Positions 1 through 64,000 of a stretch of DNA of 64,000 nucleotides are shown piece by piece. A program made the translations under genes and the position numbers. Source of the DNA: Aliarcobacter lanthieri (GTDB taxonomy: Bacteria > Campylobacterota > Campylobacteria > Campylobacterales > Arcobacteraceae). The stretch lies in contig NZ_CP053839.1 of NCBI RefSeq assembly GCF_013201625.1, positions 682,001-746,000 on the forward strand, read 5' to 3'. Every line of letters starts with the position of its first letter. Positions within the stretch are counted from its first letter, which is position 1. Below the pieces are notes generated by a model that was not told where the DNA came from, searched no databases, and was given only the letters and a program-made list of their open reading frames with translations.

Positions 1-574
1 TTGCTTCATCTAATTTATCAAATTTAGATTTTTTAACTATTTTTACATTTTTTACATTACCTTTTTTCATTACATCAAAATTAACTTCAACTTTTCCCGT
101 TTGATTTAATCTTTTTGCAACTCTTGGGTAGACTTTATTCTTTTCTACTTTTGCTTTAACTTTTGCTAAATAAGCACTTTCTAAATTATGTACTTGTGCA
201 GGGTTTACATTTTTTACAGGAGCTTCTTCTACTGGAGCTGTTTGAGTTGGTTGTGGTGCCACAACATTTTCTACAACTTTTTCAATAGGTTTTTCTTGTA
301 TATGTTCTTTTTTTGGTTTTTTAGGCTTTTCTGGTTTTTTTATTGGTGTTGGTTTTTCAATAATTGGTTCAGGCTCTGGCTCTGGTTCAGGCTCTGGAGG
401 AGTTGGCTCAGGTTGTACTTGAGCCACTTCTACTGTTGATAAAGATATTGTTGTAATTTCCTCAGCTGCCTTGTCTGGGATAATTAAAGCATTCGCAAAA
501 ACAAAGAAAGCAAAAAATCCTACTATTGCATATATCGTACTTGTAATTAGGAATGAACTTTGGTATCTATTCAT
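1..574 (-). CDS. tonB: TonB energy transducer (3' end cut by window edge)
   Basis: TonB couples the proton motive force harvested by ExbB/ExbD to outer-membrane siderophore, heme and metal receptors. The visible 191 codons begin with a short cytoplasmic start and one membrane anchor (about residues 8-28), followed by a long proline-rich periplasmic linker with alternating Glu-Pro repeats (about residues 55-75) and Lys-Pro/Lys-rich stretches. The last visible part (AYLAKVKAKVEKNKVYPRVA) is the start of the C-terminal TonB fold, whose end lies outside the window. It follows exbD by 3 bases, so exbB-exbD-tonB is one operon. Start ATG at 574-572. The gene identification is firm; the partner receptors are not visible. 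Confidence 0.93.
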   Translation of the reverse strand, partial: MNRYQSSFLITSTIYAIVGFFAFFVFANALIIPDKAAEEITTISLSTVEVAQVQPEPTPPEPEPEPEPEPIIEKPTPIKKPEKPKKPKKEHIQEKPIEKVVENVVAPQPTQTAPVEEAPVKNVNPAQVHNLESAYLAKVKAKVEKNKVYPRVAKRLNQTGKVEVNFDVMKKGNVKNVKIVKKSKFDKLDEA

Positions 575-577
575 TAG

Positions 578-955
578 TTACTTCTTTGTTACTATTGAAA
601 CATTTGAATAAGAATTCTTTTTTAACATATCAAGTACATTTACAAATGATTCAAATTTTGTATTTTTATCTGTATGTATATGAACTGGAGTTTCTATTGA
701 TTTTTGTAAAATAGATTTTTCTAATTCTTCTAATACAAGAGGAGTTTCTTCTAAAAATAATTCACCATTTTCATTTATAACTATTACTATTTCTTTATCT
801 GGTTTAAGTTGCTCTGAACTACTAGAATTTGGTAATGCAACAGGTATTATTCCTTTTGTAATAAATGTTGAAGTTAATAAAACAATTGCTAAAAGTACAA
901 GTAAAACGTCAATAAACGGTATTACATTTATTGAATCATATTTCTGTAGCTTCAT
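578..955 (-). CDS. exbD: ExbD biopolymer transport protein
   Basis: Inner-membrane proton-channel subunit of the Ton system. The 125-residue protein has the family layout: short cytoplasmic N-terminus, one membrane helix (about residues 12-32) and a periplasmic domain. The essential membrane aspartate of ExbD/TolR proteins is visible as Asp16 in the NVIPFIDVLLVLL segment. It overlaps the end of exbB by 20 bases and is followed by tonB after 3 bases, which argues for translational coupling of all three subunits. It could in principle be a TolR, but the adjacent tonB makes ExbD the better call. Confidence 0.93.
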   Translation of the reverse strand: MKLQKYDSINVIPFIDVLLVLLAIVLLTSTFITKGIIPVALPNSSSSEQLKPDKEIVIVINENGELFLEETPLVLEELEKSILQKSIETPVHIHTDKNTKFESFVNVLDMLKKNSYSNVSIVTKK

Positions 956-1367
956 AATCGCTCTCCAAAACTTCTGCTGATCTTCCTAGAATATTATACA
1001 TAACCATAGAAATGATAGCAACAACAAGTCCAACAGCAGTTGCTTTAAGTGCTAAAGCTAAACTTTCCATAATTTTAGCAGCATCAATATCTCCATTCCC
1101 CATTGTCATAAATGTAAGCATAATGGCTAAAACAGTTCCAAGAAGTCCAATATAAGGAGCATTTGATGCAATAGTTCCAATAATAGTTAAATGTTTTGTT
1201 AAAGCTACATCTAAAGACTTTTTATTTTTGTAATCTTTTACGTTTATTTTTTTATAAAATAACACTCTTTCTATAAAAAAGAAAACAGCAACAAAACTCA
1301 TAATAACAAGTAGAACAATAACCCCATAGTCAACTAAATGCTTTAGCGTTTCAATATCTTCCATCAT
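936..1367 (-). CDS. exbB: ExbB biopolymer transport protein (MotA/TolQ/ExbB family)
   Basis: Pentameric inner-membrane scaffold and proton channel that works with ExbD and TonB. The start is set to ATG at 1367 because an AAGGA ribosome site sits 8 bases upstream; an in-frame ATG at 1409 would only add an unlikely charged leader, and ATG at 1364 is also possible. The 143-residue product has three membrane helices (about residues 12-34, 72-92, 105-127) with the conserved small-residue segment APYIGLLGTV of the family. It is the short ExbB type typical of Helicobacter and Campylobacter relatives. The gene lies behind a Fur-like palindrome, so iron repression is likely. Confidence 0.92.
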   Translation of the reverse strand: MMEDIETLKHLVDYGVIVLLVIMSFVAVFFFIERVLFYKKINVKDYKNKKSLDVALTKHLTIIGTIASNAPYIGLLGTVLAIMLTFMTMGNGDIDAAKIMESLALALKATAVGLVVAIISMVMYNILGRSAEVLESDYEATEI

Positions 1368-1428
1368 AATTTTTTTCCTTAAACTAAAAATTTTTGTAAT
1401 TATAATCAAAAAACTTTAATTTTGTATT

Positions 1429-1444
1429 AATGATAATTATCAAG
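1429..1444. promoter_or_regulatory. Fur-like box between exbB and tolC-type gene
   Basis: The 12-base perfect palindrome TGATAATTATCA (1431-1442) matches the core of Fur boxes. It lies 64 bases upstream of the exbB start and 76 bases upstream of the divergent efflux gene. Position and content fit iron-dependent repression of exbB-exbD-tonB; binding itself is inferred. Confidence 0.65.
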
Positions 1445-1494
1445 ATGCAAGAATGGATTAAAATTTTGTTAAAATACCGTTAAAATTTAGAACA

Positions 1495-1500
1495 TATAAT
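1495..1500 (+). promoter_or_regulatory. Probable -10 element of the efflux operon
   Basis: A perfect TATAAT hexamer 19 bases upstream of the start of the outer-membrane efflux gene, with an AAGGATG ribosome site right at the start codon. No convincing -35 hexamer is visible, as is common in this phylum. Confidence 0.5.
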
Positions 1501-1519
1501 TCCACATAAAAATTTAAGG

Positions 1520-2743
1520 ATGAAAAAATTGCGTAAAGTACTTTTATTCTCAATCATTTGTAGTATTGCAATTGCAGATACAAATAATTTAGAGATTCTA
1601 CAAAAAGATAAAAAAGAGTTAAGGGAACTTGAAAAACAATCAATAGAAACAAGCTATGAAACTTTAAAAAATGATTGGATAGGAACTATTGATATAAGTT
1701 CAAGTGTAAATAGAAATCACTCTTTTGATAAAGATAAATCAGATGATGGAAGATATGGTAAAACGGCAAGAATAGGTTTTACACAATCAGTATTTGAATC
1801 TGGTGGAATAATGCTTACAATTCAATATGCAAAAGACAAGTTAAAATATGATTTATTATCTTGGCAAAATCAAAATCAACAATTGTTACAAACTATTTAT
1901 ACTACTTTATTGGATATCAAAAAATTAAAATTACAAATTGCACAAAGTAAGTATAGATTAGAAAATAAAGATATAGAATTGATAATAAAAAAAATACAGT
2001 ATGAAGCAGGAAAAACTGATATTATTGAATTAAATAATGCTGTTATGTCAAAAAACAATCAATTTAAAGAAAATATTAGTTTAGAAAATACTTTAAAAGA
2101 AAAAGAGTATGAGTTATCTAAATATACTGATTTGAAATCTGATGAAATAGAAATAATTGATTTTTATGTAGTATCAAAAGATGATTTTATTAACAATAAT
2201 ATAGATATATTGCAAGAAGATTCAAAAATTGATATGATGAATACAAATTATAAAAAAGTAAAAACAAATTATCTTCCAAAAGTTTCTCTTACTTCTAATG
2301 CAAGTTATAGTTCTAGTGATAGTGAATTTAACAAAATGGCAAGAAATACAAATAAAGATGATGCACAATCAACTGCAAGTTTGACTTTGTCTATGCCACT
2401 TTTTGATTATAATAGGTCAAATAAAATACAAGAAGCAAAAATAGATTATCTAAAACAAAAAATACAGGTAAATGATTTGAAAAATGAAGTAGCTTTTGAT
2501 TATGAACAAACTTTAAATCAAATTGATACATATGAAAAACATATTAAAACAATAGAAGAAAATATTAGATTATATGATGATTTAATATCAGCAAATCAAA
2601 TTTCAAATGATGCAGGAATGACTTCTGAATATGATTTGGATATTCTAAAAAATACAAAACTGATAAATGAGTATGATATGGTAATCAATGATATAAATAT
2701 CAAACTTCAATATGCAAAACTATACTTTAAGATAAAAGGTTAA
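1520..2743 (+). CDS. TolC-like outer membrane efflux protein
   Basis: Outer-membrane channel of a tripartite exporter. The 407-residue protein starts with a Sec signal peptide (cleavage plausible after AIA at about residue 19). The rest is Gln/Asn/Lys-rich, predicted helical and coiled coil with two internally similar halves, as in the TolC/OEP family; a segment TASLTLSMPLFDYNRSNKI is typical of the second OEP repeat. It is 6 bases upstream of the adaptor gene, so the channel, adaptor, ATPase and permease form one operon. The transported substrate cannot be told from sequence. Confidence 0.85.
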   Translation: MKKLRKVLLFSIICSIAIADTNNLEILQKDKKELRELEKQSIETSYETLKNDWIGTIDISSSVNRNHSFDKDKSDDGRYGKTARIGFTQSVFESGGIMLTIQYAKDKLKYDLLSWQNQNQQLLQTIYTTLLDIKKLKLQIAQSKYRLENKDIELIIKKIQYEAGKTDIIELNNAVMSKNNQFKENISLENTLKEKEYELSKYTDLKSDEIEIIDFYVVSKDDFINNNIDILQEDSKIDMMNTNYKKVKTNYLPKVSLTSNASYSSSDSEFNKMARNTNKDDAQSTASLTLSMPLFDYNRSNKIQEAKIDYLKQKIQVNDLKNEVAFDYEQTLNQIDTYEKHIKTIEENIRLYDDLISANQISNDAGMTSEYDLDILKNTKLINEYDMVINDINIKLQYAKLYFKIKG

Positions 2744-2749
2744 TAAAAG

Positions 2750-4015
2750 ATGAGTAATGAAAATTTAATAAATGAGTTAAATAGCTATAAAACAAAAAGT
2801 TCAAAAAAGCTATATATTTGGATAAGTACAGCAATAGTTTTAGCTGTTATTATGGTGTATTTCTTCATATTTAACTCAGCAAATAAAGCATTGAAAATTG
2901 AATATGTAACAAAAGCTGTTGAAAGAGGAGATTTGTCAGTTATTGTTAGTGCTACAGGAAATTTAAATCCTACAAATAGTGTTGAAATAGGTATAGAAGT
3001 TTCTGGAACAATAAAAGAAATTTTTGTTGATTATAATGATGAAGTAACAGTTGGACAGATTTTAGCAAAACTTGATACTGTAAAATTACAATCACAAGTT
3101 GATAGTTCAATAGCAGCTTTAGCAATTGCAAAAGCAAATTTAAAAGAGAGTGAAGTTAATGTAAAAAATAAAAAGATTTTATATGAGAGAACTTTAAAAA
3201 TGTATAATGAATCAAATGGAAAATATCCATCAAAGAATGAACTTGATGATTCAAAATTTTCTTATGAAGCAGCTTTAGCTTCTCTTGAAGCAACAAAAGC
3301 AAAAGTTCTACAATCAGAATCAAATGTAAAAACCGATAAACAAAATCTTGAAAAAGCTTCTGTAAAATCTTCTATAGATGGAATTGTTTTAAATAGAGAA
3401 GTTGAGGTAGGACAAACTTTAGCTGCAACTATGTCTGCTCCAAAACTTTTTACTTTAGCAAAAGATTTAAAAAGTATGGATTTAATTGTAAGTATTGATG
3501 AAGCTGATGTTGCTGATATTAAAAAAGGCTTACCAGTTACATTTACTGTTGATGCTTATCCAAATAGAACATTTTTAGGAAAGATAAAACAAGTAAGATT
3601 AAATCCTATAGATTCAAATGGTGTTGTAACTTATGAAACAGTAGTTGAAGTAAATAATGAAGATTTAGTATTAAAACCAGGTATGACAGCAACTGCTAAA
3701 ATTGTTACAAAAGATAGTAAAGATAATATTTTAGTTCCAAATAGTGCATTGCGATTTAAACCAAGAGCACAAGAACAAGCTAGTAGTGGACCTGTAAAAC
3801 TTGCTGGACCAAATATGCCAAATAGACCAGGTCCTGTTACAAAGGATTTGAGTAAACAAAATTTAGCTTCAATATATATATTAGAGAATGGTCAACCTAA
3901 AAGAGTTATGGTTAAAATTTTGGATACAGATGGAAAATCTTCAGCTATTGAATCTAAAGATTTAAATATTGGTGATCTAGTAATTATTTCACAAAAGAGT
4001 GAAAATGCAAGATAA
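2750..4015 (+). CDS. MacA/HlyD-like periplasmic adaptor subunit
   Basis: Membrane fusion protein linking the MacB-type permease to the TolC-like channel. It has an N-terminal membrane anchor (about residues 21-43), a lipoyl-like half (SVEIGIEVSGTIKEIFVDYN), a helical hairpin of about 100 residues, a second lipoyl half (SSIDGIVLNREVEVGQTL) and beta-barrel and membrane-proximal domains to residue 421. The order matches MacA and other RND/ABC adaptors. A Pro-rich insertion near residues 340-365 in the last domain is unusual but not disruptive. The ABC partner that follows makes MacA-like the best label. Confidence 0.88.
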   Translation: MSNENLINELNSYKTKSSKKLYIWISTAIVLAVIMVYFFIFNSANKALKIEYVTKAVERGDLSVIVSATGNLNPTNSVEIGIEVSGTIKEIFVDYNDEVTVGQILAKLDTVKLQSQVDSSIAALAIAKANLKESEVNVKNKKILYERTLKMYNESNGKYPSKNELDDSKFSYEAALASLEATKAKVLQSESNVKTDKQNLEKASVKSSIDGIVLNREVEVGQTLAATMSAPKLFTLAKDLKSMDLIVSIDEADVADIKKGLPVTFTVDAYPNRTFLGKIKQVRLNPIDSNGVVTYETVVEVNNEDLVLKPGMTATAKIVTKDSKDNILVPNSALRFKPRAQEQASSGPVKLAGPNMPNRPGPVTKDLSKQNLASIYILENGQPKRVMVKILDTDGKSSAIESKDLNIGDLVIISQKSENAR

Positions 4016-4709
4016 AAAAACAATAATTGAATTTAAAAATATTGTTAAAAGTTATGGAAGTGGACAAAATATTACTCATGCCCTAAATGGTGTTGATTTA
4101 AAAATTTATGAAGGTGAATTTGTTGCTATTATGGGAGCAAGTGGAAGTGGAAAATCAACTTCTATGAATATGATTGGATGTTTAGATAAACCAACAAGTG
4201 GAGAATATTTGTTTAATGGAATAAATGTAGAAAAACTAAATAGAAATCAAATGGCACTTTTAAGAAGAAATTATTTAGGTTTTGTTTTTCAAGGATTTAA
4301 TCTTTTAGGAAGAACTTCTGCTTTAGAAAATGTTGAACTTCCTTTGATATATAGAAAAGTTCCAGCAAAAGAGAGAGAAGTTTTAGCTATAGAAGCTTTA
4401 AATAAAGTAGGGCTTGGAAGTGTTATAAAAAATACTCCAGCTGAACTTAGTGGTGGACAGCAACAACGTGTTGCAATAGCAAGAGCAATAGTTACAAATC
4501 CTTTGGTATTATTAGCAGATGAACCAACAGGGAATCTTGATAGTATTAAAAGTATTGAAATTATGAATTTATTAAAAAAATTAAATCAAGAGTCAAAAAT
4601 TACTATAATAATGGTAACTCATGAAGAAGATATGGCTGCTTATGCAGATAGGGTAATTTATTTTAGAGATGGACATATTGAAGATAGTTTAAAGAAAGGA
4701 TTTAAATAA
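3999..4709 (+). CDS. MacB/LolD-type ABC transporter ATPase
   Basis: ATP-hydrolysing subunit of the exporter. Counting from the GTG at 3999, Walker [10 protein letters not shown] is at 46-54, the signature LSGGQ at 150-154, Walker B LLADEP at 171-176 and the switch histidine at 208 (MVTHEE). The product is about 236 residues, the LolD/MacB-N size. It overlaps the end of the adaptor gene by 17 bases; the start is either GTG 3999 or ATG 4005. In E. coli MacB the ATPase is fused to the permease; here the two are separate chains, joined by a TAATG overlap. Confidence 0.9.
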
Positions 4710-5920
4710 TGTTAGTAAATGCTTTTTTAATAGCTATTAAAGAGATAAAAAGAAATATTTTAAGATCTGTTCTTACAATTCTTGGAATAGTAATAGGTGT
4801 TGCTTCTGTTATAGCTATGGTTATGATAGGTGATGGAACAACTCAAAATGTACGAGATAGTATTACAAAACTTGGAAGTAATATGTTAACTTTGCGAGTG
4901 GGGCAAGAAAGAAGAGGTATTCCAAGAGAAGATAATAGTTCAAAACCTTTTACAAATGAAGATATTGTTGCTATAAAAAGTGAAATTGCAAACATAAAAG
5001 CAGCTACTTCTGAAGGTTCATCAAGGATGAATATCGTATATGGAAATAAAAGTCATGCTTCAAGTGTTATAGGAACAGATAATGATTACTTTATAGTAAA
5101 AGATTGGGCTTTACAAGATGGAAGGACTTTTGATGATAGTGAAATTGCTAGTGGAAAATCATCTTGCATTATAGGAACAACTATTGTAAAACAACTTTTT
5201 GGAGAAGAGAATCCAATAGGAGCAAATATAAGATTAAAAAATATTACTTGTAATGTAATAGGAGTTTTACAATCCAAAGGGGCAGCTGCTTTTGGAAATG
5301 ATCAAGATGAGATAGTGGTTGTTCCTGTAAGTATGTTTCAAAGAAAAATATTAGGTAAAAAAGATGTATCATCTGTAATAATTTCTATAACACAAGAACA
5401 ATATATTGAAGATGCAAAAACGGATATTATAGCTTTGATGCAAGAGCGTAGAGCAATAAAAGTTGGTGAACCAGATAATTTTCACATTAGAGATATGAAA
5501 GATATTTTAGAAACTATGACATCAACTACAACTATGCTTACATATTTGTTGGGGTCTATTGCTGCTATTTCTTTACTTGTTGGTGGAATTGGTATTATGA
5601 ATATTATGCTTGTTTCTGTAACTGAACGAACAAGAGAAATAGGAACTAGACTTGCTATTGGAGCTATGGAAAATGAAGTTTTAATGCAATTTTTAGTTGA
5701 AGCAATAGTATTGTCAACTTGGGGTGGAATCATTGGTATTGTTTTAGGACTTGGTATTGGATATGGAGTTGTAAGTTTTATGCAATTACCTTATATTATA
5801 AATCATCAAATTATTTTAATATCATTTATTTTTTCTACTTTAATAGGAGTTGTTTTTGGATATTTCCCCGCAAGAAAGGCTGCAAGATTAAATCCTATTG
5901 AAGCTTTACGATATGAGTAA
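4709..5920 (+). CDS. MacB-type ABC transporter permease (FtsX family)
   Basis: Membrane subunit of the tripartite exporter. The 403-residue protein has the MacB/FtsX layout: membrane helix 1 near residues 18-42, a periplasmic domain of about 230 residues, then three helices in the last 130 residues. The signature NIMLVSVTERTREIGTRLAI precedes helix 3, and the C-terminus PARKAARLNPIEALRYE is the family's usual ending. Its ATG shares one base with the stop codon of the ATPase gene, so the two are translationally coupled. Known MacAB-TolC systems move macrolides, peptides or heme precursors; the substrate here is unknown. Confidence 0.9.
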   Translation: MLVNAFLIAIKEIKRNILRSVLTILGIVIGVASVIAMVMIGDGTTQNVRDSITKLGSNMLTLRVGQERRGIPREDNSSKPFTNEDIVAIKSEIANIKAATSEGSSRMNIVYGNKSHASSVIGTDNDYFIVKDWALQDGRTFDDSEIASGKSSCIIGTTIVKQLFGEENPIGANIRLKNITCNVIGVLQSKGAAAFGNDQDEIVVVPVSMFQRKILGKKDVSSVIISITQEQYIEDAKTDIIALMQERRAIKVGEPDNFHIRDMKDILETMTSTTTMLTYLLGSIAAISLLVGGIGIMNIMLVSVTERTREIGTRLAIGAMENEVLMQFLVEAIVLSTWGGIIGIVLGLGIGYGVVSFMQLPYIINHQIILISFIFSTLIGVVFGYFPARKAARLNPIEALRYE

Positions 5921-5967
5921 AATAAATTTATTATAATATTTATAAAATTAGTAAATAGGTATAAAAA

Positions 5968-6732
5968 ATGAAAAATTTAGTAGTATTAATTTTAATAAGC
6001 TTTTTATTTATTGGTTGTTTAGTCAAAGAAGAAGGATATTTATCAACTACAAACATGCTTGATAATATAAAGATTTCTAGTAAAAGGCAAGTTGTATCTG
6101 TAAGTGCTCCAAATAATATTAGCATACCATTTACTGGAAAAGTTATTGATCATTTAGATAGGATTGTTTTGATTCGAGATATTCCAGATCAGATGAAAGA
6201 GATGGTACATATCAAACATTCATCAGAAACATATCTTTTTGATTCTAATAAATATTTCAATAAAGAAAATCTTGATAGTTTTGAAAAAGAAATTAATGAA
6301 AATAATAATATTATAGAATATACTAAACGCTATGGAAAAAGATACAATAGAGCTTTTGTAGATTATATTGATGGAATTAAATGTAGGACATTAGAGTGGA
6401 ATGAATTTGATGATATATATCATACTACTTCTGGTAAAAATACAAAAACTATTAAATTGTTTGAAACTTATTGTAGTTTTTATAGTTTTGAACTAATTGA
6501 TAATTCATATGAACACTTCTTACATTTATCGTATTCATACAGCTATAATCCTGAAAGTAGTATATTTAAAAATAAAGATAAAACAAAAGAACAAATTTTA
6601 AAAAATATCCAAAATCAATTTAATCAAGATATATCTGAAATATTTAATTCTATAAAGATTAATTCAATGGATAGAGAAAAAATGAAAAAAGAAGGTTTAT
6701 TGTACGATAGAAAGTATGAAATAAGAAATTAA
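5968..6732 (+). CDS. Putative lipoprotein, unknown function
   Basis: I do not recognise a family. The 254-residue product begins with a lipoprotein signal: a hydrophobic run to residue 15 and a lipobox FIGC with Cys17 as the predicted lipidated residue. The mature part is rich in Asn, Asp, Lys and Tyr without further membrane segments, and contains only two more cysteines (in GIKCRTLEW and ETYCSF), which might form a disulfide. A TATAAT at 5932-5937 lies in the 47-base gap after the exporter operon, so it may have its own promoter. It is 21 bases ahead of the TauE-like gene. Confidence 0.6.
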   Translation: MKNLVVLILISFLFIGCLVKEEGYLSTTNMLDNIKISSKRQVVSVSAPNNISIPFTGKVIDHLDRIVLIRDIPDQMKEMVHIKHSSETYLFDSNKYFNKENLDSFEKEINENNNIIEYTKRYGKRYNRAFVDYIDGIKCRTLEWNEFDDIYHTTSGKNTKTIKLFETYCSFYSFELIDNSYEHFLHLSYSYSYNPESSIFKNKDKTKEQILKNIQNQFNQDISEIFNSIKINSMDREKMKKEGLLYDRKYEIRN

Positions 6733-6753
6733 AATTATATAAAAAGGGAATTT

Positions 6754-7485
6754 TTGGAAATTAGCTTTATTTTCATCACTATTATATTAATAGCTTCTAT
6801 TCTTCAAACAAGTACAGGTTTTGGTTTTTCTATTATGGCAACTCCTTTTTTACTTATGATTTTTTTACCAAATGAGGCTATACAAATAAATATAATTTTA
6901 TCTTTATTGATATCTATAGCCTTAATATCAAAAATTAGACAAGATATAGATTTTATATTATTAAAAAGATTAATAATAGGGAGTATATTTGGAGTACCAC
7001 TTGGTATTTTATTTTTTATTTCTATGGACACAAATATTTTGAAAGTTTTGATAGGACTTATTATTTTATTTTTAACTATATTGTTAATTTTAAATTTTAG
7101 GATAAAATCAACTCTAATTAGAGATTTTATAGCAGGTGGGATTTCAGGGAGCTTAACTTCAAGTATTGGTATGCCAGGACCACCATTATTACTATATTTT
7201 ACAGGAATTAATACAAAAAAAGAGAGTTTAAGAGCAACTATATTGGCTTTTTACCTTTTTATATATTTTATTAGTTTAATAAGTCAAATAATATTTATAG
7301 GAACGAATAAAATTATTTGGCAATATAGTTTTTATGCTATACCTATTGTATTTATTGGTTTATTTATAGGACAAATTATTTTTAAGTGGTTTAATCAAAA
7401 AACATTTAGAATATTTACATATATCCTTTTGCTTTGTACATCAGCTACTCTTTTGGTAGAAGTAATATACAACTATAAGATATAA
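6754..7485 (+). CDS. TauE/SafE family membrane permease
   Basis: Member of the sulfite/sulfonate exporter TauE/SafE family (once DUF81). The 243-residue product is almost wholly hydrophobic with about seven to eight membrane helices. The two family half-repeats show as QTSTGFGFSIMATPFLL near the N-terminus and AGGISGSLTSSIGMPGPPLL near residue 135. The start is TTG at 6754 with an AAAAGGGA ribosome site 5 bases upstream; no ATG fits. Family members carry sulfur-containing anions or related substrates, but the specificity cannot be read here. It runs into the convergent rnhB with an 8-base gap. Confidence 0.82.
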   Translation: MEISFIFITIILIASILQTSTGFGFSIMATPFLLMIFLPNEAIQINIILSLLISIALISKIRQDIDFILLKRLIIGSIFGVPLGILFFISMDTNILKVLIGLIILFLTILLILNFRIKSTLIRDFIAGGISGSLTSSIGMPGPPLLLYFTGINTKKESLRATILAFYLFIYFISLISQIIFIGTNKIIWQYSFYAIPIVFIGLFIGQIIFKWFNQKTFRIFTYILLLCTSATLLVEVIYNYKI

Positions 7486-7493
7486 ATTAATAT

Positions 7494-8066
7494 TTAAAAT
7501 AAAGTCTTTTGAATTCCTACTTCAACTTCACCTAAAGATTTGAGCTTAAAACTAAATCTATGAATATCACTTCTTCCAAACCTTTTTATAGCTTCTATAT
7601 GTGATTTTGTTCCATATCCTTTATGTTTTGAAAAATTATAGTTTGGATAAGATGATGATATACTATCCATAAATCTATCACGGCTAACTTTAGCTAAGAT
7701 TGAAGCTGCACTAACGCTAGGATATTTTGCATCTGCTTTTATCTCTTTTGCTAAGTTTTGTATCCCAAAATTTGTATTTCCATCCATTAAAAAAGAGTTT
7801 GTAAATTCTTTTAAATTTTCCATTATTTCTAAAATAGAATTTTTTAAACAAAAACTTATACCAAACTCATCTATTTCATTTGCACTTTTAAATACTATAT
7901 GATATTTTGATTTTTCTAAAATTTCATCAAAAAGTTTTTCTCTTTTTTTTTCACTTAAAACTTTAGAATCATCTAATCCAATAATTTCTTCTTTTAGTAT
8001 AACTCCAGCGACTACTAAAGGACCTGCAAGTGGACCTCTTCCAGCTTCATCTATCCCACACAACAT
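7494..8066 (-). CDS. rnhB: Ribonuclease HII
   Basis: Endonuclease that removes ribonucleotides and RNA primers from RNA-DNA hybrids. The 190-residue product opens with CGIDEAGRGPLAGPLVVAG, which holds the catalytic Asp-Glu pair (Asp6, Glu7) of RNase HII. It also shows the DSKVLSEKKRE block and the later SAASILAKVSRDRFM block of the family. Length matches small RNase HII enzymes. It is a single gene transcribed opposite to clpB, whose control region it borders. Confidence 0.95.
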   Translation of the reverse strand: MLCGIDEAGRGPLAGPLVVAGVILKEEIIGLDDSKVLSEKKREKLFDEILEKSKYHIVFKSANEIDEFGISFCLKNSILEIMENLKEFTNSFLMDGNTNFGIQNLAKEIKADAKYPSVSAASILAKVSRDRFMDSISSSYPNYNFSKHKGYGTKSHIEAIKRFGRSDIHRFSFKLKSLGEVEVGIQKTLF

Positions 8067-8152
8067 AATATACCCTTTTTAAATATTTTTATTATAACAT
8101 TTATATCAAAAGTTATATAATTTAAAAATCTTTAAAATTATAGGCCTAAAAC

Positions 8153-8181
8153 TTGACAAAGATAGACTAAAGTAATATAAT
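8153..8181 (+). promoter_or_regulatory. Sigma70-type promoter of clpB
   Basis: A perfect -35 hexamer TTGACA (8153-8158) and a perfect -10 hexamer TATAAT (8176-8181) are separated by 17 bases, the ideal spacing. This is one of the two best vegetative promoters in the window. The operator for HrcA follows directly. Confidence 0.9.
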
Positions 8182-8185
8182 TTTA

Positions 8186-8212
8186 TTAGCAGTTAAATAT
8201 AAGGAGTGCTAA
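8186..8212. promoter_or_regulatory. CIRCE operator (HrcA site) overlapping the clpB ribosome site
   Basis: The layout is TTAGCAGTT, nine bases, GAGTGCTAA, with the right arm (8204-8212) identical to the CIRCE consensus and the left arm (8186-8194) matching it in the first six of nine bases. It starts 5 bases after the -10 element and abuts the clpB ATG; the AAGGAG ribosome site lies inside it. HrcA bound here would block transcription, so clpB should be heat-inducible. Confidence 0.85.
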
Positions 8213-10792
8213 ATGAATGAGAATATATTTGAAAAAATGACAAATCAACTAGCTGAAACAATAGATTCAAGTGTTGCTTTAGCTTTACATAATAAAAATC
8301 AAGAAGTACAAGTAGTACATCTACTTTGGGCTTTACTAACAAATACAAATTCAGTATTAAATCAATTATTAAATAAAATGAATGTTAATAAGACAGCGAT
8401 TGAACTTGAAGCAAAATCAAATGCTGAAAAACTACCAACTGTTAGTAGTGTAACAAAAGAGAATATAAAACTTTCAAGAGAACTTTATGAAAGTTTCCAA
8501 AAAGCTCAAGGACAAATGGCAAGTAATGGAGATAAATTTATAGCAATTGATACTTGGTTAATTGCAAACTTTGATAATAAAATTTTAAAAGATATTTTAG
8601 GTAAATATATAGACTTAAAAGAGGCAAAAAAAGAACTTGAATCTATGCGTGCTGGAAAACAAATAGATAGCCAAAGTGGAGATGATAATTTAGAAGCTTT
8701 AAGTAAATATGGAATTGACTTAAATAAAAAAGCTATTGATGGTGAACTTGACCCAGTTATTGGAAGAGATGAACAAATTACTAGAATGATGCAAATTTTG
8801 ATAAGAAAAACAAAAAACAATCCAATACTTTTGGGAGAACCAGGAACTGGAAAAACTGCAATTGCTGAAGGACTTGCTCAAAAAATAGTAAATAAAGATG
8901 TTCCTACAAGTTTACTAAATAAAAGAGTAATAGCTCTTGATATGAGTGCTTTAATTGCTGGAGCAAAATATCGAGGTGAATTTGAAGATAGATTAAAATC
9001 AGTTATTGATGAGGTAAAAAAAGCTGGAAATATAATACTTTTCATTGATGAAATTCATACAATCATTGGAGCAGGTGCAAGTGAAGGAAGTATGGATGCT
9101 GCAAATATTTTAAAACCAAGTTTGGCTCGTGGTGAACTTCATACTATTGGTGCAACGACTTTAAAAGAGTATAGAAAATATTTTGAAAAAGATGCTGCAA
9201 TGCAAAGAAGATTTCAACCAGTTAAAGTTGATGAACCAACAGTAAATGAAGCTTTACAAATTTTAAGAGGTATAAAAGAAAGACTTGAAGCGCACCACAA
9301 TGTTATTATAAATGATAGTGCATTAGTTGCAGCTGCAAAACTATCAAATAGATATATAACTGATAGATTTTTACCTGATAAAGCAATAGATTTGATTGAT
9401 GAAGCAGCAGCAGAACTTAAAATGCAAATAGAGAGTGAACCAACAGCCCTTTCAATAATTAAAAGAGAGATTCAAACTTTAAATGTTGAAAAAGAAGCTC
9501 TTAAAATGGAAAAAAATAAGAAAAATGAAGAAAGAGTTGTTGAAATAGAAAAAGAGTTAGCTAATAAAAATGAAGAAAAACAAAGTCTTGAAGCTAGATT
9601 TGAAAATGAAAAACATACATTTAATGCTACAAGTGAACTAAAAGCAAAAATTGAAGAGTTAAAAACAAAAGCAAATATAGCTAAACGTGAATCAAAATTT
9701 GAAGAAGCAGCAAAAATAGAGTATGGAGAAATCCCAGCATTGGAAACAAAAATTAAAGAAAATGCTGAAAAATGGGATAGAATGCAAAAAGAAGGAACAC
9801 TTTTGAGAAATAGTGTTGATGAAGAATCAATTGCAAGTATAGTTTCAAGATGGACAGGAATTCCAGTAAATAAAATGATGGATAGTGAAAAACAGAAAGT
9901 TTTAAAAGTTGAAGAAGTTTTAAAACAAGATGTTATTGGACAAGATGAAGCTATCAAAGCAATTAGCAGAGCAATTAAAAGAAATAAGGCAGGGCTTAGT
10001 GAAACTTCAAGGCCAATTGGGAGTTTTTTATTTTTAGGACCAACCGGAGTTGGTAAAACTGAAAGTGCAAAAACTTTAGCTAAGTTTTTATTTGATGATC
10101 CCAAATCTCTTATAAGATTTGATATGAGTGAATATATGGAAAAACATGCAGTTTCAAGACTTGTTGGAGCAGCTCCAGGTTACATTGGATATGAAGAAGG
10201 TGGGCAATTAACAGAAGCAGTGAGAAGAAAACCATATAGTGTAATTTTATTTGATGAGGTTGAAAAAGCACATCCAGATGTATTTAATATACTTTTACAA
10301 GTACTTGATGATGGAAGATTAACAGATAATAAAGGTGTAACAGTTGATTTTAAAAATACAATTATTATCTTAACTTCAAACATTGGAAGTGCAAGAATTA
10401 TAGAAATTAGTGATAAAGAAGAGAGAAGAAAAGCAGTTTTAGATGAATTAAAAGCATATTTTAGACCAGAATTTCTAAATCGACTTGATGATATTGTAAT
10501 TTTTGAACAATTAAATTTAAATGCTATTACAAATATTGTTGATATATTATTTAATAATATAAAAGAGAAAGTTAAAGAGAAAGATATAACTATATCTTTA
10601 ACACCAAAAGCAAAAGAATATATTGCTAAAATAGGCTTTGATCCAGTTTATGGAGCAAGACCATTAAAAAGAGCAATTTATGAAATTGTTGAAGATAAAC
10701 TTGCAGATTTAATTTTAGAAGATAATATTTCTGAAGGAAGTAAAGTAGAGTTTGATATAAAAGATGATGAAGTTGTTGTAAAAATATCTTAA
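8213..10792 (+). CDS. clpB: ClpB disaggregase chaperone
   Basis: Hexameric AAA+ ATPase that works with DnaK to pull proteins out of aggregates. The 859-residue protein has the N-terminal Clp repeat domain (about 1-150), nucleotide-binding domain 1 with Walker A GEPGTGKT at 208-215 and Walker B ILFIDEIH, the long Lys/Glu-rich middle coiled coil (about 400-530), and domain 2 with Walker A GPTGVGKT at 609-616. The middle coiled coil separates it from ClpA and ClpC. The length is typical. It is a single-gene unit with its own strong promoter and CIRCE operator. Confidence 0.98.
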
Positions 10793-10821
10793 ATCTAAAG
10801 ATAATTTAAGTAAAATTTACC

Positions 10822-10827
10822 TATAAT
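10822..10827 (+). promoter_or_regulatory. -10 element upstream of rpmH
   Basis: TATAAT 36 bases ahead of the rpmH ATG in the 71-base gap after clpB. No clear -35 hexamer is seen. It would start the rpmH-rnpA-yidD-yidC-jag-mnmE unit. An AGGAAAG ribosome site follows at 10850-10856. Confidence 0.6.
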
Positions 10828-10863
10828 CCACAACTTATTTCGCAATTTTGAGGAAAGACTAAG

Positions 10864-10998
10864 ATGAAAAGAACATATCAACCACATAATACTCCTAGAA
10901 AAAGAACTCACGGGTTCAGAGTAAGAATGGCTACTAAAAATGGTAGAAGAGTAATTAATGCTAGAAGAGCTAAAGGTAGAAAAAGATTAGCTGTTTAA
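10864..10998 (+). CDS. rpmH: 50S ribosomal protein L34
   Basis: This 44-residue basic protein is the whole L34: it starts [20 protein letters not shown] and ends [11 protein letters not shown], the invariant L34 pattern. It is the first gene of the conserved rpmH-rnpA-yidD-yidC block found near many bacterial origins. Its 3' end overlaps the proposed rnpA start by 13 bases. It is too short for usual ORF cut-offs but is unmistakable. Confidence 0.98.
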
Positions 10999-11321
10999 GC
11001 AAAGAGTATAGATTAAATACTCAAAAAGATTTTTCAAAACTATATAAGAGCGGCAAAAGTTGGCATACTGCTAGCTTTGTCGCTTTTTTTGATTTACAAC
11101 CTACAATAAAAATAGCTTTTGTTGCTTCAAAAAAAATAGGAAATGCTGTTGAGCGAAACCTTGCAAGAAGAAGAATGCGAGCTATACTTTTGACTTTTGA
11201 TAATAAAATAAAAAATGGTAATTATATCTTCGTTGCAAAAGCATCAATAAAAAATAGAAGTTTTTTAGAACTAAAAAAAGATTTTGATTTTGCTATAAGA
11301 AGATTAGAATTGCTTAAATGA
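10986..11321 (+). CDS. rnpA: Ribonuclease P protein component, apparent ATT start
   Basis: Protein subunit of RNase P, which matures tRNA 5' ends with the M1 RNA. The frame reads [20 protein letters not shown] and continues to the RnpA signature [18 protein letters not shown] and ends LELLK. The frame is closed upstream by TAG at 10977, and no ATG, GTG or TTG occurs before the ATG inside the signature at 11175. The only near-cognate codon is ATT at 10986, with an AAAGGT ribosome site (10972-10977) 8 bases upstream; this gives 111 residues, the usual RnpA size. It overlaps rpmH by 13 bases and yidD by 4. The gene is certain; the start is inferred. Confidence 0.9.
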
Positions 11322-11644
11322 GAACTTTTTTTAAGTACTTAATAAGATTTTATCAAAAATATTTATCTGTAATATCTTTTGGTTCGTGTAGATATTATCC
11401 AACTTGTTCACAATATGCATTATGGCAACTTGACAATAATGGGTTTTTTAAGGCATTTTATTTTACAATATTACGCATTTTAAAGTGCAACCAACTTTTT
11501 GATGGTGGATTTGATTATCCCGTTATAAATAAGTTGAGAGCAAATAAAAATATCAATTATAAAAAAATAAAAATAATATATTGGTATATTCCATTAAATA
11601 ATGGAAAGTATTTAGTAGTAAAAAACAGGGAGTGGAATAAATAG
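11318..11644 (+). CDS. yidD: YidD membrane protein insertion efficiency factor
   Basis: Small amphipathic inner-membrane-associated protein that helps YidC insert membrane proteins. The 108-residue product carries the family signature RFYQKYLSV and SCRYYPTCSQYA with its two conserved cysteines, then the GGFDYPV motif. The C-terminus is some 30 residues longer than the shortest homologues. Its ATG overlaps the rnpA stop (ATGA), and yidC starts one base after its stop, so the three are co-translated. Confidence 0.94.
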   Translation: MRTFFKYLIRFYQKYLSVISFGSCRYYPTCSQYALWQLDNNGFFKAFYFTILRILKCNQLFDGGFDYPVINKLRANKNINYKKIKIIYWYIPLNNGKYLVVKNREWNK

Positions 11645-11645
11645 A

Positions 11646-13241
11646 ATGAGTAATTATAATCAAGGTAATGGTATGCAAAAGCGACTGATTTTAATGACAG
11701 TATTAGTTTTTGTATTTTTTATAGCATATGAGTTTTTGGTTTTAAAACCACAAAAAGAAGAGCGTATGGCTCAAGCTAAAATTGAGCAAGAAAAAGAACA
11801 AAATGCAGCCCCCGAAGTAGTTAGCACAAATATTGAAACAAATCAAGTAAATAGTGCAAATGCTCCAGTAGTTGAAGATCAAACAAGTAAAAATATCATC
11901 ACTACGATAAAAACAGCAAAAAATATTATTGAAATAGATAATTTAGGAAGAGTTGCACAAGTAACTTTAATGGAAGAAAAGTATAAAGATGACCATGGAA
12001 ATCAAATAAAGCTTTTTAAATCTAATCAATTAAAACCATTAGAAGTTAGATTTAGTAATAGAAATGTAAATAATGAAGCTTTTAAAGTAGATATGATAGC
12101 AAGTTCATCAAATCTTGATGCAACATCACAAAAACAAGAATTAACTTTAACACAAACTTTAAGTAATACAGTTTTAACTAAAAAGTTTATTTTCTATCCA
12201 GATGGGCACTATGATTTAGAAGTGAGTTCTACAAATAATGAACAGTTTTTTATCACAAATGGCTTTAGACCAGATGTAATTGCAGATATGTATGCAGTAC
12301 ATGGATTTATGGCAAAATTAAGTGATGATGTTTTAGAAGTAACAGAAGACAAAGGTTTAAAAAATAATAAAGATTTAATTGGACTTAAGTTCATATCAAA
12401 CTTTGATAGATATTATGCAACAGTTATTTATAACTTCCAAAAATCTTTAGCTATTACACTTATGCCAGATGAGAACAATAATCCTCAAGCATTTATTCAT
12501 GCAAATAGTGGTATAAATTTTAGTGGATTTATGGGACCAAAAAATTATAAAGATTTAGAAGCTTTAAATAAAGAATTGATTGATGTAATTGATTATGGTT
12601 GGTTTACATTTATTGCAAAACCAATGTTTACTCTTCTTCAATTTATACAAAGTTATGTTGGAAATTGGGGTTGGACAATCGTTATCTTAACAATTTTAGT
12701 TAAACTTGTTTTATATCCTTTATCATATAAAGGTATGGTGTCTATGCAAAAACTTAAAGAATTAGCACCAAAAATGAAAGAAATTCAACAAAAATACAAA
12801 GATGATAAACAAAAACAATCTATGCATATGATGGAACTTTATAAAAAACATGGTGCTAATCCAATGGGTGGTTGTTTACCATTACTTTTACAAATTCCAG
12901 TATTCTTTGCGATATATAGAGTTTTAATTAATGCTATTGAGTTAAAAGGTGCAGAGTGGATTTTATGGATACATGATTTAGCTGAGATGGATCCATACTT
13001 TGTTTTACCAATTTTGATGGGTCTTACAATGTTTATCCAACAAAAAATTACACCAACAGCAGTACAAGATGAGTTGCAAAAGAAAATATTCCAAATGTTA
13101 CCGATTATTTTCACATTCTTCTTTATATGGTTCCCAGCAGGATTAACTTTATACTGGTTTGTAAATAACTTATTTACTATTGCTCAACAATATACTATGA
13201 ATAGAATATTTGAGAGAAAAAGAGTCGCAAAAGCTAACTAA
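11646..13241 (+). CDS. yidC: YidC membrane protein insertase
   Basis: Inserts and folds inner-membrane proteins alone or with SecYEG. The 531-residue protein has an N-terminal membrane helix (about 13-30), a large periplasmic domain with a Glu/Gln/Asn-rich linker, and the conserved C-terminal membrane core with about five helices starting near residue 320. The core shows VKLVLYPLSYKGMVSMQKLK, the coiled cytoplasmic loop KMKEIQQKYKDDKQK and the CLPLLLQIPVFFAIY helix. This is the Gram-negative type. It sits in the conserved order yidD-yidC-jag. Confidence 0.97.
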   Translation: MSNYNQGNGMQKRLILMTVLVFVFFIAYEFLVLKPQKEERMAQAKIEQEKEQNAAPEVVSTNIETNQVNSANAPVVEDQTSKNIITTIKTAKNIIEIDNLGRVAQVTLMEEKYKDDHGNQIKLFKSNQLKPLEVRFSNRNVNNEAFKVDMIASSSNLDATSQKQELTLTQTLSNTVLTKKFIFYPDGHYDLEVSSTNNEQFFITNGFRPDVIADMYAVHGFMAKLSDDVLEVTEDKGLKNNKDLIGLKFISNFDRYYATVIYNFQKSLAITLMPDENNNPQAFIHANSGINFSGFMGPKNYKDLEALNKELIDVIDYGWFTFIAKPMFTLLQFIQSYVGNWGWTIVILTILVKLVLYPLSYKGMVSMQKLKELAPKMKEIQQKYKDDKQKQSMHMMELYKKHGANPMGGCLPLLLQIPVFFAIYRVLINAIELKGAEWILWIHDLAEMDPYFVLPILMGLTMFIQQKITPTAVQDELQKKIFQMLPIIFTFFFIWFPAGLTLYWFVNNLFTIAQQYTMNRIFERKRVAKAN

Positions 13242-13254
13242 GTAGGAAAAGTTT

Positions 13255-14124
13255 ATGAAAAAGTTTGAAGCTGAAAGTTTAGAAAAAGTTTATGAATTAG
13301 CGACTTTAGAGTTTAATTGCTCAATTACAGAACTTGTAATTGAAGTAATTCAACAACCAAGTAGTGGATTTTTAGGTTTTGGAAAGAAAAAAGCTATTAT
13401 TTGTGCTTATTGTAAAACACAAAAAGAACAAGATGGTTTTGGTACAAAATCTTATAAAAATAAAAATATAAAAATTGAAGATGTAAGTTCAAGAATAGAG
13501 AACTCTAATCAAAGTATATTTGAAGAAGAAAAAGATGTAAAAACTGAAGAAATTATCTCAAAAGTTCCAAAAGTTGAATCAAAAGAGAAAATTTTTGATA
13601 ATTTCTATTGTGATAATAATTCAAATGAAATATCAAAGATTATTATAAAAAAATCTAGAGAAGATATTTTAAAAGAAGTAAAAGAGGGGTTAAATCTTTT
13701 ATTTGATAGAACTTGCTTTAAATTAGATGATATAAAAGTATCTTTCTATGATGATGAAACTTTATACATAGAATTTTTAGGTGAAGATTCTGCTTTATTA
13801 ATAGGAAAAGAAGGATATAGATATAAGGCTTTATCATATATTTTATTTAATTGGATAAATGATAAATATGGACTTATGTTAAGACTTGAAGTTGCAGAAT
13901 TTCTTAAAAACCAAGAAGAAGCTATAGGTATATATCTAAATCCTGTGATTGAGTTGATAAAAGATAAAGGTAGTTTTAAAACAAAACCTTTAGATGGTAT
14001 TTTAGTACATATTGCACTAAAAAGATTAAGAGAAGAATTCCCTAATAAATATGTTGCCGTTAAGACAAATATAAAAGGTGAAAAATATGTACTTGTGAAT
14101 GAGTACAAACAAAAAGATGAGTAA
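13255..14124 (+). CDS. jag: Jag/KhpB-type RNA-binding protein
   Basis: Cytoplasmic RNA-binding protein usually encoded next to yidC. The 289-residue product starts with a Jag_N domain (about 1-50, with SGFLGFGKKKA), has an acidic, Lys-rich middle of about 100 residues, a KH-like domain around 150-215 (FLGEDSALLIGKEGYRYKAL includes the GxxG-type loop GKEG), and an R3H-like C-terminus (LKRLREEFPNKYVAVKTN). In other bacteria KhpB binds RNA with KhpA. Its 3' end overlaps mnmE by 8 bases when mnmE starts at 14117. Confidence 0.88.
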   Translation: MKKFEAESLEKVYELATLEFNCSITELVIEVIQQPSSGFLGFGKKKAIICAYCKTQKEQDGFGTKSYKNKNIKIEDVSSRIENSNQSIFEEEKDVKTEEIISKVPKVESKEKIFDNFYCDNNSNEISKIIIKKSREDILKEVKEGLNLLFDRTCFKLDDIKVSFYDDETLYIEFLGEDSALLIGKEGYRYKALSYILFNWINDKYGLMLRLEVAEFLKNQEEAIGIYLNPVIELIKDKGSFKTKPLDGILVHIALKRLREEFPNKYVAVKTNIKGEKYVLVNEYKQKDE

Positions 14125-15469
14125 TTTTACTTTTGACGATACTATTGTAGCTATTGCTACTGCTTCTGGAATTGGTTCTATTTCAATAGTGCGAGTTTCA
14201 GGAGAAAAAGCTCTTGAAATAGCTTTAAAAATTTCAAAAAGAGAGAGTTTAACTCCTCGTTTTGCAACGCTATCCTATTTATATGATTCAAATAACGAAC
14301 TAATAGATGAAGCTCTAATTTTATATTTTAAAGCACCTTTTTCATTTACAGGAGAAGATATTGTTGAGTTTCAATGTCATGGTGGAGTTGCTATTGCAAA
14401 TTTAGTTATTGACACTGTTTTAGACTTTGGTGCTAGAATGGCAAATGCTGGAGAATTTTCTAAAAGGGCCTTTTTAAATAATAAAATTGATTTGAGTAAA
14501 GCTGAAGCTATATCTAAAATAATTGAAGCAAAAAGTAGTGATGCTGTAAAACTTTTAGCTAGACAGTTAAAGGGTGAATTAAAAGATTTTGTTGAAGATA
14601 TAAGAGAAGATTTACTCTTTATGTTAGCTTATACTGAAGTTAGCATAGATTATGCAGAAGAGGATTTACCTACAGATATCTTTGAAAAAATAGAACAAAA
14701 GATAGAACATATTACTTCTAAGTTAACAAATACTTTGGAAGCTAGTCGTAGAAGAGAAGGTATGATTACTGGATTTAAAGTTGCTATTATTGGAAAACCA
14801 AATGTTGGTAAATCAAGCCTTTTAAATAAACTTTTAAACTATGATAGAGCAATAATTAGTGATATTGCAGGAACTACAAGAGATACTATTGAAGAAAGTG
14901 TCAAAATAGGAACTCATATTATAAAAATAGTTGATACAGCTGGTATTAGAGAAGATACAAGTGATATAATAGAACAAATTGGAATAGAAAAATCTATTCA
15001 AGCAGTAGATGAAGCTGATATTGTAGTTGCTTTATTTGATAATAGTAAAATTATTGATAATGAAGATGAAAAAATATTAAATCTTTTAGATGAAAATAGT
15101 GATAAAAATATTATAAAAGTTTTAAATAAATCAGATTTAGATAATTATTTTGATAAAAATATATTAGGTGATTTTATAGAGATTTCAACAAAAGACAATA
15201 TTAATTTACTTATAAAAAAAGTTGAAAAAATCTTAGATGAAAATACACAAGAAGATGAATTAACTTTAGTTTCAAAAAGACAAATTATAAGTGTAGAAAA
15301 TTGTTTAGGAAATATAAATTTAGCAAAGAATCCACTTTATAGCGGAGAGTTAGAGTTTTTTGCTCACTATATAACAGAAGCATTATATGAGATTTCTTCT
15401 ATAACTCGTCCTTATGAAAATGATGAGATGTTAGATGTAATGTTTGGTGAATTTTGTTTAGGAAAATAG
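14117..15469 (+). CDS. mnmE: tRNA modification GTPase MnmE
   Basis: With MnmG it makes the 5-carboxymethylaminomethyl group on wobble uridine of certain tRNAs. The protein has the folate-binding N-domain (DDTIVAIATASGIGSISIVR), a helical domain, an inserted G domain with G1 GKPNVGKSS at 226-233 and G2/G3 (GTTRDTI, DTAGI), and the invariant C-terminal FCLGK with the catalytic Cys. I chose ATG 14117 (450 residues) because MSNFTF is the expected N-terminus; an in-frame ATG at 14099 would add six residues. It closes the rpmH-to-mnmE unit. Confidence 0.96.
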   Translation: MSNFTFDDTIVAIATASGIGSISIVRVSGEKALEIALKISKRESLTPRFATLSYLYDSNNELIDEALILYFKAPFSFTGEDIVEFQCHGGVAIANLVIDTVLDFGARMANAGEFSKRAFLNNKIDLSKAEAISKIIEAKSSDAVKLLARQLKGELKDFVEDIREDLLFMLAYTEVSIDYAEEDLPTDIFEKIEQKIEHITSKLTNTLEASRRREGMITGFKVAIIGKPNVGKSSLLNKLLNYDRAIISDIAGTTRDTIEESVKIGTHIIKIVDTAGIREDTSDIIEQIGIEKSIQAVDEADIVVALFDNSKIIDNEDEKILNLLDENSDKNIIKVLNKSDLDNYFDKNILGDFIEISTKDNINLLIKKVEKILDENTQEDELTLVSKRQIISVENCLGNINLAKNPLYSGELEFFAHYITEALYEISSITRPYENDEMLDVMFGEFCLGK

Positions 15470-15470
15470 T

Positions 15471-15881
15471 ATGAAAAAGTTTTTAATTTTAGTATTGCTT
15501 TTAATATCTACAAATCTATTTGCAGATAAATGGGATGAATTTTTAAAAGATAGTGGTTTCCCAAAAAAAGTTGTTGATGATGGAAGTTTAGTAACTGGTA
15601 AAATTTTAGATGCTGTTATTACTTATCAAATAAAAAATAATGATGGTATAAAAGGTAACTTTGAAAACAATGATAGTGCAAAAGTAACTATTAAAAATAA
15701 AAAGGGTGAAGTTTTATCTACAAATGAATTCTTAAGTGTAAAAGAATTAAGAAATTGGGGGAAAGATAATTTTATTGAGATCTTTTCTTTTGTTATTGGA
15801 GATAGACAACTTGATTCAAAGACTTTAATGGAGCTAACAAATTTAGCAACAACAGCTTTAATGGATAAAAATATAAAGTAA
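15471..15881 (+). CDS. Small exported protein, unknown function
   Basis: I do not recognise the family. The 136-residue product has a clear Sec signal peptide (KKFLILVLLLISTNLFA, cleavage probably after Ala18). The mature part is about 118 residues, polar, without cysteines or further membrane segments. It starts one base after the mnmE stop, so it is probably co-transcribed with mnmE. It ends in a hairpin shared with the convergent sixA gene. A periplasmic location is inferred from the signal peptide alone. Confidence 0.6.
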   Translation: MKKFLILVLLLISTNLFADKWDEFLKDSGFPKKVVDDGSLVTGKILDAVITYQIKNNDGIKGNFENNDSAKVTIKNKKGEVLSTNEFLSVKELRNWGKDNFIEIFSFVIGDRQLDSKTLMELTNLATTALMDKNIK

Positions 15882-15900
15882 GCTATTTTTTATAGCTTAC
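15878..15900. terminator. Bidirectional terminator between the exported protein gene and sixA
   Basis: A perfect 9-bp stem GTAAGCTAT/ATAGCTTAC with a TTTTT loop. It includes the stop codons of both converging genes (15879-15881 on plus, 15883-15885 on minus), so it would stop transcription from either side. Confidence 0.6.
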
Positions 15901-16356
15901 CATTGTTGCATTAGTTTTATCTATATCTATCCAACTATTGCAATCAAAATCTATTTGCATTATTGCACCTTCCTCAAACTTCTCTTTAAGTCCTACTAAA
16001 GTTATAGCTAGGGCTGTTAAAGATGGATTATGTCCTACTAAAATCATACTATCTACTGTATCGTAAGTATAAGTTATCGTTTCAATCATCTCATTTACAA
16101 ATGCCATATATAAAACCTCATTTAACATAATAGTTTTATCATAATTTAATTCTTTTGCAAAGATCTCAGCTGTTTGTCTAGTCCTTATAGCTGGACTTGA
16201 AACTATTAAATCTATATTTGGATTAGATTTTGCTAGTTCTTTTGCCATGTCTTTAGCTTTTTGTTTTCCCTCTTCTGTAAGTTCTATATCATAGTCATAC
16301 TCATTTGAACTTTCTCTATCTTTTTTTGTATGTCTTATAATAAAAAGTCTTTTCAT
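15883..16356 (-). CDS. sixA: SixA-type phosphohistidine phosphatase
   Basis: Histidine-phosphatase superfamily enzyme. The 157-residue product begins MKRLFIIRHTKKDRES, with the catalytic RH motif at residues 8-9, has SSPAIRTRQTAEIFAKEL with the second arginine, and the second active-site histidine in MILVGHNPSLTALA. Size and motifs match SixA, which removes phosphate from phosphohistidine proteins such as the Hpt domain of ArcB or PTS components. The physiological target here is unknown. A strong GAGGGG ribosome site precedes the ATG. Confidence 0.85.
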   Translation of the reverse strand: MKRLFIIRHTKKDRESSNEYDYDIELTEEGKQKAKDMAKELAKSNPNIDLIVSSPAIRTRQTAEIFAKELNYDKTIMLNEVLYMAFVNEMIETITYTYDTVDSMILVGHNPSLTALAITLVGLKEKFEEGAIMQIDFDCNSWIDIDKTNATMVSYKK

Positions 16357-16509
16357 TTTCCCCTCTTTAATAAAATAATTCTTTTAATTGTTGTTTTTTG
16401 ATATAAGATTGTTTTAGATTTAACTATTCTCAATATTTTCGAATTTTAACCATACTTTTATAAATAAAATATAAAATTATAAAAAAAGTTATTAGAAAGT
16501 TGGATTATA

Positions 16510-17196
16510 TTGAAGAAAATAATAAAAAGTCTATTTTATATCTTATTCGGAGTATTTTTATTCTTATTTTTTTATATTTTAGCTGAATACTTTTTATCAA
16601 GAATTAGTCAAAATTATGAATTAACTAGCAATGATTATATGATTTACATAAAATCAAACGGTGTGCACACAGATATAGTATTACCTCTAGAAAACAATAT
16701 AATTAAATGGAATGAATTTTTTCCTTTTGAAGATACAAAAAGTAAGAATAAAGATTTTGAATATATATCTATTGGTTGGGGAGATAAAGGCTTTTATTTG
16801 GATACACCAACTTGGTCTGAACTAAAAGTTTCAACAGCACTTATTGCTGGTACAGGACTTGGAAATGCAGCATTACATATTACTTATTATAAAGATATAA
16901 TTAAAGATGATTTAACTTATCCTATAAATATTTCAAGAGAACAATACTTATCAATAGTTCAAAGTATAATTGCCTCATTACAATATGAAAATAATAAACC
17001 AATAAATATAAAAACAACTTCACAATATGGAGAAAATGACTCTTTTTATGAAGCTATTGGAAGTTATAGTATTTTTCATACTTGTAATACTTGGACAAAT
17101 AAAGTTTTAAAAAAAGCAAATCTTCCTTCTGCAAAATGGGTAGCTTTTGATGATGGAATTTTATATCAGTATAAAAGAATCACTATTAGAAATTAA
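16510..17196 (+). CDS. DUF2459/TIGR02117-like membrane-anchored protein
   Basis: Matches what I know of the TIGR02117 (DUF2459) family by the motif SNGVHTDIVLP (about residues 50-60), by SIGWGDKGFYLDTPTW and by a late FHTCNTWTNKVL segment. The 228-residue protein has one N-terminal membrane helix (about 8-28) and an outside domain. The conserved Cys-Asn in HTCNTWTN and the His in GVHTD look like parts of an active site, but no function is established that I know of. The start is TTG at 16510, since no ATG precedes the membrane helix. It stands alone between sixA and the HTH gene. Confidence 0.7.
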   Translation: MKKIIKSLFYILFGVFLFLFFYILAEYFLSRISQNYELTSNDYMIYIKSNGVHTDIVLPLENNIIKWNEFFPFEDTKSKNKDFEYISIGWGDKGFYLDTPTWSELKVSTALIAGTGLGNAALHITYYKDIIKDDLTYPINISREQYLSIVQSIIASLQYENNKPINIKTTSQYGENDSFYEAIGSYSIFHTCNTWTNKVLKKANLPSAKWVAFDDGILYQYKRITIRN

Positions 17197-17209
17197 AATT
17201 CTTTATGTA

Positions 17210-17656
17210 CTAGAAATCTAAATTATCTAGTTTTTTATACTCTTTAAGTCTTTCTATTAGCTTTTTTATAAAACTATTTGGAGCATAGTTTAAAAGATCT
17301 TTTAACTCTTTCAAATGAATATTTATATCTGTATTTGGTTTATCAATCAAATTTTTGATATATTCAAAATCTGTTTTTTGAATATTTTTTATAAGATAGT
17401 TTATATATCTTTTTTTTGAATAACTTGAAGTATCAAAAAGTTCTTGTTCTGAAATATTTAATGTTTCAGCTATATAAGGTATTAGTTCAATAGGAATAGT
17501 TATTCTTCCAGATAAGTAGCTGTAAATTGTATTTTCAGATGGTATTTCACCAGTTGACTTTAGCTTTGGTTCTATATCTCTTAATTTTTGTGAAAATTCT
17601 CTTTTTGTAAGCTTTTGCTCTTTTAAAATGTTGTTTAATCTCTCCCAAACTTCCAT
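17210..17656 (-). CDS. XRE/Cro-like helix-turn-helix regulator
   Basis: The first 75 residues read as a Cro/C1-type DNA-binding fold: a first helix (VWERLNNILKEQ), helix-turn-helix (LTKREFSQKL ... SENTIYSYLSGRITIPIELI) and a helix with IAETLNISEQELF. The remaining 70 residues are helical and Lys/Leu-rich, possibly for dimer formation. It is 148 residues and has no recognised sensor domain. It is divergent from the large hook-protein gene, and the region between them holds a tandem repeat that could be its operator. Direct control of the hook gene is inference. Confidence 0.75.
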   Translation of the reverse strand: MEVWERLNNILKEQKLTKREFSQKLRDIEPKLKSTGEIPSENTIYSYLSGRITIPIELIPYIAETLNISEQELFDTSSYSKKRYINYLIKNIQKTDFEYIKNLIDKPNTDINIHLKELKDLLNYAPNSFIKKLIERLKEYKKLDNLDF

Positions 17657-17681
17657 TTTTTACCCTATTTTTCTAAGTATA

Positions 17682-17724
17682 TTAATAAAATAAATTTGCT
17701 TGTTAATAAAATATAATTTGCTTT
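17682..17724. repeat. Tandem 21-base direct repeat in the HTH/hook divergent region
   Basis: Copy one (17682-17702) and copy two (17703-17724) both read TTAATAAAATA then AATTTGCTT, differing by one inserted T in the second copy. They are directly adjacent with a 21-base register, two helical turns, which suits a dimeric regulator bound twice on one DNA face. It lies 26 bases before the HTH start and 58 before the hook gene. Confidence 0.55.
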
Positions 17725-17781
17725 ATCATCCAATCAATTTTGCAATGATTATAAATATATAAAAAACTAAAAGGATAGATT

Positions 17782-20700
17782 ATGATAGGTGCATTATGGA
17801 CTGGAATATCAGGATTAGCTTCTCATCAAACAGCTTTAGATAATGAATCAAACAATATTGCAAATGTTAATACTGTTGGATATAAATCAGGAAGAGTTTC
17901 TTTTGCAGATCAAGTTTACCAAAATAGTATTGGTAAAGGTTCTTTTGTACAAGATGCAGAGAAACTTTTTGAACAAGGTTCTATGAAGATTACAGGAGCT
18001 GCTTATGATGTTATGCTGCAAGGTGATGGATTTTTTAAAGTTAAAAATAAAAATACTCTAGGAACAGCAGAAACTTTTTATACAAGAGCAGGAAATCTTC
18101 GTATGGGAGAGAGTGGAACACTTCAAACAGCAGATGGCTATGAAGTTCAAGGTTGGGCTATGAGTAAGATAGACTCAAAAAATGATGTAAAAAGTACAAA
18201 CCACAATATCTCAAGATTTACAGATGATTATATAAAAAATATAGGAAGTACTATTATAAGACATAAAGATTATATAGAAACTATTGCAGCAAAATCTACA
18301 AATTTTAGTGAAACGGCAAAATCAGATGCTGTTGCAGTATTTAATGGAGCAGGGCAAAAATCAAAAGCTTCAAAACTAAAAGATATTTCTTTAGCACAGG
18401 AAAATTATAATAAATGGCTTCAAAAATATCAAGAAGATCCAGAAGCATTATCAAAAGGATCATCTTCACAAATATCACAAGTAAACTTTAGGACAGGACT
18501 TCCTCCAACATCTCTTATAGGAAAACAAGGTGATTCTATAGAGGTTACTATAGATGGAAATGTATATAATCAACCTTTTGTATTAACAAAAACAACAGAA
18601 ACATATAGACAAGAAATTTGGAATTCTTTAGGTACTGATGAGAGAACTCTTCACAATTTAGTAGATCCTGCTACTATAGATTCATTACCTAGTTTGGATC
18701 AAGAAACTGCAATATCTTATTATGATAAAGTTGCAGGTAAAATAGAGACATATAAAGCTTTAGCAGATAAAATATCAAATTCTGGAAATGGTGGACTTGT
18801 AGCATATATGGCTAAAAATACTACAGATCCTACATCAGATATTTTGGATATAAATGCACAATATGATGAATCAACAAAAATATCAGATATGCTTCAAGGT
18901 GTTATACAAATTGAGAGTTTAATTCCAGGACAAGAGTTCAAAATAACTTCTGTTAGTGAGATATTAGGTGGTACAAAAACAACAGTAAGAGGAACATTCC
19001 AATCAACAGCATTAGCTATTGAAGGTTCAGGAAAAGCAGCTCTTGAAAATGCAAGAGATGCTCTTTCTCAATTGCTTAGTGGAAAACAACAAAGTGTATA
19101 TACAACACAGGATTTATATGGAAGTGCTGGAGTCCCTGGAAATGCCTTTACTTTTACTATTGATATATATGATAAAGATTTAGAGCAAATTATTCCAGTA
19201 CCAAATGATGGAAATACACCACCAAATGCAATGCCTATAACAATTCCAGCAGGTTCTACAATAGAACAAATAGCTCAAGCTATAAATAATAGTACAACGA
19301 CAACAGGTGTTCAATTGGGTGATTATATAACAGCAAAAGTTTTAAATGATAAATATTTAGTTATTGAAACAAATGATAAAAACTATGATATAGAGTTTGA
19401 TCCAAAGATAATTGTAACACCAACAGTAAGTTTAAATACTTTAGTAGATAATACAAGTTATCAATATACTATTGATGCTGGTAGTGGAAAAACTGTAACA
19501 ATACCTTTTAATGTAGGAAATACTGTTAGTGGAAGTATGGCTAATATTTATCAAGATTTTCAAACTGCAATAGATAATTTTAATACTGATCCAAATAATG
19601 TAGGATTTGAATTAGAACTAGGTGCAATGGATACTAATGGTAACTTTACAATAACTTCTTTAAAAGAGAGAAAATTAGAGAGTAATTTGGCTATTACAAC
19701 GCCTTCAAATATAATAAATACTTTAAATACAACTCCTGTAAATAATGGTCCATTATATAAAACAGATTTACCAAGAGGAGATTTTCAAATAACTACTACT
19801 GAACAATGGAATACAACATATTCATTCTCTTTTGCAGGAAGAACTATAACTTATACAACACCACCATATACAGGAACAGTTGTCCCAACACCAGCATATT
19901 CAGGAGGAATTACTGATATAAGAGATAATCTTATTTCAAGAATAAGTGCTGATACTGTTTTATCAAATTTGATTACTGTAACTGCTGGTGGAGCAGATAC
20001 TATTAGTATTAATCAAGTAAGAATACAAGCACCATTTGATCCTGTAAATACTACACAATTTTTAACTCCAATAACAGTAAGTGGTAGTGGTTCTTTTACT
20101 AATGACTTAGTAGCGATGGATCCAATTACTGGTATTTGGTATCCATATGATGTTGGAGATCCACAAGGAATAGATTTTGAATTAAATTTAGGAGCAAATA
20201 AATCTAAAACAGAGGTTTCTTTAACTCTAGATGGAATACCATTAACTATAACTACTAGCGAAAATGCAACTGCTAGTGAAATTGCTAGTAAATTACAAGC
20301 TGAATTGGATAAAAATAGTAATTTATCTGCTAGATATAAAATTAGTATATCTGGTACAGATACTATTAGAGTAAGTGAAAAAGCTGGAGAAACTGGATAT
20401 ACTCAATTTACAAATACACCAGCAATTACATATGCAGCTTTACCTGTACCTGAATGGCCTTTGGATAAGAAATTTATAGAAGTAAACCCTGATTACTCTG
20501 GAAGAAAAGGAGCAGGGGCAGAGTTTATGGAGATAACTACTAGAGTAGATCAATCTTCAACTCATGATAGTTTACAGTTAAGACTTGATAAATTAGATAT
20601 TTCAGATAGTAAGTTTGGATCATTTAGAGTAGATGAAACAGGACTTATAACTATAAAAGATGGTGGAGTTGAGTATGCAGTTGGTCAATTGGCAATTGCA

Positions 20701-20958
20701 AGATTTACAAATAATCGTGGTCTTGAAGCAGTTGGAAATAATAACTTTAAAGCGACTCAAGAGTCAGGAAATGCAATATTTAGTACAAATAACAATAACA
20801 CTTCAGGTGTAAAAGGACAAGCCTTAGAGCTTAGTAAAGCTGATTTGAGTGAGAGTTTAGTAAATTTGATGGTTTTTCAAAGAGCTTTTGAAGCAAATGC
20901 AAAATCAATTACAACATCAGATGAACTTCTAAGTACACTTATTAACTTAAAAAGATAA
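17782..20958 (+). CDS. flgE: Flagellar hook protein FlgE-like, very large
   Basis: Builds the hook, the joint between flagellar motor and filament, or a hook-like rod part. The N-terminus MIGALWTGISGLASHQTALD and NNIANVNTVGYKSGRVSFAD (about 24-43) is the flagellar rod/hook D0 signature, followed by GDGFFKVKN and YTRAGNLRM. The C-terminus SLVNLMVFQRAFEANAKSIT is the matching D0 helix. At 1058 residues it is much longer than E. coli FlgE (about 400) and longer than the 700-870 residues I know for Helicobacter and Campylobacter FlgE; the extra is Thr/Asn/Ser-rich middle sequence. It is not in a visible flagellar operon. FlgE is the best name, but a second FlgE-like paralogue is possible. Confidence 0.82.
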   Translation: MIGALWTGISGLASHQTALDNESNNIANVNTVGYKSGRVSFADQVYQNSIGKGSFVQDAEKLFEQGSMKITGAAYDVMLQGDGFFKVKNKNTLGTAETFYTRAGNLRMGESGTLQTADGYEVQGWAMSKIDSKNDVKSTNHNISRFTDDYIKNIGSTIIRHKDYIETIAAKSTNFSETAKSDAVAVFNGAGQKSKASKLKDISLAQENYNKWLQKYQEDPEALSKGSSSQISQVNFRTGLPPTSLIGKQGDSIEVTIDGNVYNQPFVLTKTTETYRQEIWNSLGTDERTLHNLVDPATIDSLPSLDQETAISYYDKVAGKIETYKALADKISNSGNGGLVAYMAKNTTDPTSDILDINAQYDESTKISDMLQGVIQIESLIPGQEFKITSVSEILGGTKTTVRGTFQSTALAIEGSGKAALENARDALSQLLSGKQQSVYTTQDLYGSAGVPGNAFTFTIDIYDKDLEQIIPVPNDGNTPPNAMPITIPAGSTIEQIAQAINNSTTTTGVQLGDYITAKVLNDKYLVIETNDKNYDIEFDPKIIVTPTVSLNTLVDNTSYQYTIDAGSGKTVTIPFNVGNTVSGSMANIYQDFQTAIDNFNTDPNNVGFELELGAMDTNGNFTITSLKERKLESNLAITTPSNIINTLNTTPVNNGPLYKTDLPRGDFQITTTEQWNTTYSFSFAGRTITYTTPPYTGTVVPTPAYSGGITDIRDNLISRISADTVLSNLITVTAGGADTISINQVRIQAPFDPVNTTQFLTPITVSGSGSFTNDLVAMDPITGIWYPYDVGDPQGIDFELNLGANKSKTEVSLTLDGIPLTITTSENATASEIASKLQAELDKNSNLSARYKISISGTDTIRVSEKAGETGYTQFTNTPAITYAALPVPEWPLDKKFIEVNPDYSGRKGAGAEFMEITTRVDQSSTHDSLQLRLDKLDISDSKFGSFRVDETGLITIKDGGVEYAVGQLAIARFTNNRGLEAVGNNNFKATQESGNAIFSTNNNNTSGVKGQALELSKADLSESLVNLMVFQRAFEANAKSITTSDELLSTLINLKR

Positions 20959-20970
20959 TTTTTAGTATAA

Positions 20971-21004
20971 AAAAAGCAACCCTTAACCAAAGAGTTGCTT
21001 TTTA
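20971..21004 (+). terminator. Rho-independent terminator after the hook gene
   Basis: Stem AAAAGCAAC/GTTGCTTTT with a loop of about 14 bases followed by TTT, 13 bases after the stop codon. The flanking A-run and T-run would let it work on both strands. Confidence 0.75.
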
Positions 21005-21045
21005 TGTTTGGATTGTATCAAAATATTTTAAAATACATCTTAATT

Positions 21046-22113
21046 TTATATTACAGCCCATTCATAAAATGGAAGAATATCTATTTGTATATTACTATTT
21101 CTTAAACTATCTCTATTTGAAACAGTTACTATCTCTACTTTTCTTACTTCTAATTCTATTGCAGTTTTTATAATCTTTTTTAAAAGATTTGTATTTAAAT
21201 TTGAGTTAAAAAATGGTATAGCAACAACAAAAAGATTTTTGGATTTTATATAGAAATCTATATTATCTAAATAATAAATATCTTTTTCTTTTAAAAGTTC
21301 TAAAAAAATCATATTTGTAAATTCATTTTTAAACTTTTTTGTAAAGCTTAAAGCACTTAAAAAAGCATGATTATAAGAATATATTTTTTTTAATGATTTT
21401 TCTTGATTATATTTTGGAATAAAATATATTGTGTTTGATTCTTCAAAGTATTTACAAGTTTCATAAAATCTATCTTTTGAAATCTTTATTCTATTTTTCA
21501 ATGAATTAAAAAGTTGAAAAATTGATTTTTTTTCATCAATATTTTCTATTAAAATCTTTAAAATATCATAATCAACACTATCTTTTACACTTAATTTGAG
21601 TATTTCTTGAAGCCTCTGATTTTTTTTATTCTCTTCTATATTTATAAGTTCTGCAAGATTTCCATATTTTAAAAAGCTATTAAAACTTTGAGTTATATTT
21701 TGGTGTTTATTATCGAATAATAAGTATTCTTCAAAATCTAAAGCAGATAAACTCAGATTTGAGAAACCATCAATTTTTATGTTTTTTAGAGATGAAATTA
21801 TTATATTCTCACAATTTGGTAAAATAATAGAATCTTCTATATTTTCTAAAACTAGAGCTTTTATATTTTTTTTATCAATAAATTCTTGCAAAAAAAACAA
21901 TTCATCTTTTATATAGGCATTTCTTAAATCTAGAAAATCAATATATAAATATTCTTCTGATTTGAAGTTTGATAAAAAATCATAAATTAAGTAGCTTTTA
22001 CCAGTTTTATTGGCTCCAGAAATGATAGTTTTTGCCTCTACTATCTTCTCTTTTCTTTCTAAAAAGTTAATTTTTGAGAAGTTTATTTCATAGTTTTCTT
22101 CCAAAAGTTTCAT
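21046..22113 (-). CDS. P-loop ATPase, unknown role, downstream of pdxA
   Basis: A 355-residue ATP-binding protein of the AAA_14/DUF4143-like kind. Walker A GANKTGKS is near residues 33-40, and a Walker-B-like run LVLENIED lies near 86-93. The C-terminal half (with NLFVVAIPFFNSN) resembles the nuclease-like C-terminal part of that family, and the end ILPFYEWAVI is an unusual tail. ATGA overlap with pdxA places it in the pdxJ-pdxA unit, but nothing in it points to vitamin B6 chemistry. The family is often linked to DNA transactions or defence, without firm functions. The P-loop is certain, the family assignment moderate. Confidence 0.65.
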   Translation of the reverse strand: MKLLEENYEINFSKINFLERKEKIVEAKTIISGANKTGKSYLIYDFLSNFKSEEYLYIDFLDLRNAYIKDELFFLQEFIDKKNIKALVLENIEDSIILPNCENIIISSLKNIKIDGFSNLSLSALDFEEYLLFDNKHQNITQSFNSFLKYGNLAELINIEENKKNQRLQEILKLSVKDSVDYDILKILIENIDEKKSIFQLFNSLKNRIKISKDRFYETCKYFEESNTIYFIPKYNQEKSLKKIYSYNHAFLSALSFTKKFKNEFTNMIFLELLKEKDIYYLDNIDFYIKSKNLFVVAIPFFNSNLNTNLLKKIIKTAIELEVRKVEIVTVSNRDSLRNSNIQIDILPFYEWAVI

Positions 22114-23045
22114 TTTGTACTTAGTCTTATAGCCTCTTTTATTGCATTGATATAACTTTTATTTGATGGTTTTTTATTTTTATATGCTATATCAAAAGCT
22201 GTTCCATGATCTACACTTGTTCTTATAATAGGTAAGTTTAAACTTACATTTATGCTTTCTTCAAAATATAAAGCTTTTAATGGAGCTAATCCCTGATCAT
22301 GATACATAGCTACATAATAGTTATAGTATTCTCTTGTATTTGGACTAAAAGCAGTATCTGGAACAAGAGGATTTGAAAAAATATCTTCACCTAAAAGTTT
22401 ATTTGCTTTTTTTATAGCTTTTTTTATAGCTTTTTCTTCTTTTCCTAAAACTCCACCATCTCCAGCATGTGGATTTAGAGCTAATACTGCTATTCTTTTT
22501 GTTTTTGTACAAGAATAAAAGTCTATTAAAAAGCTTTTTAGAGCTTTAGATTTTATCATTTTTGGTACATTTTTTAAAGCAGTATGTTCTGTAAAAAGTG
22601 CTACATACATTTTAGGACAACCTAACATCATAATTGCATCTTTTTTAAAAATATCTCTTAATACTTCTGTATGTCCTTTATAAGATATTTTTGCTTTACT
22701 CCAAGACTCTTTATTTATAGGAAGAGTACAAATTGCATCTACTTTTTTAGTTTTTGCTAAAACTATTGCATCTAAAAAAGAATTATATGAATATAGTCCA
22801 GTTTTTTTACAAACTTGTGATGGATTTATATCAAAGTCTCCTAAAGTTTCAAAAAGTTCGAAATTTTTAGGAATTTTAGTATTTAGAAGTTTTGAAGCTT
22901 GATTTAAAAGTGTTTTATTTAAGCAGTAAATAGGAGTACAAATTTTACTTATTTCTTCGTGTGAATTTAATGCTATTTCTATTCCAATACCGTTTAAATC
23001 ACCAATACTTATAGCAATTCTTGGTAAAGTTTCTTTTAAATTCAT
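22110..23045 (-). CDS. pdxA: 4-hydroxythreonine-4-phosphate dehydrogenase
   Basis: Oxidises 4-phosphohydroxythreonine in the DXP-dependent pyridoxal phosphate pathway; its product is used by PdxJ. The 311-residue protein opens with RIAISIGDLNGIGIE, keeps the metal-binding histidine in YKGHTEVLRD, the TEHTALKNVP block, and the AMYHDQGLAPLKAL and RTSVDHGTAFDIAY motifs with metal-binding histidines. All these are family signatures. It overlaps pdxJ by 4 bases upstream and the ATPase gene by 4 bases downstream. Confidence 0.97.
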   Translation of the reverse strand: MNLKETLPRIAISIGDLNGIGIEIALNSHEEISKICTPIYCLNKTLLNQASKLLNTKIPKNFELFETLGDFDINPSQVCKKTGLYSYNSFLDAIVLAKTKKVDAICTLPINKESWSKAKISYKGHTEVLRDIFKKDAIMMLGCPKMYVALFTEHTALKNVPKMIKSKALKSFLIDFYSCTKTKRIAVLALNPHAGDGGVLGKEEKAIKKAIKKANKLLGEDIFSNPLVPDTAFSPNTREYYNYYVAMYHDQGLAPLKALYFEESINVSLNLPIIRTSVDHGTAFDIAYKNKKPSNKSYINAIKEAIRLSTK

Positions 23046-23824
23046 TTAGAAATAAGTTCTTTCATATCAGTTATTGCTTTACTTAAACCTGTAAAAACTG
23101 ATCTTGCTATTATACTTTGTCCTATATTTAGTTCTATAATTTCTGGAATTTGGCAAATTAAATCAATATTTTGATAGTTTAATCCATGTCCAGCAGCAAC
23201 TTTTAAACCTAAATTTGAAGCAAAGTTTGAAGCATTTTTTAAATTTTCTAAGCTTTTATCTAGTTTATTTTTTAATTCTTCTTTACTTAATTCTAACTCT
23301 TTTATAGTATGGTGAGTATTAGATAAATTTGAGTAAAGCATAGCATAAACATTTGCAAATGTTCCCGTATGAAGTTCTATAAAATCAGCCTCTAGCATAT
23401 TTGATAATTCAACTGATTTAGTAGTTGGATCTATAAAAAGAGATACTTCTATTTCATGTTTTTTTAGTTTTTCTATAGTTTCATTTATTCTATCAAAATT
23501 TTTTTCTAAATCAAGTCCACCTTCTGTTGTAACTTCATCTCTATTTTCAGGTACTAAAGTTGCTCTAAATGGTTTTAATTTACAAACTATATCAATAATA
23601 TCTTCATTTATTGAGCATTCCAAATTTACTGGAAGATTTGATTGTTCAATTATTGCTTTTGCATCATTATCATGAATATGTCTTCTATCTTCTCTTAAGT
23701 GAATAGTTATTTGATCTGCTCCACTAAGTTTACAAATACTCAAAGCATCAAGTGGATTTGGATCATTTATTTTTCTTGCTTCTCTTAAAACTGCAATATG
23801 ATCTATATTTACACCAAGTAACAT
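23042..23824 (-). CDS. pdxJ: Pyridoxine 5'-phosphate synthase
   Basis: Condenses the PdxA product with 1-deoxyxylulose 5-phosphate to make pyridoxine 5'-phosphate. The 260-residue TIM-barrel protein begins LLGVNIDHIAVLREARK and has the QITIHLREDRRHI motif, VNLECSINED, and the AAGHGLNYQNI and ELNIGQSIIARS motifs near the end. These hold the active-site histidine, glutamate and phosphate-binding residues. It is 10 bases after trpE and directly coupled to pdxA. Confidence 0.97.
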   Translation of the reverse strand: MLLGVNIDHIAVLREARKINDPNPLDALSICKLSGADQITIHLREDRRHIHDNDAKAIIEQSNLPVNLECSINEDIIDIVCKLKPFRATLVPENRDEVTTEGGLDLEKNFDRINETIEKLKKHEIEVSLFIDPTTKSVELSNMLEADFIELHTGTFANVYAMLYSNLSNTHHTIKELELSKEELKNKLDKSLENLKNASNFASNLGLKVAAGHGLNYQNIDLICQIPEIIELNIGQSIIARSVFTGLSKAITDMKELISK

Positions 23825-23834
23825 TTCATTCCTT

Positions 23835-25247
23835 TTATGATAAATCTTTTAAAGTAGCTATATTTGCTGCTAGTTTATTTTGAACTTCCAAATATTCATC
23901 TTCATTTTTTGAATCTGCAACTACACCAGCTCCAGCTTGGAAAATAACTTTGTCTTTCATAAGCATAGTTGTTCTGATAGTTATAGCACTATCCATATTT
24001 CCATCAAATCCAAAGTAAGCTACACTTCCTGAGTAAAAACTTCTTTTTATTCCTTCAAACTGAGCTATCAATTCCATTGCTCTTATTTTTGGTGCTCCAG
24101 TCATAGTTCCTGCTGTAAATGTTGCCATAAACAAATCAAACATATCATATTTTTCATCAAGTACTGCTTCTACATCTGAAACTATATGCATCACATGAGA
24201 ATATCTTTCAATTCTCATCAAATCTGTTACTTTTACACTTCCTGCAAGTGCAACTCTTCCTACATCATTTCTTCCTAAATCAACAAGCATTAAGTGTTCT
24301 GCTCTTTCTTTTTTATCATTTATTAGTTCATTTTCCATTTCTAAATCTTTTTTAGGAGTAGAACCTCTTTTTCTTGTACCTGCAATAGGGCTTAATAATA
24401 TTTGACCATTATCTAGTCTAACCATTGATTCTGGAGAACTTCCAGCAATACTAAAATCTTCAAATTCAAGAAAATATAAATAAGGACTAGGATTTTTACT
24501 TCTTAATGCTCTATAAAAACTAAAATGGTCAACAATTGCACCTTGTATAAATCGATTTGACATTAATATTTGGAAAACATCTCCACTTTTTATCATCTCT
24601 TTTGATTTTTCAACCATAGAGAAAAATTCATCTTTTGAGTAGTTAAATTTACCTTCATCTAAAATTTTTGCTTTTTTTAATGAAGTGTAAGAATACGGTT
24701 TTAAAAGTTCATCTTCAATAGTATGAATATCATTTTTATACTTTTCAACAGAAGTTAGAATAACTAATTTTGAAGTTTTATGTGAGTAGGCTAATATTAT
24801 ATTTGGACGGATTAAATCTAAATCAGGGATATTAAACTCATCCTTTAAATTTTGCATAGATTTTTTTAGTTTTTGTTCAAATTCTTTACTTATATCATAT
24901 CCTACATTTCCAATAAATCCATCAATTAAACCAATTCCTAGTTCATTGGCTTTATTTTTATAAAATTCTTTATCAAACTTTTTATAATATTTTTGTAAGA
25001 ACCTTAATGGATTACTTTCAACAATATTAGTTTTACCATCTTCATTTAAAAAATAGCAAGTATTATCTTTATACCAAATTCTCTCTCTTGCACCTACAAT
25101 AATATAAGAGAAATTTCCATTATTAGAAGAACTTATTGTACTTTCAAATAAAAATGTAATATCATCTTTATAAATATCTTTCACTTTTTCATATATAGAT
25201 ACTGGAGTAAATTGATCTAAAAATAGAGTTTTGCTATAAAAATTCAT
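23835..25247 (-). CDS. trpE: Anthranilate synthase component I
   Basis: Converts chorismate to anthranilate, the first step of tryptophan synthesis, with a glutamine amidotransferase partner (TrpG/TrpD) that is not in this window. The 470-residue protein has the chorismate-binding core: [57 protein letters not shown] and [11 protein letters not shown]. The sequence could also be a PabB, but length and N-terminal domain favour TrpE. It sits between SPOR and pdxJ genes in a tight run, away from any trp operon. Confidence 0.88.
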
Positions 25248-25256
25248 AAAACCTTC

Positions 25257-26261
25257 TTAATAATTTACTATAAAAGTATTTTGTATATTTAATCTACTTT
25301 TTATAGATGAAACATCACTTTGTGCTGCTGCTCTTGTATTGTATGGTCCAATCAAAAGTTTGTTAAAAGTTTTTCCATTTACATTGTCTTGTACAATTTT
25401 ATATGAGAAACCATTTTTAGAAATATTTTGTAAATAAGTATCATTTGGTCTTTTTGAAAATGCTCCAATTTGTACAAAAAAACCACTTGCAGTAGAAGAA
25501 ACTTCTGATCCAGCTTTCCCCTCAACTAAATCTCTAATAGATTTTTTAGGTTCAGTTGTAGTTTTTGAAACAGGTTGTTTTGTTGGCTCTACGACTTTTG
25601 GAGTTGCTGCTTTTTTTTCTTCTATTTTTTTAATAGTATCTTCTATAGCTTCATTAGATATTCCATCATCTGATTTTATTTCATTTAAAGGCCCTTGAAT
25701 AGAAGATGATGGTGTATCTTCACTTTGTTCTTTCATAGCATCTAATTTATCAGTTGAAGAAGTATTTGCTGTGATATTATCACCATCTTTTTTTGCTCTA
25801 TCATCAAGAATTCTTTGATATCTATCTTCTATACTATTACTATTTTCAGATAGTGTTCTCATTTGTGCAGAATCTGAACTATTTGATGTAAAAGAGTCTT
25901 GTTTTTTACTATCCCCTGATAATAATCTTATAATAATAATTGTAAGTAAAAATAATACTACAAGTACAATACCTAAAATTAGATATTTTTTCTTGTTATC
26001 TTCTTGATTTAGTGGTTGATTTAACATAATATTATCAAACTCATGGTGATTTTCATCAAATTCAATATTTTGTTGAAGTCTATTCATCTCATCAACATCA
26101 TTATTATTCATACCTTTATAAGCGTTGTTTAAATTGTTTGTAAGATTTATATTTCCCATAGATATCCTTGTTTCATCAAGTTCATTTAATTTTTTTTCTA
26201 GTTCATCTTTTTCTTGTTTTAGTTGAACTTTTTTTAAAAAATCATCTCCACTTATTTGCAT
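25257..26261 (-). CDS. SPOR-domain membrane protein
   Basis: A bitopic inner-membrane protein of 334 residues. It has a cytoplasmic helical N-terminus (about 1-92, rich in Lys, Glu and Asn), one membrane helix (about 94-114), a long Ser/Asp/Pro-rich periplasmic linker and a C-terminal SPOR domain (about 257-334: FFVQIGAFSKRP and KLLIGPYNTRAAAQSDVSSI). SPOR domains bind glycan strands stripped of peptides at the division septum, so a role in division or cell-wall turnover is likely. It is not similar enough to a named protein for a symbol. It lies between lysS and trpE with gaps of 22 and 9 bases. Confidence 0.85.
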   Translation of the reverse strand: MQISGDDFLKKVQLKQEKDELEKKLNELDETRISMGNINLTNNLNNAYKGMNNNDVDEMNRLQQNIEFDENHHEFDNIMLNQPLNQEDNKKKYLILGIVLVVLFLLTIIIIRLLSGDSKKQDSFTSNSSDSAQMRTLSENSNSIEDRYQRILDDRAKKDGDNITANTSSTDKLDAMKEQSEDTPSSSIQGPLNEIKSDDGISNEAIEDTIKKIEEKKAATPKVVEPTKQPVSKTTTEPKKSIRDLVEGKAGSEVSSTASGFFVQIGAFSKRPNDTYLQNISKNGFSYKIVQDNVNGKTFNKLLIGPYNTRAAAQSDVSSIKSRLNIQNTFIVNY

Positions 26262-26283
26262 AGCCTATCCTTGAATTAAATTT

Positions 26284-27798
26284 CTATTCATCTTCTGCGT
26301 AAAGATCTACTTCTTGTTTTATTGGCTTCATTGCTGGGAATAGTAAAACATCTCTTATTGAGTGTTGATTTGTAAGCATCATTACAAGTCTATCTATACC
26401 TATTCCTTGTCCAGCTGTTGGAGCCATACCATAAGATAATGCATTTACAAAATCTTCATCCATTTCATGTGCTTCATCATCTCCACTATCTTTTGCTGCC
26501 ATTTGACCTTCAAATCTTTGTAGTTGGTCTAGTGGATCATTTAATTCACTAAATGCATTTGCTATTTCACGACCAGCAATAAATAATTCAAATCTATCTG
26601 TTAAATGAGGTTTTTCATCACTTCTTCTAGCTAGTGGTGAAATTTCAACTGGATATTCTGTAATAAATGTAGGATTTATAAGTTTACCTTCAACAAATTC
26701 ATCAAAAAGCTCACCTTGTAGTTGTCCTAAATTTAATTTAACATTCGCTTCTAGTTTATTCTCTTTTAAAAATTCTAAAATTTTTTCTTTATTTTCAACT
26801 ATATCTTTTGGAACACCACCAATTTCATATAAAGATTGAATTAATGGAATCTCATTGAATTTTGTAAAATCAACTTTTAAATCTCCATAAGGTAATGTTG
26901 TTGGAAGATTTAAATGTTCAAATAAATAATCAAAATACTCTTTTGTAAGTTCAATTAAATCTTTATAAGTTTTATATGCCCAATAGAATTCTATTGAAGT
27001 AAATTCTGGATTATGTGTTGCGTCCATTCCTTCATTTCTAAAGTTTCTATTGATCTCGAAAACAGCTTCAAATCCACCAACTATTAATCTTTTTAAATAT
27101 AGTTCAGGAGCAATTCTTAAAAATCTATCAACACCCAATGCATTATGATGAGTCACAAATGGTTTCGCATTTGCTCCTCCAGCTATTGGGTGCATCATAG
27201 GAGTTTCAACTTCTAAAAATCCTTTATTTTCAAAAAATCTTCTTGTCAAGCTTATAACTTTACTTCTTATATGAAATGTTTTTCTAACTTCACTATTCAT
27301 GATTAAATCTAAATATCTTTGTCTATATCTAAGCTCTTTATCTTGAATTCCATGATATTTTTCAGGAAGAGGAGAAATAGCTTTTGTAAGGATTTTTAGA
27401 TCATGAACATGAAGAGATAATTCTCCTTGTCCTGTAACAAATGGATAACCACTAACTTCAATTATATCTCCAACTTCTATATATTTTTTGAAAACATCAT
27501 TATAAAATCCTTCAGGAAGGTTATCTCTTGCTATATATACTTGAAGTAATCCACTTTCATCTTCAAGTTTTAAAAAGCTAGCTTTTCCCATAAGTCTAAA
27601 AAACTTAATTCTTCCAGATATTGTATAATTTCTATTTTCATCTCTTTTAGTTTCAGTTTTAAAAATATCACTATTTACATTTATGTATTTTGATATAGTA
27701 CAATTTCTGTTACTATTATTTGCATATGGATTTACTCCCATATCTTTTAAGTTTTGAGCTTTTTCTATTCTTTGTTGTATAAATCTATTTTCAAACAA
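26284..27798 (-). CDS. lysS: Lysyl-tRNA synthetase, class II
   Basis: Charges tRNA-Lys. The 504-residue protein has the N-terminal OB-fold for the anticodon ([21 protein letters not shown]) and the class II catalytic core: motif 1 with [20 protein letters not shown], motif 2 [20 protein letters not shown] and motif 3 [19 protein letters not shown]. Size is the bacterial norm. It follows cvpA by 12 bases in the same run. Confidence 0.98.
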
Positions 27799-27810
27799 TT
27801 TTATAATCCT

Positions 27811-28527
27811 TTATTCATTTCTTTCATTTTGATTTGTAATCTCTTTTAATCTATCTTTTGTATTATCAATATTCTCTTCAATATTTTCTTGAATACCATC
27901 TTGAATCATTTCTTGAGTTGTTTCTTTTATATCATTTAAATTTGAATCAATACTTTCTTTTAACTCTTCATGTGTTGTAGATATATCAACTTCACCATCA
28001 GTTGCATTTTGTATAGATTGATCAATATTATTTACTAAAGCTTTAGTATCAAGCTTTATAATATATGAACCAACATCTAATAAGTAAGGCATAACAATAG
28101 AATCTTTTGTTTTTTCTTCTATTAGCTTTTTAAATGAATTAACTTGATATAAAGCATAAGCTATGATTGAAAAAACTAAAAATATTTTTAGCATTCCAAA
28201 AATAAGACCAAAAAGTCTATCTATAATCCCTAAACCACTAGCACTAAATATCTTACTTACAATAATTCCTGCTGAATAAACTATAAGCCAAATAACTACA
28301 AAACCTAATATAAATCCTATAAGTTTTATAGTTGCTTGATTTTCTAAAGCTAAAATAGGAGCTATAAGTCCACCAACTTCACCAGAAATTCTTGAACCTA
28401 TAAAAACAGCACCAACAAGTCCTAATATTCCAAAAACTTCTTTTATAAAACCTTTAAAAAGCCCTTTGATACCAAGTAATAAAGTAAAAAGTATAATAAG
28501 TAAATCAAAAATTGCAATATCTTGCAT
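27811..28527 (-). CDS. CvpA family membrane protein
   Basis: The first 165 residues have four to five membrane helices and the CvpA pattern (AIFDLLIILFTLLLGIKGLF, FKGFIKEVFGILGLVGAVF, GLGIIDRLFGLIFGMLKI). The last 70 residues form an acidic, Gln/Asn/Asp-rich tail without membrane segments. E. coli CvpA is tied to colicin V export and to surface integrity; the exact role is unsettled. It is the first gene of the long minus-strand run cvpA-lysS-SPOR-trpE-pdxJ-pdxA-ATPase. Confidence 0.85.
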   Translation of the reverse strand: MQDIAIFDLLIILFTLLLGIKGLFKGFIKEVFGILGLVGAVFIGSRISGEVGGLIAPILALENQATIKLIGFILGFVVIWLIVYSAGIIVSKIFSASGLGIIDRLFGLIFGMLKIFLVFSIIAYALYQVNSFKKLIEEKTKDSIVMPYLLDVGSYIIKLDTKALVNNIDQSIQNATDGEVDISTTHEELKESIDSNLNDIKETTQEMIQDGIQENIEENIDNTKDRLKEITNQNERNE

Positions 28528-28585
28528 AAAACAGTCCTTTTTTCAATAATTCGAATATTTTATCTAAAAAAATCAAAAGAGAAGT

Positions 28586-30646
28586 TTAACTAAAATCTAT
28601 AATAAAGTTTAAACCTCTATTTTCTTTATCGTTATATATAAAAGTTTCATTTCGTAAATCACTTTTGAAGTTATGATTTCGTACAAATATTTCTTGAACT
28701 ATATATAATCCTAAACCAGTACCAAAAGATTGATGTTTTGTAGTAAAATATGGTTCTAGTATTTTTGATAAAATAGCTTCGTCAACTCCACCAGCATTGT
28801 CTTTTATAGATAATTTACTATCCTTAAAATCTATAAAAATAAATCTATTATTTTCTTTATTATTTTGAATTAAAGAGTAAATTGAGTTATCAAGAAGATT
28901 TAAAATTGCTTCAGTAAAACTTCCACTATTACACTCTATCATTAAATCTTTGTCATAATTAAATTTACAAATAATTGAGTTTTTTTCAAAAACAGATGAT
29001 AAAAATTTTATTATTTGATTAGTTGATTCAATAATAGAAATACTAGAAGAACTAGAATCTTTTGTAAAAAAATCTGTAAAATTTTCTATTGTATTTGATA
29101 ATTTTTGTGTATTATAAATGATTTTATCACAAGATTCATCAAATTCTTTATCCGTAAGTGATTTTATACTATTTTTTAGTTTTATACCACTTGCAATTGT
29201 AGATATAATTCCTAAAGGTTGTCTCCATTGATGAGCAATATTATTTAAAGTATTTATAACAGCATTTATTTTTGATTGTTGAAATATAGCTTTTTGAGTA
29301 TTTATCTCTTTTTCTTTTTGTAAAATCTCATTTGTAATATCAATGAAAGTTACTATAAGATTTGCTCCAAGTTTGACTTTAGAAGTTTTTACATTAAAAT
29401 GTCTTAGCTCATTATTAGAGTTTTTTATAGCTACTTTAAAATTTTTATTTTGATTTAAAAAGATATGTTCACACCAATTATTTCCATCGTAAAGTTTATT
29501 TTCTATATATTCTTCATTATCCATTACTTCAAAAAAACTACAAATACATACATATTTATTTATAAAGTCTTCTATATTTTTTGCCGAGGGAAAGAATTTA
29601 AAAAGTTGTTTATTTGCATCAACAATTTTTTCACCGTTTGTTATAATAATGATATTTGGTTGAGAATCTAACAATACCTTATTTTTTGTATCTTGATATT
29701 TTATTTGTTTTATATAATATACTAGAATAAATGTAAAGATTATAATTAATGCTATAACAGATGCCATTATACTTTGAATTTTTATATATTTTATATTGTT
29801 TAAATCAATACTACTTATTTCAATAAAATTTAAAATATAAGCTAACTCTTTGTTCTGTTCATCAAAAAGTGGATATTTTGAAATTAAATAGTTATTTTCA
29901 ACAATATAATCTTTTATATTTATATAGTGTTCAATACCATTCTCTTTTATATAATCAAATAGCTTTTTATTTACATTTTCATTTACAATATAGTAATCAT
30001 CTATGAATAATTGTGATAATAAAGGATATTTTAGATTTTTTCTAATTCTTTTATCCCCAATTACTATTGTATAAACTCCATTTTTTTGTAAATCATCTGA
30101 AATAGAATCAAAGTGTGTAACAACTTCTAAAACTCCATAAAAATTATTGTTTTCATCAAAAATTGGTGTTCTAGCTTTTATTCCTACATTAAATAAACCT
30201 GCACTGATTGAGGTTGAGATATTCTTTAAAGCAGAGATATTTTTTAAATCACCTCTAAATTGAACCCCATCTCTTATTTGTGTCCAAGATCTATATATAC
30301 TATTTCTATTTTCATCAAAAATTTGAATCCAAATATTTTTATATTTTGAATTAGTTTCTATTAATTTGGCAATTTCTTTATAATTTAATTTGTCAAATTC
30401 TTTATTTTTGAGGTTATTGTATAAATTTTCATCTTTTGATAGAGATATAGCAATAGCTAAAGATGTATTTTGTTTATCATTTATTAAACTTTGAGTTTTC
30501 TCAAATATAGTTTTATGTCTTGAGTCATATACTTTTTTTAAGATCTCTTTTTGTTTATTATTTATATAAATATTTGTTGAAAATACTGCAACTATAGTAG
30601 ATATAATAAAGGCTAAGCCAATTAAATAAAAATTCTTTTTCCCCAA
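28586..30646 (-). CDS. Membrane sensor histidine kinase, orphan
   Basis: A 686-residue two-component sensor. Membrane helix 1 (about 7-27) and helix 2 (about 290-312) flank a periplasmic dCache-like domain; a PAS-like region (about 325-440) comes next, then the H-box NNIAHQWRQPLG with phospho-accepting His472, the N-box EAILNLLDNSIYSL and G-boxes DNAGGV and GTGLGLYIV. Kinases with HQWRQPL are common in this phylum. The start codon appears to be TTG at 30646 (TTG-GGG-AAA), as no ATG fits. No response regulator adjoins it, so its partner is elsewhere. The ligand is unknown. Confidence 0.88.
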   Translation of the reverse strand: MGKKNFYLIGLAFIISTIVAVFSTNIYINNKQKEILKKVYDSRHKTIFEKTQSLINDKQNTSLAIAISLSKDENLYNNLKNKEFDKLNYKEIAKLIETNSKYKNIWIQIFDENRNSIYRSWTQIRDGVQFRGDLKNISALKNISTSISAGLFNVGIKARTPIFDENNNFYGVLEVVTHFDSISDDLQKNGVYTIVIGDKRIRKNLKYPLLSQLFIDDYYIVNENVNKKLFDYIKENGIEHYINIKDYIVENNYLISKYPLFDEQNKELAYILNFIEISSIDLNNIKYIKIQSIMASVIALIIIFTFILVYYIKQIKYQDTKNKVLLDSQPNIIIITNGEKIVDANKQLFKFFPSAKNIEDFINKYVCICSFFEVMDNEEYIENKLYDGNNWCEHIFLNQNKNFKVAIKNSNNELRHFNVKTSKVKLGANLIVTFIDITNEILQKEKEINTQKAIFQQSKINAVINTLNNIAHQWRQPLGIISTIASGIKLKNSIKSLTDKEFDESCDKIIYNTQKLSNTIENFTDFFTKDSSSSSISIIESTNQIIKFLSSVFEKNSIICKFNYDKDLMIECNSGSFTEAILNLLDNSIYSLIQNNKENNRFIFIDFKDSKLSIKDNAGGVDEAILSKILEPYFTTKHQSFGTGLGLYIVQEIFVRNHNFKSDLRNETFIYNDKENRGLNFIIDFS

Positions 30647-30749
30647 ATTTGTGCTTCTCTTATAATAAATTTTTTTATTCCACCTATAAGCACATAGAAT
30701 AACATAAAATTAATAAATTAAACTTCACTTTTATTTAATTTATTTTAGA

Positions 30750-30755
30750 TAAAAT
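30750..30755 (+). promoter_or_regulatory. -10 element placing the ispG start codon at +1 (leaderless)
   Basis: TAAAAT ends 7 bases before the ispG ATG at 30763, and no ribosome-binding purine run precedes that ATG. Transcription from this element would begin at or next to the start codon. The same arrangement occurs at thiL. Confidence 0.45.
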
Positions 30756-30762
30756 CCCATTT

Positions 30763-31824
30763 ATGATAAAAAGATACCCAACAAAACAAATAAAAGTAGG
30801 AAATGTCCTAATTGGTGGAGATGCACCAATAAGTGTTCAATCAATGACATTTACAAAAACATCAGATGTTAAAGCAACTGTTGAACAAATAACAAAATTA
30901 CATTTTGCTGGAGCAGATATTGTAAGAGTTGCAGTTCCACATATTGAAGATGCAAATGCATTAAAAGAGATAAAAAAACAAGTAAGTTTGCCTATAGTTG
31001 CAGATATACATTTTCACTATAAACTAGCACTTATTGCTGCTGAAGTTGTAGATTGTATAAGAATAAATCCAGGAAATATTGGAGATAAAAAACGTGTTCA
31101 AGAAGTTGTAAAGGCTTGTACTGAAAGAAATATTCCAATAAGAATTGGAGTAAATAGTGGAAGTTTAGAAAAACAGTTTGAACAAAAATATGGTCAAACT
31201 CCTCAAGGAATGGTAGCAAGTGCAGATTATAATATAAAATATCTTGAAGATTTGGGATTTACAGATATAAAAATTTCACTAAAAGCCTCTGATGTTCAAA
31301 GAACAGTAGAAGCATATAGAACTTTACGACCTATGAATAACTATCCATTTCATTTAGGAGTAACAGAAGCTGGAACACAATTTCACTCTACAATAAAATC
31401 GTCTATTGCTTTAGGAAGTTTATTACTTGATGGAATAGGAGATACTTTAAGAGTTTCTATGACAGGAGAACTTGAAGAAGAGATAAAAGTTGGACGAGCA
31501 ATTTTAAAAGATGTAGGGATTTCAAAAGAGGGATTAAATATAATATCTTGTCCAACTTGTGGAAGAATAGAAGCTGACTTGGTAAATGCTGTTTCTGAAG
31601 TTGAAAAACGAACTGCACATATAAAAACTCCACTTGATGTATCTGTTATGGGATGTGTTGTAAATGCTATTGGTGAGGCAAAATCTGCTGATGTTGCTAT
31701 CGCTTTTGGAAAAGGAAGTGGTTTAGTGATGAAAAAAGGTGAGATAATTGCAAAATTAAGTGGAGATGCTCTAATAAATAAGTTTATTGAAGAAGTTGAA
31801 TTTGAAGCAAAAAGAAAATCATAA
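30763..31824 (+). CDS. ispG: 4-hydroxy-3-methylbut-2-enyl diphosphate synthase
   Basis: Iron-sulfur enzyme of the MEP isoprenoid pathway (also called GcpE). The 353-residue protein has the N-terminal TIM barrel ([38 protein letters not shown]) and a C-terminal domain with the [4Fe-4S] cysteines in [13 protein letters not shown] and [12 protein letters not shown]. The short bacterial form lacks the plant insertion. The ATG has no ribosome site but a close -10 element. Its TAA shares one base with the dnaB ATG, so both are co-expressed. Confidence 0.97.
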
Positions 31825-33269
31825 TGGATAGTATTTATAGTATAAATATTGAAAGAGCAGTTTTAAGCTCAATCTTTTTTAATCCAGAAGAACTTGAAGA
31901 TATTTTAGGTGTTTTAAAACCAAAAGATTTTTATCTACCTGCACATAAATCTATTTTTGAAGCTATGATAAAACTTCATGATGATGGTATGCCAATTGAT
32001 GAAGATTTTATAAGAAATAAAGTAACTTCAAAAGATGTAGATGATTCAGTTTTACTTGAAATTTTATCTGCAAATCCTATTACAAATACTCAAGCATATG
32101 TAAAAGAGATAAAAGATAGTGCAGTAAAAAGAGAATTAGCAACTCTTGCAACAACTATAAAAAAAGTTGCAATTGAAGAAGAAGTTAGTGCAAATGAAGC
32201 ATTAGATACTATTCAAAGTGAATTATATAAAATTTCTACAAATAGTGCTACAAGTGAACTAAAAGATATGCAAACAGTTACAAATGATACTTTGGCATAT
32301 ATTGAAAAGATGAAAAAACTTGGAAATAAATATCTAATAGGACAAACAACAGGTTTTGACTCACTTGATAAAAAAACAACAGGTTTTAATGAAGGTGATT
32401 TAGTAATTATTGCAGCTCGTCCTGCTATGGGTAAAACAGCACTTGTATTAAATATGGCATTAAAAAATGTTGAAAGAGGTAAGGGCGTGATATTCTTTTC
32501 TCTGGAAATGCCAGCAGAACAACTAATGCTTAGGATGTTATCTGCTAAAACTTCTATTCCTTTACAAAATCTTAGAAAAGGTGATATGGATGATAGAGAA
32601 TGGACAAATTTAAGTGCTGCTTTTGAAGATTTAAATTCAAAAAAGCTTTTTGTTGATGATGGTGGAAGTATAAATATAAACCAACTTCGAGCGAGAGTTA
32701 GAAAATTAGCACAAAATGAAGATAATAATATTAGTTTAGTAATTATTGATTATTTACAACTTATGCAAGGACTTGGAAATAAAGATAGACACCAAGAAGT
32801 TTCAGATATTAGTAGGGGATTAAAGATGCTAGCAAGAGAGTTGAAAATTCCAATAGTAGCTTTATCTCAATTAAATAGGGGATTAGAAAGTCGTCCAGAT
32901 AAACGACCAATGTTAAGTGATTTAAGAGAGTCTGGTGCTATTGAACAAGATGCAGATATTATTATGTTTGTTTATAGAGATGATGTTTATAAAGAAAGAG
33001 AAGAAGCTAGAAAAGAAAAAGAGGCAAAAGATAAGGGAGAAGATTATAAATCTAAATTCCAAAATAGACCTATAGAGGAAGCTGAGATTATAATAGGAAA
33101 GCAAAGAAATGGTCCAATAGGTACTGTTAAATTAGATTTCCATAAATCTTTAACAAAATTTATTGATAAAGATAATTTTGGTGGAGAAGCACCAATTGAA
33201 ATAGTGTTTCAAAATGTAGCAGATTCTCAAAAAGAAACAAATATTGAAATGCCTATGATTGATATTTAG
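31824..33269 (+). CDS. dnaB: Replicative DNA helicase DnaB
   Basis: Hexameric helicase at the replication fork. The 481-residue protein has the N-terminal DnaB domain (NIERAVLSSIFFNPEELEDI), the linker, and the RecA-like C-domain with Walker A ARPAMGKTALVLN, the Walker B run LVIIDYLQLMQG, and motif H3-H4 RESGAIEQDADIIMFVYR. There is no intein. A Lys/Glu-rich insertion (KEREEARKEKEAKDKGED) lies in the last third. The one-base TAATG overlap with ispG implies a joint transcript. Confidence 0.97.
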   Translation: MDSIYSINIERAVLSSIFFNPEELEDILGVLKPKDFYLPAHKSIFEAMIKLHDDGMPIDEDFIRNKVTSKDVDDSVLLEILSANPITNTQAYVKEIKDSAVKRELATLATTIKKVAIEEEVSANEALDTIQSELYKISTNSATSELKDMQTVTNDTLAYIEKMKKLGNKYLIGQTTGFDSLDKKTTGFNEGDLVIIAARPAMGKTALVLNMALKNVERGKGVIFFSLEMPAEQLMLRMLSAKTSIPLQNLRKGDMDDREWTNLSAAFEDLNSKKLFVDDGGSININQLRARVRKLAQNEDNNISLVIIDYLQLMQGLGNKDRHQEVSDISRGLKMLARELKIPIVALSQLNRGLESRPDKRPMLSDLRESGAIEQDADIIMFVYRDDVYKEREEARKEKEAKDKGEDYKSKFQNRPIEEAEIIIGKQRNGPIGTVKLDFHKSLTKFIDKDNFGGEAPIEIVFQNVADSQKETNIEMPMIDI

Positions 33270-33334
33270 AATAATATTCTCTTAAGAAATAATAATCTAA
33301 AATAAAAATGCCATTTTAACACAAGGATAAATTG

Positions 33335-33730
33335 ATGAAAACGGCATTCTCTCTACTTGAAATAATTTTTGTTATAGTTATTCTAGGAATAATTGTATCT
33401 TTTGCAGCTCCAAAGTTGATGGATACAAAAGATAGTGCATTAGTCTCTACCTTAAAAAGAGATGTTAATACTGCTATAAATTCTATTCACAGTTATTATT
33501 TATTAAATCAAAAAATTGAAGATATTAATGATACTATGAATTTAAATAGTACAAATTGGGATATAGAAAAATTAAAGATGAGTGATAAAAACTCTTGCAT
33601 TACATTGGAAGTTAAAAATGTATCAAATAATATAGTTATTGACTTGCAAATTGATAATTTAAAAGAAGCATCTATTTGTAAAAAAATAAGAGATAGTGGA
33701 TTGATTTCTAAAGTATATGAAGTTTATTAA
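33335..33730 (+). CDS. Type IV pilin-like (pseudopilin) protein
   Basis: The N-terminus MKTAFSLLEIIFVIVILGII is a type IV prepilin signal: short leader, cleavage before Phe, glutamate at mature position 5 and a hydrophobic helix. The residue before the cut is Ala rather than the usual Gly. The rest of the 131-residue protein is a small soluble domain with two cysteines (SCITLEV, ASICKKI) that may pair. I chose ATG 33335, 7 bases after AAGGA, over the TTG three bases earlier. No other pilus genes adjoin it. It may be a minor pilin or a DNA-uptake or secretion pseudopilin. Confidence 0.75.
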   Translation: MKTAFSLLEIIFVIVILGIIVSFAAPKLMDTKDSALVSTLKRDVNTAINSIHSYYLLNQKIEDINDTMNLNSTNWDIEKLKMSDKNSCITLEVKNVSNNIVIDLQIDNLKEASICKKIRDSGLISKVYEVY

Positions 33731-33752
33731 AAATAATAAAGATTTAAGAAAA

Positions 33753-33790
33753 AATATACAATAATGATAATGTATATTACAACTTATAAT
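33753..33790 (+). promoter_or_regulatory. Upstream region of fumC: inverted repeat and -10
   Basis: An 8-bp inverted repeat AATATACA (33753-33760) and TGTATATT (33771-33778) encloses ATAATGATAA, which resembles the first half of the Fur consensus. TATAAT follows at 33785-33790, 14 bases before the fumC ATG, with an AGGAAG ribosome site between. The Fur reading is weak. Confidence 0.4.
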
Positions 33791-33804
33791 TAATAGGAAG
33801 AATT

Positions 33805-35202
33805 ATGGATTACAGAATAGAAAAAGACACGATGGGTGAAATTAAGGTTCCAAAAGATAGATATTGGCAAGCACAAACAGAAAGAAGTTTAGAAAACTTT
33901 CCAATTGGTGATGAAAAAATGCCAAAAGAGGTTATTGAAGGTTTTGCATATTTAAAGAAAGCTTGTGCAATTGTAAATAATAAGTTAAAAAGACTTGATG
34001 ATGTTAAAACAAAAGCTATATCTCAAGCTTGTGATGAAATTATAGAAAAAAAACTAGATGGAGAATTTCCTTTAGTTGTTTGGCAAACTGGTTCTGGAAC
34101 ACAATCAAATATGAATGTGAATGAAGTTGTTTCTTCAAGAGCGAGTGAAATTTTAGGAGAAGATTTTAGAACTAAGAAAATTGTTCATCCAAATGATGAT
34201 GTAAACAAAGGACAAAGTTCAAATGATACTTATCCAACTGCTATGAGAGTTGCTTTTGTACTTGATGTACAAAAAAGATTAATTCCAGCAATAAATGTCC
34301 TAAAATCTACTTTAGAAAAAAAAGTAAAAGATTTTGAAAATATTGTAAAAATAGGAAGAACACACCTTCAAGATGCAACGCCACTTACTTTGGGTCAAGA
34401 GATTTCAGCTTATGTTGATATGTTAGATAAAGCTTTAGCTCAAGTTGATGATGCTATGAAATATATTGTTGAACTTGCTATTGGTGGAACAGCAGTTGGA
34501 ACTGGATTAAATTCTCATCCAGATTTTTCTCCTATGGTTTGTGAAGCTTTAAATGATTTGACAAAAACAAAATATGCTTTTAAATCTCATCCAAATAAAT
34601 TTCATGCTTTAACATCTCATGATGGAGAAGTTTTTTTAAGTGGAGCTTTAAATGCACTTGCTTCAAATTTAATGAAATTTGCAAATGATATTAGATGGCT
34701 TTCATCAGGACCAAGATGTGGAATAGGGGAGTTAAATATTCCAGAAAATGAACCAGGAAGTTCAATAATGCCAGGAAAAGTAAATCCAACACAAAGTGAA
34801 GCTATGACAATGGTTGCAGTACAAGTAATGGGGAATCATTCAACAATTAGTATAGCTGCAAGTCAAGGAAATTTTGAATTAAATGTATTTAAACCAGTAA
34901 TTGCTTTAAATCTTTTACAGTCAATTAGACTTTTAAGTGATACAATGTTGGCGTTTAATGATAATTGTGCTGTTGGTATTGAGCCAAATCTAGTAAATAT
35001 TAATAAGTACTTACAAGATTCTCTTATGTTAGTGACTGCTTTAAATCCATATATTGGATATGAGAAAGCTGCACTTATAGCAAAAACTGCACATAAAAAT
35101 GGAACTACACTTAAACAAGAAGCTCTAAGTCTTGGAATTTTAAGTGAGCAAGAGTTTGACTCTTACGTAAAACCAGAAAATATGATTAAACCTAGTTTGT
35201 AA
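33805..35202 (+). CDS. fumC: Fumarate hydratase class II
   Basis: Iron-free fumarase of the TCA cycle that interconverts fumarate and malate. The 465-residue protein has the family blocks [52 protein letters not shown], the active-site region [16 protein letters not shown], the catalytic loop signature [15 protein letters not shown] and the [10 protein letters not shown] end. All catalytic motifs are intact. The class II enzyme needs no iron-sulfur cluster. A small acidic protein gene follows after 18 bases. Confidence 0.97.
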
Positions 35203-35220
35203 TTAAGGAAAACAATATAC

Positions 35221-35466
35221 ATGAAAGAATTAGAAAAGGTTTTTTTAGTTGATGAATTTGAAGATGGTTGGGGAATGGAAGCAATAGATGTTTGTGAAGA
35301 ACAACTATTGGATTATTGTACAGAAGTTTTATTTATTCCAGATGATAAAATTGATGAATTAAATATGATTGAAAATGAATTGGAAATTGTATTAAAAGAT
35401 TTGGAAGATGAAGATATAAATGAAGATTGGTATGTAAACCTTCTGAAGCACTCAAAATTTAACTAA
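35221..35466 (+). CDS. Small acidic protein, unknown function
   Basis: I do not recognise this 81-residue protein. It is very acidic (many Asp and Glu), has no signal or membrane segment, and contains two cysteines (DVCEEQ, LDYCTEV). It has a good AAGGAAA ribosome site and lies 18 bases after fumC, so it is probably co-transcribed with it. A strong hairpin follows. The codon use matches the neighbours, which supports a real gene. Confidence 0.6.
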   Translation: MKELEKVFLVDEFEDGWGMEAIDVCEEQLLDYCTEVLFIPDDKIDELNMIENELEIVLKDLEDEDINEDWYVNLLKHSKFN

Positions 35467-35474
35467 AAAATAAA

Positions 35475-35499
35475 TAACTAAGGCAATTAGCCTTAGTTA
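35475..35499. terminator. Bidirectional terminator between the fumC unit and the feo-side gene
   Basis: A perfect 10-bp stem TAACTAAGGC/GCCTTAGTTA with an AATTA loop. It lies 9 bases after the plus-strand stop and includes the minus-strand stop codon at 35493-35495. Confidence 0.7.
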
Positions 35500-35795
35500 A
35501 TATCTTTACTTTTTACAATAACTTCATGACCTTCTCCACCATCTAAAACGGCATTAAAATCACCAGCTGGTTTATCAAAAGTTATTTCACTATTTTCATC
35601 AATTTTTGTTTGAAGAATAACCTTACCATCTTGTACTACTTTGAAATTTACTCCACTAGCACTACTCCCATCACTAAAACCACCTTCGCAAGTGATAGTG
35701 TTGTCTCCATTATCAAAACAACTCATTAAAGCTGAGTGTCCAAAAGCTGAACTTGCTGCTAAAATAGCAACTGAAAATATAGTTTTTTTAATCAT
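35493..35795 (-). CDS. Small periplasmic protein downstream of feoB
   Basis: A 100-residue protein with a Sec signal peptide (cleavage near FGHSA, about residue 19). The mature part has two cysteines (LMSCFDNG, TITCEGGFSDG) that could form a disulfide, and a Gly/Asp-rich beta-type sequence ending VIVKSKDIN. I recall similar small proteins beside metal-uptake genes in this phylum but know no function. It is 47 bases after feoB on the same strand and may share its transcript. The histidine after the signal (GHSA) echoes DUF4198-type proteins such as the one at 41246, but that link is weak. Confidence 0.65.
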   Translation of the reverse strand: MIKKTIFSVAILAASSAFGHSALMSCFDNGDNTITCEGGFSDGSSASGVNFKVVQDGKVILQTKIDENSEITFDKPAGDFNAVLDGGEGHEVIVKSKDIN

Positions 35796-35842
35796 TTTTT
35801 TATCCTTTTATTAAATTTAATTTTTATGATTTCAAATTGTAT

Positions 35843-38299
35843 TTAAGATTTATGCAATCCTCCTTTCCAGTTTATAAATTTAGTAGGGAAAAGTCCTAGA
35901 ACTAAAGTTATAAATAGTACAGAAAAATAAAAATAAGCCATAGCTTCAAGTCCACTCCATAGATATATATTTCCAAGTGTGAAAATAAATGATGATATAA
36001 TAAGTCCAAGACCTATAGGGAAAAATGTAGCAAATAACATCCAATTAAAGCTATTAGTTTGCATTTTTACAACTATCATAGTTGCTATACAAGGAGGAGT
36101 TAAAAGCATAAAAATTATAATTGAAGCTGCATGAAGTGGTGTGTATCCACTATTCTCTGCCATTGCTTCTTCTGCTCTTTGATTATCTGCTTTATTATTC
36201 TCATATAAACTTCCTAAGGTTGCAACAGCACTTTCTCTTGCTGCAAATGAACTTAAAAATGCTACATTTATTTTCCAATCAAATCCTGCATATTGACTTA
36301 TTGGTTCTATTGCTTTACCAGCCATTCCTAAAAGAGAATTTTCAACTTTTTCATTCTTTATCTCTCTAAGAATAGTTTTTCTATCATTTGATAGTTTTCT
36401 TAATGCTGCATTGATTTTTCTAGCTTCTGGATCATTTTGGACATTTATAAATGAGTAAAAGATTTCATTTTTAGCTTTGAAATTATCATCTATACTAGAT
36501 GATGAACTTGTCATTTTTTTTGTTCTATAGTTATCATACATATTTAAAAGTTCTGATACTTTTTCTTTTGAGTTAATATGTTCATAATATACAGAGTTTT
36601 TCATTTTTGAATCAAAGTCCATTAAAGCTTTATTAGACATATCATCATATTTTATTTGAGATTCTTCACTAAGACCTGGAAATTGTAATAATGCAAAAAG
36701 TACAATAGCTACTGCTAAAACAATAGTTACAACTTTTTTAATATAAATCCAAACTCTTTGAGATGAACGAATTACAACTCCTTTTAGAGTTGGTAAGTGA
36801 TATGGTGGTAACTCCATTACAAATGGTGCTGTTTCTCTATTTCTTAAAACAGTAGTAGTTAAAATTTTTGCAACAATTAGTGCTGTAAATACAGTTGCAG
36901 TAGAAATGAAAAACATCATTAAAGCCATATCCGGTTTAAAAAATGCCCCAAGAAGTAATGTGTAAAATGGAACTTTAGCTAAACAGTTCATATAAGGAAC
37001 TGTTAAAACTGTAGCCATTCTAGCTCTATCATCAGCTATTCCTTTTGTTGCCATAACTCCTGGAACTGCACAACCTCCTACCATTGCTCCACCAAGAACT
37101 AGTGGGAGAGTTGATTGTCCATGAAGTCCAAATTTTTTAAATACTCTATCAAGAATAAATGCCATTCTAGGCATATATCCAACATCTTCCATTATAGCTA
37201 TTAGTGCAAAAAGTATAAAAAATATAGGAATATAGTTAAGTAAAGCATTTGCACTATTTACCATCCAAATGGCAAAATCACTTATCATTGGTACATCTGT
37301 AAAATCAGCATCAGGTACAATATCTATTACAAAGTTTTTTATACTAGCTAAAATTGGCCATGTATAATCTGTAAGTTTATATCCATAAACAATAGATATT
37401 TGATAAACTAAGAACATCAAAGCAAACAAAATAGGTAAGGCTAAAAATCTATTTAATATGATTTTATCAGCTTTATCTGTAAAGGTTTCTTTTCCTTTTT
37501 TCTCTTCTTTTACATTTTTTGAATATATTATTTCTGCACTATCATATCTAAATGTTGCAAGAAATGTTGTTATGTTTTTATTGTATTTTTCTTCAAAACT
37601 TTTTTTTGCATTCTCTAATTTGCCATATATATTAGGGATTTCTTTTTCTAAATGTTCAACAACTGTTGTATCATTTTCTAAAGCTTTTATAGCTAGCCAT
37701 CTTTTTGAAATATTTAAATCTGAAGTTTGTATTTCCGCTTCTATTTCTTGTATATAGCTTTCTAATTCTTCATAATTTAATTCAAATTTTTCAAATTTCT
37801 CTTGTTTTTCATAAATACTAACAATAGATTTCATTATATCATCACCACCAATGCCTTTAGCACCATTAGCTTCTATAACTGGGCACTTTAGCATTGAAGA
37901 GATTTTGTTACTATCAATTTTTATTCCTCTTCTTTGGGCAACATCTATCATGTTTAATACCACAACAACAGGTAAACCCATTTCTAAAAGTTGAAAAGTT
38001 AAATATAAATGTCTTTTTAAATTTGAAGAATCAATAACATTTACTATAATATCTGGTTTTTCATGTATTATAAATTCTTTTGCTACTCTTTCTTCTAATG
38101 AATATGAACTAAAAGAGTAAGTTCCTGGTAAATCTACCATTTCTATTTTATAATCTTCATATCTAAAGAAACCAGTTTTTTTATCTACTGTTACACCTGG
38201 ATAGTTTGCAATATGTTGTTCAATCCCACTTACAAGATTGAATATTGTAGATTTACCACAGTTTGGTTGACCGGCTAATACTGTTCTTATTTTTTTCAT
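35843..38299 (-). CDS. feoB: Ferrous iron transporter FeoB
   Basis: Inner-membrane Fe(II) importer. The 818-residue protein has an N-terminal G domain (G1 GQPNCGKST at about 9-17, G3 VDLPGTYSF, G4 NMID), a helical regulatory domain, and the membrane part with paired Gate repeats (GGAMVGGCAVPGVMATKGIA with the conserved Cys, MNCLAKVPFYTLL, and FAARESAVATLGSLY). A Ser/Lys-rich soluble loop of about 140 residues lies between the last Gate helices. ATG overlaps the feoA stop by 4 bases. Iron regulation is expected but no box directly precedes feoB. Confidence 0.97.
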   Translation of the reverse strand: MKKIRTVLAGQPNCGKSTIFNLVSGIEQHIANYPGVTVDKKTGFFRYEDYKIEMVDLPGTYSFSSYSLEERVAKEFIIHEKPDIIVNVIDSSNLKRHLYLTFQLLEMGLPVVVVLNMIDVAQRRGIKIDSNKISSMLKCPVIEANGAKGIGGDDIMKSIVSIYEKQEKFEKFELNYEELESYIQEIEAEIQTSDLNISKRWLAIKALENDTTVVEHLEKEIPNIYGKLENAKKSFEEKYNKNITTFLATFRYDSAEIIYSKNVKEEKKGKETFTDKADKIILNRFLALPILFALMFLVYQISIVYGYKLTDYTWPILASIKNFVIDIVPDADFTDVPMISDFAIWMVNSANALLNYIPIFFILFALIAIMEDVGYMPRMAFILDRVFKKFGLHGQSTLPLVLGGAMVGGCAVPGVMATKGIADDRARMATVLTVPYMNCLAKVPFYTLLLGAFFKPDMALMMFFISTATVFTALIVAKILTTTVLRNRETAPFVMELPPYHLPTLKGVVIRSSQRVWIYIKKVVTIVLAVAIVLFALLQFPGLSEESQIKYDDMSNKALMDFDSKMKNSVYYEHINSKEKVSELLNMYDNYRTKKMTSSSSSIDDNFKAKNEIFYSFINVQNDPEARKINAALRKLSNDRKTILREIKNEKVENSLLGMAGKAIEPISQYAGFDWKINVAFLSSFAARESAVATLGSLYENNKADNQRAEEAMAENSGYTPLHAASIIIFMLLTPPCIATMIVVKMQTNSFNWMLFATFFPIGLGLIISSFIFTLGNIYLWSGLEAMAYFYFSVLFITLVLGLFPTKFINWKGGLHKS

Positions 38300-38520
38300 A
38301 TCATCTCTATTTCTATTAAATTTGCTTCACTTTTTCTAAGTGTTAAATTATAATTATGTATTTTTAATTCCATTGGATCATATAATGGGGCCTCTCTTAT
38401 AACTTCTAAAATAGCACCTTCTACAAAGCCCATATCGAGAAGTTTATATAGTAATTTTCCTTCAGCATTTAGTTTTATAACTTTAACTTTACTTTTCTCT
38501 TTTACTTCATTTAGTAACAC
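38296..38520 (-). CDS. feoA: FeoA iron transport accessory protein
   Basis: Small cytoplasmic SH3-like protein that supports FeoB. Translation from the GTG at 38520 gives 74 residues, the usual FeoA size, with KLLYKLLDMGFVEGAILEVI and the RKSEANLIEIEMI end. I chose GTG 38520 because AAAGGAGA lies 5 bases upstream; the ATG further out (38553) would overlap the preceding membrane gene by 23 bases and add eleven residues that include the ribosome site. It is 10 bases after the ABC permease gene, so the ABC genes and feoAB look like one transcript. Confidence 0.9.
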   Translation of the reverse strand: MLLNEVKEKSKVKVIKLNAEGKLLYKLLDMGFVEGAILEVIREAPLYDPMELKIHNYNLTLRKSEANLIEIEMI

Positions 38521-38530
38521 AAGTTCTCCT

Positions 38531-40144
38531 TTATTCTTCAAATTTAATATCATTTAATTTTTGTAAGTTGTCTTTTGAAAATCTTACAGCAAAATAATTA
38601 TTACCATCGTCATAACGCACAAGATAATGTGTAGGTTCAGATATAAATCTTAATCTCATATTTTTATAATCAAACAATTCTAAATCAAGTTTTTTTAATT
38701 CAAAATCCCAAGTCAAAAGATAGAAATTAGAGTTTCTATCTATTGCATAACCACTAAAATTCTTCTGTCTATTTTCTGAAATATGAATATATTCAATCTC
38801 TATATTTTTATCTAGATTTATCTTTTTTAAAATTAGGTTATTATCATATTTTCTTAAATTAAATAGATTGTTTTTACTATCTAATATTAAATAACCTAAA
38901 TCAAAAGGTTTTATATTTGTAGCTTTTCCAAATATTTTTTTAGCTGGGAATGAAAAATCTTTCTCTTTTAATATTTCATTTAGCTCTTTTGAAGATTTTT
39001 CTAAATATTTGTTATCAAAGTCATATATTTTTATAGTATTTTCAAAAAAACCAAAAAACTCTTCTGCAAACTTTATCATAGCAACATTACTTTGAGGATT
39101 AAATAGTGGAAAAAAATCTATTTCTTTTTTTTCTAAATATTTTACTTGATAATCAAAGCTTAATTTTGAATCACGTATTTCATTTTTAGTAAAAATTTTA
39201 TTGTTTATTGTGATAGGAAGTTTATTTTGTAATTCTAAATCTCTGTAATATACAAAAGGTAGAGTTGATTCATACTCTTTTTGGTCAAAAGTTCTTTTAT
39301 CTTTTACTCCATACTCAAATCTGTGTGCTCCAAAGTTTTTTTGATATACAAAATCTTCTAAAATATCTGAATAGAAAATATAGTATTTATAAAACTCTTT
39401 TTGATAGTTCTTGTCGTAGTTTATATATGATAAATATGTGAATATTATAAGAATTATAGTAAATGAACTATTGTAAATAACTCCTAATCTTTGGTGTTTG
39501 ATACTATAAAAACTATCAATAAGCATAAAGAGTGAAAACATAACTAAAACAAAATATAAACTAAAATCTTCTAAAAAAAATCTTGATTTTATAGATAAAA
39601 ATATAAATAAGATAAAAATTAATAGTTTTAAAATCAATACTTTTTTATTTTGTTCAATTATTAAAGATGATACTAAAATATATGAAACAATACCTATTAA
39701 AGTGAAAGCAATATTATCTTTTGTCATAATATATAGTAGTTCTTTGGGATAATATTGTGAGTTTATTATTAAAAGAAAAATAGAAAAAATAAAACTAAAA
39801 AATAACATAATAGTTATTGTAATAATAGTATGGTAAAGTACTATTTTAGTAAGGCTCAAAGGTAAGTGAATTGTTAATTTTACTCTTTTTTGTATAACTT
39901 CTGGTAAAAATTGAGTAAAAGCATAAGATATTCCATAAAGTATATAAAAATATAGAAAATAAGAATAAGGTTTATCTTCTAGTTGTGCAAATTTATACCA
40001 CATCATACTTTCTGGTTCTATTGTTGAAAAGCTAAAGTTTAAATTAAAATAGTAATAAGCTAATAAAACAATATAAAATATTGTAGATAATAATAAGAAA
40101 TATTTGAGTTTTATTAACTCTTTTTGTAGTATTGCTTTTATCAT
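38531..40144 (-). CDS. ABC-2 type membrane subunit with large soluble C-terminal half
   Basis: A 537-residue protein. The first half has about seven membrane helices (near residues 15-37, 65-85, 105-127, 145-162, 168-187, 195-215, 223-240), as in ABC-2 type permeases. The second half (about 245-537) is soluble, rich in Lys, Asp, Phe and Tyr, with repeated short strands that look propeller-like (LGYLILDSKNNLFNLRKYD, GYAIDRNSNFYLLTWDFELK). I tentatively link it to DUF4857-type proteins. It shares one base with the stop of the ATPase gene, which makes the pair a transporter. Its position before feoA hints at a role in iron or heme handling. Confidence 0.6.
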   Translation of the reverse strand: MIKAILQKELIKLKYFLLLSTIFYIVLLAYYYFNLNFSFSTIEPESMMWYKFAQLEDKPYSYFLYFYILYGISYAFTQFLPEVIQKRVKLTIHLPLSLTKIVLYHTIITITIMLFFSFIFSIFLLIINSQYYPKELLYIMTKDNIAFTLIGIVSYILVSSLIIEQNKKVLILKLLIFILFIFLSIKSRFFLEDFSLYFVLVMFSLFMLIDSFYSIKHQRLGVIYNSSFTIILIIFTYLSYINYDKNYQKEFYKYYIFYSDILEDFVYQKNFGAHRFEYGVKDKRTFDQKEYESTLPFVYYRDLELQNKLPITINNKIFTKNEIRDSKLSFDYQVKYLEKKEIDFFPLFNPQSNVAMIKFAEEFFGFFENTIKIYDFDNKYLEKSSKELNEILKEKDFSFPAKKIFGKATNIKPFDLGYLILDSKNNLFNLRKYDNNLILKKINLDKNIEIEYIHISENRQKNFSGYAIDRNSNFYLLTWDFELKKLDLELFDYKNMRLRFISEPTHYLVRYDDGNNYFAVRFSKDNLQKLNDIKFEE

Positions 40145-40989
40145 TAATATTTACCTACAAATCCTAGAAATTTATCTTCAAAATCTATATCGATTTCTTC
40201 TAGATTATTAAAAGTATCAAATGTATAGATTTTTTGATACTCTTTTAAAGTTTCTATTCTATGAATATTGTTTATAGTTAATTTTTCATTTTTTGGTGCT
40301 TTGTAGCATTTAAAATCTGATATAAAATCTTTCATACTACTTTTATGAATATTTCCACCTCTTTGAATAATTACAATATCATGTATTAAATCCACTAAGT
40401 CACTCATTACATGAGAAGTAATAAGAACAGTTTTATTTGTCCCTTTTACATAGTCTTTTAAATAATCTATAAAAAGTCTTCTATAACCAGCATCAAGTCC
40501 CATAGAATAGTCATCAAGAATTAAAAGCTTTGCATTTTGAGCAAATAAAAGTCCTAAAACAACTTGAGATTTCTGACCAAAAGAAAGAGTTGATAATTTT
40601 TGATTATAATTTAAATCCATAAGATCTATTAAATCATAAAATATTTTTTTATCCCAATCTTCATAGAAACTTGAAAAAAAGTTTTCAACTTCTTTTATAG
40701 ACATAAAATCATAAGAAATAAACCCCTCATATAATAAAGCTATATTTTTTTTACTTTGAGAACTTAGATTATGAGAGTCTTCTCCAAATATCTCACATTT
40801 TCCATTTTTGGGTTTTAAAAATCCCATCAAAATATTTATTAATGTTGATTTTCCTACACCATTTTTACCTAATAATCCAAAAATTGTTCCCTCTTTTATT
40901 TGGATATTTAGATTTGAATAAATATTCTTATCTTTATATGAATATGATAAATCTTGTATATTTACAACAATATTTTTATTTATCGTCAT
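40144..40989 (-). CDS. ABC transporter ATPase linked to feoAB
   Basis: Nucleotide-binding subunit for the membrane protein that follows. I set the start at ATG 40989 (281 residues) because the longer frame runs through the Cys-rich peptide gene. Walker A GKNGVGKST, signature LSFGQKSQ, and D-loop GLD are present; the residue after the Walker B aspartate is Asp instead of the usual catalytic Glu (LLILDDYSMGLD). It resembles ABC-2 importer/exporter ATPases of the YtrB/CcmA kind. It overlaps the peptide gene by 14 bases and the permease by one base. The substrate is unknown. Confidence 0.8.
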   Translation of the reverse strand: MTINKNIVVNIQDLSYSYKDKNIYSNLNIQIKEGTIFGLLGKNGVGKSTLINILMGFLKPKNGKCEIFGEDSHNLSSQSKKNIALLYEGFISYDFMSIKEVENFFSSFYEDWDKKIFYDLIDLMDLNYNQKLSTLSFGQKSQVVLGLLFAQNAKLLILDDYSMGLDAGYRRLFIDYLKDYVKGTNKTVLITSHVMSDLVDLIHDIVIIQRGGNIHKSSMKDFISDFKCYKAPKNEKLTINNIHRIETLKEYQKIYTFDTFNNLEEIDIDFEDKFLGFVGKY

Positions 40990-41101
40990 TCTTACAAGAT
41001 CCTTTTCCATCTCCACAATTACAACCACTACTCTTAAAAAGTTTTCTATATAAATAATATGCTGCTACTAATGCAATAATCACTAAAAAAATATTTTCCA
41101 T
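40976..41101 (-). CDS. FeoB-associated Cys-rich membrane peptide
   Basis: This 41-residue frame is too short for usual ORF cut-offs. It starts MENIFLVIIALVAAYYLYRK, a single membrane helix, and ends with a Gly/Cys/Lys tail: Cys27, Cys29 and Cys36 in SGCNCGDGKGSCKNDDK. The pattern fits the FeoB-associated Cys-rich membrane protein family, normally encoded next to feoB. AAGGA lies 7 bases before the ATG. Here it is the first gene of the unit peptide-ATPase-permease-feoA-feoB. Metal binding by the tail is likely but inferred. Confidence 0.8.
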   Translation of the reverse strand: MENIFLVIIALVAAYYLYRKLFKSSGCNCGDGKGSCKNDDK

Positions 41102-41130
41102 ACTGTATTCCTTAAATTAAATGGTTGTAG

Positions 41131-41169
41131 ATTATCAAAATTAACCTTAAGAAGTCTAATTTTGATAAT
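41131..41169. promoter_or_regulatory. Perfect 13-bp inverted repeat in the iron-gene divergent region
   Basis: Arms ATTATCAAAATTA (41131-41143) and TAATTTTGATAAT (41157-41169) are exact reverse complements separated by 13 bases. Each arm contains TTGATAAT or its complement, the half-site pattern of Fur boxes in this phylum. It is 30 bases before the Cys-rich peptide gene and 77 before the DUF4198-like gene, so one regulator could control both directions. Confidence 0.6.
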
Positions 41170-41245
41170 AATTTCTAATTTGTTAATATAGCATTAAGAT
41201 TGGTTTAGTAATATTCTATTTTTAAAATAAAACTAGGAGTAATCT

Positions 41246-41911
41246 ATGAAAAAATTTGTTTATGGTATGATGCTATCATCAGCAGTTGTTGTAGGTGCAA
41301 GTGCACATGAAATTTGGTTAGAATTAGATGGTAAAAAAAATGAAGCTAAGTTATTTTTCGGACACTTTGATGTAAAAGAAAAAGAAAGTGGTGAAAAATT
41401 TGCAAAAATTAAAGAAGGTGTTGCTTATCCAAAAGATTTATTAAAAGAAGTAAAAAGAAATGATGACAATATTACTTATACTTTCTCAAAAGCTACTGAT
41501 GTTGTAGTTGTAAGAGAAGATGCTCCAAGAAAAAGTAGAGCAGAAGGTATTACAACAAAAAGAATTTCTTATTCAAAAGCAGGAGTTTCAAGTAAAGAAT
41601 CTATAGCAAAATTTGATATAGTTCCAGTTGATGCAAGTAAAAATGTTTTTAAATTAGTTTTTGATAACAAAGGTTTAGAAAAAATTAAAGTAACAGCTAT
41701 ATCTCCAACAGGTTGGACAAAAACTTTCTTAACAAATGAAAAAGGTGAATTTACTGTTGAAACACCATGGAAAGGTGGATATCTTTTACAAACAACTTTT
41801 GAAGATGAAACAAAAGGTGAAGAAAATGGTGTAGCTTTCGACAAAACAGTTCATGCATTATCACTTAATATTACAATAGAACAAGGATTACCTTGGGAAG
41901 TAAAAAAATAA
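41246..41911 (+). CDS. DUF4198-like periplasmic protein
   Basis: A 221-residue exported protein with a Sec signal peptide (cleavage after AHE region, near residue 20: VVVGASAHEIWLELDG). The HEIWLE start of the mature protein, the GHFDV strand and the later KVTAISPTGWTKTF and GGYLLQTTFEDE strands fit the DUF4198 family of periplasmic proteins, which are often beside nickel, cobalt or iron uptake genes. The conserved histidine near the new N-terminus may bind metal. It is 9 bases upstream of the PepSY-TM gene. An AGGAG ribosome site precedes the ATG. Confidence 0.75.
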   Translation: MKKFVYGMMLSSAVVVGASAHEIWLELDGKKNEAKLFFGHFDVKEKESGEKFAKIKEGVAYPKDLLKEVKRNDDNITYTFSKATDVVVVREDAPRKSRAEGITTKRISYSKAGVSSKESIAKFDIVPVDASKNVFKLVFDNKGLEKIKVTAISPTGWTKTFLTNEKGEFTVETPWKGGYLLQTTFEDETKGEENGVAFDKTVHALSLNITIEQGLPWEVKK

Positions 41912-41920
41912 AGGTAATTT

Positions 41921-43123
41921 ATGCATAAAAAACTTTGGTTTCAAATTCACTGGCTTTTAGGGATAGTATTTGGTATAACTTTGATTCTTATTGGTATTTC
42001 AGGAGCAGTTTGGTCTTACCAAAAAGAGATAATGAGATTAATAAATTCAGATACTTATACAGTACAAATCCCTCAAAATCAGGAAATTTTGACTGTTCAA
42101 GAGATTTTAGAAAAATATCAAGAGCAAAATAAAGATAGAAAAATAAATAGTATATCTTTCTCAACTGATAAAAGTTCTAGTGTCTCTATGAGTCTTGCTT
42201 CTCTAGATCCAAACAATAGAAGAGGTGAAACAATATATTTGAACCCGTATACAGCTGAAGTTTTACCAGAATTAGTAGGTGGTGATTTCTTTAATTTTTT
42301 CTTTAGACTTCACAGATGGCTTACATTTTCTGGAGATATTCAATATATTGGTAAAAATGTAGTTGCTATTTCAACTATTGCTTGTATTCTTTTAGTAATA
42401 AGTGGGATAATTGTTTATTGGCCAAGAATAAAATATGCTTTTTTTAAAAGCTTTACATTTAGTTTCAAAACTAAAAAAAGAGCTTTTTTATCAACTATGC
42501 ATAGTGCTATTGGTTTATGGCTTATTATTCCATTTTTGCTTATGTGTTTAACTGGACTTTATTGGTCTTATGATTGGTATAGAAGTGCAATGTTTTCTGT
42601 TATGGGAGTTGAACAACCACAAAGAAATACAGCTCCAGCGCCTCAACAAAATCAACAAGCTAAACAAAGTCAAGAAGGACAAAGAGGTCAAGGGCAACAA
42701 GAAAGAGTTGCTCCAAAACAATTTTCATTCTCTGATGTACAACAAGCTGTTGATATTTTTAACCAAAAAGTTGAAAAAGATTATACAAATGCTAGCATTA
42801 GACTATCACCAACAAAAGATACTATTTATACAATTTCATATAGATTTGTAGATGCAACGCATTTTAGAGAAACAAACTCTATGGAGATTAATATTGCAAA
42901 ATCAGAAGTTTTAAAAGAAGCAAAATATTCTGATAAAAAACTAAATGAAAAAATTATGAGTAGTATGCTCCCTGTACATAGTGGAGAGTTTTTTGGATGG
43001 ATTGGTCAACTAATATTCTTTATATCTTCTGCACTTATGTCTTTATTTGTAATAACAGGATATATGTTATATTATGATAGATATAAGAAGAAAAAAGCTA
43101 AAGAACAAAAATTAAGAGGCTAG
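41921..43123 (+). CDS. PepSY-associated TM protein (putative iron-uptake reductase)
   Basis: A 400-residue inner-membrane protein of the PepSY_TM family. Helix 1 (about 10-33) carries HWLLGIVFGITLILIGISGAVW; further helices lie near 145-165, 190-212 and 355-380, and HRWLTFSGD and MHSAIGLWLIIPFLL include histidines in positions used for heme in related proteins. A Gln-rich linker (about 232-262) lies in the periplasmic loop. Such proteins act beside TonB receptors, probably reducing siderophore-bound iron. No TonB receptor adjoins it here. It forms a two-gene unit with the DUF4198-like gene. Confidence 0.8.
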   Translation: MHKKLWFQIHWLLGIVFGITLILIGISGAVWSYQKEIMRLINSDTYTVQIPQNQEILTVQEILEKYQEQNKDRKINSISFSTDKSSSVSMSLASLDPNNRRGETIYLNPYTAEVLPELVGGDFFNFFFRLHRWLTFSGDIQYIGKNVVAISTIACILLVISGIIVYWPRIKYAFFKSFTFSFKTKKRAFLSTMHSAIGLWLIIPFLLMCLTGLYWSYDWYRSAMFSVMGVEQPQRNTAPAPQQNQQAKQSQEGQRGQGQQERVAPKQFSFSDVQQAVDIFNQKVEKDYTNASIRLSPTKDTIYTISYRFVDATHFRETNSMEINIAKSEVLKEAKYSDKKLNEKIMSSMLPVHSGEFFGWIGQLIFFISSALMSLFVITGYMLYYDRYKKKKAKEQKLRG

Positions 43124-43145
43124 TTCTAAACTACTCTTTATAATA

Positions 43146-43182
43146 ATATAACTCTTAAAATATAAATATTTAAGAGTTATAT
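43146..43182. terminator. AT-rich bidirectional hairpin between PepSY-TM and yjiX
   Basis: A 14-bp stem ATATAACTCTTAAA/TTTAAGAGTTATAT with a short AT loop in the 88-base gap between two converging genes. Some T residues follow. It is AT-rich and so less stable than the other hairpins. Confidence 0.55.
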
Positions 43183-43211
43183 TTGTTTGATAAAACTTTA
43201 TCCTAAATGAT

Positions 43212-43409
43212 TTAACAACACTTTTTAAAACCACCACTATTATATCTTCTATCTAAACTTTCTTTAAAGAATTCACCTCTACTTAAAACTTCTTTATCTG
43301 GATGATTTCTTTGCATATGTTCTAGATATTTTTCATAGCTAGAAAGTCCCACAAGGGGATGAAAAAACTTTTCAGATTTTTCATAAAGTGTTTTTATTTT
43401 ATTAAACAC
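43212..43409 (-). CDS. YbdD/YjiX family protein
   Basis: A 65-residue protein that normally accompanies CstA-type transporters. It has the family pattern: YEKYLEHMQRNHPDKEVLSR then EFFKESLDRRYNSGG and a terminal Lys-Lys-Cys-Cys. It starts 2 bases after the cstA stop, in the usual order cstA-yjiX. The protein probably assists the transporter, but its mechanism is unknown. Confidence 0.9.
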   Translation of the reverse strand: MFNKIKTLYEKSEKFFHPLVGLSSYEKYLEHMQRNHPDKEVLSRGEFFKESLDRRYNSGGFKKCC

Positions 43410-43411
43410 TT

Positions 43412-45511
43412 TTAAACCTTTTTAAGACTATCTAAGCTTACATAAGGTGTTTCTTTTAATGGAATTTTAATTCTTCCAAAGATAACTCCTAAAGTTGCAA
43501 TAATAACTAAAGTTGTTGCAAACATAAAGAAAATAGCTAAAATAGCATTAACAATATTTGAATTTTTTAGTTTATTAGCAATAGATATATCTGTATTTGC
43601 TTTATCAATGTCTGCTTGTTCTGTCAATGTAGGAAGTTTAGCTTCTAAATCAGCAATTTTTTTAGCTTGAATTTGAGCTGTTGCTACGTGACTTACTGCA
43701 TTGTGAACTCTATCTCCTTCTTTATAAGGTAATACTTTTTGAATACCACCATACATAGTAGCAATAAGAACGAATGTAGCAGGTAATATTGTAACCCAAG
43801 TATATTTTCCTTTACCCATTTTAAATAAAATTGCTGTACCTAAAAGTAAAGCCATACCTGCAAGCATTTGATTACTTACTCCAAATAGTGGCCATAATGA
43901 ATAAATACCACCTCTTGGATCAATCGTTCCTTGATATAAGAAATAACCCCATCCTGCAACACTTAAAAATGTTGCTAAAATACCAGCAAAATAATTATTC
44001 GTATTTCCTAAAGGTTTATAAACATTTCCTAAAATATCTTGAACCATAAATCGGCAAGCTCTTGTTCCTGCATCTACTGCAGTTAAAATAAATAAAGCTT
44101 CAAATAAAATAGCAAAGTGATACCAAAATGCCATCATATCTATACCACCAAATAATTCATGAAGAACAATAGCTACTCCAATAGCAAATGTTGGTGCTCC
44201 ACCAGTTCTTGAAAGAATAGTTTCTTCACCAATATTTTTTGTTAGATTAATAATCTCTTCAGGAGTTACACTAAATCCCCAACTAGAAATTGTACTTGCA
44301 ACTTGAATTACATCTGTACCTATAAATGCGGCAGGTGAGTTAATAGCAAAGTATAAACCAGGGTGTAAAATAGTAGCACATATTAAAGCCATAATAGCAA
44401 CTGCACTTTCCATTAACATTGAACCATATCCAACAGGAAGTGCATGAGTTTCATTCTCTAACATTTTTGGACTTGTTCCACTTGAAATTAAAGCATGGAA
44501 ACCACTAATAGCTCCGCAAGCAATAGTAATAAATAAGAAAGGAAATATTGCTCCTGCAAAAACTGGACCAGTTCCATCAAAATATTGAGAGTTTGTTTTT
44601 GGCATTTGAATATCTGGAGCAACAATAACAATAGCAATAGCCATAAGTACTATAACACCAATTTTCAAGAATGTTGAAAGATAATCTCTTGGAGCTAGTA
44701 AAAACCATACAGGTAAAACTGCAGCAATAAATCCATACCCCATCATAATAAATGCTAAAGTTGTAGCATCAAAAGTAAATCTAGCAGCCCATACTGGATC
44801 TGCTGCAATTATACTTCCATAATGAATAGCTAAAATTAAAAAGATAAATCCTATAACTGAAGCTTCTCCAACTTTACCTGGTCTTAGGAATCTCATATAA
44901 ATTCCCATAAAGATAGCAATAGGAATAGTCATAGCAATTGTGAATAATCCCCAAGGTGATTCAGCAAGTGCTTTTACAACAACCATTGATAAAATTGCAA
45001 TAATAATTAGCATAATACCAAAAATAGCAATCATTGTAACACCACCGACAAAAGTTCCTAACTCTTCTTTTATCATTTCACCTAAAGATTTTCCATTTCT
45101 TCTTGATGATATGAATAAAACAACAAAGTCATGAACAGCACCAGCAAATACTCCACCTACTAAAATCCATAACATAGAAGGTAAATAACCAAGCTGTGCA
45201 GCTAAGATTGGTCCAACTAATGGTCCTGCACCAGCAATAGCAGCAAAGTGGTGTCCAAATAGAACAGATCTATTTGTAGGAACATAATCTCTCCCATCAT
45301 CATGAATCATAGCTGGCGTAGCTCTATTCTTATCTAGTTCTAAAACTTTATAAGCAATAAATCTACCATAAAATCTATATCCAATCATATAAATACAAAC
45401 AGCAGCAACTACTAAATACATAGCTGAAACTGTTTCACCTTGTTGAAGTGCTAAATACCCAAAGCAAACAGCCCCAAGTATCGCAACAAAAAGCCAAAAA
45501 ATCTTGTTCAT
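43412..45511 (-). CDS. cstA: Carbon starvation protein A, peptide/pyruvate transporter
   Basis: Large inner-membrane transporter of the CstA family. The start is set to ATG 45511 (699 residues), 7 bases after GAGAGG; the upstream ATG at 45526 lies in the ribosome site. Features are about 16 to 18 membrane helices, the N-terminal FGHHFAAIAGAGPLVGPILA and GGVFAGAVHDFV motifs, and VDAGTRACRFMVQD. Family members import pyruvate or peptides; in Campylobacter CstA has been tied to peptide use. A Lys/Ala-rich soluble loop lies near the C-terminal end. Confidence 0.93.
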   Translation of the reverse strand: MNKIFWLFVAILGAVCFGYLALQQGETVSAMYLVVAAVCIYMIGYRFYGRFIAYKVLELDKNRATPAMIHDDGRDYVPTNRSVLFGHHFAAIAGAGPLVGPILAAQLGYLPSMLWILVGGVFAGAVHDFVVLFISSRRNGKSLGEMIKEELGTFVGGVTMIAIFGIMLIIIAILSMVVVKALAESPWGLFTIAMTIPIAIFMGIYMRFLRPGKVGEASVIGFIFLILAIHYGSIIAADPVWAARFTFDATTLAFIMMGYGFIAAVLPVWFLLAPRDYLSTFLKIGVIVLMAIAIVIVAPDIQMPKTNSQYFDGTGPVFAGAIFPFLFITIACGAISGFHALISSGTSPKMLENETHALPVGYGSMLMESAVAIMALICATILHPGLYFAINSPAAFIGTDVIQVASTISSWGFSVTPEEIINLTKNIGEETILSRTGGAPTFAIGVAIVLHELFGGIDMMAFWYHFAILFEALFILTAVDAGTRACRFMVQDILGNVYKPLGNTNNYFAGILATFLSVAGWGYFLYQGTIDPRGGIYSLWPLFGVSNQMLAGMALLLGTAILFKMGKGKYTWVTILPATFVLIATMYGGIQKVLPYKEGDRVHNAVSHVATAQIQAKKIADLEAKLPTLTEQADIDKANTDISIANKLKNSNIVNAILAIFFMFATTLVIIATLGVIFGRIKIPLKETPYVSLDSLKKV

Positions 45512-45685
45512 AATACTACCTCTCATAAAATAAAAATTATAAACTTTAGTATATCACAAATAAATAGAAATGAGTTATGAGTAATAGTACAAAAAATCCA
45601 AATAAATGGTATAAATATCAAATTTAGCTTATTATTTAGATAAATTTTATATAATGTTTTGAAAATATTAAATCAGAGGTTAAAA

Positions 45686-46789
45686 ATGGGATTAGGTGTA
45701 GGTATAGTAGGACTTCCAAATGTAGGTAAATCAACAACTTTTAATGCTTTAACAAAAGCACAAAATGCAGAAGCACAAAATTATCCATTTTGTACAATAG
45801 AACCAAATAAAGCAGTAGTTCCAGTACCTGATAAAAGATTAGATAAATTAGCAAAAATTGTAAATCCAAATAAAATACAACATTCAACTATTGATTTTGT
45901 TGATATTGCAGGATTAGTACGTGGTGCTAGTAAAGGTGAAGGATTAGGAAATCAATTTTTGTCAAATATCAGAGAGGTTGAAGTTATATTACATATGGTA
46001 AGATGTTTTGATGATGGAAATATTACTCACGTTGAAGGGGATGTAAATCCTTTAAGAGATATTGAAATTATTGAAACAGAACTTATTTATGCAGATATCT
46101 CACAATTAGAGAAAAAAATTGAAAGGCTTAAAAAACAAGCTAAAGGTAATAAAGAAGCTGCTTCTCAACTTGTAATTGCTGAAGAATTATATTCTCATAT
46201 TGGAGAATTACAACCAGTTAAAACTTTTGATAAAATAGATAATGAAACTTTTATAACTTTAGATAAAGAACTTAGATTTCTATCAAATAAAGATGTTATT
46301 TATGGAGCTAATGTTGATGAAGATTCATTAGCTCTAGGTACAAATAAATATGTAGAAATGGTAAAAGAACATGCAGAAAGTGTAAATGCTGATGTTATAG
46401 TGCTTTGTGCAAAAATAGAAGAAGAACTTGTGGGATTATCAGATGACGAGGCTAGTGAATTTTTATCTGATTTAGGGGTACAAGAATCTGGATTAGAACA
46501 AATTATTCATAAAGCATTTGATAAACTTGGACTTATGAGCTATTTTACAGCAGGAAAAGTTGAAGTTAGAGCATGGACTATAAGAAAAAATACAAAAGCA
46601 CCTCAAGCAGCAGCAGTTATTCACAATGACTTTGAAAAAGGTTTTATTAAAGCTGAGGTTATTTCTTATAATGATTTTGTATCAAATGGTGGGGAAAGTA
46701 AATGTAAAGAACTTGGAAAACTTAGACTTGAAGGAAAAGACTATGTTGTTCAAGATGGTGATATCATGCACTTTAGATTTAATGTATAA
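45686..46789 (+). CDS. ychF: YchF/Ola1-type ribosome-associated ATPase
   Basis: Translation-linked P-loop NTPase that prefers ATP. From ATG 45686 (AGAGG 5 bases before it) the protein is 367 residues, near the family's usual 363. G1 is GLPNVGKST, followed by NYPFCTIEPNKA, VDIAGLVRGASKGEGLGNQFL, and the TGS domain near the end with KGFIKAEVISYNDF. A TTG at 45659 would add nine residues without a ribosome site. TATAAT at 45650-45655 is a likely -10. The HDOD gene follows after 15 bases. Confidence 0.95.
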   Translation: MGLGVGIVGLPNVGKSTTFNALTKAQNAEAQNYPFCTIEPNKAVVPVPDKRLDKLAKIVNPNKIQHSTIDFVDIAGLVRGASKGEGLGNQFLSNIREVEVILHMVRCFDDGNITHVEGDVNPLRDIEIIETELIYADISQLEKKIERLKKQAKGNKEAASQLVIAEELYSHIGELQPVKTFDKIDNETFITLDKELRFLSNKDVIYGANVDEDSLALGTNKYVEMVKEHAESVNADVIVLCAKIEEELVGLSDDEASEFLSDLGVQESGLEQIIHKAFDKLGLMSYFTAGKVEVRAWTIRKNTKAPQAAAVIHNDFEKGFIKAEVISYNDFVSNGGESKCKELGKLRLEGKDYVVQDGDIMHFRFNV

Positions 46790-46804
46790 AATAAAAGGAA
46801 AAAT

Positions 46805-47638
46805 ATGTTGCAATTAAAAGCAATATTAACAAGGGTAGAGGCTCTTCCTCCTTTACCAAGAACTGTAAGTGAAATTGAAGAATTTAGAAGAAAAAGTGAT
46901 AAAGAAATAACAGAATTACTTAAGATTATTGAAAAAGATGCTTTAATAGTAACAAATCTTTTAAAAATTTCTAATTCTGCTATGTTTGGATTTCGTTCAA
47001 AAGTGGAAACTCCATTAAGGGCTATTAGTCTTTTAGGAATTAATTTTACAGTTTCTATTGCAATTTCAACAAGCACACAAAAACTTTTAAAATCTAATTT
47101 GGAACCTTATGGTATAACAAATAATGATTTTATGAGATCATCAAATATTTCTTCTGTTTTAGCAAATCTTTGGCTTAATAATTTTGAACCAAAATTAAAA
47201 GAAGAGATAATTTTACCAGCATTATTACATGATATAGGAAAATTTATATTAGCTGATTTTATAAAAAGTGAAAATAAAGAAGAAGAATTTAGAGAAAAGA
47301 TAAAGGCTGGAGAAAGTAGTATAGAAGATATTGAGCGTGAATTTTTTGGAGTTACAACTTCTTATGTTACGGCACAAGTTTTTAAACATTGGAAGCTTAG
47401 TTCTAATTTAATAAATTCAATAGAGTTTATTGATAATGTAAATAGTGTTCATGATGAATTTAAGAAAATTGCACAAATATTAGATGTTATAAAAACAGTA
47501 GCAATTATTACAGATCCGTTAAGTGATAAAAGTATAGAAAAGGCAATAAAAAAAGCTAAACTATATAATCTTGATACAAATAATTTACAAAATTCTATAA
47601 AAATTTTACAAACTAGAGTAGATGAAGTTATATCATAA
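46805..47638 (+). CDS. HDOD domain protein
   Basis: A 277-residue single-domain HDOD protein, probably signalling. The N-terminus (LKAILTRVEALPPLPRTVSEI) and the core LLKISNSAMFGFRSKVETPL, RAISLLGINFTVSIA are typical of HDOD. HD residues are partly kept: LLHDIGKFIL retains His-Asp. HDOD proteins regulate motility, competence and surface behaviour in proteobacteria through unknown outputs. There is no fused partner domain. It overlaps the convergent recO by 6 bases. Confidence 0.85.
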   Translation: MLQLKAILTRVEALPPLPRTVSEIEEFRRKSDKEITELLKIIEKDALIVTNLLKISNSAMFGFRSKVETPLRAISLLGINFTVSIAISTSTQKLLKSNLEPYGITNNDFMRSSNISSVLANLWLNNFEPKLKEEIILPALLHDIGKFILADFIKSENKEEEFREKIKAGESSIEDIEREFFGVTTSYVTAQVFKHWKLSSNLINSIEFIDNVNSVHDEFKKIAQILDVIKTVAIITDPLSDKSIEKAIKKAKLYNLDTNNLQNSIKILQTRVDEVIS

Positions 47639-48247
47639 TCCAAGCAATATTATGTCCCATAATTTTTCTATCTCTTCATCATTTAAACCTATAGTTGATT
47701 TAGTATAGAAAAGGTCTTTAATCTTTTGTAAATTAAATATATTTGCTTTTATACAGTTTTTATGAGTAGGTAAAAAACCTCTTAACAAACAAAGCTTATC
47801 TTCTATTCTTATTTCACAAATTAAACATTCAAAATCAAAATGTAATCTACCTTCATTTTCTAAAATAGATATATATGATTCGATTATTGCTCTTAATACA
47901 TTTTGTTTTTCTATTTTTTTAACTAAATTTTCAAGTAAATAAAAATAAAAACCATCCAACTCTTCTAAATCTTTTAAATGAGCATAAAAAAGTTTTAAAT
48001 ATCTTTGCCAACAATACATTTTTTGAATATTTAATATCCAAGGAAACCCTAACTGCATAACATCTTTAAGCCTAGCAATATTTGATTTTGTAACTTCTAA
48101 TTCAAAATCAATTTTATAGCCTATATTGATATTAGAATGCCTTGCTCCATAAAATCTATAAGAAGTAATAAGTTCATTTTCACATAGAATTGTAACTATT
48201 AAATCATCATCCTTTACAGGTTTTATATCAATTATGTAGCCTTGCAT
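47633..48247 (-). CDS. recO: Recombination protein RecO
   Basis: Mediator that loads RecA with RecR in the RecFOR-type pathway. The 204-residue protein is the short epsilon type: an OB-fold N-domain (QGYIIDIKPVKDDDLIVTIL) and a helical C-domain with four cysteines, two in CLICEIRIEDKLC and another in THKNC, that may hold zinc. Sequence similarity to other RecO proteins is low, so the call relies on the N-domain pattern and size. The 4-base gap to the acidic gene upstream suggests co-transcription. Confidence 0.75.
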   Translation of the reverse strand: MQGYIIDIKPVKDDDLIVTILCENELITSYRFYGARHSNINIGYKIDFELEVTKSNIARLKDVMQLGFPWILNIQKMYCWQRYLKLFYAHLKDLEELDGFYFYLLENLVKKIEKQNVLRAIIESYISILENEGRLHFDFECLICEIRIEDKLCLLRGFLPTHKNCIKANIFNLQKIKDLFYTKSTIGLNDEEIEKLWDIILLGL

Positions 48248-48251
48248 AATT

Positions 48252-48521
48252 TTATTCTTCTTCTACAAAACTATCTGCTTTCATAGTATTTATCTCTTCA
48301 ATTAATTCTTCACACTCTTCATCAGATAATTCATCGTTTTCTAACTCAATAAGTAAAGATTCAAACTCTTTTTTCATTTCTTGCATATTTATTAGTTCTT
48401 CTTTGATTTCATGATCATCTTTTTTTGAAGCAATAATTTCAAATAAATCATCAATATACTCTTCAATTTCCACTAATACATCATTTTTTATTAGCTTTTC
48501 TAATTCTTTTTGGATACTCAT
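48252..48521 (-). CDS. Small acidic coiled-coil protein, unknown function
   Basis: I do not recognise this 89-residue protein. It is strongly acidic, Glu/Leu/Ile-rich and would form alpha helices with coiled-coil character (heptad-like Leu/Ile/Met). It has one cysteine and no signal or membrane segment. It ends 4 bases before recO and starts opposite the ppnP promoter region. A role as a small adaptor is possible but not shown. Confidence 0.6.
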   Translation of the reverse strand: MSIQKELEKLIKNDVLVEIEEYIDDLFEIIASKKDDHEIKEELINMQEMKKEFESLLIELENDELSDEECEELIEEINTMKADSFVEEE

Positions 48522-48630
48522 AGTTACACCTTTTTTTATTTTTTTGATTATAACAAAAGAATGCTACTTTTTTAATATTTTAGTATAATATATGTGATAT
48601 AATAATTCGCAATTCAATTAAGGAGACCAA

Positions 48631-48945
48631 ATGTCAGATTTCAAAGGTGTTTCAATAGCTAAAGCCGCAAATATTTTATATGATGGAAATATAACTAGCA
48701 GATCTATAACATTTGAAGATGGTTCTAAAAAAACTTTAGGAATTATGCTTGCTGGAGAGTATGAATTAAATACTGTAAATAAAGCAGTTATTGATATTCA
48801 AAGAGGTAATTTGGAATTACTTTTACCTGCACAAGATTGGCAAATGTTTGAAGGACCTGCATCATTTGAGATTCCTGTAAATACAAAATATAAGTTAAGA
48901 GTTCATAGCCTAGTTGATTATTGTTGCTCTTTTATAAAAGATTAA
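48631..48945 (+). CDS. ppnP: Pyrimidine/purine nucleoside phosphorylase PpnP
   Basis: A 104-residue cupin enzyme of the former DUF1255/YaiE family that cleaves nucleosides with phosphate. Motifs are ANILYDGNITSRSITFEDGSKKTLG, IMLAGEYELNT and the C-terminal PVNTKYKLRVHSLVDYCCSF. Size and order fit PpnP. TATAAT hexamers at 48584-48589 and 48598-48603 and an AAGGAGA ribosome site precede it. A hairpin follows 12 bases after the stop. Confidence 0.93.
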   Translation: MSDFKGVSIAKAANILYDGNITSRSITFEDGSKKTLGIMLAGEYELNTVNKAVIDIQRGNLELLLPAQDWQMFEGPASFEIPVNTKYKLRVHSLVDYCCSFIKD

Positions 48946-48957
48946 TATTCTTACCTA

Positions 48958-48979
48958 ACAATGCGAAAAGTCGCATTGT
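48958..48979 (+). terminator. Hairpin terminator after ppnP
   Basis: A perfect 9-bp stem ACAATGCGA/TCGCATTGT with a GAAAA-type loop (AAAG) 12 bases after the ppnP stop. It is followed by a mixed T-rich stretch rather than a clean T-run. It separates ppnP from thiL. Confidence 0.65.
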
Positions 48980-49044
48980 AAAGTAGGTTTCTATTAAATT
49001 TTATTTTCTCTCTTTTTAATCCCCAAATTTTTGTTTAGCTTTGA

Positions 49045-49050
49045 TATAAT
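49045..49050 (+). promoter_or_regulatory. -10 element placing the thiL start codon at +1 (leaderless)
   Basis: TATAAT ends 7 bases before the thiL ATG at 49058. There is no purine-rich ribosome site between them, so transcription would begin at or beside the start codon. The spacing matches the ispG case. Confidence 0.55.
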
Positions 49051-49057
49051 CCTCTTT

Positions 49058-49885
49058 ATGAATAAAGAAGATTTTTTTATAAAACATATTTCAAATAGTA
49101 AGTATATTGGTGATGATGGAGCTTTTATAGATGGATTTGTTTACTCTATGGATGCTTTTTTTGAAAATGTACACTTTAAAAAAGAGTGGATGAGTTTAAA
49201 ACAAATAGCTTATAAATCTATGATTGTAAATATTTCAGATGCAATAGCTATGAATGCAAAGCCAAAATATGCACTTTTAAGTGTCGCAATCCCCAAGACT
49301 TATACAAATAAAGATTTAAAAAGTTTAACAAAAGGTTTTAAGAAAGCTTGTAAAGAGTTTGATATAAAAATAATTGGTGGAGATACTATACAAAATGAAA
49401 AGTTAGATATTAGTATCACAATAGTTTCAAAAACTTCAAATCCGATTTTTAGGACAGGAGCTAAGAATGGTGATTTAGTTTGTTATACTGGGACATTGGG
49501 AGAATCAAGAAAAGATTTAGAGAAGCTTTTTAAAAATGATAAGATATCTAAAAATTCAAAGTTTATAAAACCTATTTTAAATCCAGAGTTCTTTTATCAT
49601 ATTTCAAAATATGTTAATGCTTCTATGGATATTTCAGATGGACTTTTTTTAGATTTAGAGAAGCTTTCAAAATCTTCAAAAATAGGTTTTGAATTTTTTG
49701 AAAATATAAGTGAAGATATAGGAATATCAGGAGAAGAGTATGAGTTACTTTTTACTTTTGATGAAAAAAACAAAGAAAAAATAGAAAAAATAGCTAAAAA
49801 ATATAATGTAAAACTCAATATTTTTGCAAAAGCAATAAATGGAGAGTTTAAAACAGAGTATAAAAATCACCATTTTAAAGATTAA
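49058..49885 (+). CDS. thiL: Thiamine-monophosphate kinase
   Basis: Phosphorylates thiamine monophosphate to thiamine diphosphate. From ATG 49058 the product is 275 residues with MNKEDFFIKHI, GDDGAFIDGFVYSMDAF, NISDAIAMNAKPKYALLS, IIGGDTIQN and SMDISDGLFLDLEKL, all ThiL blocks with metal-binding aspartates. It is slightly shorter than many ThiL proteins (about 320). The longer frame from 49031 starts with TTG and would run through the -10 element, so it is rejected. truD follows after 9 bases. Confidence 0.93.
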   Translation: MNKEDFFIKHISNSKYIGDDGAFIDGFVYSMDAFFENVHFKKEWMSLKQIAYKSMIVNISDAIAMNAKPKYALLSVAIPKTYTNKDLKSLTKGFKKACKEFDIKIIGGDTIQNEKLDISITIVSKTSNPIFRTGAKNGDLVCYTGTLGESRKDLEKLFKNDKISKNSKFIKPILNPEFFYHISKYVNASMDISDGLFLDLEKLSKSSKIGFEFFENISEDIGISGEEYELLFTFDEKNKEKIEKIAKKYNVKLNIFAKAINGEFKTEYKNHHFKD

Positions 49886-49894
49886 GGAAAGAAA

Positions 49895-50956
49895 TTGCAG
49901 TTACAAAGATATTTAAATCATTCAAAAATAGATGTTGTTTTTAAACAAAGTAAAGATGATTTTGTTGTTACAGAAATACCACTTTACGAATTTAGTGCTA
50001 GTGGAGAGCATTTAATAATAAAGCTTAGAAAAAAAGATTTGGCAACTTGGGATGCAATAGAAATATTAGCTAGATTTTTAAATTGTAGTACACGAGAATT
50101 TGGATATGCTGGACTGAAAGATAAAAATGCTATGACAATTCAACATATTTCAATACATAGAAAATTTGAAGATTCTTTAAAAGATTTTTCTCATGAAAAT
50201 ATAAAAATTCTTGAAACAACATATCATAATAATAAGATAAAAATAGGTCACTTAAAAGGAAATAATTTTTTTATAAGACTTAAAAGAGTTGGACTTGTAG
50301 AAAAAAGAAAAATTGAAGAAGTTTTAAGTCAAATTGGAAATTTTGGTATGCCAAATTATTTTGGATTTCAAAGATTTGGAATTGATGGAAACAATTACCT
50401 AAAAGGGAAAGATATAATTGATGGTAAATTAAAAGAGAGAAATAGAAATCTAAAACAGATGTATATTAATGCTTATCAAAGTTATCTTTTTAATTCTTGG
50501 CTATCAAAACGAATTGAGATTTCAAAATTAATAGATACTTTTGAACCAAAAGAAATATATGAAAAATTAAAATTACCTTTAGAAGATATAAAAAAAGCAA
50601 AAATTCAAAAACATCCTTTTAAACTTTTAAATGGAGATTTATTATCTCATTATCCATTTGGGAAAATATTTACAATAGATAATGTAGAAGAAGAGGGTGA
50701 AAAGTTTTTGGTAAGAGATAGAGTACCAACAGGTCTTTTAAGTGGAAAACGAGTAAAAGTTTCTGAAAATATTGCTTTTGATATAGAAAAAGAATTCCAA
50801 GTTGATATACCTGAAGATGGTGCTAGAAGATTTGCTTGGATTTTCCCTGAAAATTTACAAAGTAATTATAAAGAAGATAAAAATTGGATTGAATTGCAAT
50901 TTTATCTTCCAAAAGGTTCTTATGCAACAGAATTAATTGCTGAGATTTTACATTAG
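49895..50956 (+). CDS. truD: tRNA pseudouridine synthase D
   Basis: Isomerises U13 of tRNA-Glu. The 353-residue protein has the TruD signature EFGYAGLKDKNAMTIQ with the catalytic Asp76, an N-terminal KQSKDDFVVTEIPLYEFS segment and FGFQRFGIDGNNY. The start is TTG at 49895 with AAGGAA upstream at the right distance; the first ATG in the frame is far inside. It lies 9 bases after thiL, so both are probably expressed together. Confidence 0.95.
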   Translation: MQLQRYLNHSKIDVVFKQSKDDFVVTEIPLYEFSASGEHLIIKLRKKDLATWDAIEILARFLNCSTREFGYAGLKDKNAMTIQHISIHRKFEDSLKDFSHENIKILETTYHNNKIKIGHLKGNNFFIRLKRVGLVEKRKIEEVLSQIGNFGMPNYFGFQRFGIDGNNYLKGKDIIDGKLKERNRNLKQMYINAYQSYLFNSWLSKRIEISKLIDTFEPKEIYEKLKLPLEDIKKAKIQKHPFKLLNGDLLSHYPFGKIFTIDNVEEEGEKFLVRDRVPTGLLSGKRVKVSENIAFDIEKEFQVDIPEDGARRFAWIFPENLQSNYKEDKNWIELQFYLPKGSYATELIAEILH

Positions 50957-51011
50957 TTAATTAAGATATATTTAGTTAATATGAAATTATATTTTAACAC
51001 AAGGATATAAT

Positions 51012-51365
51012 ATGAAATATGAAGAACTAATCACAGAACTTTGTGAAGTTATAAAAGAAACAGAAACTGATTCTATAGAAATATTTGATAATCTAGAAAA
51101 TATTTCAAATGTTATTGAAAACTTAAAAATACCAATACATAAAAAAGATAAAATTCTAGAATTTATATCAAATATTTACGGAGTTTTACAAAGACAAGAC
51201 TTTCATAGACAAACACTAGAAAAAGTTGTGAATTTTGTATGTGATAATAATGATATAGATAAATCACAATATAATTTTGCACCAAGTGCAAAAACAATCT
51301 ATGCTGGGGAAGATAGTTTAAATTCTGATGAGTTAGAAGAGCTTATAAAAAGTATGCAACAATAA
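51012..51365 (+). CDS. CheZ-like protein (putative chemotaxis phosphatase)
   Basis: A 117-residue helical protein. The segment LQRQDFHRQTLEKVVNFV has the CheZ pattern Asp-x-x-x-Gln (Asp63, Gln67), matching the catalytic Asp-Gln pair of E. coli CheZ, and the tail PSAKTIYAGEDSLNSDELEE followed by LIKSM resembles the C-terminus of the divergent CheZ of Helicobacter and Campylobacter. It is half the size of those proteins. It faces a chemoreceptor gene across a shared terminator. If right, it would dephosphorylate CheY. I rate this as a reasoned guess from pattern reading, not a proven homology. Confidence 0.55.
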   Translation: MKYEELITELCEVIKETETDSIEIFDNLENISNVIENLKIPIHKKDKILEFISNIYGVLQRQDFHRQTLEKVVNFVCDNNDIDKSQYNFAPSAKTIYAGEDSLNSDELEELIKSMQQ

Positions 51366-51388
51366 AAAAGGAATTACCCTTTTTTATT
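51361..51388. terminator. Bidirectional terminator between CheZ-like gene and chemoreceptor
   Basis: Stem AATAAAAAAGG/CCTTTTTTATT (11 bp) with a short loop around AATTAC. It includes both converging stop codons (51363-51365 on plus, 51374-51376 on minus), and A/T-runs allow termination both ways. Confidence 0.7.
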
Positions 51389-53560
51389 ATTAAGTTTTAT
51401 ACTATCTAAACTATCAAAAATATCATTTGTACTTTTTTCAACTTTACTAGCTTTTGAATTTAGAATCTCATTTTTATCTCTATTTGAGTTAGAATTTACT
51501 AGTTCTTGTAAATTCTTATGTAATATTCCATCTAAATTTTTAATATTTTCTATAGTATCAATATCTTTTATTTTATTAGAGTTTTGATTATTATTTAACC
51601 ATTCTTTTATAAAGCTATTATCATTTATGGTAAATGGTTTATAATTTCCTAATTTTGAATATATTTCATCTTTATTTTTTAAAAGATTTACTTTTAATAA
51701 TGCTGTATCGAATACTAAATCAACATCAGAAACTTTATTTAAACTATCTTTTATAAATGAAGCTCTTGAAGCTGCTGTTACAAGAGAACTTGACATTGAA
51801 GCAATTGATGTTGCCATATTAGATATTTCATCAGCAACTTGAGCATTCTTTTGTGTTGAAGAATCTAAAGAGCTAATAGCATCATTTATTTGTAAAATAC
51901 CAACTTCTTGCTCTTTAGAAGCATTTGCAACCCCTTCAATAGTTACTAAAGTATTTGATATATTTGTGTTTAATTCTGAATAACCTTCTATCATATTGTT
52001 TGCAATATTTTTACCTTCATTCGCTTTTAAAGTAGCTTTTTCAACGATATCTTTTATCTCTCTTGCAGCTTCAGCACTTCTTGAAGCTAGATTTCGCACT
52101 TCTTGAGCTACAACTGCAAATCCTTTTCCTGCTTCTCCTGCTGTTGCTGCTTCTACTGCTGCATTTAATGAAAGGATGTTTGTTTGGAATGCTATTTGGT
52201 CTATTACTTCAATAGCATCATTTATAGAGCTTACTTGTACATTGATATCATCCATAGATTTAGCAGTTTCTTGTGCTAAGTTTTGACCTCTTTTCGCAGA
52301 ATCACTTAAATCTTGAGCTAATTTGGACATTTGAATAGTTGATTTAGTATTAGCTTGAATAGTTGCTGTTATTTCTTCAAGTGCTGAAGCTGTTTCTTCT
52401 AAAGAAGCTGCTTGTTCATTTGAAGAACTCGCTAATTTACCAGATGCATCTGAAAGAGTTTGTGTACTATCTTTTAAAGCATTTCCTGTATTCATAACTA
52501 TAGCTAGAAGTTCAGAAGTATTGTTTCCAACAAGTTTTATTCCATTTGCTAAAGATCCTAAATTACCAAAAATATTATCATCTTTTAAAATATAGTCATA
52601 TTTAGATTCAGCATAATGTCTTAATGTATCATTTATTTTATCTAGCGTTTCTTTTGTTTTTTCTATCATAACGTTAAGTTTATTTTTTAAATCTTCAACA
52701 TGATGATTTGAAGCAGTTTTATGAACTTTATATATAAAGAATCCATTTGCAGTTTTTTCTATAACATCATTTACTTCATCTATTACTATTTCATCTTGTT
52801 TTAAACCTTCTCGAACTTTATCCATATATGAGTTAAATAAGTCAGCAACTTCTCCTATCTCATCATTAGATTTTACATTTAAAGTTATATTTGTATCATT
52901 TGAATTTAATAAGTTTCCAAATCCATCTTTTAGTTTTTCTATAGGGCTTGTAGCTTTTCTAACAATTATAAAAATAAGTCCAATAGTAATAAGACCTAAA
53001 ATAATTGAAGCAAGTGAAATTTCTTTTAGTAAACCAGCTATTCTATTATCTGTTTCTTCTAAAGAAAATGTCAAATCCATAACTCCAATAACATCACCTA
53101 CTTCTTGATTTGCATGACACATCATACATTCAGTAGTAGCAATCATTGGTTTAATCATTCTAATAGTATGACCATTTGTATCATTTTTTTGAATTATTTG
53201 AGGTTTTTTTGAGTCAAAACTATCTAAAATTTCTTTATTATCTGTATATGGGATATCAGATGGGTAGAGTTCAAGTAAAGCTCTACTTTTTGCAACAGTA
53301 AGGTTACTTACTCCTTTTATCTGTCGTGCCTCTTCCTCTGCCTTTGCAATTAAGGCTGGATCACCTGTATTCATAGTGTTTCTTAAGGTTTGGAATATGG
53401 ATGCATTTAGCATTTCTAAACTTTCCTTGGCATTTGCTATAGAGTCCTTTGTAACTTTTGTAGTTGTTGAATATACAATGATCGAGCTACTAACAGACAT
53501 TAATAAAAATAGCGCAAAGATTATTTTATTGCTAATTCTTTTTGTTATAAAGTTAAACAT
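51374..53560 (-). CDS. Methyl-accepting chemotaxis protein with periplasmic CxxCH heme motif
   Basis: A 728-residue chemoreceptor. Helix 1 (about 12-31) and helix 2 (about 183-205) flank a periplasmic sensor domain that contains Cys145-Met-Met-Cys-His149, a c-type heme attachment motif, in a DUF3365/Tll0287-like context ([20 protein letters not shown]). A HAMP region follows (about 205-255), then a second linker, and the kinase-control domain with the hairpin tip [20 protein letters not shown] and [15 protein letters not shown]. An Asn/Lys-rich C-terminal extension of about 100 residues comes last. Heme makes redox, oxygen or NO sensing plausible; this is inference. Confidence 0.9.
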
Positions 53561-53669
53561 TTCCTACCCTTATTTTTTAAGTGGTTTTATTATATAATGA
53601 ACTTTATTTAAAATATATTAAGAAAACAGTATAAATTTAATTAAATTATTTTTTTAGGAAGATAACAAA

Positions 53670-54227
53670 GTGATTGTAGGATTAATAGGTAAAATAGTAA
53701 AAAAAGAACCAACACATCTTAATATAAATGTTAATGGTGTTATTTATGAAGTTTTTGTTTCTTTAAATTGTAGTTCAAAAATTGTTTCAGATGATGTACA
53801 ACTTGAAATTACTCATATAATAAGAGAAGATGCACAAAACTTATATGGTTTTTTAGATATAAATGAAAAAAAACTTTTTGATACAGTTATTAAAATAAAT
53901 GGAGTTGGTCCCAAAGTAGCACTTGCTATTTGTTCAACTTTTACTCCAAACTCTTTTGCTCAAATTGTAAGTAATAATGATGTTAATATGTTAAAAAGGG
54001 TTCCTGGCATTGGACCAAAAGGTGCAAGTAGGATTTTAGTTGAATTAAGTGGATTTATAGTTGATAATAACTTAGATGATGATTCTTCTAATACGAATTT
54101 AGAAGCTGCCTTGGCTTTAGAGTCATTAGGATTTAAAAAAGATTTAGTTGCAAATGTACTTAAAACTTGTAGTTCTACAACTACAAGTGAACTTGTACGA
54201 GAAGCTTTAAAAAAATTACAAAAATAG
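53670..54227 (+). CDS. ruvA: Holliday junction DNA helicase subunit RuvA
   Basis: Binds Holliday junctions and guides RuvB. The 185-residue protein has the OB-fold domain ([20 protein letters not shown]), the helix-hairpin-helix region [17 protein letters not shown] and [16 protein letters not shown], and the flexible linker to the C-terminal RuvB-binding domain ([17 protein letters not shown]). The start is GTG at 53670 after AGGAAG. It opens the ruvA-ddl-hydrolase-murF-HIT run, an order also known from Campylobacter. Confidence 0.96.
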
Positions 54228-54245
54228 ATTATAAAAGGGAAATTA

Positions 54246-55286
54246 ATGAAAATAGCAATAGTTTTTGGTGGTTTGAGCTTTGAACATGAAATTTCAATAG
54301 TTAGTTCAATAGCAATGAAAGATGTTTTAAAAAATGAATTAGCATATATTTTTATAGATAAAGATAGAGATTTATATGAAATTCCAGCTTCAAAAATAAA
54401 TTCAAAACTTTTTAGTAGTAGTGAATATAAAAAATTTGATAAAGTTTTTTTAAAAAAAGGTGGCTTTTATAAAATTTCTGGATTATTTAAGAAAGAGCAA
54501 AATATAGATTTTGATATCGTTTTAAATCTTTCTCATGGAGGAGATGGAGAAGATGGTATTTTATCTTCAGTTCTAGATTTTTATAGTATTCCTTTTATTG
54601 CTCCTCGAACAGAAGCTTGTGTTATTAGCTCAAATAAATTTTTAACAAAAGGCTATGCTTCAAGTGTTGATGTAAATACACTTGATTATAAATATTTTAC
54701 AAAGAATGATAATATAAAAGTTGATATGTTCCCAGTTATTTTAAAACCCGTAAAATTGGGAAGTTCTATTGGAGTATCTATTGTAAAAAATCAAGAAGAG
54801 CTACAATATGCTTTAGATGTAGCTTTTGAGTTTGATGATGCAATTATTATTGAACCATTTGTAAGTGGAGTAAAAGAGTATAACTTAGCTGGAACGAAGA
54901 TAAATGGAGAGTTTATTTTTTCAATTATAGAAGAACCACAAAAAGCTGAATTTTTAGATTTTGATAAAAAATATTTAGATTTCTCAAGAACTTCAAAAGC
55001 AAAAGAGGTTGATTTAGGTGAAAAACTAAACAATGAAATAAAAGATAGCTTCAAAAAACTTTACAATACTTTATTTGAAGGCTCTATAATTAGATGTGAT
55101 TTTTTTGTGATTGATAATAAAGTTTATCTAAATGAGATTAACTCAATTCCAGGTTCTATGGCAAACTATTTATTTGAAGATTTCAATAAAATATTTAATG
55201 ATTTAGCAAAGAATTTACCAATAAAAAAACATATCCCTATAACTTATGAATATGTAAATAAAATCCAAGCAAGTAAGGGAAAATAG
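54246..55286 (+). CDS. ddl: D-alanine--D-alanine ligase
   Basis: ATP-grasp enzyme that joins two D-alanines for peptidoglycan. The 346-residue protein starts KIAIVFGGLSFEHEISIVSS, has the LNLSHGGDGEDGILSSVLDF block, the ATP-grasp lysine region FPVILKPVKLGSSIGVSI, and the metal/ligand motif YLNEINSIPGSMANYLFED. It is 18 bases after ruvA and 4 bases before the hydrolase. Together with murF it supplies and attaches the terminal dipeptide. Confidence 0.97.
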   Translation: MKIAIVFGGLSFEHEISIVSSIAMKDVLKNELAYIFIDKDRDLYEIPASKINSKLFSSSEYKKFDKVFLKKGGFYKISGLFKKEQNIDFDIVLNLSHGGDGEDGILSSVLDFYSIPFIAPRTEACVISSNKFLTKGYASSVDVNTLDYKYFTKNDNIKVDMFPVILKPVKLGSSIGVSIVKNQEELQYALDVAFEFDDAIIIEPFVSGVKEYNLAGTKINGEFIFSIIEEPQKAEFLDFDKKYLDFSRTSKAKEVDLGEKLNNEIKDSFKKLYNTLFEGSIIRCDFFVIDNKVYLNEINSIPGSMANYLFEDFNKIFNDLAKNLPIKKHIPITYEYVNKIQASKGK

Positions 55287-55290
55287 TCTT

Positions 55291-56010
55291 TTGGCACTAA
55301 AAAGCTTTACTTTAGATAATAAAAACTTTGAAATTTCTTACGATATTGTAAATCCTAATTCTAAAAAAGATATAGTTTTTTTACATGGTTGGGGTTCAAA
55401 TAAAGAAATTATGAAAAATGCTTTTTCAAACTATTTAAAAGATTTTAGACATATTTATTTGGATATGTCTGGATTTGGGAAGAGTCCAAATAACTATATT
55501 TTAACAACAAAAGATTATGCAAAAATTTGTGATGAATTTTTAAGATTGCTTGATAGTTCAAAAGATATTATTGTTGGACACTCTTTTGGTGGAAAAGTGG
55601 CAACCTTATTGAATCCAAAAAATCTAGTTTTGCTTAGTAGTGCAGGTATTTTAGAAAAAAAACCTTTAAGTGTAAAATTAAAAATATTTTTTGCAAAACT
55701 TTTAAATAGTTTAGGTTTAAAAAACTTTACAAAAGTTTTTAGAAGCAAAGATGTAGATAAAATGAGTGAAAATATGTATGCAACTTTTAAAAATGTTGTA
55801 GATGAAGATTTTTCAACATATTTTTCAAATTTTAAAAATAACACTTTGATTTTTTGGGGAGAAAAAGATAATGCAACTTCTTTAAAATCTGGAGAAAAAA
55901 TATCAAGATTGATAAAAAATTCAAAATTTACTTCTTATAGTGGTGACCACTACTTTTTTTTAAAGCATTCAAAAAATATCTGTGAGAGAATAGAAAATGG
56001 AATATCTTAA
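55291..56010 (+). CDS. Alpha/beta hydrolase between ddl and murF
   Basis: A 239-residue hydrolase of the alpha/beta fold. The oxyanion region is FLHGWGSNKEIMKN, the nucleophile elbow GHSFGG has Ser98, and the catalytic histidine is probably in SGDHYFFLKHS. The start is TTG at 55291, 10 bases after AAGGGA. The gene is placed between ddl and murF in related genomes as well, which hints at a cell-wall-linked role, but no substrate is known. It overlaps the murF start by 14 bases. Confidence 0.85.
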   Translation: MALKSFTLDNKNFEISYDIVNPNSKKDIVFLHGWGSNKEIMKNAFSNYLKDFRHIYLDMSGFGKSPNNYILTTKDYAKICDEFLRLLDSSKDIIVGHSFGGKVATLLNPKNLVLLSSAGILEKKPLSVKLKIFFAKLLNSLGLKNFTKVFRSKDVDKMSENMYATFKNVVDEDFSTYFSNFKNNTLIFWGEKDNATSLKSGEKISRLIKNSKFTSYSGDHYFFLKHSKNICERIENGIS

Positions 56011-57433
56011 TATTGTTACAAAAATAGTTTTAGTTATGAGTTTGGGTTGGTACTTGATTACCAACTTACAGTGGTACAATTATAAATTAAGCAGAGTTAT
56101 ATTTAAACATCATAAATGGCAGTGGCATTTAACATTTTTTCTATCTCCAATAGTTCTATTTTTTTTAATACCAAGTCCATACTTTGAGATATATTTCTTT
56201 GTTATATATTTAGTAAGTTTTATTTTATGGAATAAAAAGCTAGATAGACAATTGGTATTAACTTCAAGAGTTAAAAGATTTTTAGCTATTTTACTTATAA
56301 TATTATTTATTCAAATTCTATTTTGTCTAGATGATAGTTTTTGTTCAAATGTATCTTTGTTTTTTACTCTTCTTATAGCTTTGGTTTTGGCAAATAGCTT
56401 AGAAAAAATATTCTTTTTAATATATAAAAATAAAGCAAAAAGCAAATTAGCTTCAAATAAAGATTTAAAAATAGTTGCTATTACAGCCTCTTATGGAAAA
56501 ACATCAATAAAAAACTTTTTATATCATGTGTTAAAAAATAGATTTAAGACTTATAAAACACCAAGAAGTGTAAATACTATTGCTGGGTTAGTTTTAGATG
56601 TGAATAAAGATTTACCAATTGATACTAAAATTTATATAGCTGAAGCAGGAGCAAGAGTAAAGGGAGATATAAAAACTATAGCAAACTTTTTAGAACCACA
56701 AATTTCTATTATTGGAAGTGTTGGAGAACAACATATTGAGTATTTTAAGACTTTAGAAAATATTAAAAATACAAAAAAAGAACTTTTATTGTCTCCTAGG
56801 CTTGAAAAAGCATTTGTACATAGTAGCGCAAATGCTGTATTAAGTGAAAGAATAGAAGAGTTTCCAAATAATCTTTATATAGTAAAAAGTGATTTGTCTG
56901 GACTTTGGTTTGATATGGAACTAAATGGACAAATTGAGCATTTTTATGCACCTATTTTAGGAAGCTTTAATGCTATAAATTTAGCTGCAGTTGTTTTAAC
57001 AGCAAATTACTTAGGAATGAGTGTTTTAGAAATAAATGAAGCATTTACAACTTTACCTCAAGTTGAACATAGATTACAAAGAATTGAAGCAAATGGAAAA
57101 GTAATAATAGATGATTCTTTTAATGGAAATTTAGAAGGAATGCTAGAAGCTATAAATATTTGTTCAAACTATATTGGAAGAAAAGTTATCATAACTCCAG
57201 GACTTGTAGAATCAACTGATAGTGCAAATATTCTTTTGGCAAAACAAATTGATAAAGTTTTTGATTTTGTTATAATAACTGGAAGTTTAAATGCAAATAT
57301 TTTAAAAGCAAATATAGATGAAGAAAAAGTTTTTGTATTAAAAGATAAAACAATGCTTGAAACAACTCTAGCAAGAACGACAAGAAGTGGTGATTTAATT
57401 CTTTTTGCAAATGATGCACCTAACTTTATTTAA
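55997..57433 (+). CDS. murF: MurF-type ligase with N-terminal membrane domain
   Basis: Adds D-Ala-D-Ala to UDP-MurNAc-tripeptide. About residues 5-150 form a membrane domain with roughly five helices, unlike the soluble N-terminal domain of E. coli MurF. The rest is the Mur ligase core: P-loop VAITASYGKTSIKNFLYHVL, AEAGARVKGDIK, GSVGEQHIEYF, and LPQVEHRLQRIEANGKVIID with DDSFNGNLEGMLEA. The neighbour ddl makes its substrate. The membrane-anchored form is known from this phylum. Total length is 478 residues. Confidence 0.92.
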   Translation: MEYLNIVTKIVLVMSLGWYLITNLQWYNYKLSRVIFKHHKWQWHLTFFLSPIVLFFLIPSPYFEIYFFVIYLVSFILWNKKLDRQLVLTSRVKRFLAILLIILFIQILFCLDDSFCSNVSLFFTLLIALVLANSLEKIFFLIYKNKAKSKLASNKDLKIVAITASYGKTSIKNFLYHVLKNRFKTYKTPRSVNTIAGLVLDVNKDLPIDTKIYIAEAGARVKGDIKTIANFLEPQISIIGSVGEQHIEYFKTLENIKNTKKELLLSPRLEKAFVHSSANAVLSERIEEFPNNLYIVKSDLSGLWFDMELNGQIEHFYAPILGSFNAINLAAVVLTANYLGMSVLEINEAFTTLPQVEHRLQRIEANGKVIIDDSFNGNLEGMLEAINICSNYIGRKVIITPGLVESTDSANILLAKQIDKVFDFVIITGSLNANILKANIDEEKVFVLKDKTMLETTLARTTRSGDLILFANDAPNFI

Positions 57434-57441
57434 GGTTTTTT

Positions 57442-57930
57442 ATGGAACATTTATATGCACCTTGGCGATACAACTATGTAAGTGAAGAAAAAATTGAAGG
57501 TTGTATTTTTTGTCATATAAGTAAAAATTTAAATGATGAAAAACTAGAAGTACTATTTTCAGATGAATATTGTTTTATTGTAATGAATAAATTTCCATAT
57601 AGTCCTGGACATTTTATGGTGATACCACACTTTCATACTTGTAATGTTGAAGATTTGGATGAGATTGTATGGATACAAATGAGTATAAGAGTAAAACAGT
57701 CAATTAAACTTTTAAAAGATGTGATGCCTTGTGAAGGTGTAAATATAGGTATGAATTTAGGTAAAGCAGCCGGAGCTGGAATAGAACAACATATTCACTA
57801 CCATTTAGTTCCAAGATGGATAGGTGATACTAACTTTATCTCTACTATTGGTGGAAGTAGGGTTTATCCAGCTAATTTTAAAGATATTTTCAATAAATTA
57901 AAAAATAATATAAATCAATATTTTATATGA
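57442..57930 (+). CDS. HIT family hydrolase
   Basis: A 162-residue histidine-triad protein of the Ap4A phosphorylase-like branch. It starts with APWRYNYVSEE and EGCIFCHISKN (likely zinc cysteines), carries MNKFPYSPGHFMVIPHFHT, and the catalytic triad HIHYHLVPRW (His-x-His-x-His). Such enzymes hydrolyse or phosphorolyse nucleotide bonds such as diadenosine tetraphosphate. It is 8 bases after murF and closes that run. Confidence 0.9.
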   Translation: MEHLYAPWRYNYVSEEKIEGCIFCHISKNLNDEKLEVLFSDEYCFIVMNKFPYSPGHFMVIPHFHTCNVEDLDEIVWIQMSIRVKQSIKLLKDVMPCEGVNIGMNLGKAAGAGIEQHIHYHLVPRWIGDTNFISTIGGSRVYPANFKDIFNKLKNNINQYFI

Positions 57931-57965
57931 TATAATCTTCCTAATTTAACAAAGTAAGGAAAATT

Positions 57966-59201
57966 ATGAAAAACTTTATTAAAAAATTTTATAAAAATAA
58001 TTTTGTCTATGGTACAAAAGAGAAATTATCAAAAATTACAATATTAGCTATTTTAGTACTTAATCTTATCGTATATTATATACTTGTTGAAGGTATAAGT
58101 TTTCAAACAAATTTTGTAAATCATCCAAGCCAAGTTTTTTCTAGTTCTTGTTCAAATGCTATAAGAGGAGATTTAAAAAGTTTCAATTCTTATGTTTATA
58201 GTAAAAATTATAGTATACAATCTGATTATTACTATTCAAGGTATGATAAATATAAAAGAAATAATGAGTTATTAGATAATAGATGTAAAGAGTTATCTAT
58301 CTTAATAAAAAATATAAAAGATGAGTTTGATATTGAAGAACTTATTAAAAAAGATAGAGACCTCGCAAGAGAAGAATATAACATTGAAGAACAAATAAGC
58401 TATATAAAAAATAATTATAATACGGTTTTATTTGAGAAAATAGCTACACAAGATAGTGATAAATCTATTATTAAAAATAATATAAATAGTGAAAATATTA
58501 AAGAAAATTATGAAAATAATTTAAAAATATTAGAAAATATTAAGCAACAAAGAACTGAACTTTTAAACTCTTTTGAAAACTCGAAAAGTATTCAATCTCT
58601 TTTTTCATATGTAAATAATATAAAAGAAAATTATTTAAAAGATGAAGAAGATACATACAAAATGTATTATTATAAAATTGATATTGTAACTTTATTATTT
58701 TTACTACCAATGCTTCTTATATTCTTTTATTTAATGAAAAGATTTATAAAAAATGAAAAATATATATTATATATTGTATTTAAAAATCTTTTAATTGTTA
58801 CACTTATACCAACTTTATATACAATATTTATGATAATTTATAAATTCTTACCGAAAGTATTTATAGCAAAATTAATTGAATTTTTTTATAATATTGAAAT
58901 ACCATTTGTTGTTTACTATCTTTTAATTGTAGTCTTTGTTGTAATTTTTGTATTTATTATAATTAAAATACAAAAGAGATTTAAAGAGAGTAATGAAAAA
59001 TTAAAAGATAATAAAATAACAAAAATAGAATCTTATAATAAAAATATTTGTAATAATTGTGCTAATAGAGTAGATTATAATGTTATGAATTATTGTCCTT
59101 GTTGCCAACATCAGTTAAAAATTGAGTGTGAAAATTGTCATAAAAGTAGTATAAAAGGTTTAGAGTATTGCCTAAATTGTGGAATAAATGTAGGAAAATA
59201 A
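57966..59201 (+). CDS. Membrane protein with two C-terminal zinc ribbons, unknown function
   Basis: I do not recognise the family. The 411-residue protein has a membrane helix at about 24-43, an Asn/Lys/Glu-rich helical or coiled-coil domain (about 45-235) that lies outside or in the periplasm, then three membrane helices (about 240-258, 274-297, 314-336). The cytoplasmic end has two zinc-ribbon motifs: Cys362, 365, 377 and 380, then Cys388, 391, 402 and 405, as in double zinc ribbon proteins. A TATAAT (57931-57936) and AAGGA site give it its own promoter. It may be a membrane-bound stress or assembly factor, but that is a guess. Confidence 0.6.
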   Translation: MKNFIKKFYKNNFVYGTKEKLSKITILAILVLNLIVYYILVEGISFQTNFVNHPSQVFSSSCSNAIRGDLKSFNSYVYSKNYSIQSDYYYSRYDKYKRNNELLDNRCKELSILIKNIKDEFDIEELIKKDRDLAREEYNIEEQISYIKNNYNTVLFEKIATQDSDKSIIKNNINSENIKENYENNLKILENIKQQRTELLNSFENSKSIQSLFSYVNNIKENYLKDEEDTYKMYYYKIDIVTLLFLLPMLLIFFYLMKRFIKNEKYILYIVFKNLLIVTLIPTLYTIFMIIYKFLPKVFIAKLIEFFYNIEIPFVVYYLLIVVFVVIFVFIIIKIQKRFKESNEKLKDNKITKIESYNKNICNNCANRVDYNVMNYCPCCQHQLKIECENCHKSSIKGLEYCLNCGINVGK

Positions 59202-59213
59202 CCTACATTTATT
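59183..59213. terminator. Bidirectional terminator between zinc-ribbon gene and dadA-like gene
   Basis: A perfect 12-bp stem AATAAATGTAGG/CCTACATTTATT with a 7-base loop. It covers the last codons and stop of the plus gene (59199-59201) and reaches the minus-strand stop (59212-59214). Confidence 0.75.
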
Positions 59214-60462
59214 AGTATTTACCTTGATAAAATCCTGAAAATAAAAGTATATCATCACAATTTTTATTTTCTAGGTTATTTACAATTAAATCTTTTATTA
59301 TAGAAGCAAGTGCTGGACCAAATGTCATTCCTAACCATCCTAATCCCATTCCATAAATTAAATTTTTATACTTTTCATCTCTTCCTATTAGTGGCATATC
59401 ATTAGGGGTTAATGGTCTAAATCCTGTCCATTCAGTAATATTTTCCATTTCAAAAGGAATAGTATATTTTTTAAAATTCTCTTTTATACTTTCTATTTGT
59501 TTTTTTACTATTTTATGGTTAGTAGAACCTATTTCTAGTTTTGATGTAATTCTTACATCATCTCTTCTTGGTGTCATAACAATAAATAAATCAGAAAATA
59601 GTGTTGAAGTAATAGGTTGTAATTCTTTAGGCATTTTAAAAGTTAAACTATATCCTTTTGCTGGAGTCATCATAAGACTTTGTTTTAATTTATCTACTAA
59701 ATTAGTTTGAAAACCAGTTGATAATATATATGTATCAGCTTCATAAGTATTTAGAGCAGAACTAATTGATTCTATTTTTTTATCAGAATATACAATATTT
59801 GAAATTCGTTCATTTAATATAAATTCAACTCCATTTTCTTTTAAATATCTTTTTAATTCTAACATAACTTTTTTAGGATCAAAATGTGTATTTCTTTTAA
59901 AATGAATGGCTCCTTTAATATCATTTGTAACACAAGGAATAAAATCTTTAATTTTATTTTTTTCAATAATTTCAAAAATATCATCATTTTTGACTGAATA
60001 ATCAATTAGCTTCTTATCATAACTTTTTTGTTCTGTAAAAATAGATAGCATTCCATTTCTGTGAAAGTCTAAATCTAAACTATCAACACTTTGCATATTT
60101 TCATAAATATTATTTGAAATATCCCCATATTTTTCAAATAATGCAAGTGTCCTTTTTAATCTATCTTTATTTGCACTATTAATAAATTTCCATAACCATT
60201 TATATATTGTTATATCTAAAGTAGGATGTATATTTACAGGTGATTGACCTTTAATCATTAGTTTTAATGTATTAAATACAATCCCAGGATTTGCAAGTGG
60301 ACCTTTGTCAAAAGCAGATAACAAACCAGCATTTCCAAAAGATGTTGAATTTGTAATATCGCTTTCATCTATAATTGTAACTTTTCTACCTGCTTTGAAA
60401 AGCTCATAAGCTGTAGTTAAACCCATAATTCCAGCACCAATTACAATAATATCTCGTTTCAT
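59212..60462 (-). CDS. dadA: D-amino-acid dehydrogenase-like FAD oxidoreductase
   Basis: A 416-residue DAO-family flavoenzyme. The N-terminus IIVIGAGIMGLTTAYELFKA holds the dinucleotide-binding GxGxxG (residues about 8-13), and the end has EWTGFRPLTPNDMPLIGRDE and GMGLGWLGMTFGPALA. This fits DadA, which feeds electrons from D-amino acids into respiration; a related glycine or proline oxidase is possible. No racemase or transporter gene adjoins it. A single gene with its own upstream region. Confidence 0.85.
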   Translation of the reverse strand: MKRDIIVIGAGIMGLTTAYELFKAGRKVTIIDESDITNSTSFGNAGLLSAFDKGPLANPGIVFNTLKLMIKGQSPVNIHPTLDITIYKWLWKFINSANKDRLKRTLALFEKYGDISNNIYENMQSVDSLDLDFHRNGMLSIFTEQKSYDKKLIDYSVKNDDIFEIIEKNKIKDFIPCVTNDIKGAIHFKRNTHFDPKKVMLELKRYLKENGVEFILNERISNIVYSDKKIESISSALNTYEADTYILSTGFQTNLVDKLKQSLMMTPAKGYSLTFKMPKELQPITSTLFSDLFIVMTPRRDDVRITSKLEIGSTNHKIVKKQIESIKENFKKYTIPFEMENITEWTGFRPLTPNDMPLIGRDEKYKNLIYGMGLGWLGMTFGPALASIIKDLIVNNLENKNCDDILLFSGFYQGKY

Positions 60463-60642
60463 TATTAACTCCTTTTTGAAGCAAAATTAATAAGCAATAT
60501 ACAATATTTATACATAAAATCATTTTATTTATCTTTAAAATGTATAATCTTAAGAAATACTTATTTATATGATTATATTAGAATATATTCCTTGTTGTAA
60601 GGAAATAAATTTTAGAATATTTTCTGAAAACTACCATAAATA

Positions 60643-60671
60643 TTGACATTTTAGATGAATTAAGTTATAAT
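60643..60671 (+). promoter_or_regulatory. Sigma70-type promoter of the S10 operon
   Basis: TTGACA (60643-60648) and TATAAT (60666-60671) are perfect hexamers with 17 bases between them, 68 bases upstream of the rpsJ ATG. It is as good as the clpB promoter and fits a ribosomal-protein operon. Confidence 0.9.
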
Positions 60672-60677
60672 CCGCGT

Positions 60678-60715
60678 CCACTTAATGTGGTTAGAGCCAT
60701 TTTTTTGGTGTCTAA
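60678..60715 (+). promoter_or_regulatory. Leader hairpins of the S10 operon
   Basis: Two small hairpins lie in the presumed 5' leader. CCAC/GTGG pairs at 60678-60681 with 60687-60690. The larger TTAGA..CCA / TGG..TCTAA stem spans 60691-60715 around a T-rich loop. Regulation by L4, as in E. coli, is possible but not shown. Confidence 0.4.
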
Positions 60716-60739
60716 CGAGTTCTTTAAAGGAAAAAATAT

Positions 60740-61054
60740 ATGGAAAAAATCAGATTAAAGCTTAAAGCTTATGATCATAGAGTTTTAGACAGAAGTGTTG
60801 CTTCAATTGTTGAAGCTGTTAAAAGAACTGGTGCTGATTTAAGAGGTCCTATCCCTCTTCCTACAAAAATCAGAAGATATACAGTTATCAAAGGTCCTCA
60901 CGTAAACAAAGATTCAAGAGAGCAATTTGAAATTAGAGTTCATTCAAGAATGATTGACATCATCTCTGCAACTGCAGATACTGTTGATTCTTTAATGAAA
61001 TTAGACTTAGCTCCTGAAGTTGATGTTGAAGTAAGATCAATGGGTCAAGAATAA
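60740..61054 (+). CDS. rpsJ: 30S ribosomal protein S10
   Basis: First gene of the S10 operon. The 104-residue protein reads [20 protein letters not shown] and has [19 protein letters not shown] and [18 protein letters not shown], the standard S10 sequence. S10 (also NusE) takes part in 30S assembly and in antitermination. An AAAGGAAA ribosome site precedes the start. rplC follows after 20 bases. Confidence 0.99.
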
Positions 61055-61074
61055 TTAAGAAAGGGTAATACAAG

Positions 61075-61650
61075 ATGGAATTTATAGTTCAAAAAATCGG
61101 TATGAGTAGAACAGTATCTGTTCCAAGTACAGCGGTTACACTTTTAAAAGTTCTTGATACAAAGGTATGTCAAGTTACTGAAGGTGTAGCACTTGTATCT
61201 TATAGCAATGGTAAAAAATTTAACAAAGCTATCGAGGGACAACAAAAAAAATATAATCTATCAAAAGAGTTTAATAGATTTGCAACAATTAGTGTAGCTA
61301 ATTCAGAAGCTGGAGATTTAGATGTTTCTGGTTTAGGTGAAGCAAAAGTAGTTAAAACAACTTTTAAAACAAAAGGTAGAGGTTTCTCTGGTGCTGTAAA
61401 AAGATGGAATTTTGCTGGTGGTAGAAGTTCTCACGGACATAGAATGGGAAAAAGAACAGGTTCAATTGGTAACTGTGAATTTCCAGGAAGAGTTCAACCA
61501 GGTAAAAAAATGCCAGGACAATACGGAAATACAAATGTATCTGTAAAAAATGAAGTTCTTTCATTTGATGCTGAAACTGGAATTTTAGTATTAAAAGGTT
61601 CAGTATCTGGTGCAAATGGAACATTAGGTAAAGTAAAGGTTGCTAAATGA
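61075..61650 (+). CDS. rplC: 50S ribosomal protein L3
   Basis: The 191-residue protein starts [19 protein letters not shown] and has the L3 motif [40 protein letters not shown] and [14 protein letters not shown]. It sits at the 23S rRNA core. The end overlaps the rplD start by 4 bases (ATGA). Slightly shorter than E. coli L3 (209). Confidence 0.99.
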
Positions 61651-62258
61651 GTAAAGCAATAGTATTAAATGAAAAATTTGAAAATAATGGTGAAGTAGTT
61701 TTACCAGCAAGTTATGAAGAAATTAATAAACATAACTTATATTTATATGTTAAATCATATTTAGCTTCTTTAAGAGCAAATACTGCTAGAGCAAAAACTA
61801 GAGCTGAAGTGAGTGGTGGTGGTAAAAAACCTAAAGCTCAAAAAGGTAGTGGTGCTGCTAGATGGGGTTCTAAAAGATCTCCTTTATTTGTTGGTGGGGG
61901 ACAAGCTTTTGGACCTACTAAAAGAAACTATGATCAAAAAGTAAATAAAAAACAAAAAGCTTTAGCACTTAAATATGCTTTAAATGCACAAGCTAATAAT
62001 GGTTCACTTTTTGTTGTGGATTCATTTAAAGTTGAATCAGGTAAAACTAAAGATGCAGTTGCAGTTTTAAATAAATTAAATAAAAGAGATACATTAATTG
62101 TTGTTGATACAATTGATGAAAAAACTTATTTAGCATTTAGAAATATTAAAAACTGTTATATGGTTGAAAAGCAAGAAGTAAATGCTTACTTAATTGCAGT
62201 TTACCACTCTGTACTAATTGAAAAATCAGTACTAGAAGTATTAACTAAAGAGGCTTAA
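61647..62258 (+). CDS. rplD: 50S ribosomal protein L4
   Basis: The 203-residue protein has the central RNA-binding loop [20 protein letters not shown] and [20 protein letters not shown], which reaches into the peptide exit tunnel. L4 autoregulates the S10 operon in E. coli; whether it does so here is unknown. It overlaps rplC by 4 bases and is 1 base ahead of rplW. Confidence 0.99.
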
Positions 62259-62259
62259 G

Positions 62260-62541
62260 ATGGCAGATATTACAGATATTAAATCAATTTTATATACAGA
62301 AAAAACAATTGAGCTTCAAGAAAATGGTGTAATCGTTGTTCAAACTAGTCCAAAAATGACTAAAAACGGTTTAAAAGAAGTGTTTAAAGAATATTTTGGA
62401 GTAACTCCATCAAAAATTAATTCTTTAAGACAAGATGGTAAAGTTAAAAGATTTAGAGGAAAAATTGGTAAAAGAGCTGATTTCAAAAAATTCTATGTAA
62501 CATTACCAGAAGGCGCAGCTATTGCGAACCTATCAGCATAA
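62260..62541 (+). CDS. rplW: 50S ribosomal protein L23
   Basis: The 93-residue protein has [20 protein letters not shown] and the RNA-binding loop [20 protein letters not shown] typical of L23. It lies at the tunnel exit and docks trigger factor and SRP. It is one base after rplD and 10 bases ahead of rplB. Confidence 0.98.
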
Positions 62542-62551
62542 GGAGTAAAGA

Positions 62552-63379
62552 ATGTCAATTAAAAAATTTAGACCAATAACTCCTGCTAGAAGATTTATGT
62601 CAGTTATTGAGAGTTCTGATATTACTTCAAAACCAACAGTAAGATCTTTACTTGTAAGAGTAAAAGCAAATGCTGGTAGAAATAATAATGGTAGAATAAC
62701 ATCAAGACACAAAGAAGCAGGTGCTAAAAAACTATATAGAATTATCGATTTTAAAAGAGATAAGTTTGGAATAGAAGGTACGATTGCAACTGTTGAATAC
62801 GATCCATATAGAAACTGCAGAATTTGTTTAGTTTCATACTTAGATGGAGATAAAAGATATATTATTCAACCATCTGGGTTAAAAGTTGGAGATAAAGTTC
62901 AATCAGCTGAGTCTGGACTAGATATTTTACCAGGTAACGCTATGAGATTAAGTAACATCCCTGTTGGAACAATGGTTCACAATGTTGAGTTAAAACCAGG
63001 TAAAGGTGCACAGTTTGCTAGATCTGCTGGTGGATATGCACAAATTATGGGTAGAGAAGACAAATATGTTATCTTAAGATTACCTTCTGGAGAAATGAGA
63101 AAAATCCTTGGTGTTTGTATGGCTACAATAGGTGTAGTTGGTAATGAAGATTATATTAATATGGTAGTTGGAAAAGCTGGTAGAAATAGATACTTAGGAG
63201 TTAGACCTCAAACTAGAGGATCTGCGATGAACCCTATTGATCACCCACACGGTGGAGGGGAAGGTAAAACTAACTCTGGAAGACATCCTGTTACTCCATG
63301 GGGTATGCCAACTAAAGGTTATAAAACTAGAAAGAAAAAAGCTAGTGATAAACTAATCATTTCAAGAAGAAAGAAGTAA
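62552..63379 (+). CDS. rplB: 50S ribosomal protein L2
   Basis: The 275-residue protein starts [20 protein letters not shown] and has [20 protein letters not shown], the peptidyl-transferase-near loop [20 protein letters not shown], and the basic end [13 protein letters not shown]. It is essential for peptide-bond formation. AAGGAGT precedes its start. Confidence 0.99.
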
Positions 63380-63388
63380 GGGTTTAAG

Positions 63389-63664
63389 ATGGCAAGATCA
63401 GTAAAAAAAGGACCATTTATAGATGCACACTTATTAAAAAAAGTTGTAGCTGCTAATAGTTCAAAAGACAAAAAACCAATTAAAACTTGGTCAAGAAGAT
63501 CGACAATATTACCAGATATGATTGGATTAACATTCAATGTACATAATGGAAGAAATTTTGTACCAGTTAATATTACAGAAAATCATGTTGGATATAAATT
63601 AGGTGAATTTGCACCAACTAGAACATTTAAGGGCCATAAAGGTTCTGTTCAGAGAAAGGCGTAA
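63389..63664 (+). CDS. rpsS: 30S ribosomal protein S19
   Basis: The 91-residue protein starts [19 protein letters not shown] and has [40 protein letters not shown] and TFKGHKG near the end. All are S19 signatures; the protein binds the 16S rRNA head. It follows rplB after 9 bases. Confidence 0.99.
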
Positions 63665-63666
63665 TA

Positions 63667-63999
63667 ATGGCAAGAGCAATATTAAAATTTATTAGAGTTT
63701 CTCCAATTAAAGCAAGACTTATTACAAGAGAAGTTCAAGGAATGAATGCAGAGTATGCTATTGCATCTTTACAATTTACTCCAAATAAAGCTGCTGGAAT
63801 TATTTCTAAAGTAATAGCTTCTGCTGTTGCAAATTCTGGTTTAGATCCTGTTGATGCAGTTATCACATCGGCTAGAGTGGATAAAGGTCCAGTTCTTAAA
63901 AGATTTACTCCAAGAGCAAGAGGTTCAGCTTCACCAAAGCATAAACCAACTGCACATATTATGATTGAAGTAGCTGCTGCAACAAAAGGAGACAAATAA
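63667..63999 (+). CDS. rplV: 50S ribosomal protein L22
   Basis: The 110-residue protein starts [20 protein letters not shown] and contains the tunnel-facing beta hairpin [20 protein letters not shown]. The stop TAA is at 63997-63999, so the gene is complete one base before the window ends. It follows rpsS after 2 bases; the S10 operon continues past the edge. Confidence 0.98.
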
Positions 64000-64000
64000 T

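Follow-up and report, generated by a model that had tools for sequence, protein, structure and literature searches.

A predicted minus-strand operon in the 64-kb stretch of Aliarcobacter lanthieri DNA analysed here (the window, 64,000 nucleotides) joins genes for a Cys-rich peptide, an ABC ATPase, an ABC permease, FeoA and FeoB, in that order from 41101 to 35843. The permease has a soluble half formed by a DUF4857 domain, which belongs to an uncharacterised family named in PMC10434189 (partial text). The gene order, the identity of this domain and the linkage of the ABC pair to iron uptake are well supported. It is quite possible, and our tentative preference, that the genes form a reductive iron-uptake unit whose ABC pump clears an iron ligand from the periplasm so that FeoB can receive Fe(II). 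Because relatives of the pump often adjoin iron-uptake genes, the pump probably helps to free iron carriers in the space between the membranes or to clear them from it.

To our knowledge, the release of iron from chelates in the periplasm and its hand-over to FeoB are poorly understood. An ABC module that accompanies Feo, TonB receptors, PepSY_TM proteins and M16 proteases provides a concrete, testable candidate for the release step, which is left open in the portion seen of PMC13001220.

Organization of the operon

All five open reading frames listed in the earlier note are present on one strand (Table 1). The tight spacing that it described also held, with overlaps or gaps of no more than 14 bases within the five-gene run. 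With an ATG start at 40989, the ATPase gene overlaps the peptide gene by 14 bases (by 53 from an alternative GTG at 41028), and it ends at 40144, the single base in common with the permease gene. FeoA most likely starts at a GTG at 38520 behind AGGAG, 10 bases after the permease gene. This start gives a protein of 74 aa, the feoA ORF length in 7 of 12 feoA-bearing relatives; the mechanical ORF start is 38553. FeoA and FeoB overlap by 4 bases (38299-38296).

The span of 38296-41101 proposed earlier for the operon calls for two corrections: feoB lies outside it, and the unit continues further. As judged from sequence, the unit runs past feoB into a NikL-like gene 47 bases downstream and ends at a terminator-like hairpin. 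From 41101 to 35500, the minus strand has just one other listed site of this type, a hairpin of 5 pairs within feoB (37159-37174); the 8.1 kb scanned hold 5 terminator-like sites against 2.0 expected by chance.

Table 1. Features of the feo/DUF4857-ABC locus (positions in the window)
Feature	Position	Strand	Description
Cys-rich peptide gene, first of unit	40976..41101	-	41 aa, single TM, FeoB-associated type
ABC ATPase	40144..40989	-	281 aa, Walker B end D-D not D-E
Permease (whole)	38531..40144	-	Membrane half + DUF4857
Permease membrane half, residues 1-246	39407..40144	-	Seven membrane-length helices; predicted ABC-2/type V fold
Permease DUF4857 domain	38531..39406	-	PF16149 E 2.2e-70; beta-rich, propeller-like blades; predicted periplasmic
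feoA	38296..38520	-	PF04023 E 1.7e-18; probable GTG start
feoB	35843..38299	-	818 aa; PF02421, PF07670, PF07664, PF17910, TIGR00437
NikL-like small protein, probably periplasmic	35493..35795	-	100 aa; NF058648 below cut-off
Terminator-like hairpin	35475..35499		10 pairs, T-rich tail on minus strand
Inverted repeat, divergent promoter region	41131..41169		18-nt arms; possible operator
Divergent periplasmic-type protein	41246..41911	+	Weak DUF4198 match (PF10670, below cut-off)
Divergent PepSY_TM protein, probable periplasmic ferric reductase	41921..43123	+	PF03929 E 1.4e-62; role inferred from family

The adjacent feoA and feoB genes encode a recognizable Feo system, with PF04023 and the four FeoB/Gate Pfam models PF02421, PF07670, PF07664 and PF17910 all above cut-off; TIGR00437 also matches FeoB above its cut-off. 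The Cys-rich peptide scores 20.6 bits against FeoB_associated (PF12669), under the 27-bit cut-off, and so is not assigned to that family. Its size, Cys motif and position match those of peptides adjoining feo in relatives, where peptides of this kind are found both with and without the ABC pair. Thus, the operon has FeoA, FeoB and a FeoB-associated-type peptide in common with standard Feo operons, but differs from them by the ABC pair that separates the peptide gene from feoA and by the NikL-like gene downstream. The NikL-like protein matches NF058648 with E 7.1e-12 (45.7 bits, cut-off 100), and such genes occur in 13 of 14 FeoB-bearing DUF4857 regions and at 15 of 18 long-feoB loci. This feo/DUF4857-ABC arrangement is undescribed in the literature searched, which lay largely outside subscription journals and included PMC10353542 and PMC7593965 (partial texts).

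The ABC ATPase and the DUF4857 permease

The ATPase matches ABC_tran (Pfam). In its family, Asp replaces the catalytic Glu of Walker B in 63 of 63 rows; all 27 readable ABC ATPases of its own genome have D-E at this site.

The earlier note suggested that the large soluble part of the permease may be a sensing or binding domain. This half is a distinct domain and matches DUF4857 (PF16149) at 237.5 bits against a cut-off of 25, over profile positions 2-266 of 270. Because seven membrane-length helices precede it, the domain is predicted to lie on the periplasmic side. Two relatives (L089 and L090) have permeases without residues 183-239, which hold TM6 and most of TM7, and their helix count is still odd, which we counted as support for this topology. 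VIA rows for residues about 340-537 are mostly beta-propellers with Z 7-9, close to what the tool calls common, and the domain is therefore termed only propeller-like.

The membrane half is assigned an ABC-2/type V fold by its predicted structure. No Pfam ABC-2 match was found on the permease, the full permease gave no Foldseek match at E <= 0.001, and a sequence search of solved structures returned nothing useful for it. In structure comparisons, the membrane half aligns with NosY, ABCG, PmtCD and CcmB chains at Z of about 10-14 over about 200 residues, and the tool cautions that helical bundles below about Z 13 may have merely a common arrangement. NosY chains score highest, taking ranks 1-5 of the 50 matches listed (7o12_E, Z 14.4, rmsd 4.0, 200 residues aligned).

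An alternative in line with this likeness is a NosDFY-like machine, in which ATP would drive the periplasmic DUF4857 domain to take iron off a chelate or chaperone and pass it to FeoB or another receptor, with no transmembrane transport. NosDFY, which acts in copper-centre assembly for nitrous oxide reductase, uses ATP without carrying a substrate across the membrane, and NosD is a beta-helix. Both systems have an ABC ATPase, a permease with the best-scoring (tied) membrane fold, a periplasmic partner and a metal context. Foldseek also ranks NosFY first for the membrane half, at a nonsignificant E of 0.41, and in most regions read the permease either carries a large DUF4857 domain as a fusion or has one encoded next to it. 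Furthermore, slow, regulatory use of ATP would be in keeping with an Asp in Walker B. However, ABCG chains reach Z 13.3, within about 1 Z of NosY and thus a tie, no C, H or M position reaches 85% conservation in the 23 DUF4857 rows, and the subset of neighbors scanned with Pfam showed no counterpart of NosL or NosZ. The system in the window differs from NosDFY in its iron context, its fused propeller-like predicted domain and its D-D Walker B end. A structure entry titled 'NosDFY E154Q' indicates a Glu in NosDFY, presumably at the Walker B position of NosF, where the ATPase family described here has Asp. We regard a NosDFY-like machine as doubtful, though worth keeping in view. The more specific proposal of a previously unrecognised ATP-driven iron-release machine, the iron counterpart of copper's NosDFY, is rather unlikely; here a degenerate ATPase would move the periplasmic domain, stripping iron from chelates to feed FeoB or another route.

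Linkage to iron uptake in other genomes

The iron association of the DUF4857-ABC pair extends beyond this locus. With marker profiles built from the test regions themselves, an iron-uptake marker was found in 33 of 41 Campylobacterota DUF4857 regions (the window and 40 others, several of them near relatives) and in 1 of 40 controls, which were arbitrary regions. For one of the 33 (L057), the only marker is a Fur-family gene. FeoB is encoded in 14 of the 41 regions and in none of the 40 controls. The linkage is kept while gene order varies: the ABC pair may precede feoA, follow NikL/DUF4198 or be convergent. Fused permease-DUF4857 forms are mostly found with feo, and split forms mostly with TonB receptors. 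PepSY_TM is present in 11 of 41 regions, and a Fer4_5 polyferredoxin in two regions of another phylum (L133 and L136), where local profiles detect a marker in only 7 of 15 regions. These data bear out the proposal that the pair goes with iron uptake, and the check on relatives did not reveal a pair unlinked from iron genes overall, though 8 of 41 regions lack a marker, and four of these hold fused copies amid apparent housekeeping genes. DUF4857 thus gains a probable pathway.

One must also consider that the ABC pair is an unrelated transporter carried by chance inside a feo operon. Its presence is patchy, in 10 of 60 genomes searched and 38 of 397 in the phylum (own genome included in both), and it lies directly upstream of feoA at only 5 of 18 Arcobacteraceae long-feoB loci, from which it follows that Feo works without need for the pair. 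Such a passenger is hard to reconcile with the excess of iron markers over controls across changing gene orders, and we disfavor it as very improbable. Heme handling, which the earlier note had raised, found little evidence and was not adopted: the ATPase scores 74.7 bits against the CcmA heme-export model TIGR01189 (cut-off 131.6), too low for a CcmAB assignment, and HemP is near 3 of 41 regions.

A published parallel comes from Bacteroides thetaiotaomicron, in which iron depletion raises expression of a DUF4857/ABC ATPase locus 37-128-fold by RNA-seq: BT3625 (DUF4857) 65-fold, BT3626 37-fold and BT3627 (ABC ATPase) 40-fold (PMC10434189, partial text). Like the window, this locus (BT3625-BT3633) encodes a DUF4857 protein, an ABC ATPase and PepSY_TM. 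It also has a TonB receptor, and feo genes are absent from the products listed in the portion seen. Its DUF4857 protein and probable permease (BT3626, listed as hypothetical), fused in the window, are separate genes. The Arcobacteraceae feo operon is thereby linked to an iron-regulated locus.

The pair might instead export toxic cargo that enters by iron routes, such as sideromycins or peptides, with the pump, and elsewhere an M16 protease, protecting the cell. The top NCBIfam match of the ATPase is PmtA, a phenol-soluble-modulin exporter (139.7 bits, cut-off 350), and an M16 protease is near 7 of 41 Campylobacterota and 6 of 15 other-phylum regions. Yet among the 14 FeoB-bearing regions, a receptor profile matches 3 (L056, L089 and L090) and M16 none, and induction by iron depletion in B. 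thetaiotaomicron suits uptake more than defense, which makes this role unlikely.

Fus-like piracy, in which the ABC proteins would import iron or peptide fragments freed from an iron protein, is quite improbable. ABC-2 relatives are mostly exporters, which counts against import, and the window has no receptor plug within its 64 kb and no M16 match by local profile, so that its operon cannot be classed with FusABCD, the ferredoxin uptake system. Some split-type loci (L067, L080 and L083) do combine a TonB receptor, TonB, an M16 protease and ABC proteins, which is the Fus parts list, but FusD is one fused ABC protein (PMC5095587, partial text).

Proposed mechanism of ligand clearance

Under the ligand-clearance reading, iron chelates arriving in the periplasm would be reduced by the divergent PepSY_TM protein, and Fe(II) would be taken inward by FeoAB, aided by the NikL-like protein and the Cys-rich peptide. 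The ABC-2/type V transporter would be powered by cytoplasmic ATP, while its periplasmic DUF4857 domain may bind the iron ligand or an iron-loaded partner. The pump would then hand over the freed (or unreduced) ligand or clear it from the vicinity of FeoB, with export as the most likely route. We infer ligand clearance, the substrate and the direction of the pump. The nearest solved folds of the membrane half include exporters, and the recurring redox partners (PepSY_TM and Fer4_5 polyferredoxin) are counted in favor. The replacement of the catalytic Glu by Asp casts doubt on fast pumping, and nothing in the outer membrane was identified as a partner for export.

By analogy, Bradyrhizobium japonicum may offer a precedent for ligand clearance, as it pairs the reductase FsrB and FeoAB with ExsFGH, an exporter of ferric siderophore from the periplasm (PMC10760861, partial text). 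The general scheme is similar, with reduction in the periplasm, FeoAB and an exporter whose cargo there is ferric siderophore, but ExsFGH is an RND exporter and belongs to a different family.

The divergent genes and promoter region

PepSY/DUF4198 operons have been proposed to help periplasmic ferric reduction (PMC11870441, partial text). The first divergent protein scores 23.5 bits against PF10670, under the cut-off of 34. The PepSY_TM protein, by its family a probable periplasmic ferric reductase, has histidines 10, 131, 194 and 353 close to membrane segments as judged by eye. Fur control of the divergent promoter was considered and set aside, as a Fur-box consensus matched the window at 21 sites, where chance would give 25. 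Promoter-like sites are no commoner than chance (52 found, 57.8 expected), and nine aligned upstream regions have little sequence in common except among close relatives. The inverted repeat between the divergent genes, with its 18-nt arms, is a possible operator.

Iron Genes Beside the ABC Pair

The window is a section of a single 2,276,457-base contig. The earlier note described the Cys-rich peptide, ABC ATPase, permease, FeoA and FeoB as a one-strand run, and this reading is borne out, since the junctions from peptide to FeoB overlap or leave gaps of at most 10 bases. FeoB is separated by 47 bases from the NikL-like gene, 3' of which lies a terminator-like hairpin of 10 pairs. Compared with Feo itself, an ABC-2-type transporter with a predicted periplasmic DUF4857 domain has been added. 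Aliarcobacter vitoriensis CECT 9230 is a relative, with 77% identity in the permease. By eye, the FeoB has a long hydrophilic stretch (~545-690) between membrane segments, and a second FeoB-type ORF of 640 aa is present in the same genome.

Features and gene orders in the window and in related gene regions (L handles) of other genomes
Feature	Region	Positions	Strand
Operon: 41-aa Cys-rich membrane peptide, ABC ATPase, 537-aa permease, FeoA, FeoB, NikL-like protein	window	41101 to 35493	-
ABC ATPase	window	40144-40989	-
Permease	window	38531-40144	-
FeoB, 818 aa	window	35843-38299	
Divergent genes: protein with weak DUF4198 match, then PepSY_TM protein (Pfam)	window	from 41246	+
ExbB/ExbD/TonB	window	1-1409	
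TonB-ExbD-ExbB set (local profiles) divergent from TolC/MacA/MacB-type exporter-like operon (by eye)	window	2-5920	
peptide-ATPase-permease-feoA-feoB-NikL	window, L052, L053, L055, L089, L090; L054 without NikL		
feoA-feoB-NikL-DUF4198-(x)-peptide-ATPase-permease	L058, L069; L062 from feoB onward; L056 similar		
Convergent gene order	L074		
Shortened permease gene	L089	6342-7781	
Shortened permease gene	L090	6537-7976	
Fer4_5 (membrane 4Fe-4S) gene	L133	9697-11643	
Fer4_5 gene	L136	10231-12210	
Fer4_5 gene	L128	3-524	
ATPase and permease-DUF4857, several frames	L105 (Campylobacter MAG)	5910-8281	

In the window's phylum, 41 DUF4857 regions were read, namely the window and 40 others; genome G234 gives two, G018 and G020 came from the search for relatives of P0001, and additional copies in G224 and G295 were left out, as was a weak match in G037. 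Marker profiles (FeoA/B, TonB receptor, TonB, ExbB/D, PepSY_TM, HemP, Fur, NikL-like, DUF4198, Cys-rich peptide) were made from gene clusters of these regions and named by Pfam scans of representatives. At least one marker occurs in 33/41 regions, counting L057, which was scored by a Fur-family gene alone, and the window, which was scanned across its full 64 kb and whose ExbB/ExbD/TonB genes are not neighbors; in 30 of the 41 the marker lies within the same-strand run. An identical scan of forty 15-kb control regions, hand-picked places in 20 of the same genomes, found a marker (a receptor) in one, with a short GTPase match not scored as FeoB. The one-sided Fisher p values for any marker (33/41 versus 1/40; 5e-14) and for FeoB (14/41 versus 0/40; 2e-5) overstate the significance because several regions come from near relatives, and the profiles derive from the test regions themselves.

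This linkage strengthens the earlier idea of an iron role for the ABC pair. The pair recurs near feo or PepSY genes across the genomes read, with FeoB matched in 14 regions and PepSY_TM in 11, alongside receptors in 21 and M16 in seven. Weighing against the idea are the eight regions where no marker was matched: L061 (a contig edge), L088 (a contig of 5.3 kb where M16 alone was matched), L070, L071, L084, L085, L087 and L091. In the last four (family f10), the fused ABC pair lies amid housekeeping-like genes (ksgA-like, hisF-like by eye). The window's own genome has 35 TonB-receptor plug matches in 2.28 Mb, apparently many for such a size, which suggests broad use of foreign chelates; a nearby receptor would therefore carry less weight there.

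Distribution and Two Gene Arrangements

A search of 60 genomes found relatives of P0001 in 10, the window's own genome being one. Within the window's phylum, DUF4857 (PF16149) is present in 38/397 genomes, again counting the window's own. It is also present in 14/395 genomes of the phylum to which an Ignavibacteriae record belongs (a count that takes in this genome), presumably Bacteroidota in GTDB, and, among 14 control genomes, in Bacteroides ihuae alone. A long feoB (E <= 1e-100) occurs in 18/61 Arcobacteraceae genomes, own included, and the 818-aa protein has no match at this threshold in the other 43. The permease lies immediately upstream of feoA in 5 of these 18 loci, a count from a 1.5-kb flank that an ABC pair elsewhere would escape, and thus the pair is optional within feo loci. 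Gene order also varies among feo-linked loci.

Placed on a quick tree, with linkage labels assigned by hand, 50 DUF4857 proteins fall into a 23-row clade of split forms (permease and DUF4857 as separate genes), 18 of them receptor-linked, and a 27-row clade of fused forms, 19 of them feo-linked. The feo label requires 6 changes, versus 15.4 in shuffles. L070, a fused 645-aa ORF, sits within the split-form clade. Outside this tree, three fused ORFs of the other phylum (L137-L139; 662-680 aa) lie between receptor-profile matches, so fusion by itself does not imply feo.

Iron linkage is weaker in that other phylum, where local profiles matched an M16 protease in six of 15 regions and any iron marker in seven, the latter being an undercount because Pfam adds one more receptor together with DUF4876 in L127, a PepSY_TM-like gene in L126, and a Fer4_5 polyferredoxin in both L133 and L136. 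Fer4_5 genes lie beside or near the cassette in L133, L136 and L128, and we take their products to be NapH/NosR-like. In the accessible portions of PMC10434189, Bacteroides thetaiotaomicron BT3625-BT3633 rise 36.7-128-fold under iron depletion, including BT3625 (65-fold; DUF4857 named there) and the ATPase BT3627 (40-fold), and no function is given for these genes.

Permease, ATPase and Possible Role

Residues 256-516 of the permease match DUF4857 (E 2.2e-70), and its N-terminal half has no ABC-2 match in Pfam. When residues 1-250 were modeled with AlphaFold2 (pLDDT 87, pTM 0.87), the top structural matches were NosY chains of NosDFY (Z 14.4, rmsd 4.0 over 200 aligned residues), in a tie, to within ~1 Z unit, with ABCG25 and ABCG1 (Z 13.3); CcmB and PmtCD score Z 12.0. 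Helical bundles below ~Z 13 may have no more than a general arrangement in common. Foldseek E-values are weak (best 0.41). On this modeling the membrane half is taken as an ABC-2/type V fold, with the lead of NosY no more than suggestive. In the model of the whole permease (pLDDT 86), seven membrane-length helices precede a beta-rich domain, the last 200 residues of which look like propeller blades. The charge pattern suggests that the N-terminus is inside, which with seven helices would place DUF4857 in the periplasm. The L089 and L090 permeases have an in-frame loss of residues 183-239, which takes out TM6 and the greater part of TM7, and keep DUF4857 conserved; five helices would remain, preserving the side of the domain. 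Split-type relatives have a separate ~225-aa permease, followed by a DUF4857 protein that itself bears a hydrophobic segment at the N-terminus and, in most cases, two at the C-terminus. Hydropathy scans count 4-8 segments in the separate permeases, and the fused form points to six.

Walker B ends D-D, with Asp at the usual catalytic Glu position, in 63/63 family ATPase rows, which include some loci twice; the commonest form is LLILDDYSMGLD (27/63). In the same genome, by comparison, it is D-E in 27/27 readable ABC ATPases (30 of 46 ABC_tran matches fetched, three unread).

These settings of the ABC and DUF4857 genes have iron in common and, by prediction, the periplasm. The available text of PMC13001220 and PMC11870441 connects PepSY-family proteins with the reduction of ferri-siderophores in the periplasm and has FeoAB as the proposed next step, and that of PMC10760861 describes a B. 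japonicum exporter working on periplasmic ferric siderophores beside the reductase FsrB and FeoAB. On these analogies we tentatively favor a reading, still somewhat doubtful, in which an exporter-type ABC fold with DUF4857 would clear an iron ligand in the periplasm.

Ranked second, and rather unlikely, is a NosDFY-like machine. A mechanical model exists for NosDFY. CuZ assembly requires NosFY and NosD, according to the portion of PMC7558416 available. Direct metal handling is disfavored by the 23-row DUF4857 alignment, where every Cys, His and Met stays below 85% and D173, D180 and E215 attain it; H32 and M254 are among residues reaching 85% in the 12 fused rows. In L105 the ATPase and permease-DUF4857 are split over several frames, pointing to decay or an error of assembly.
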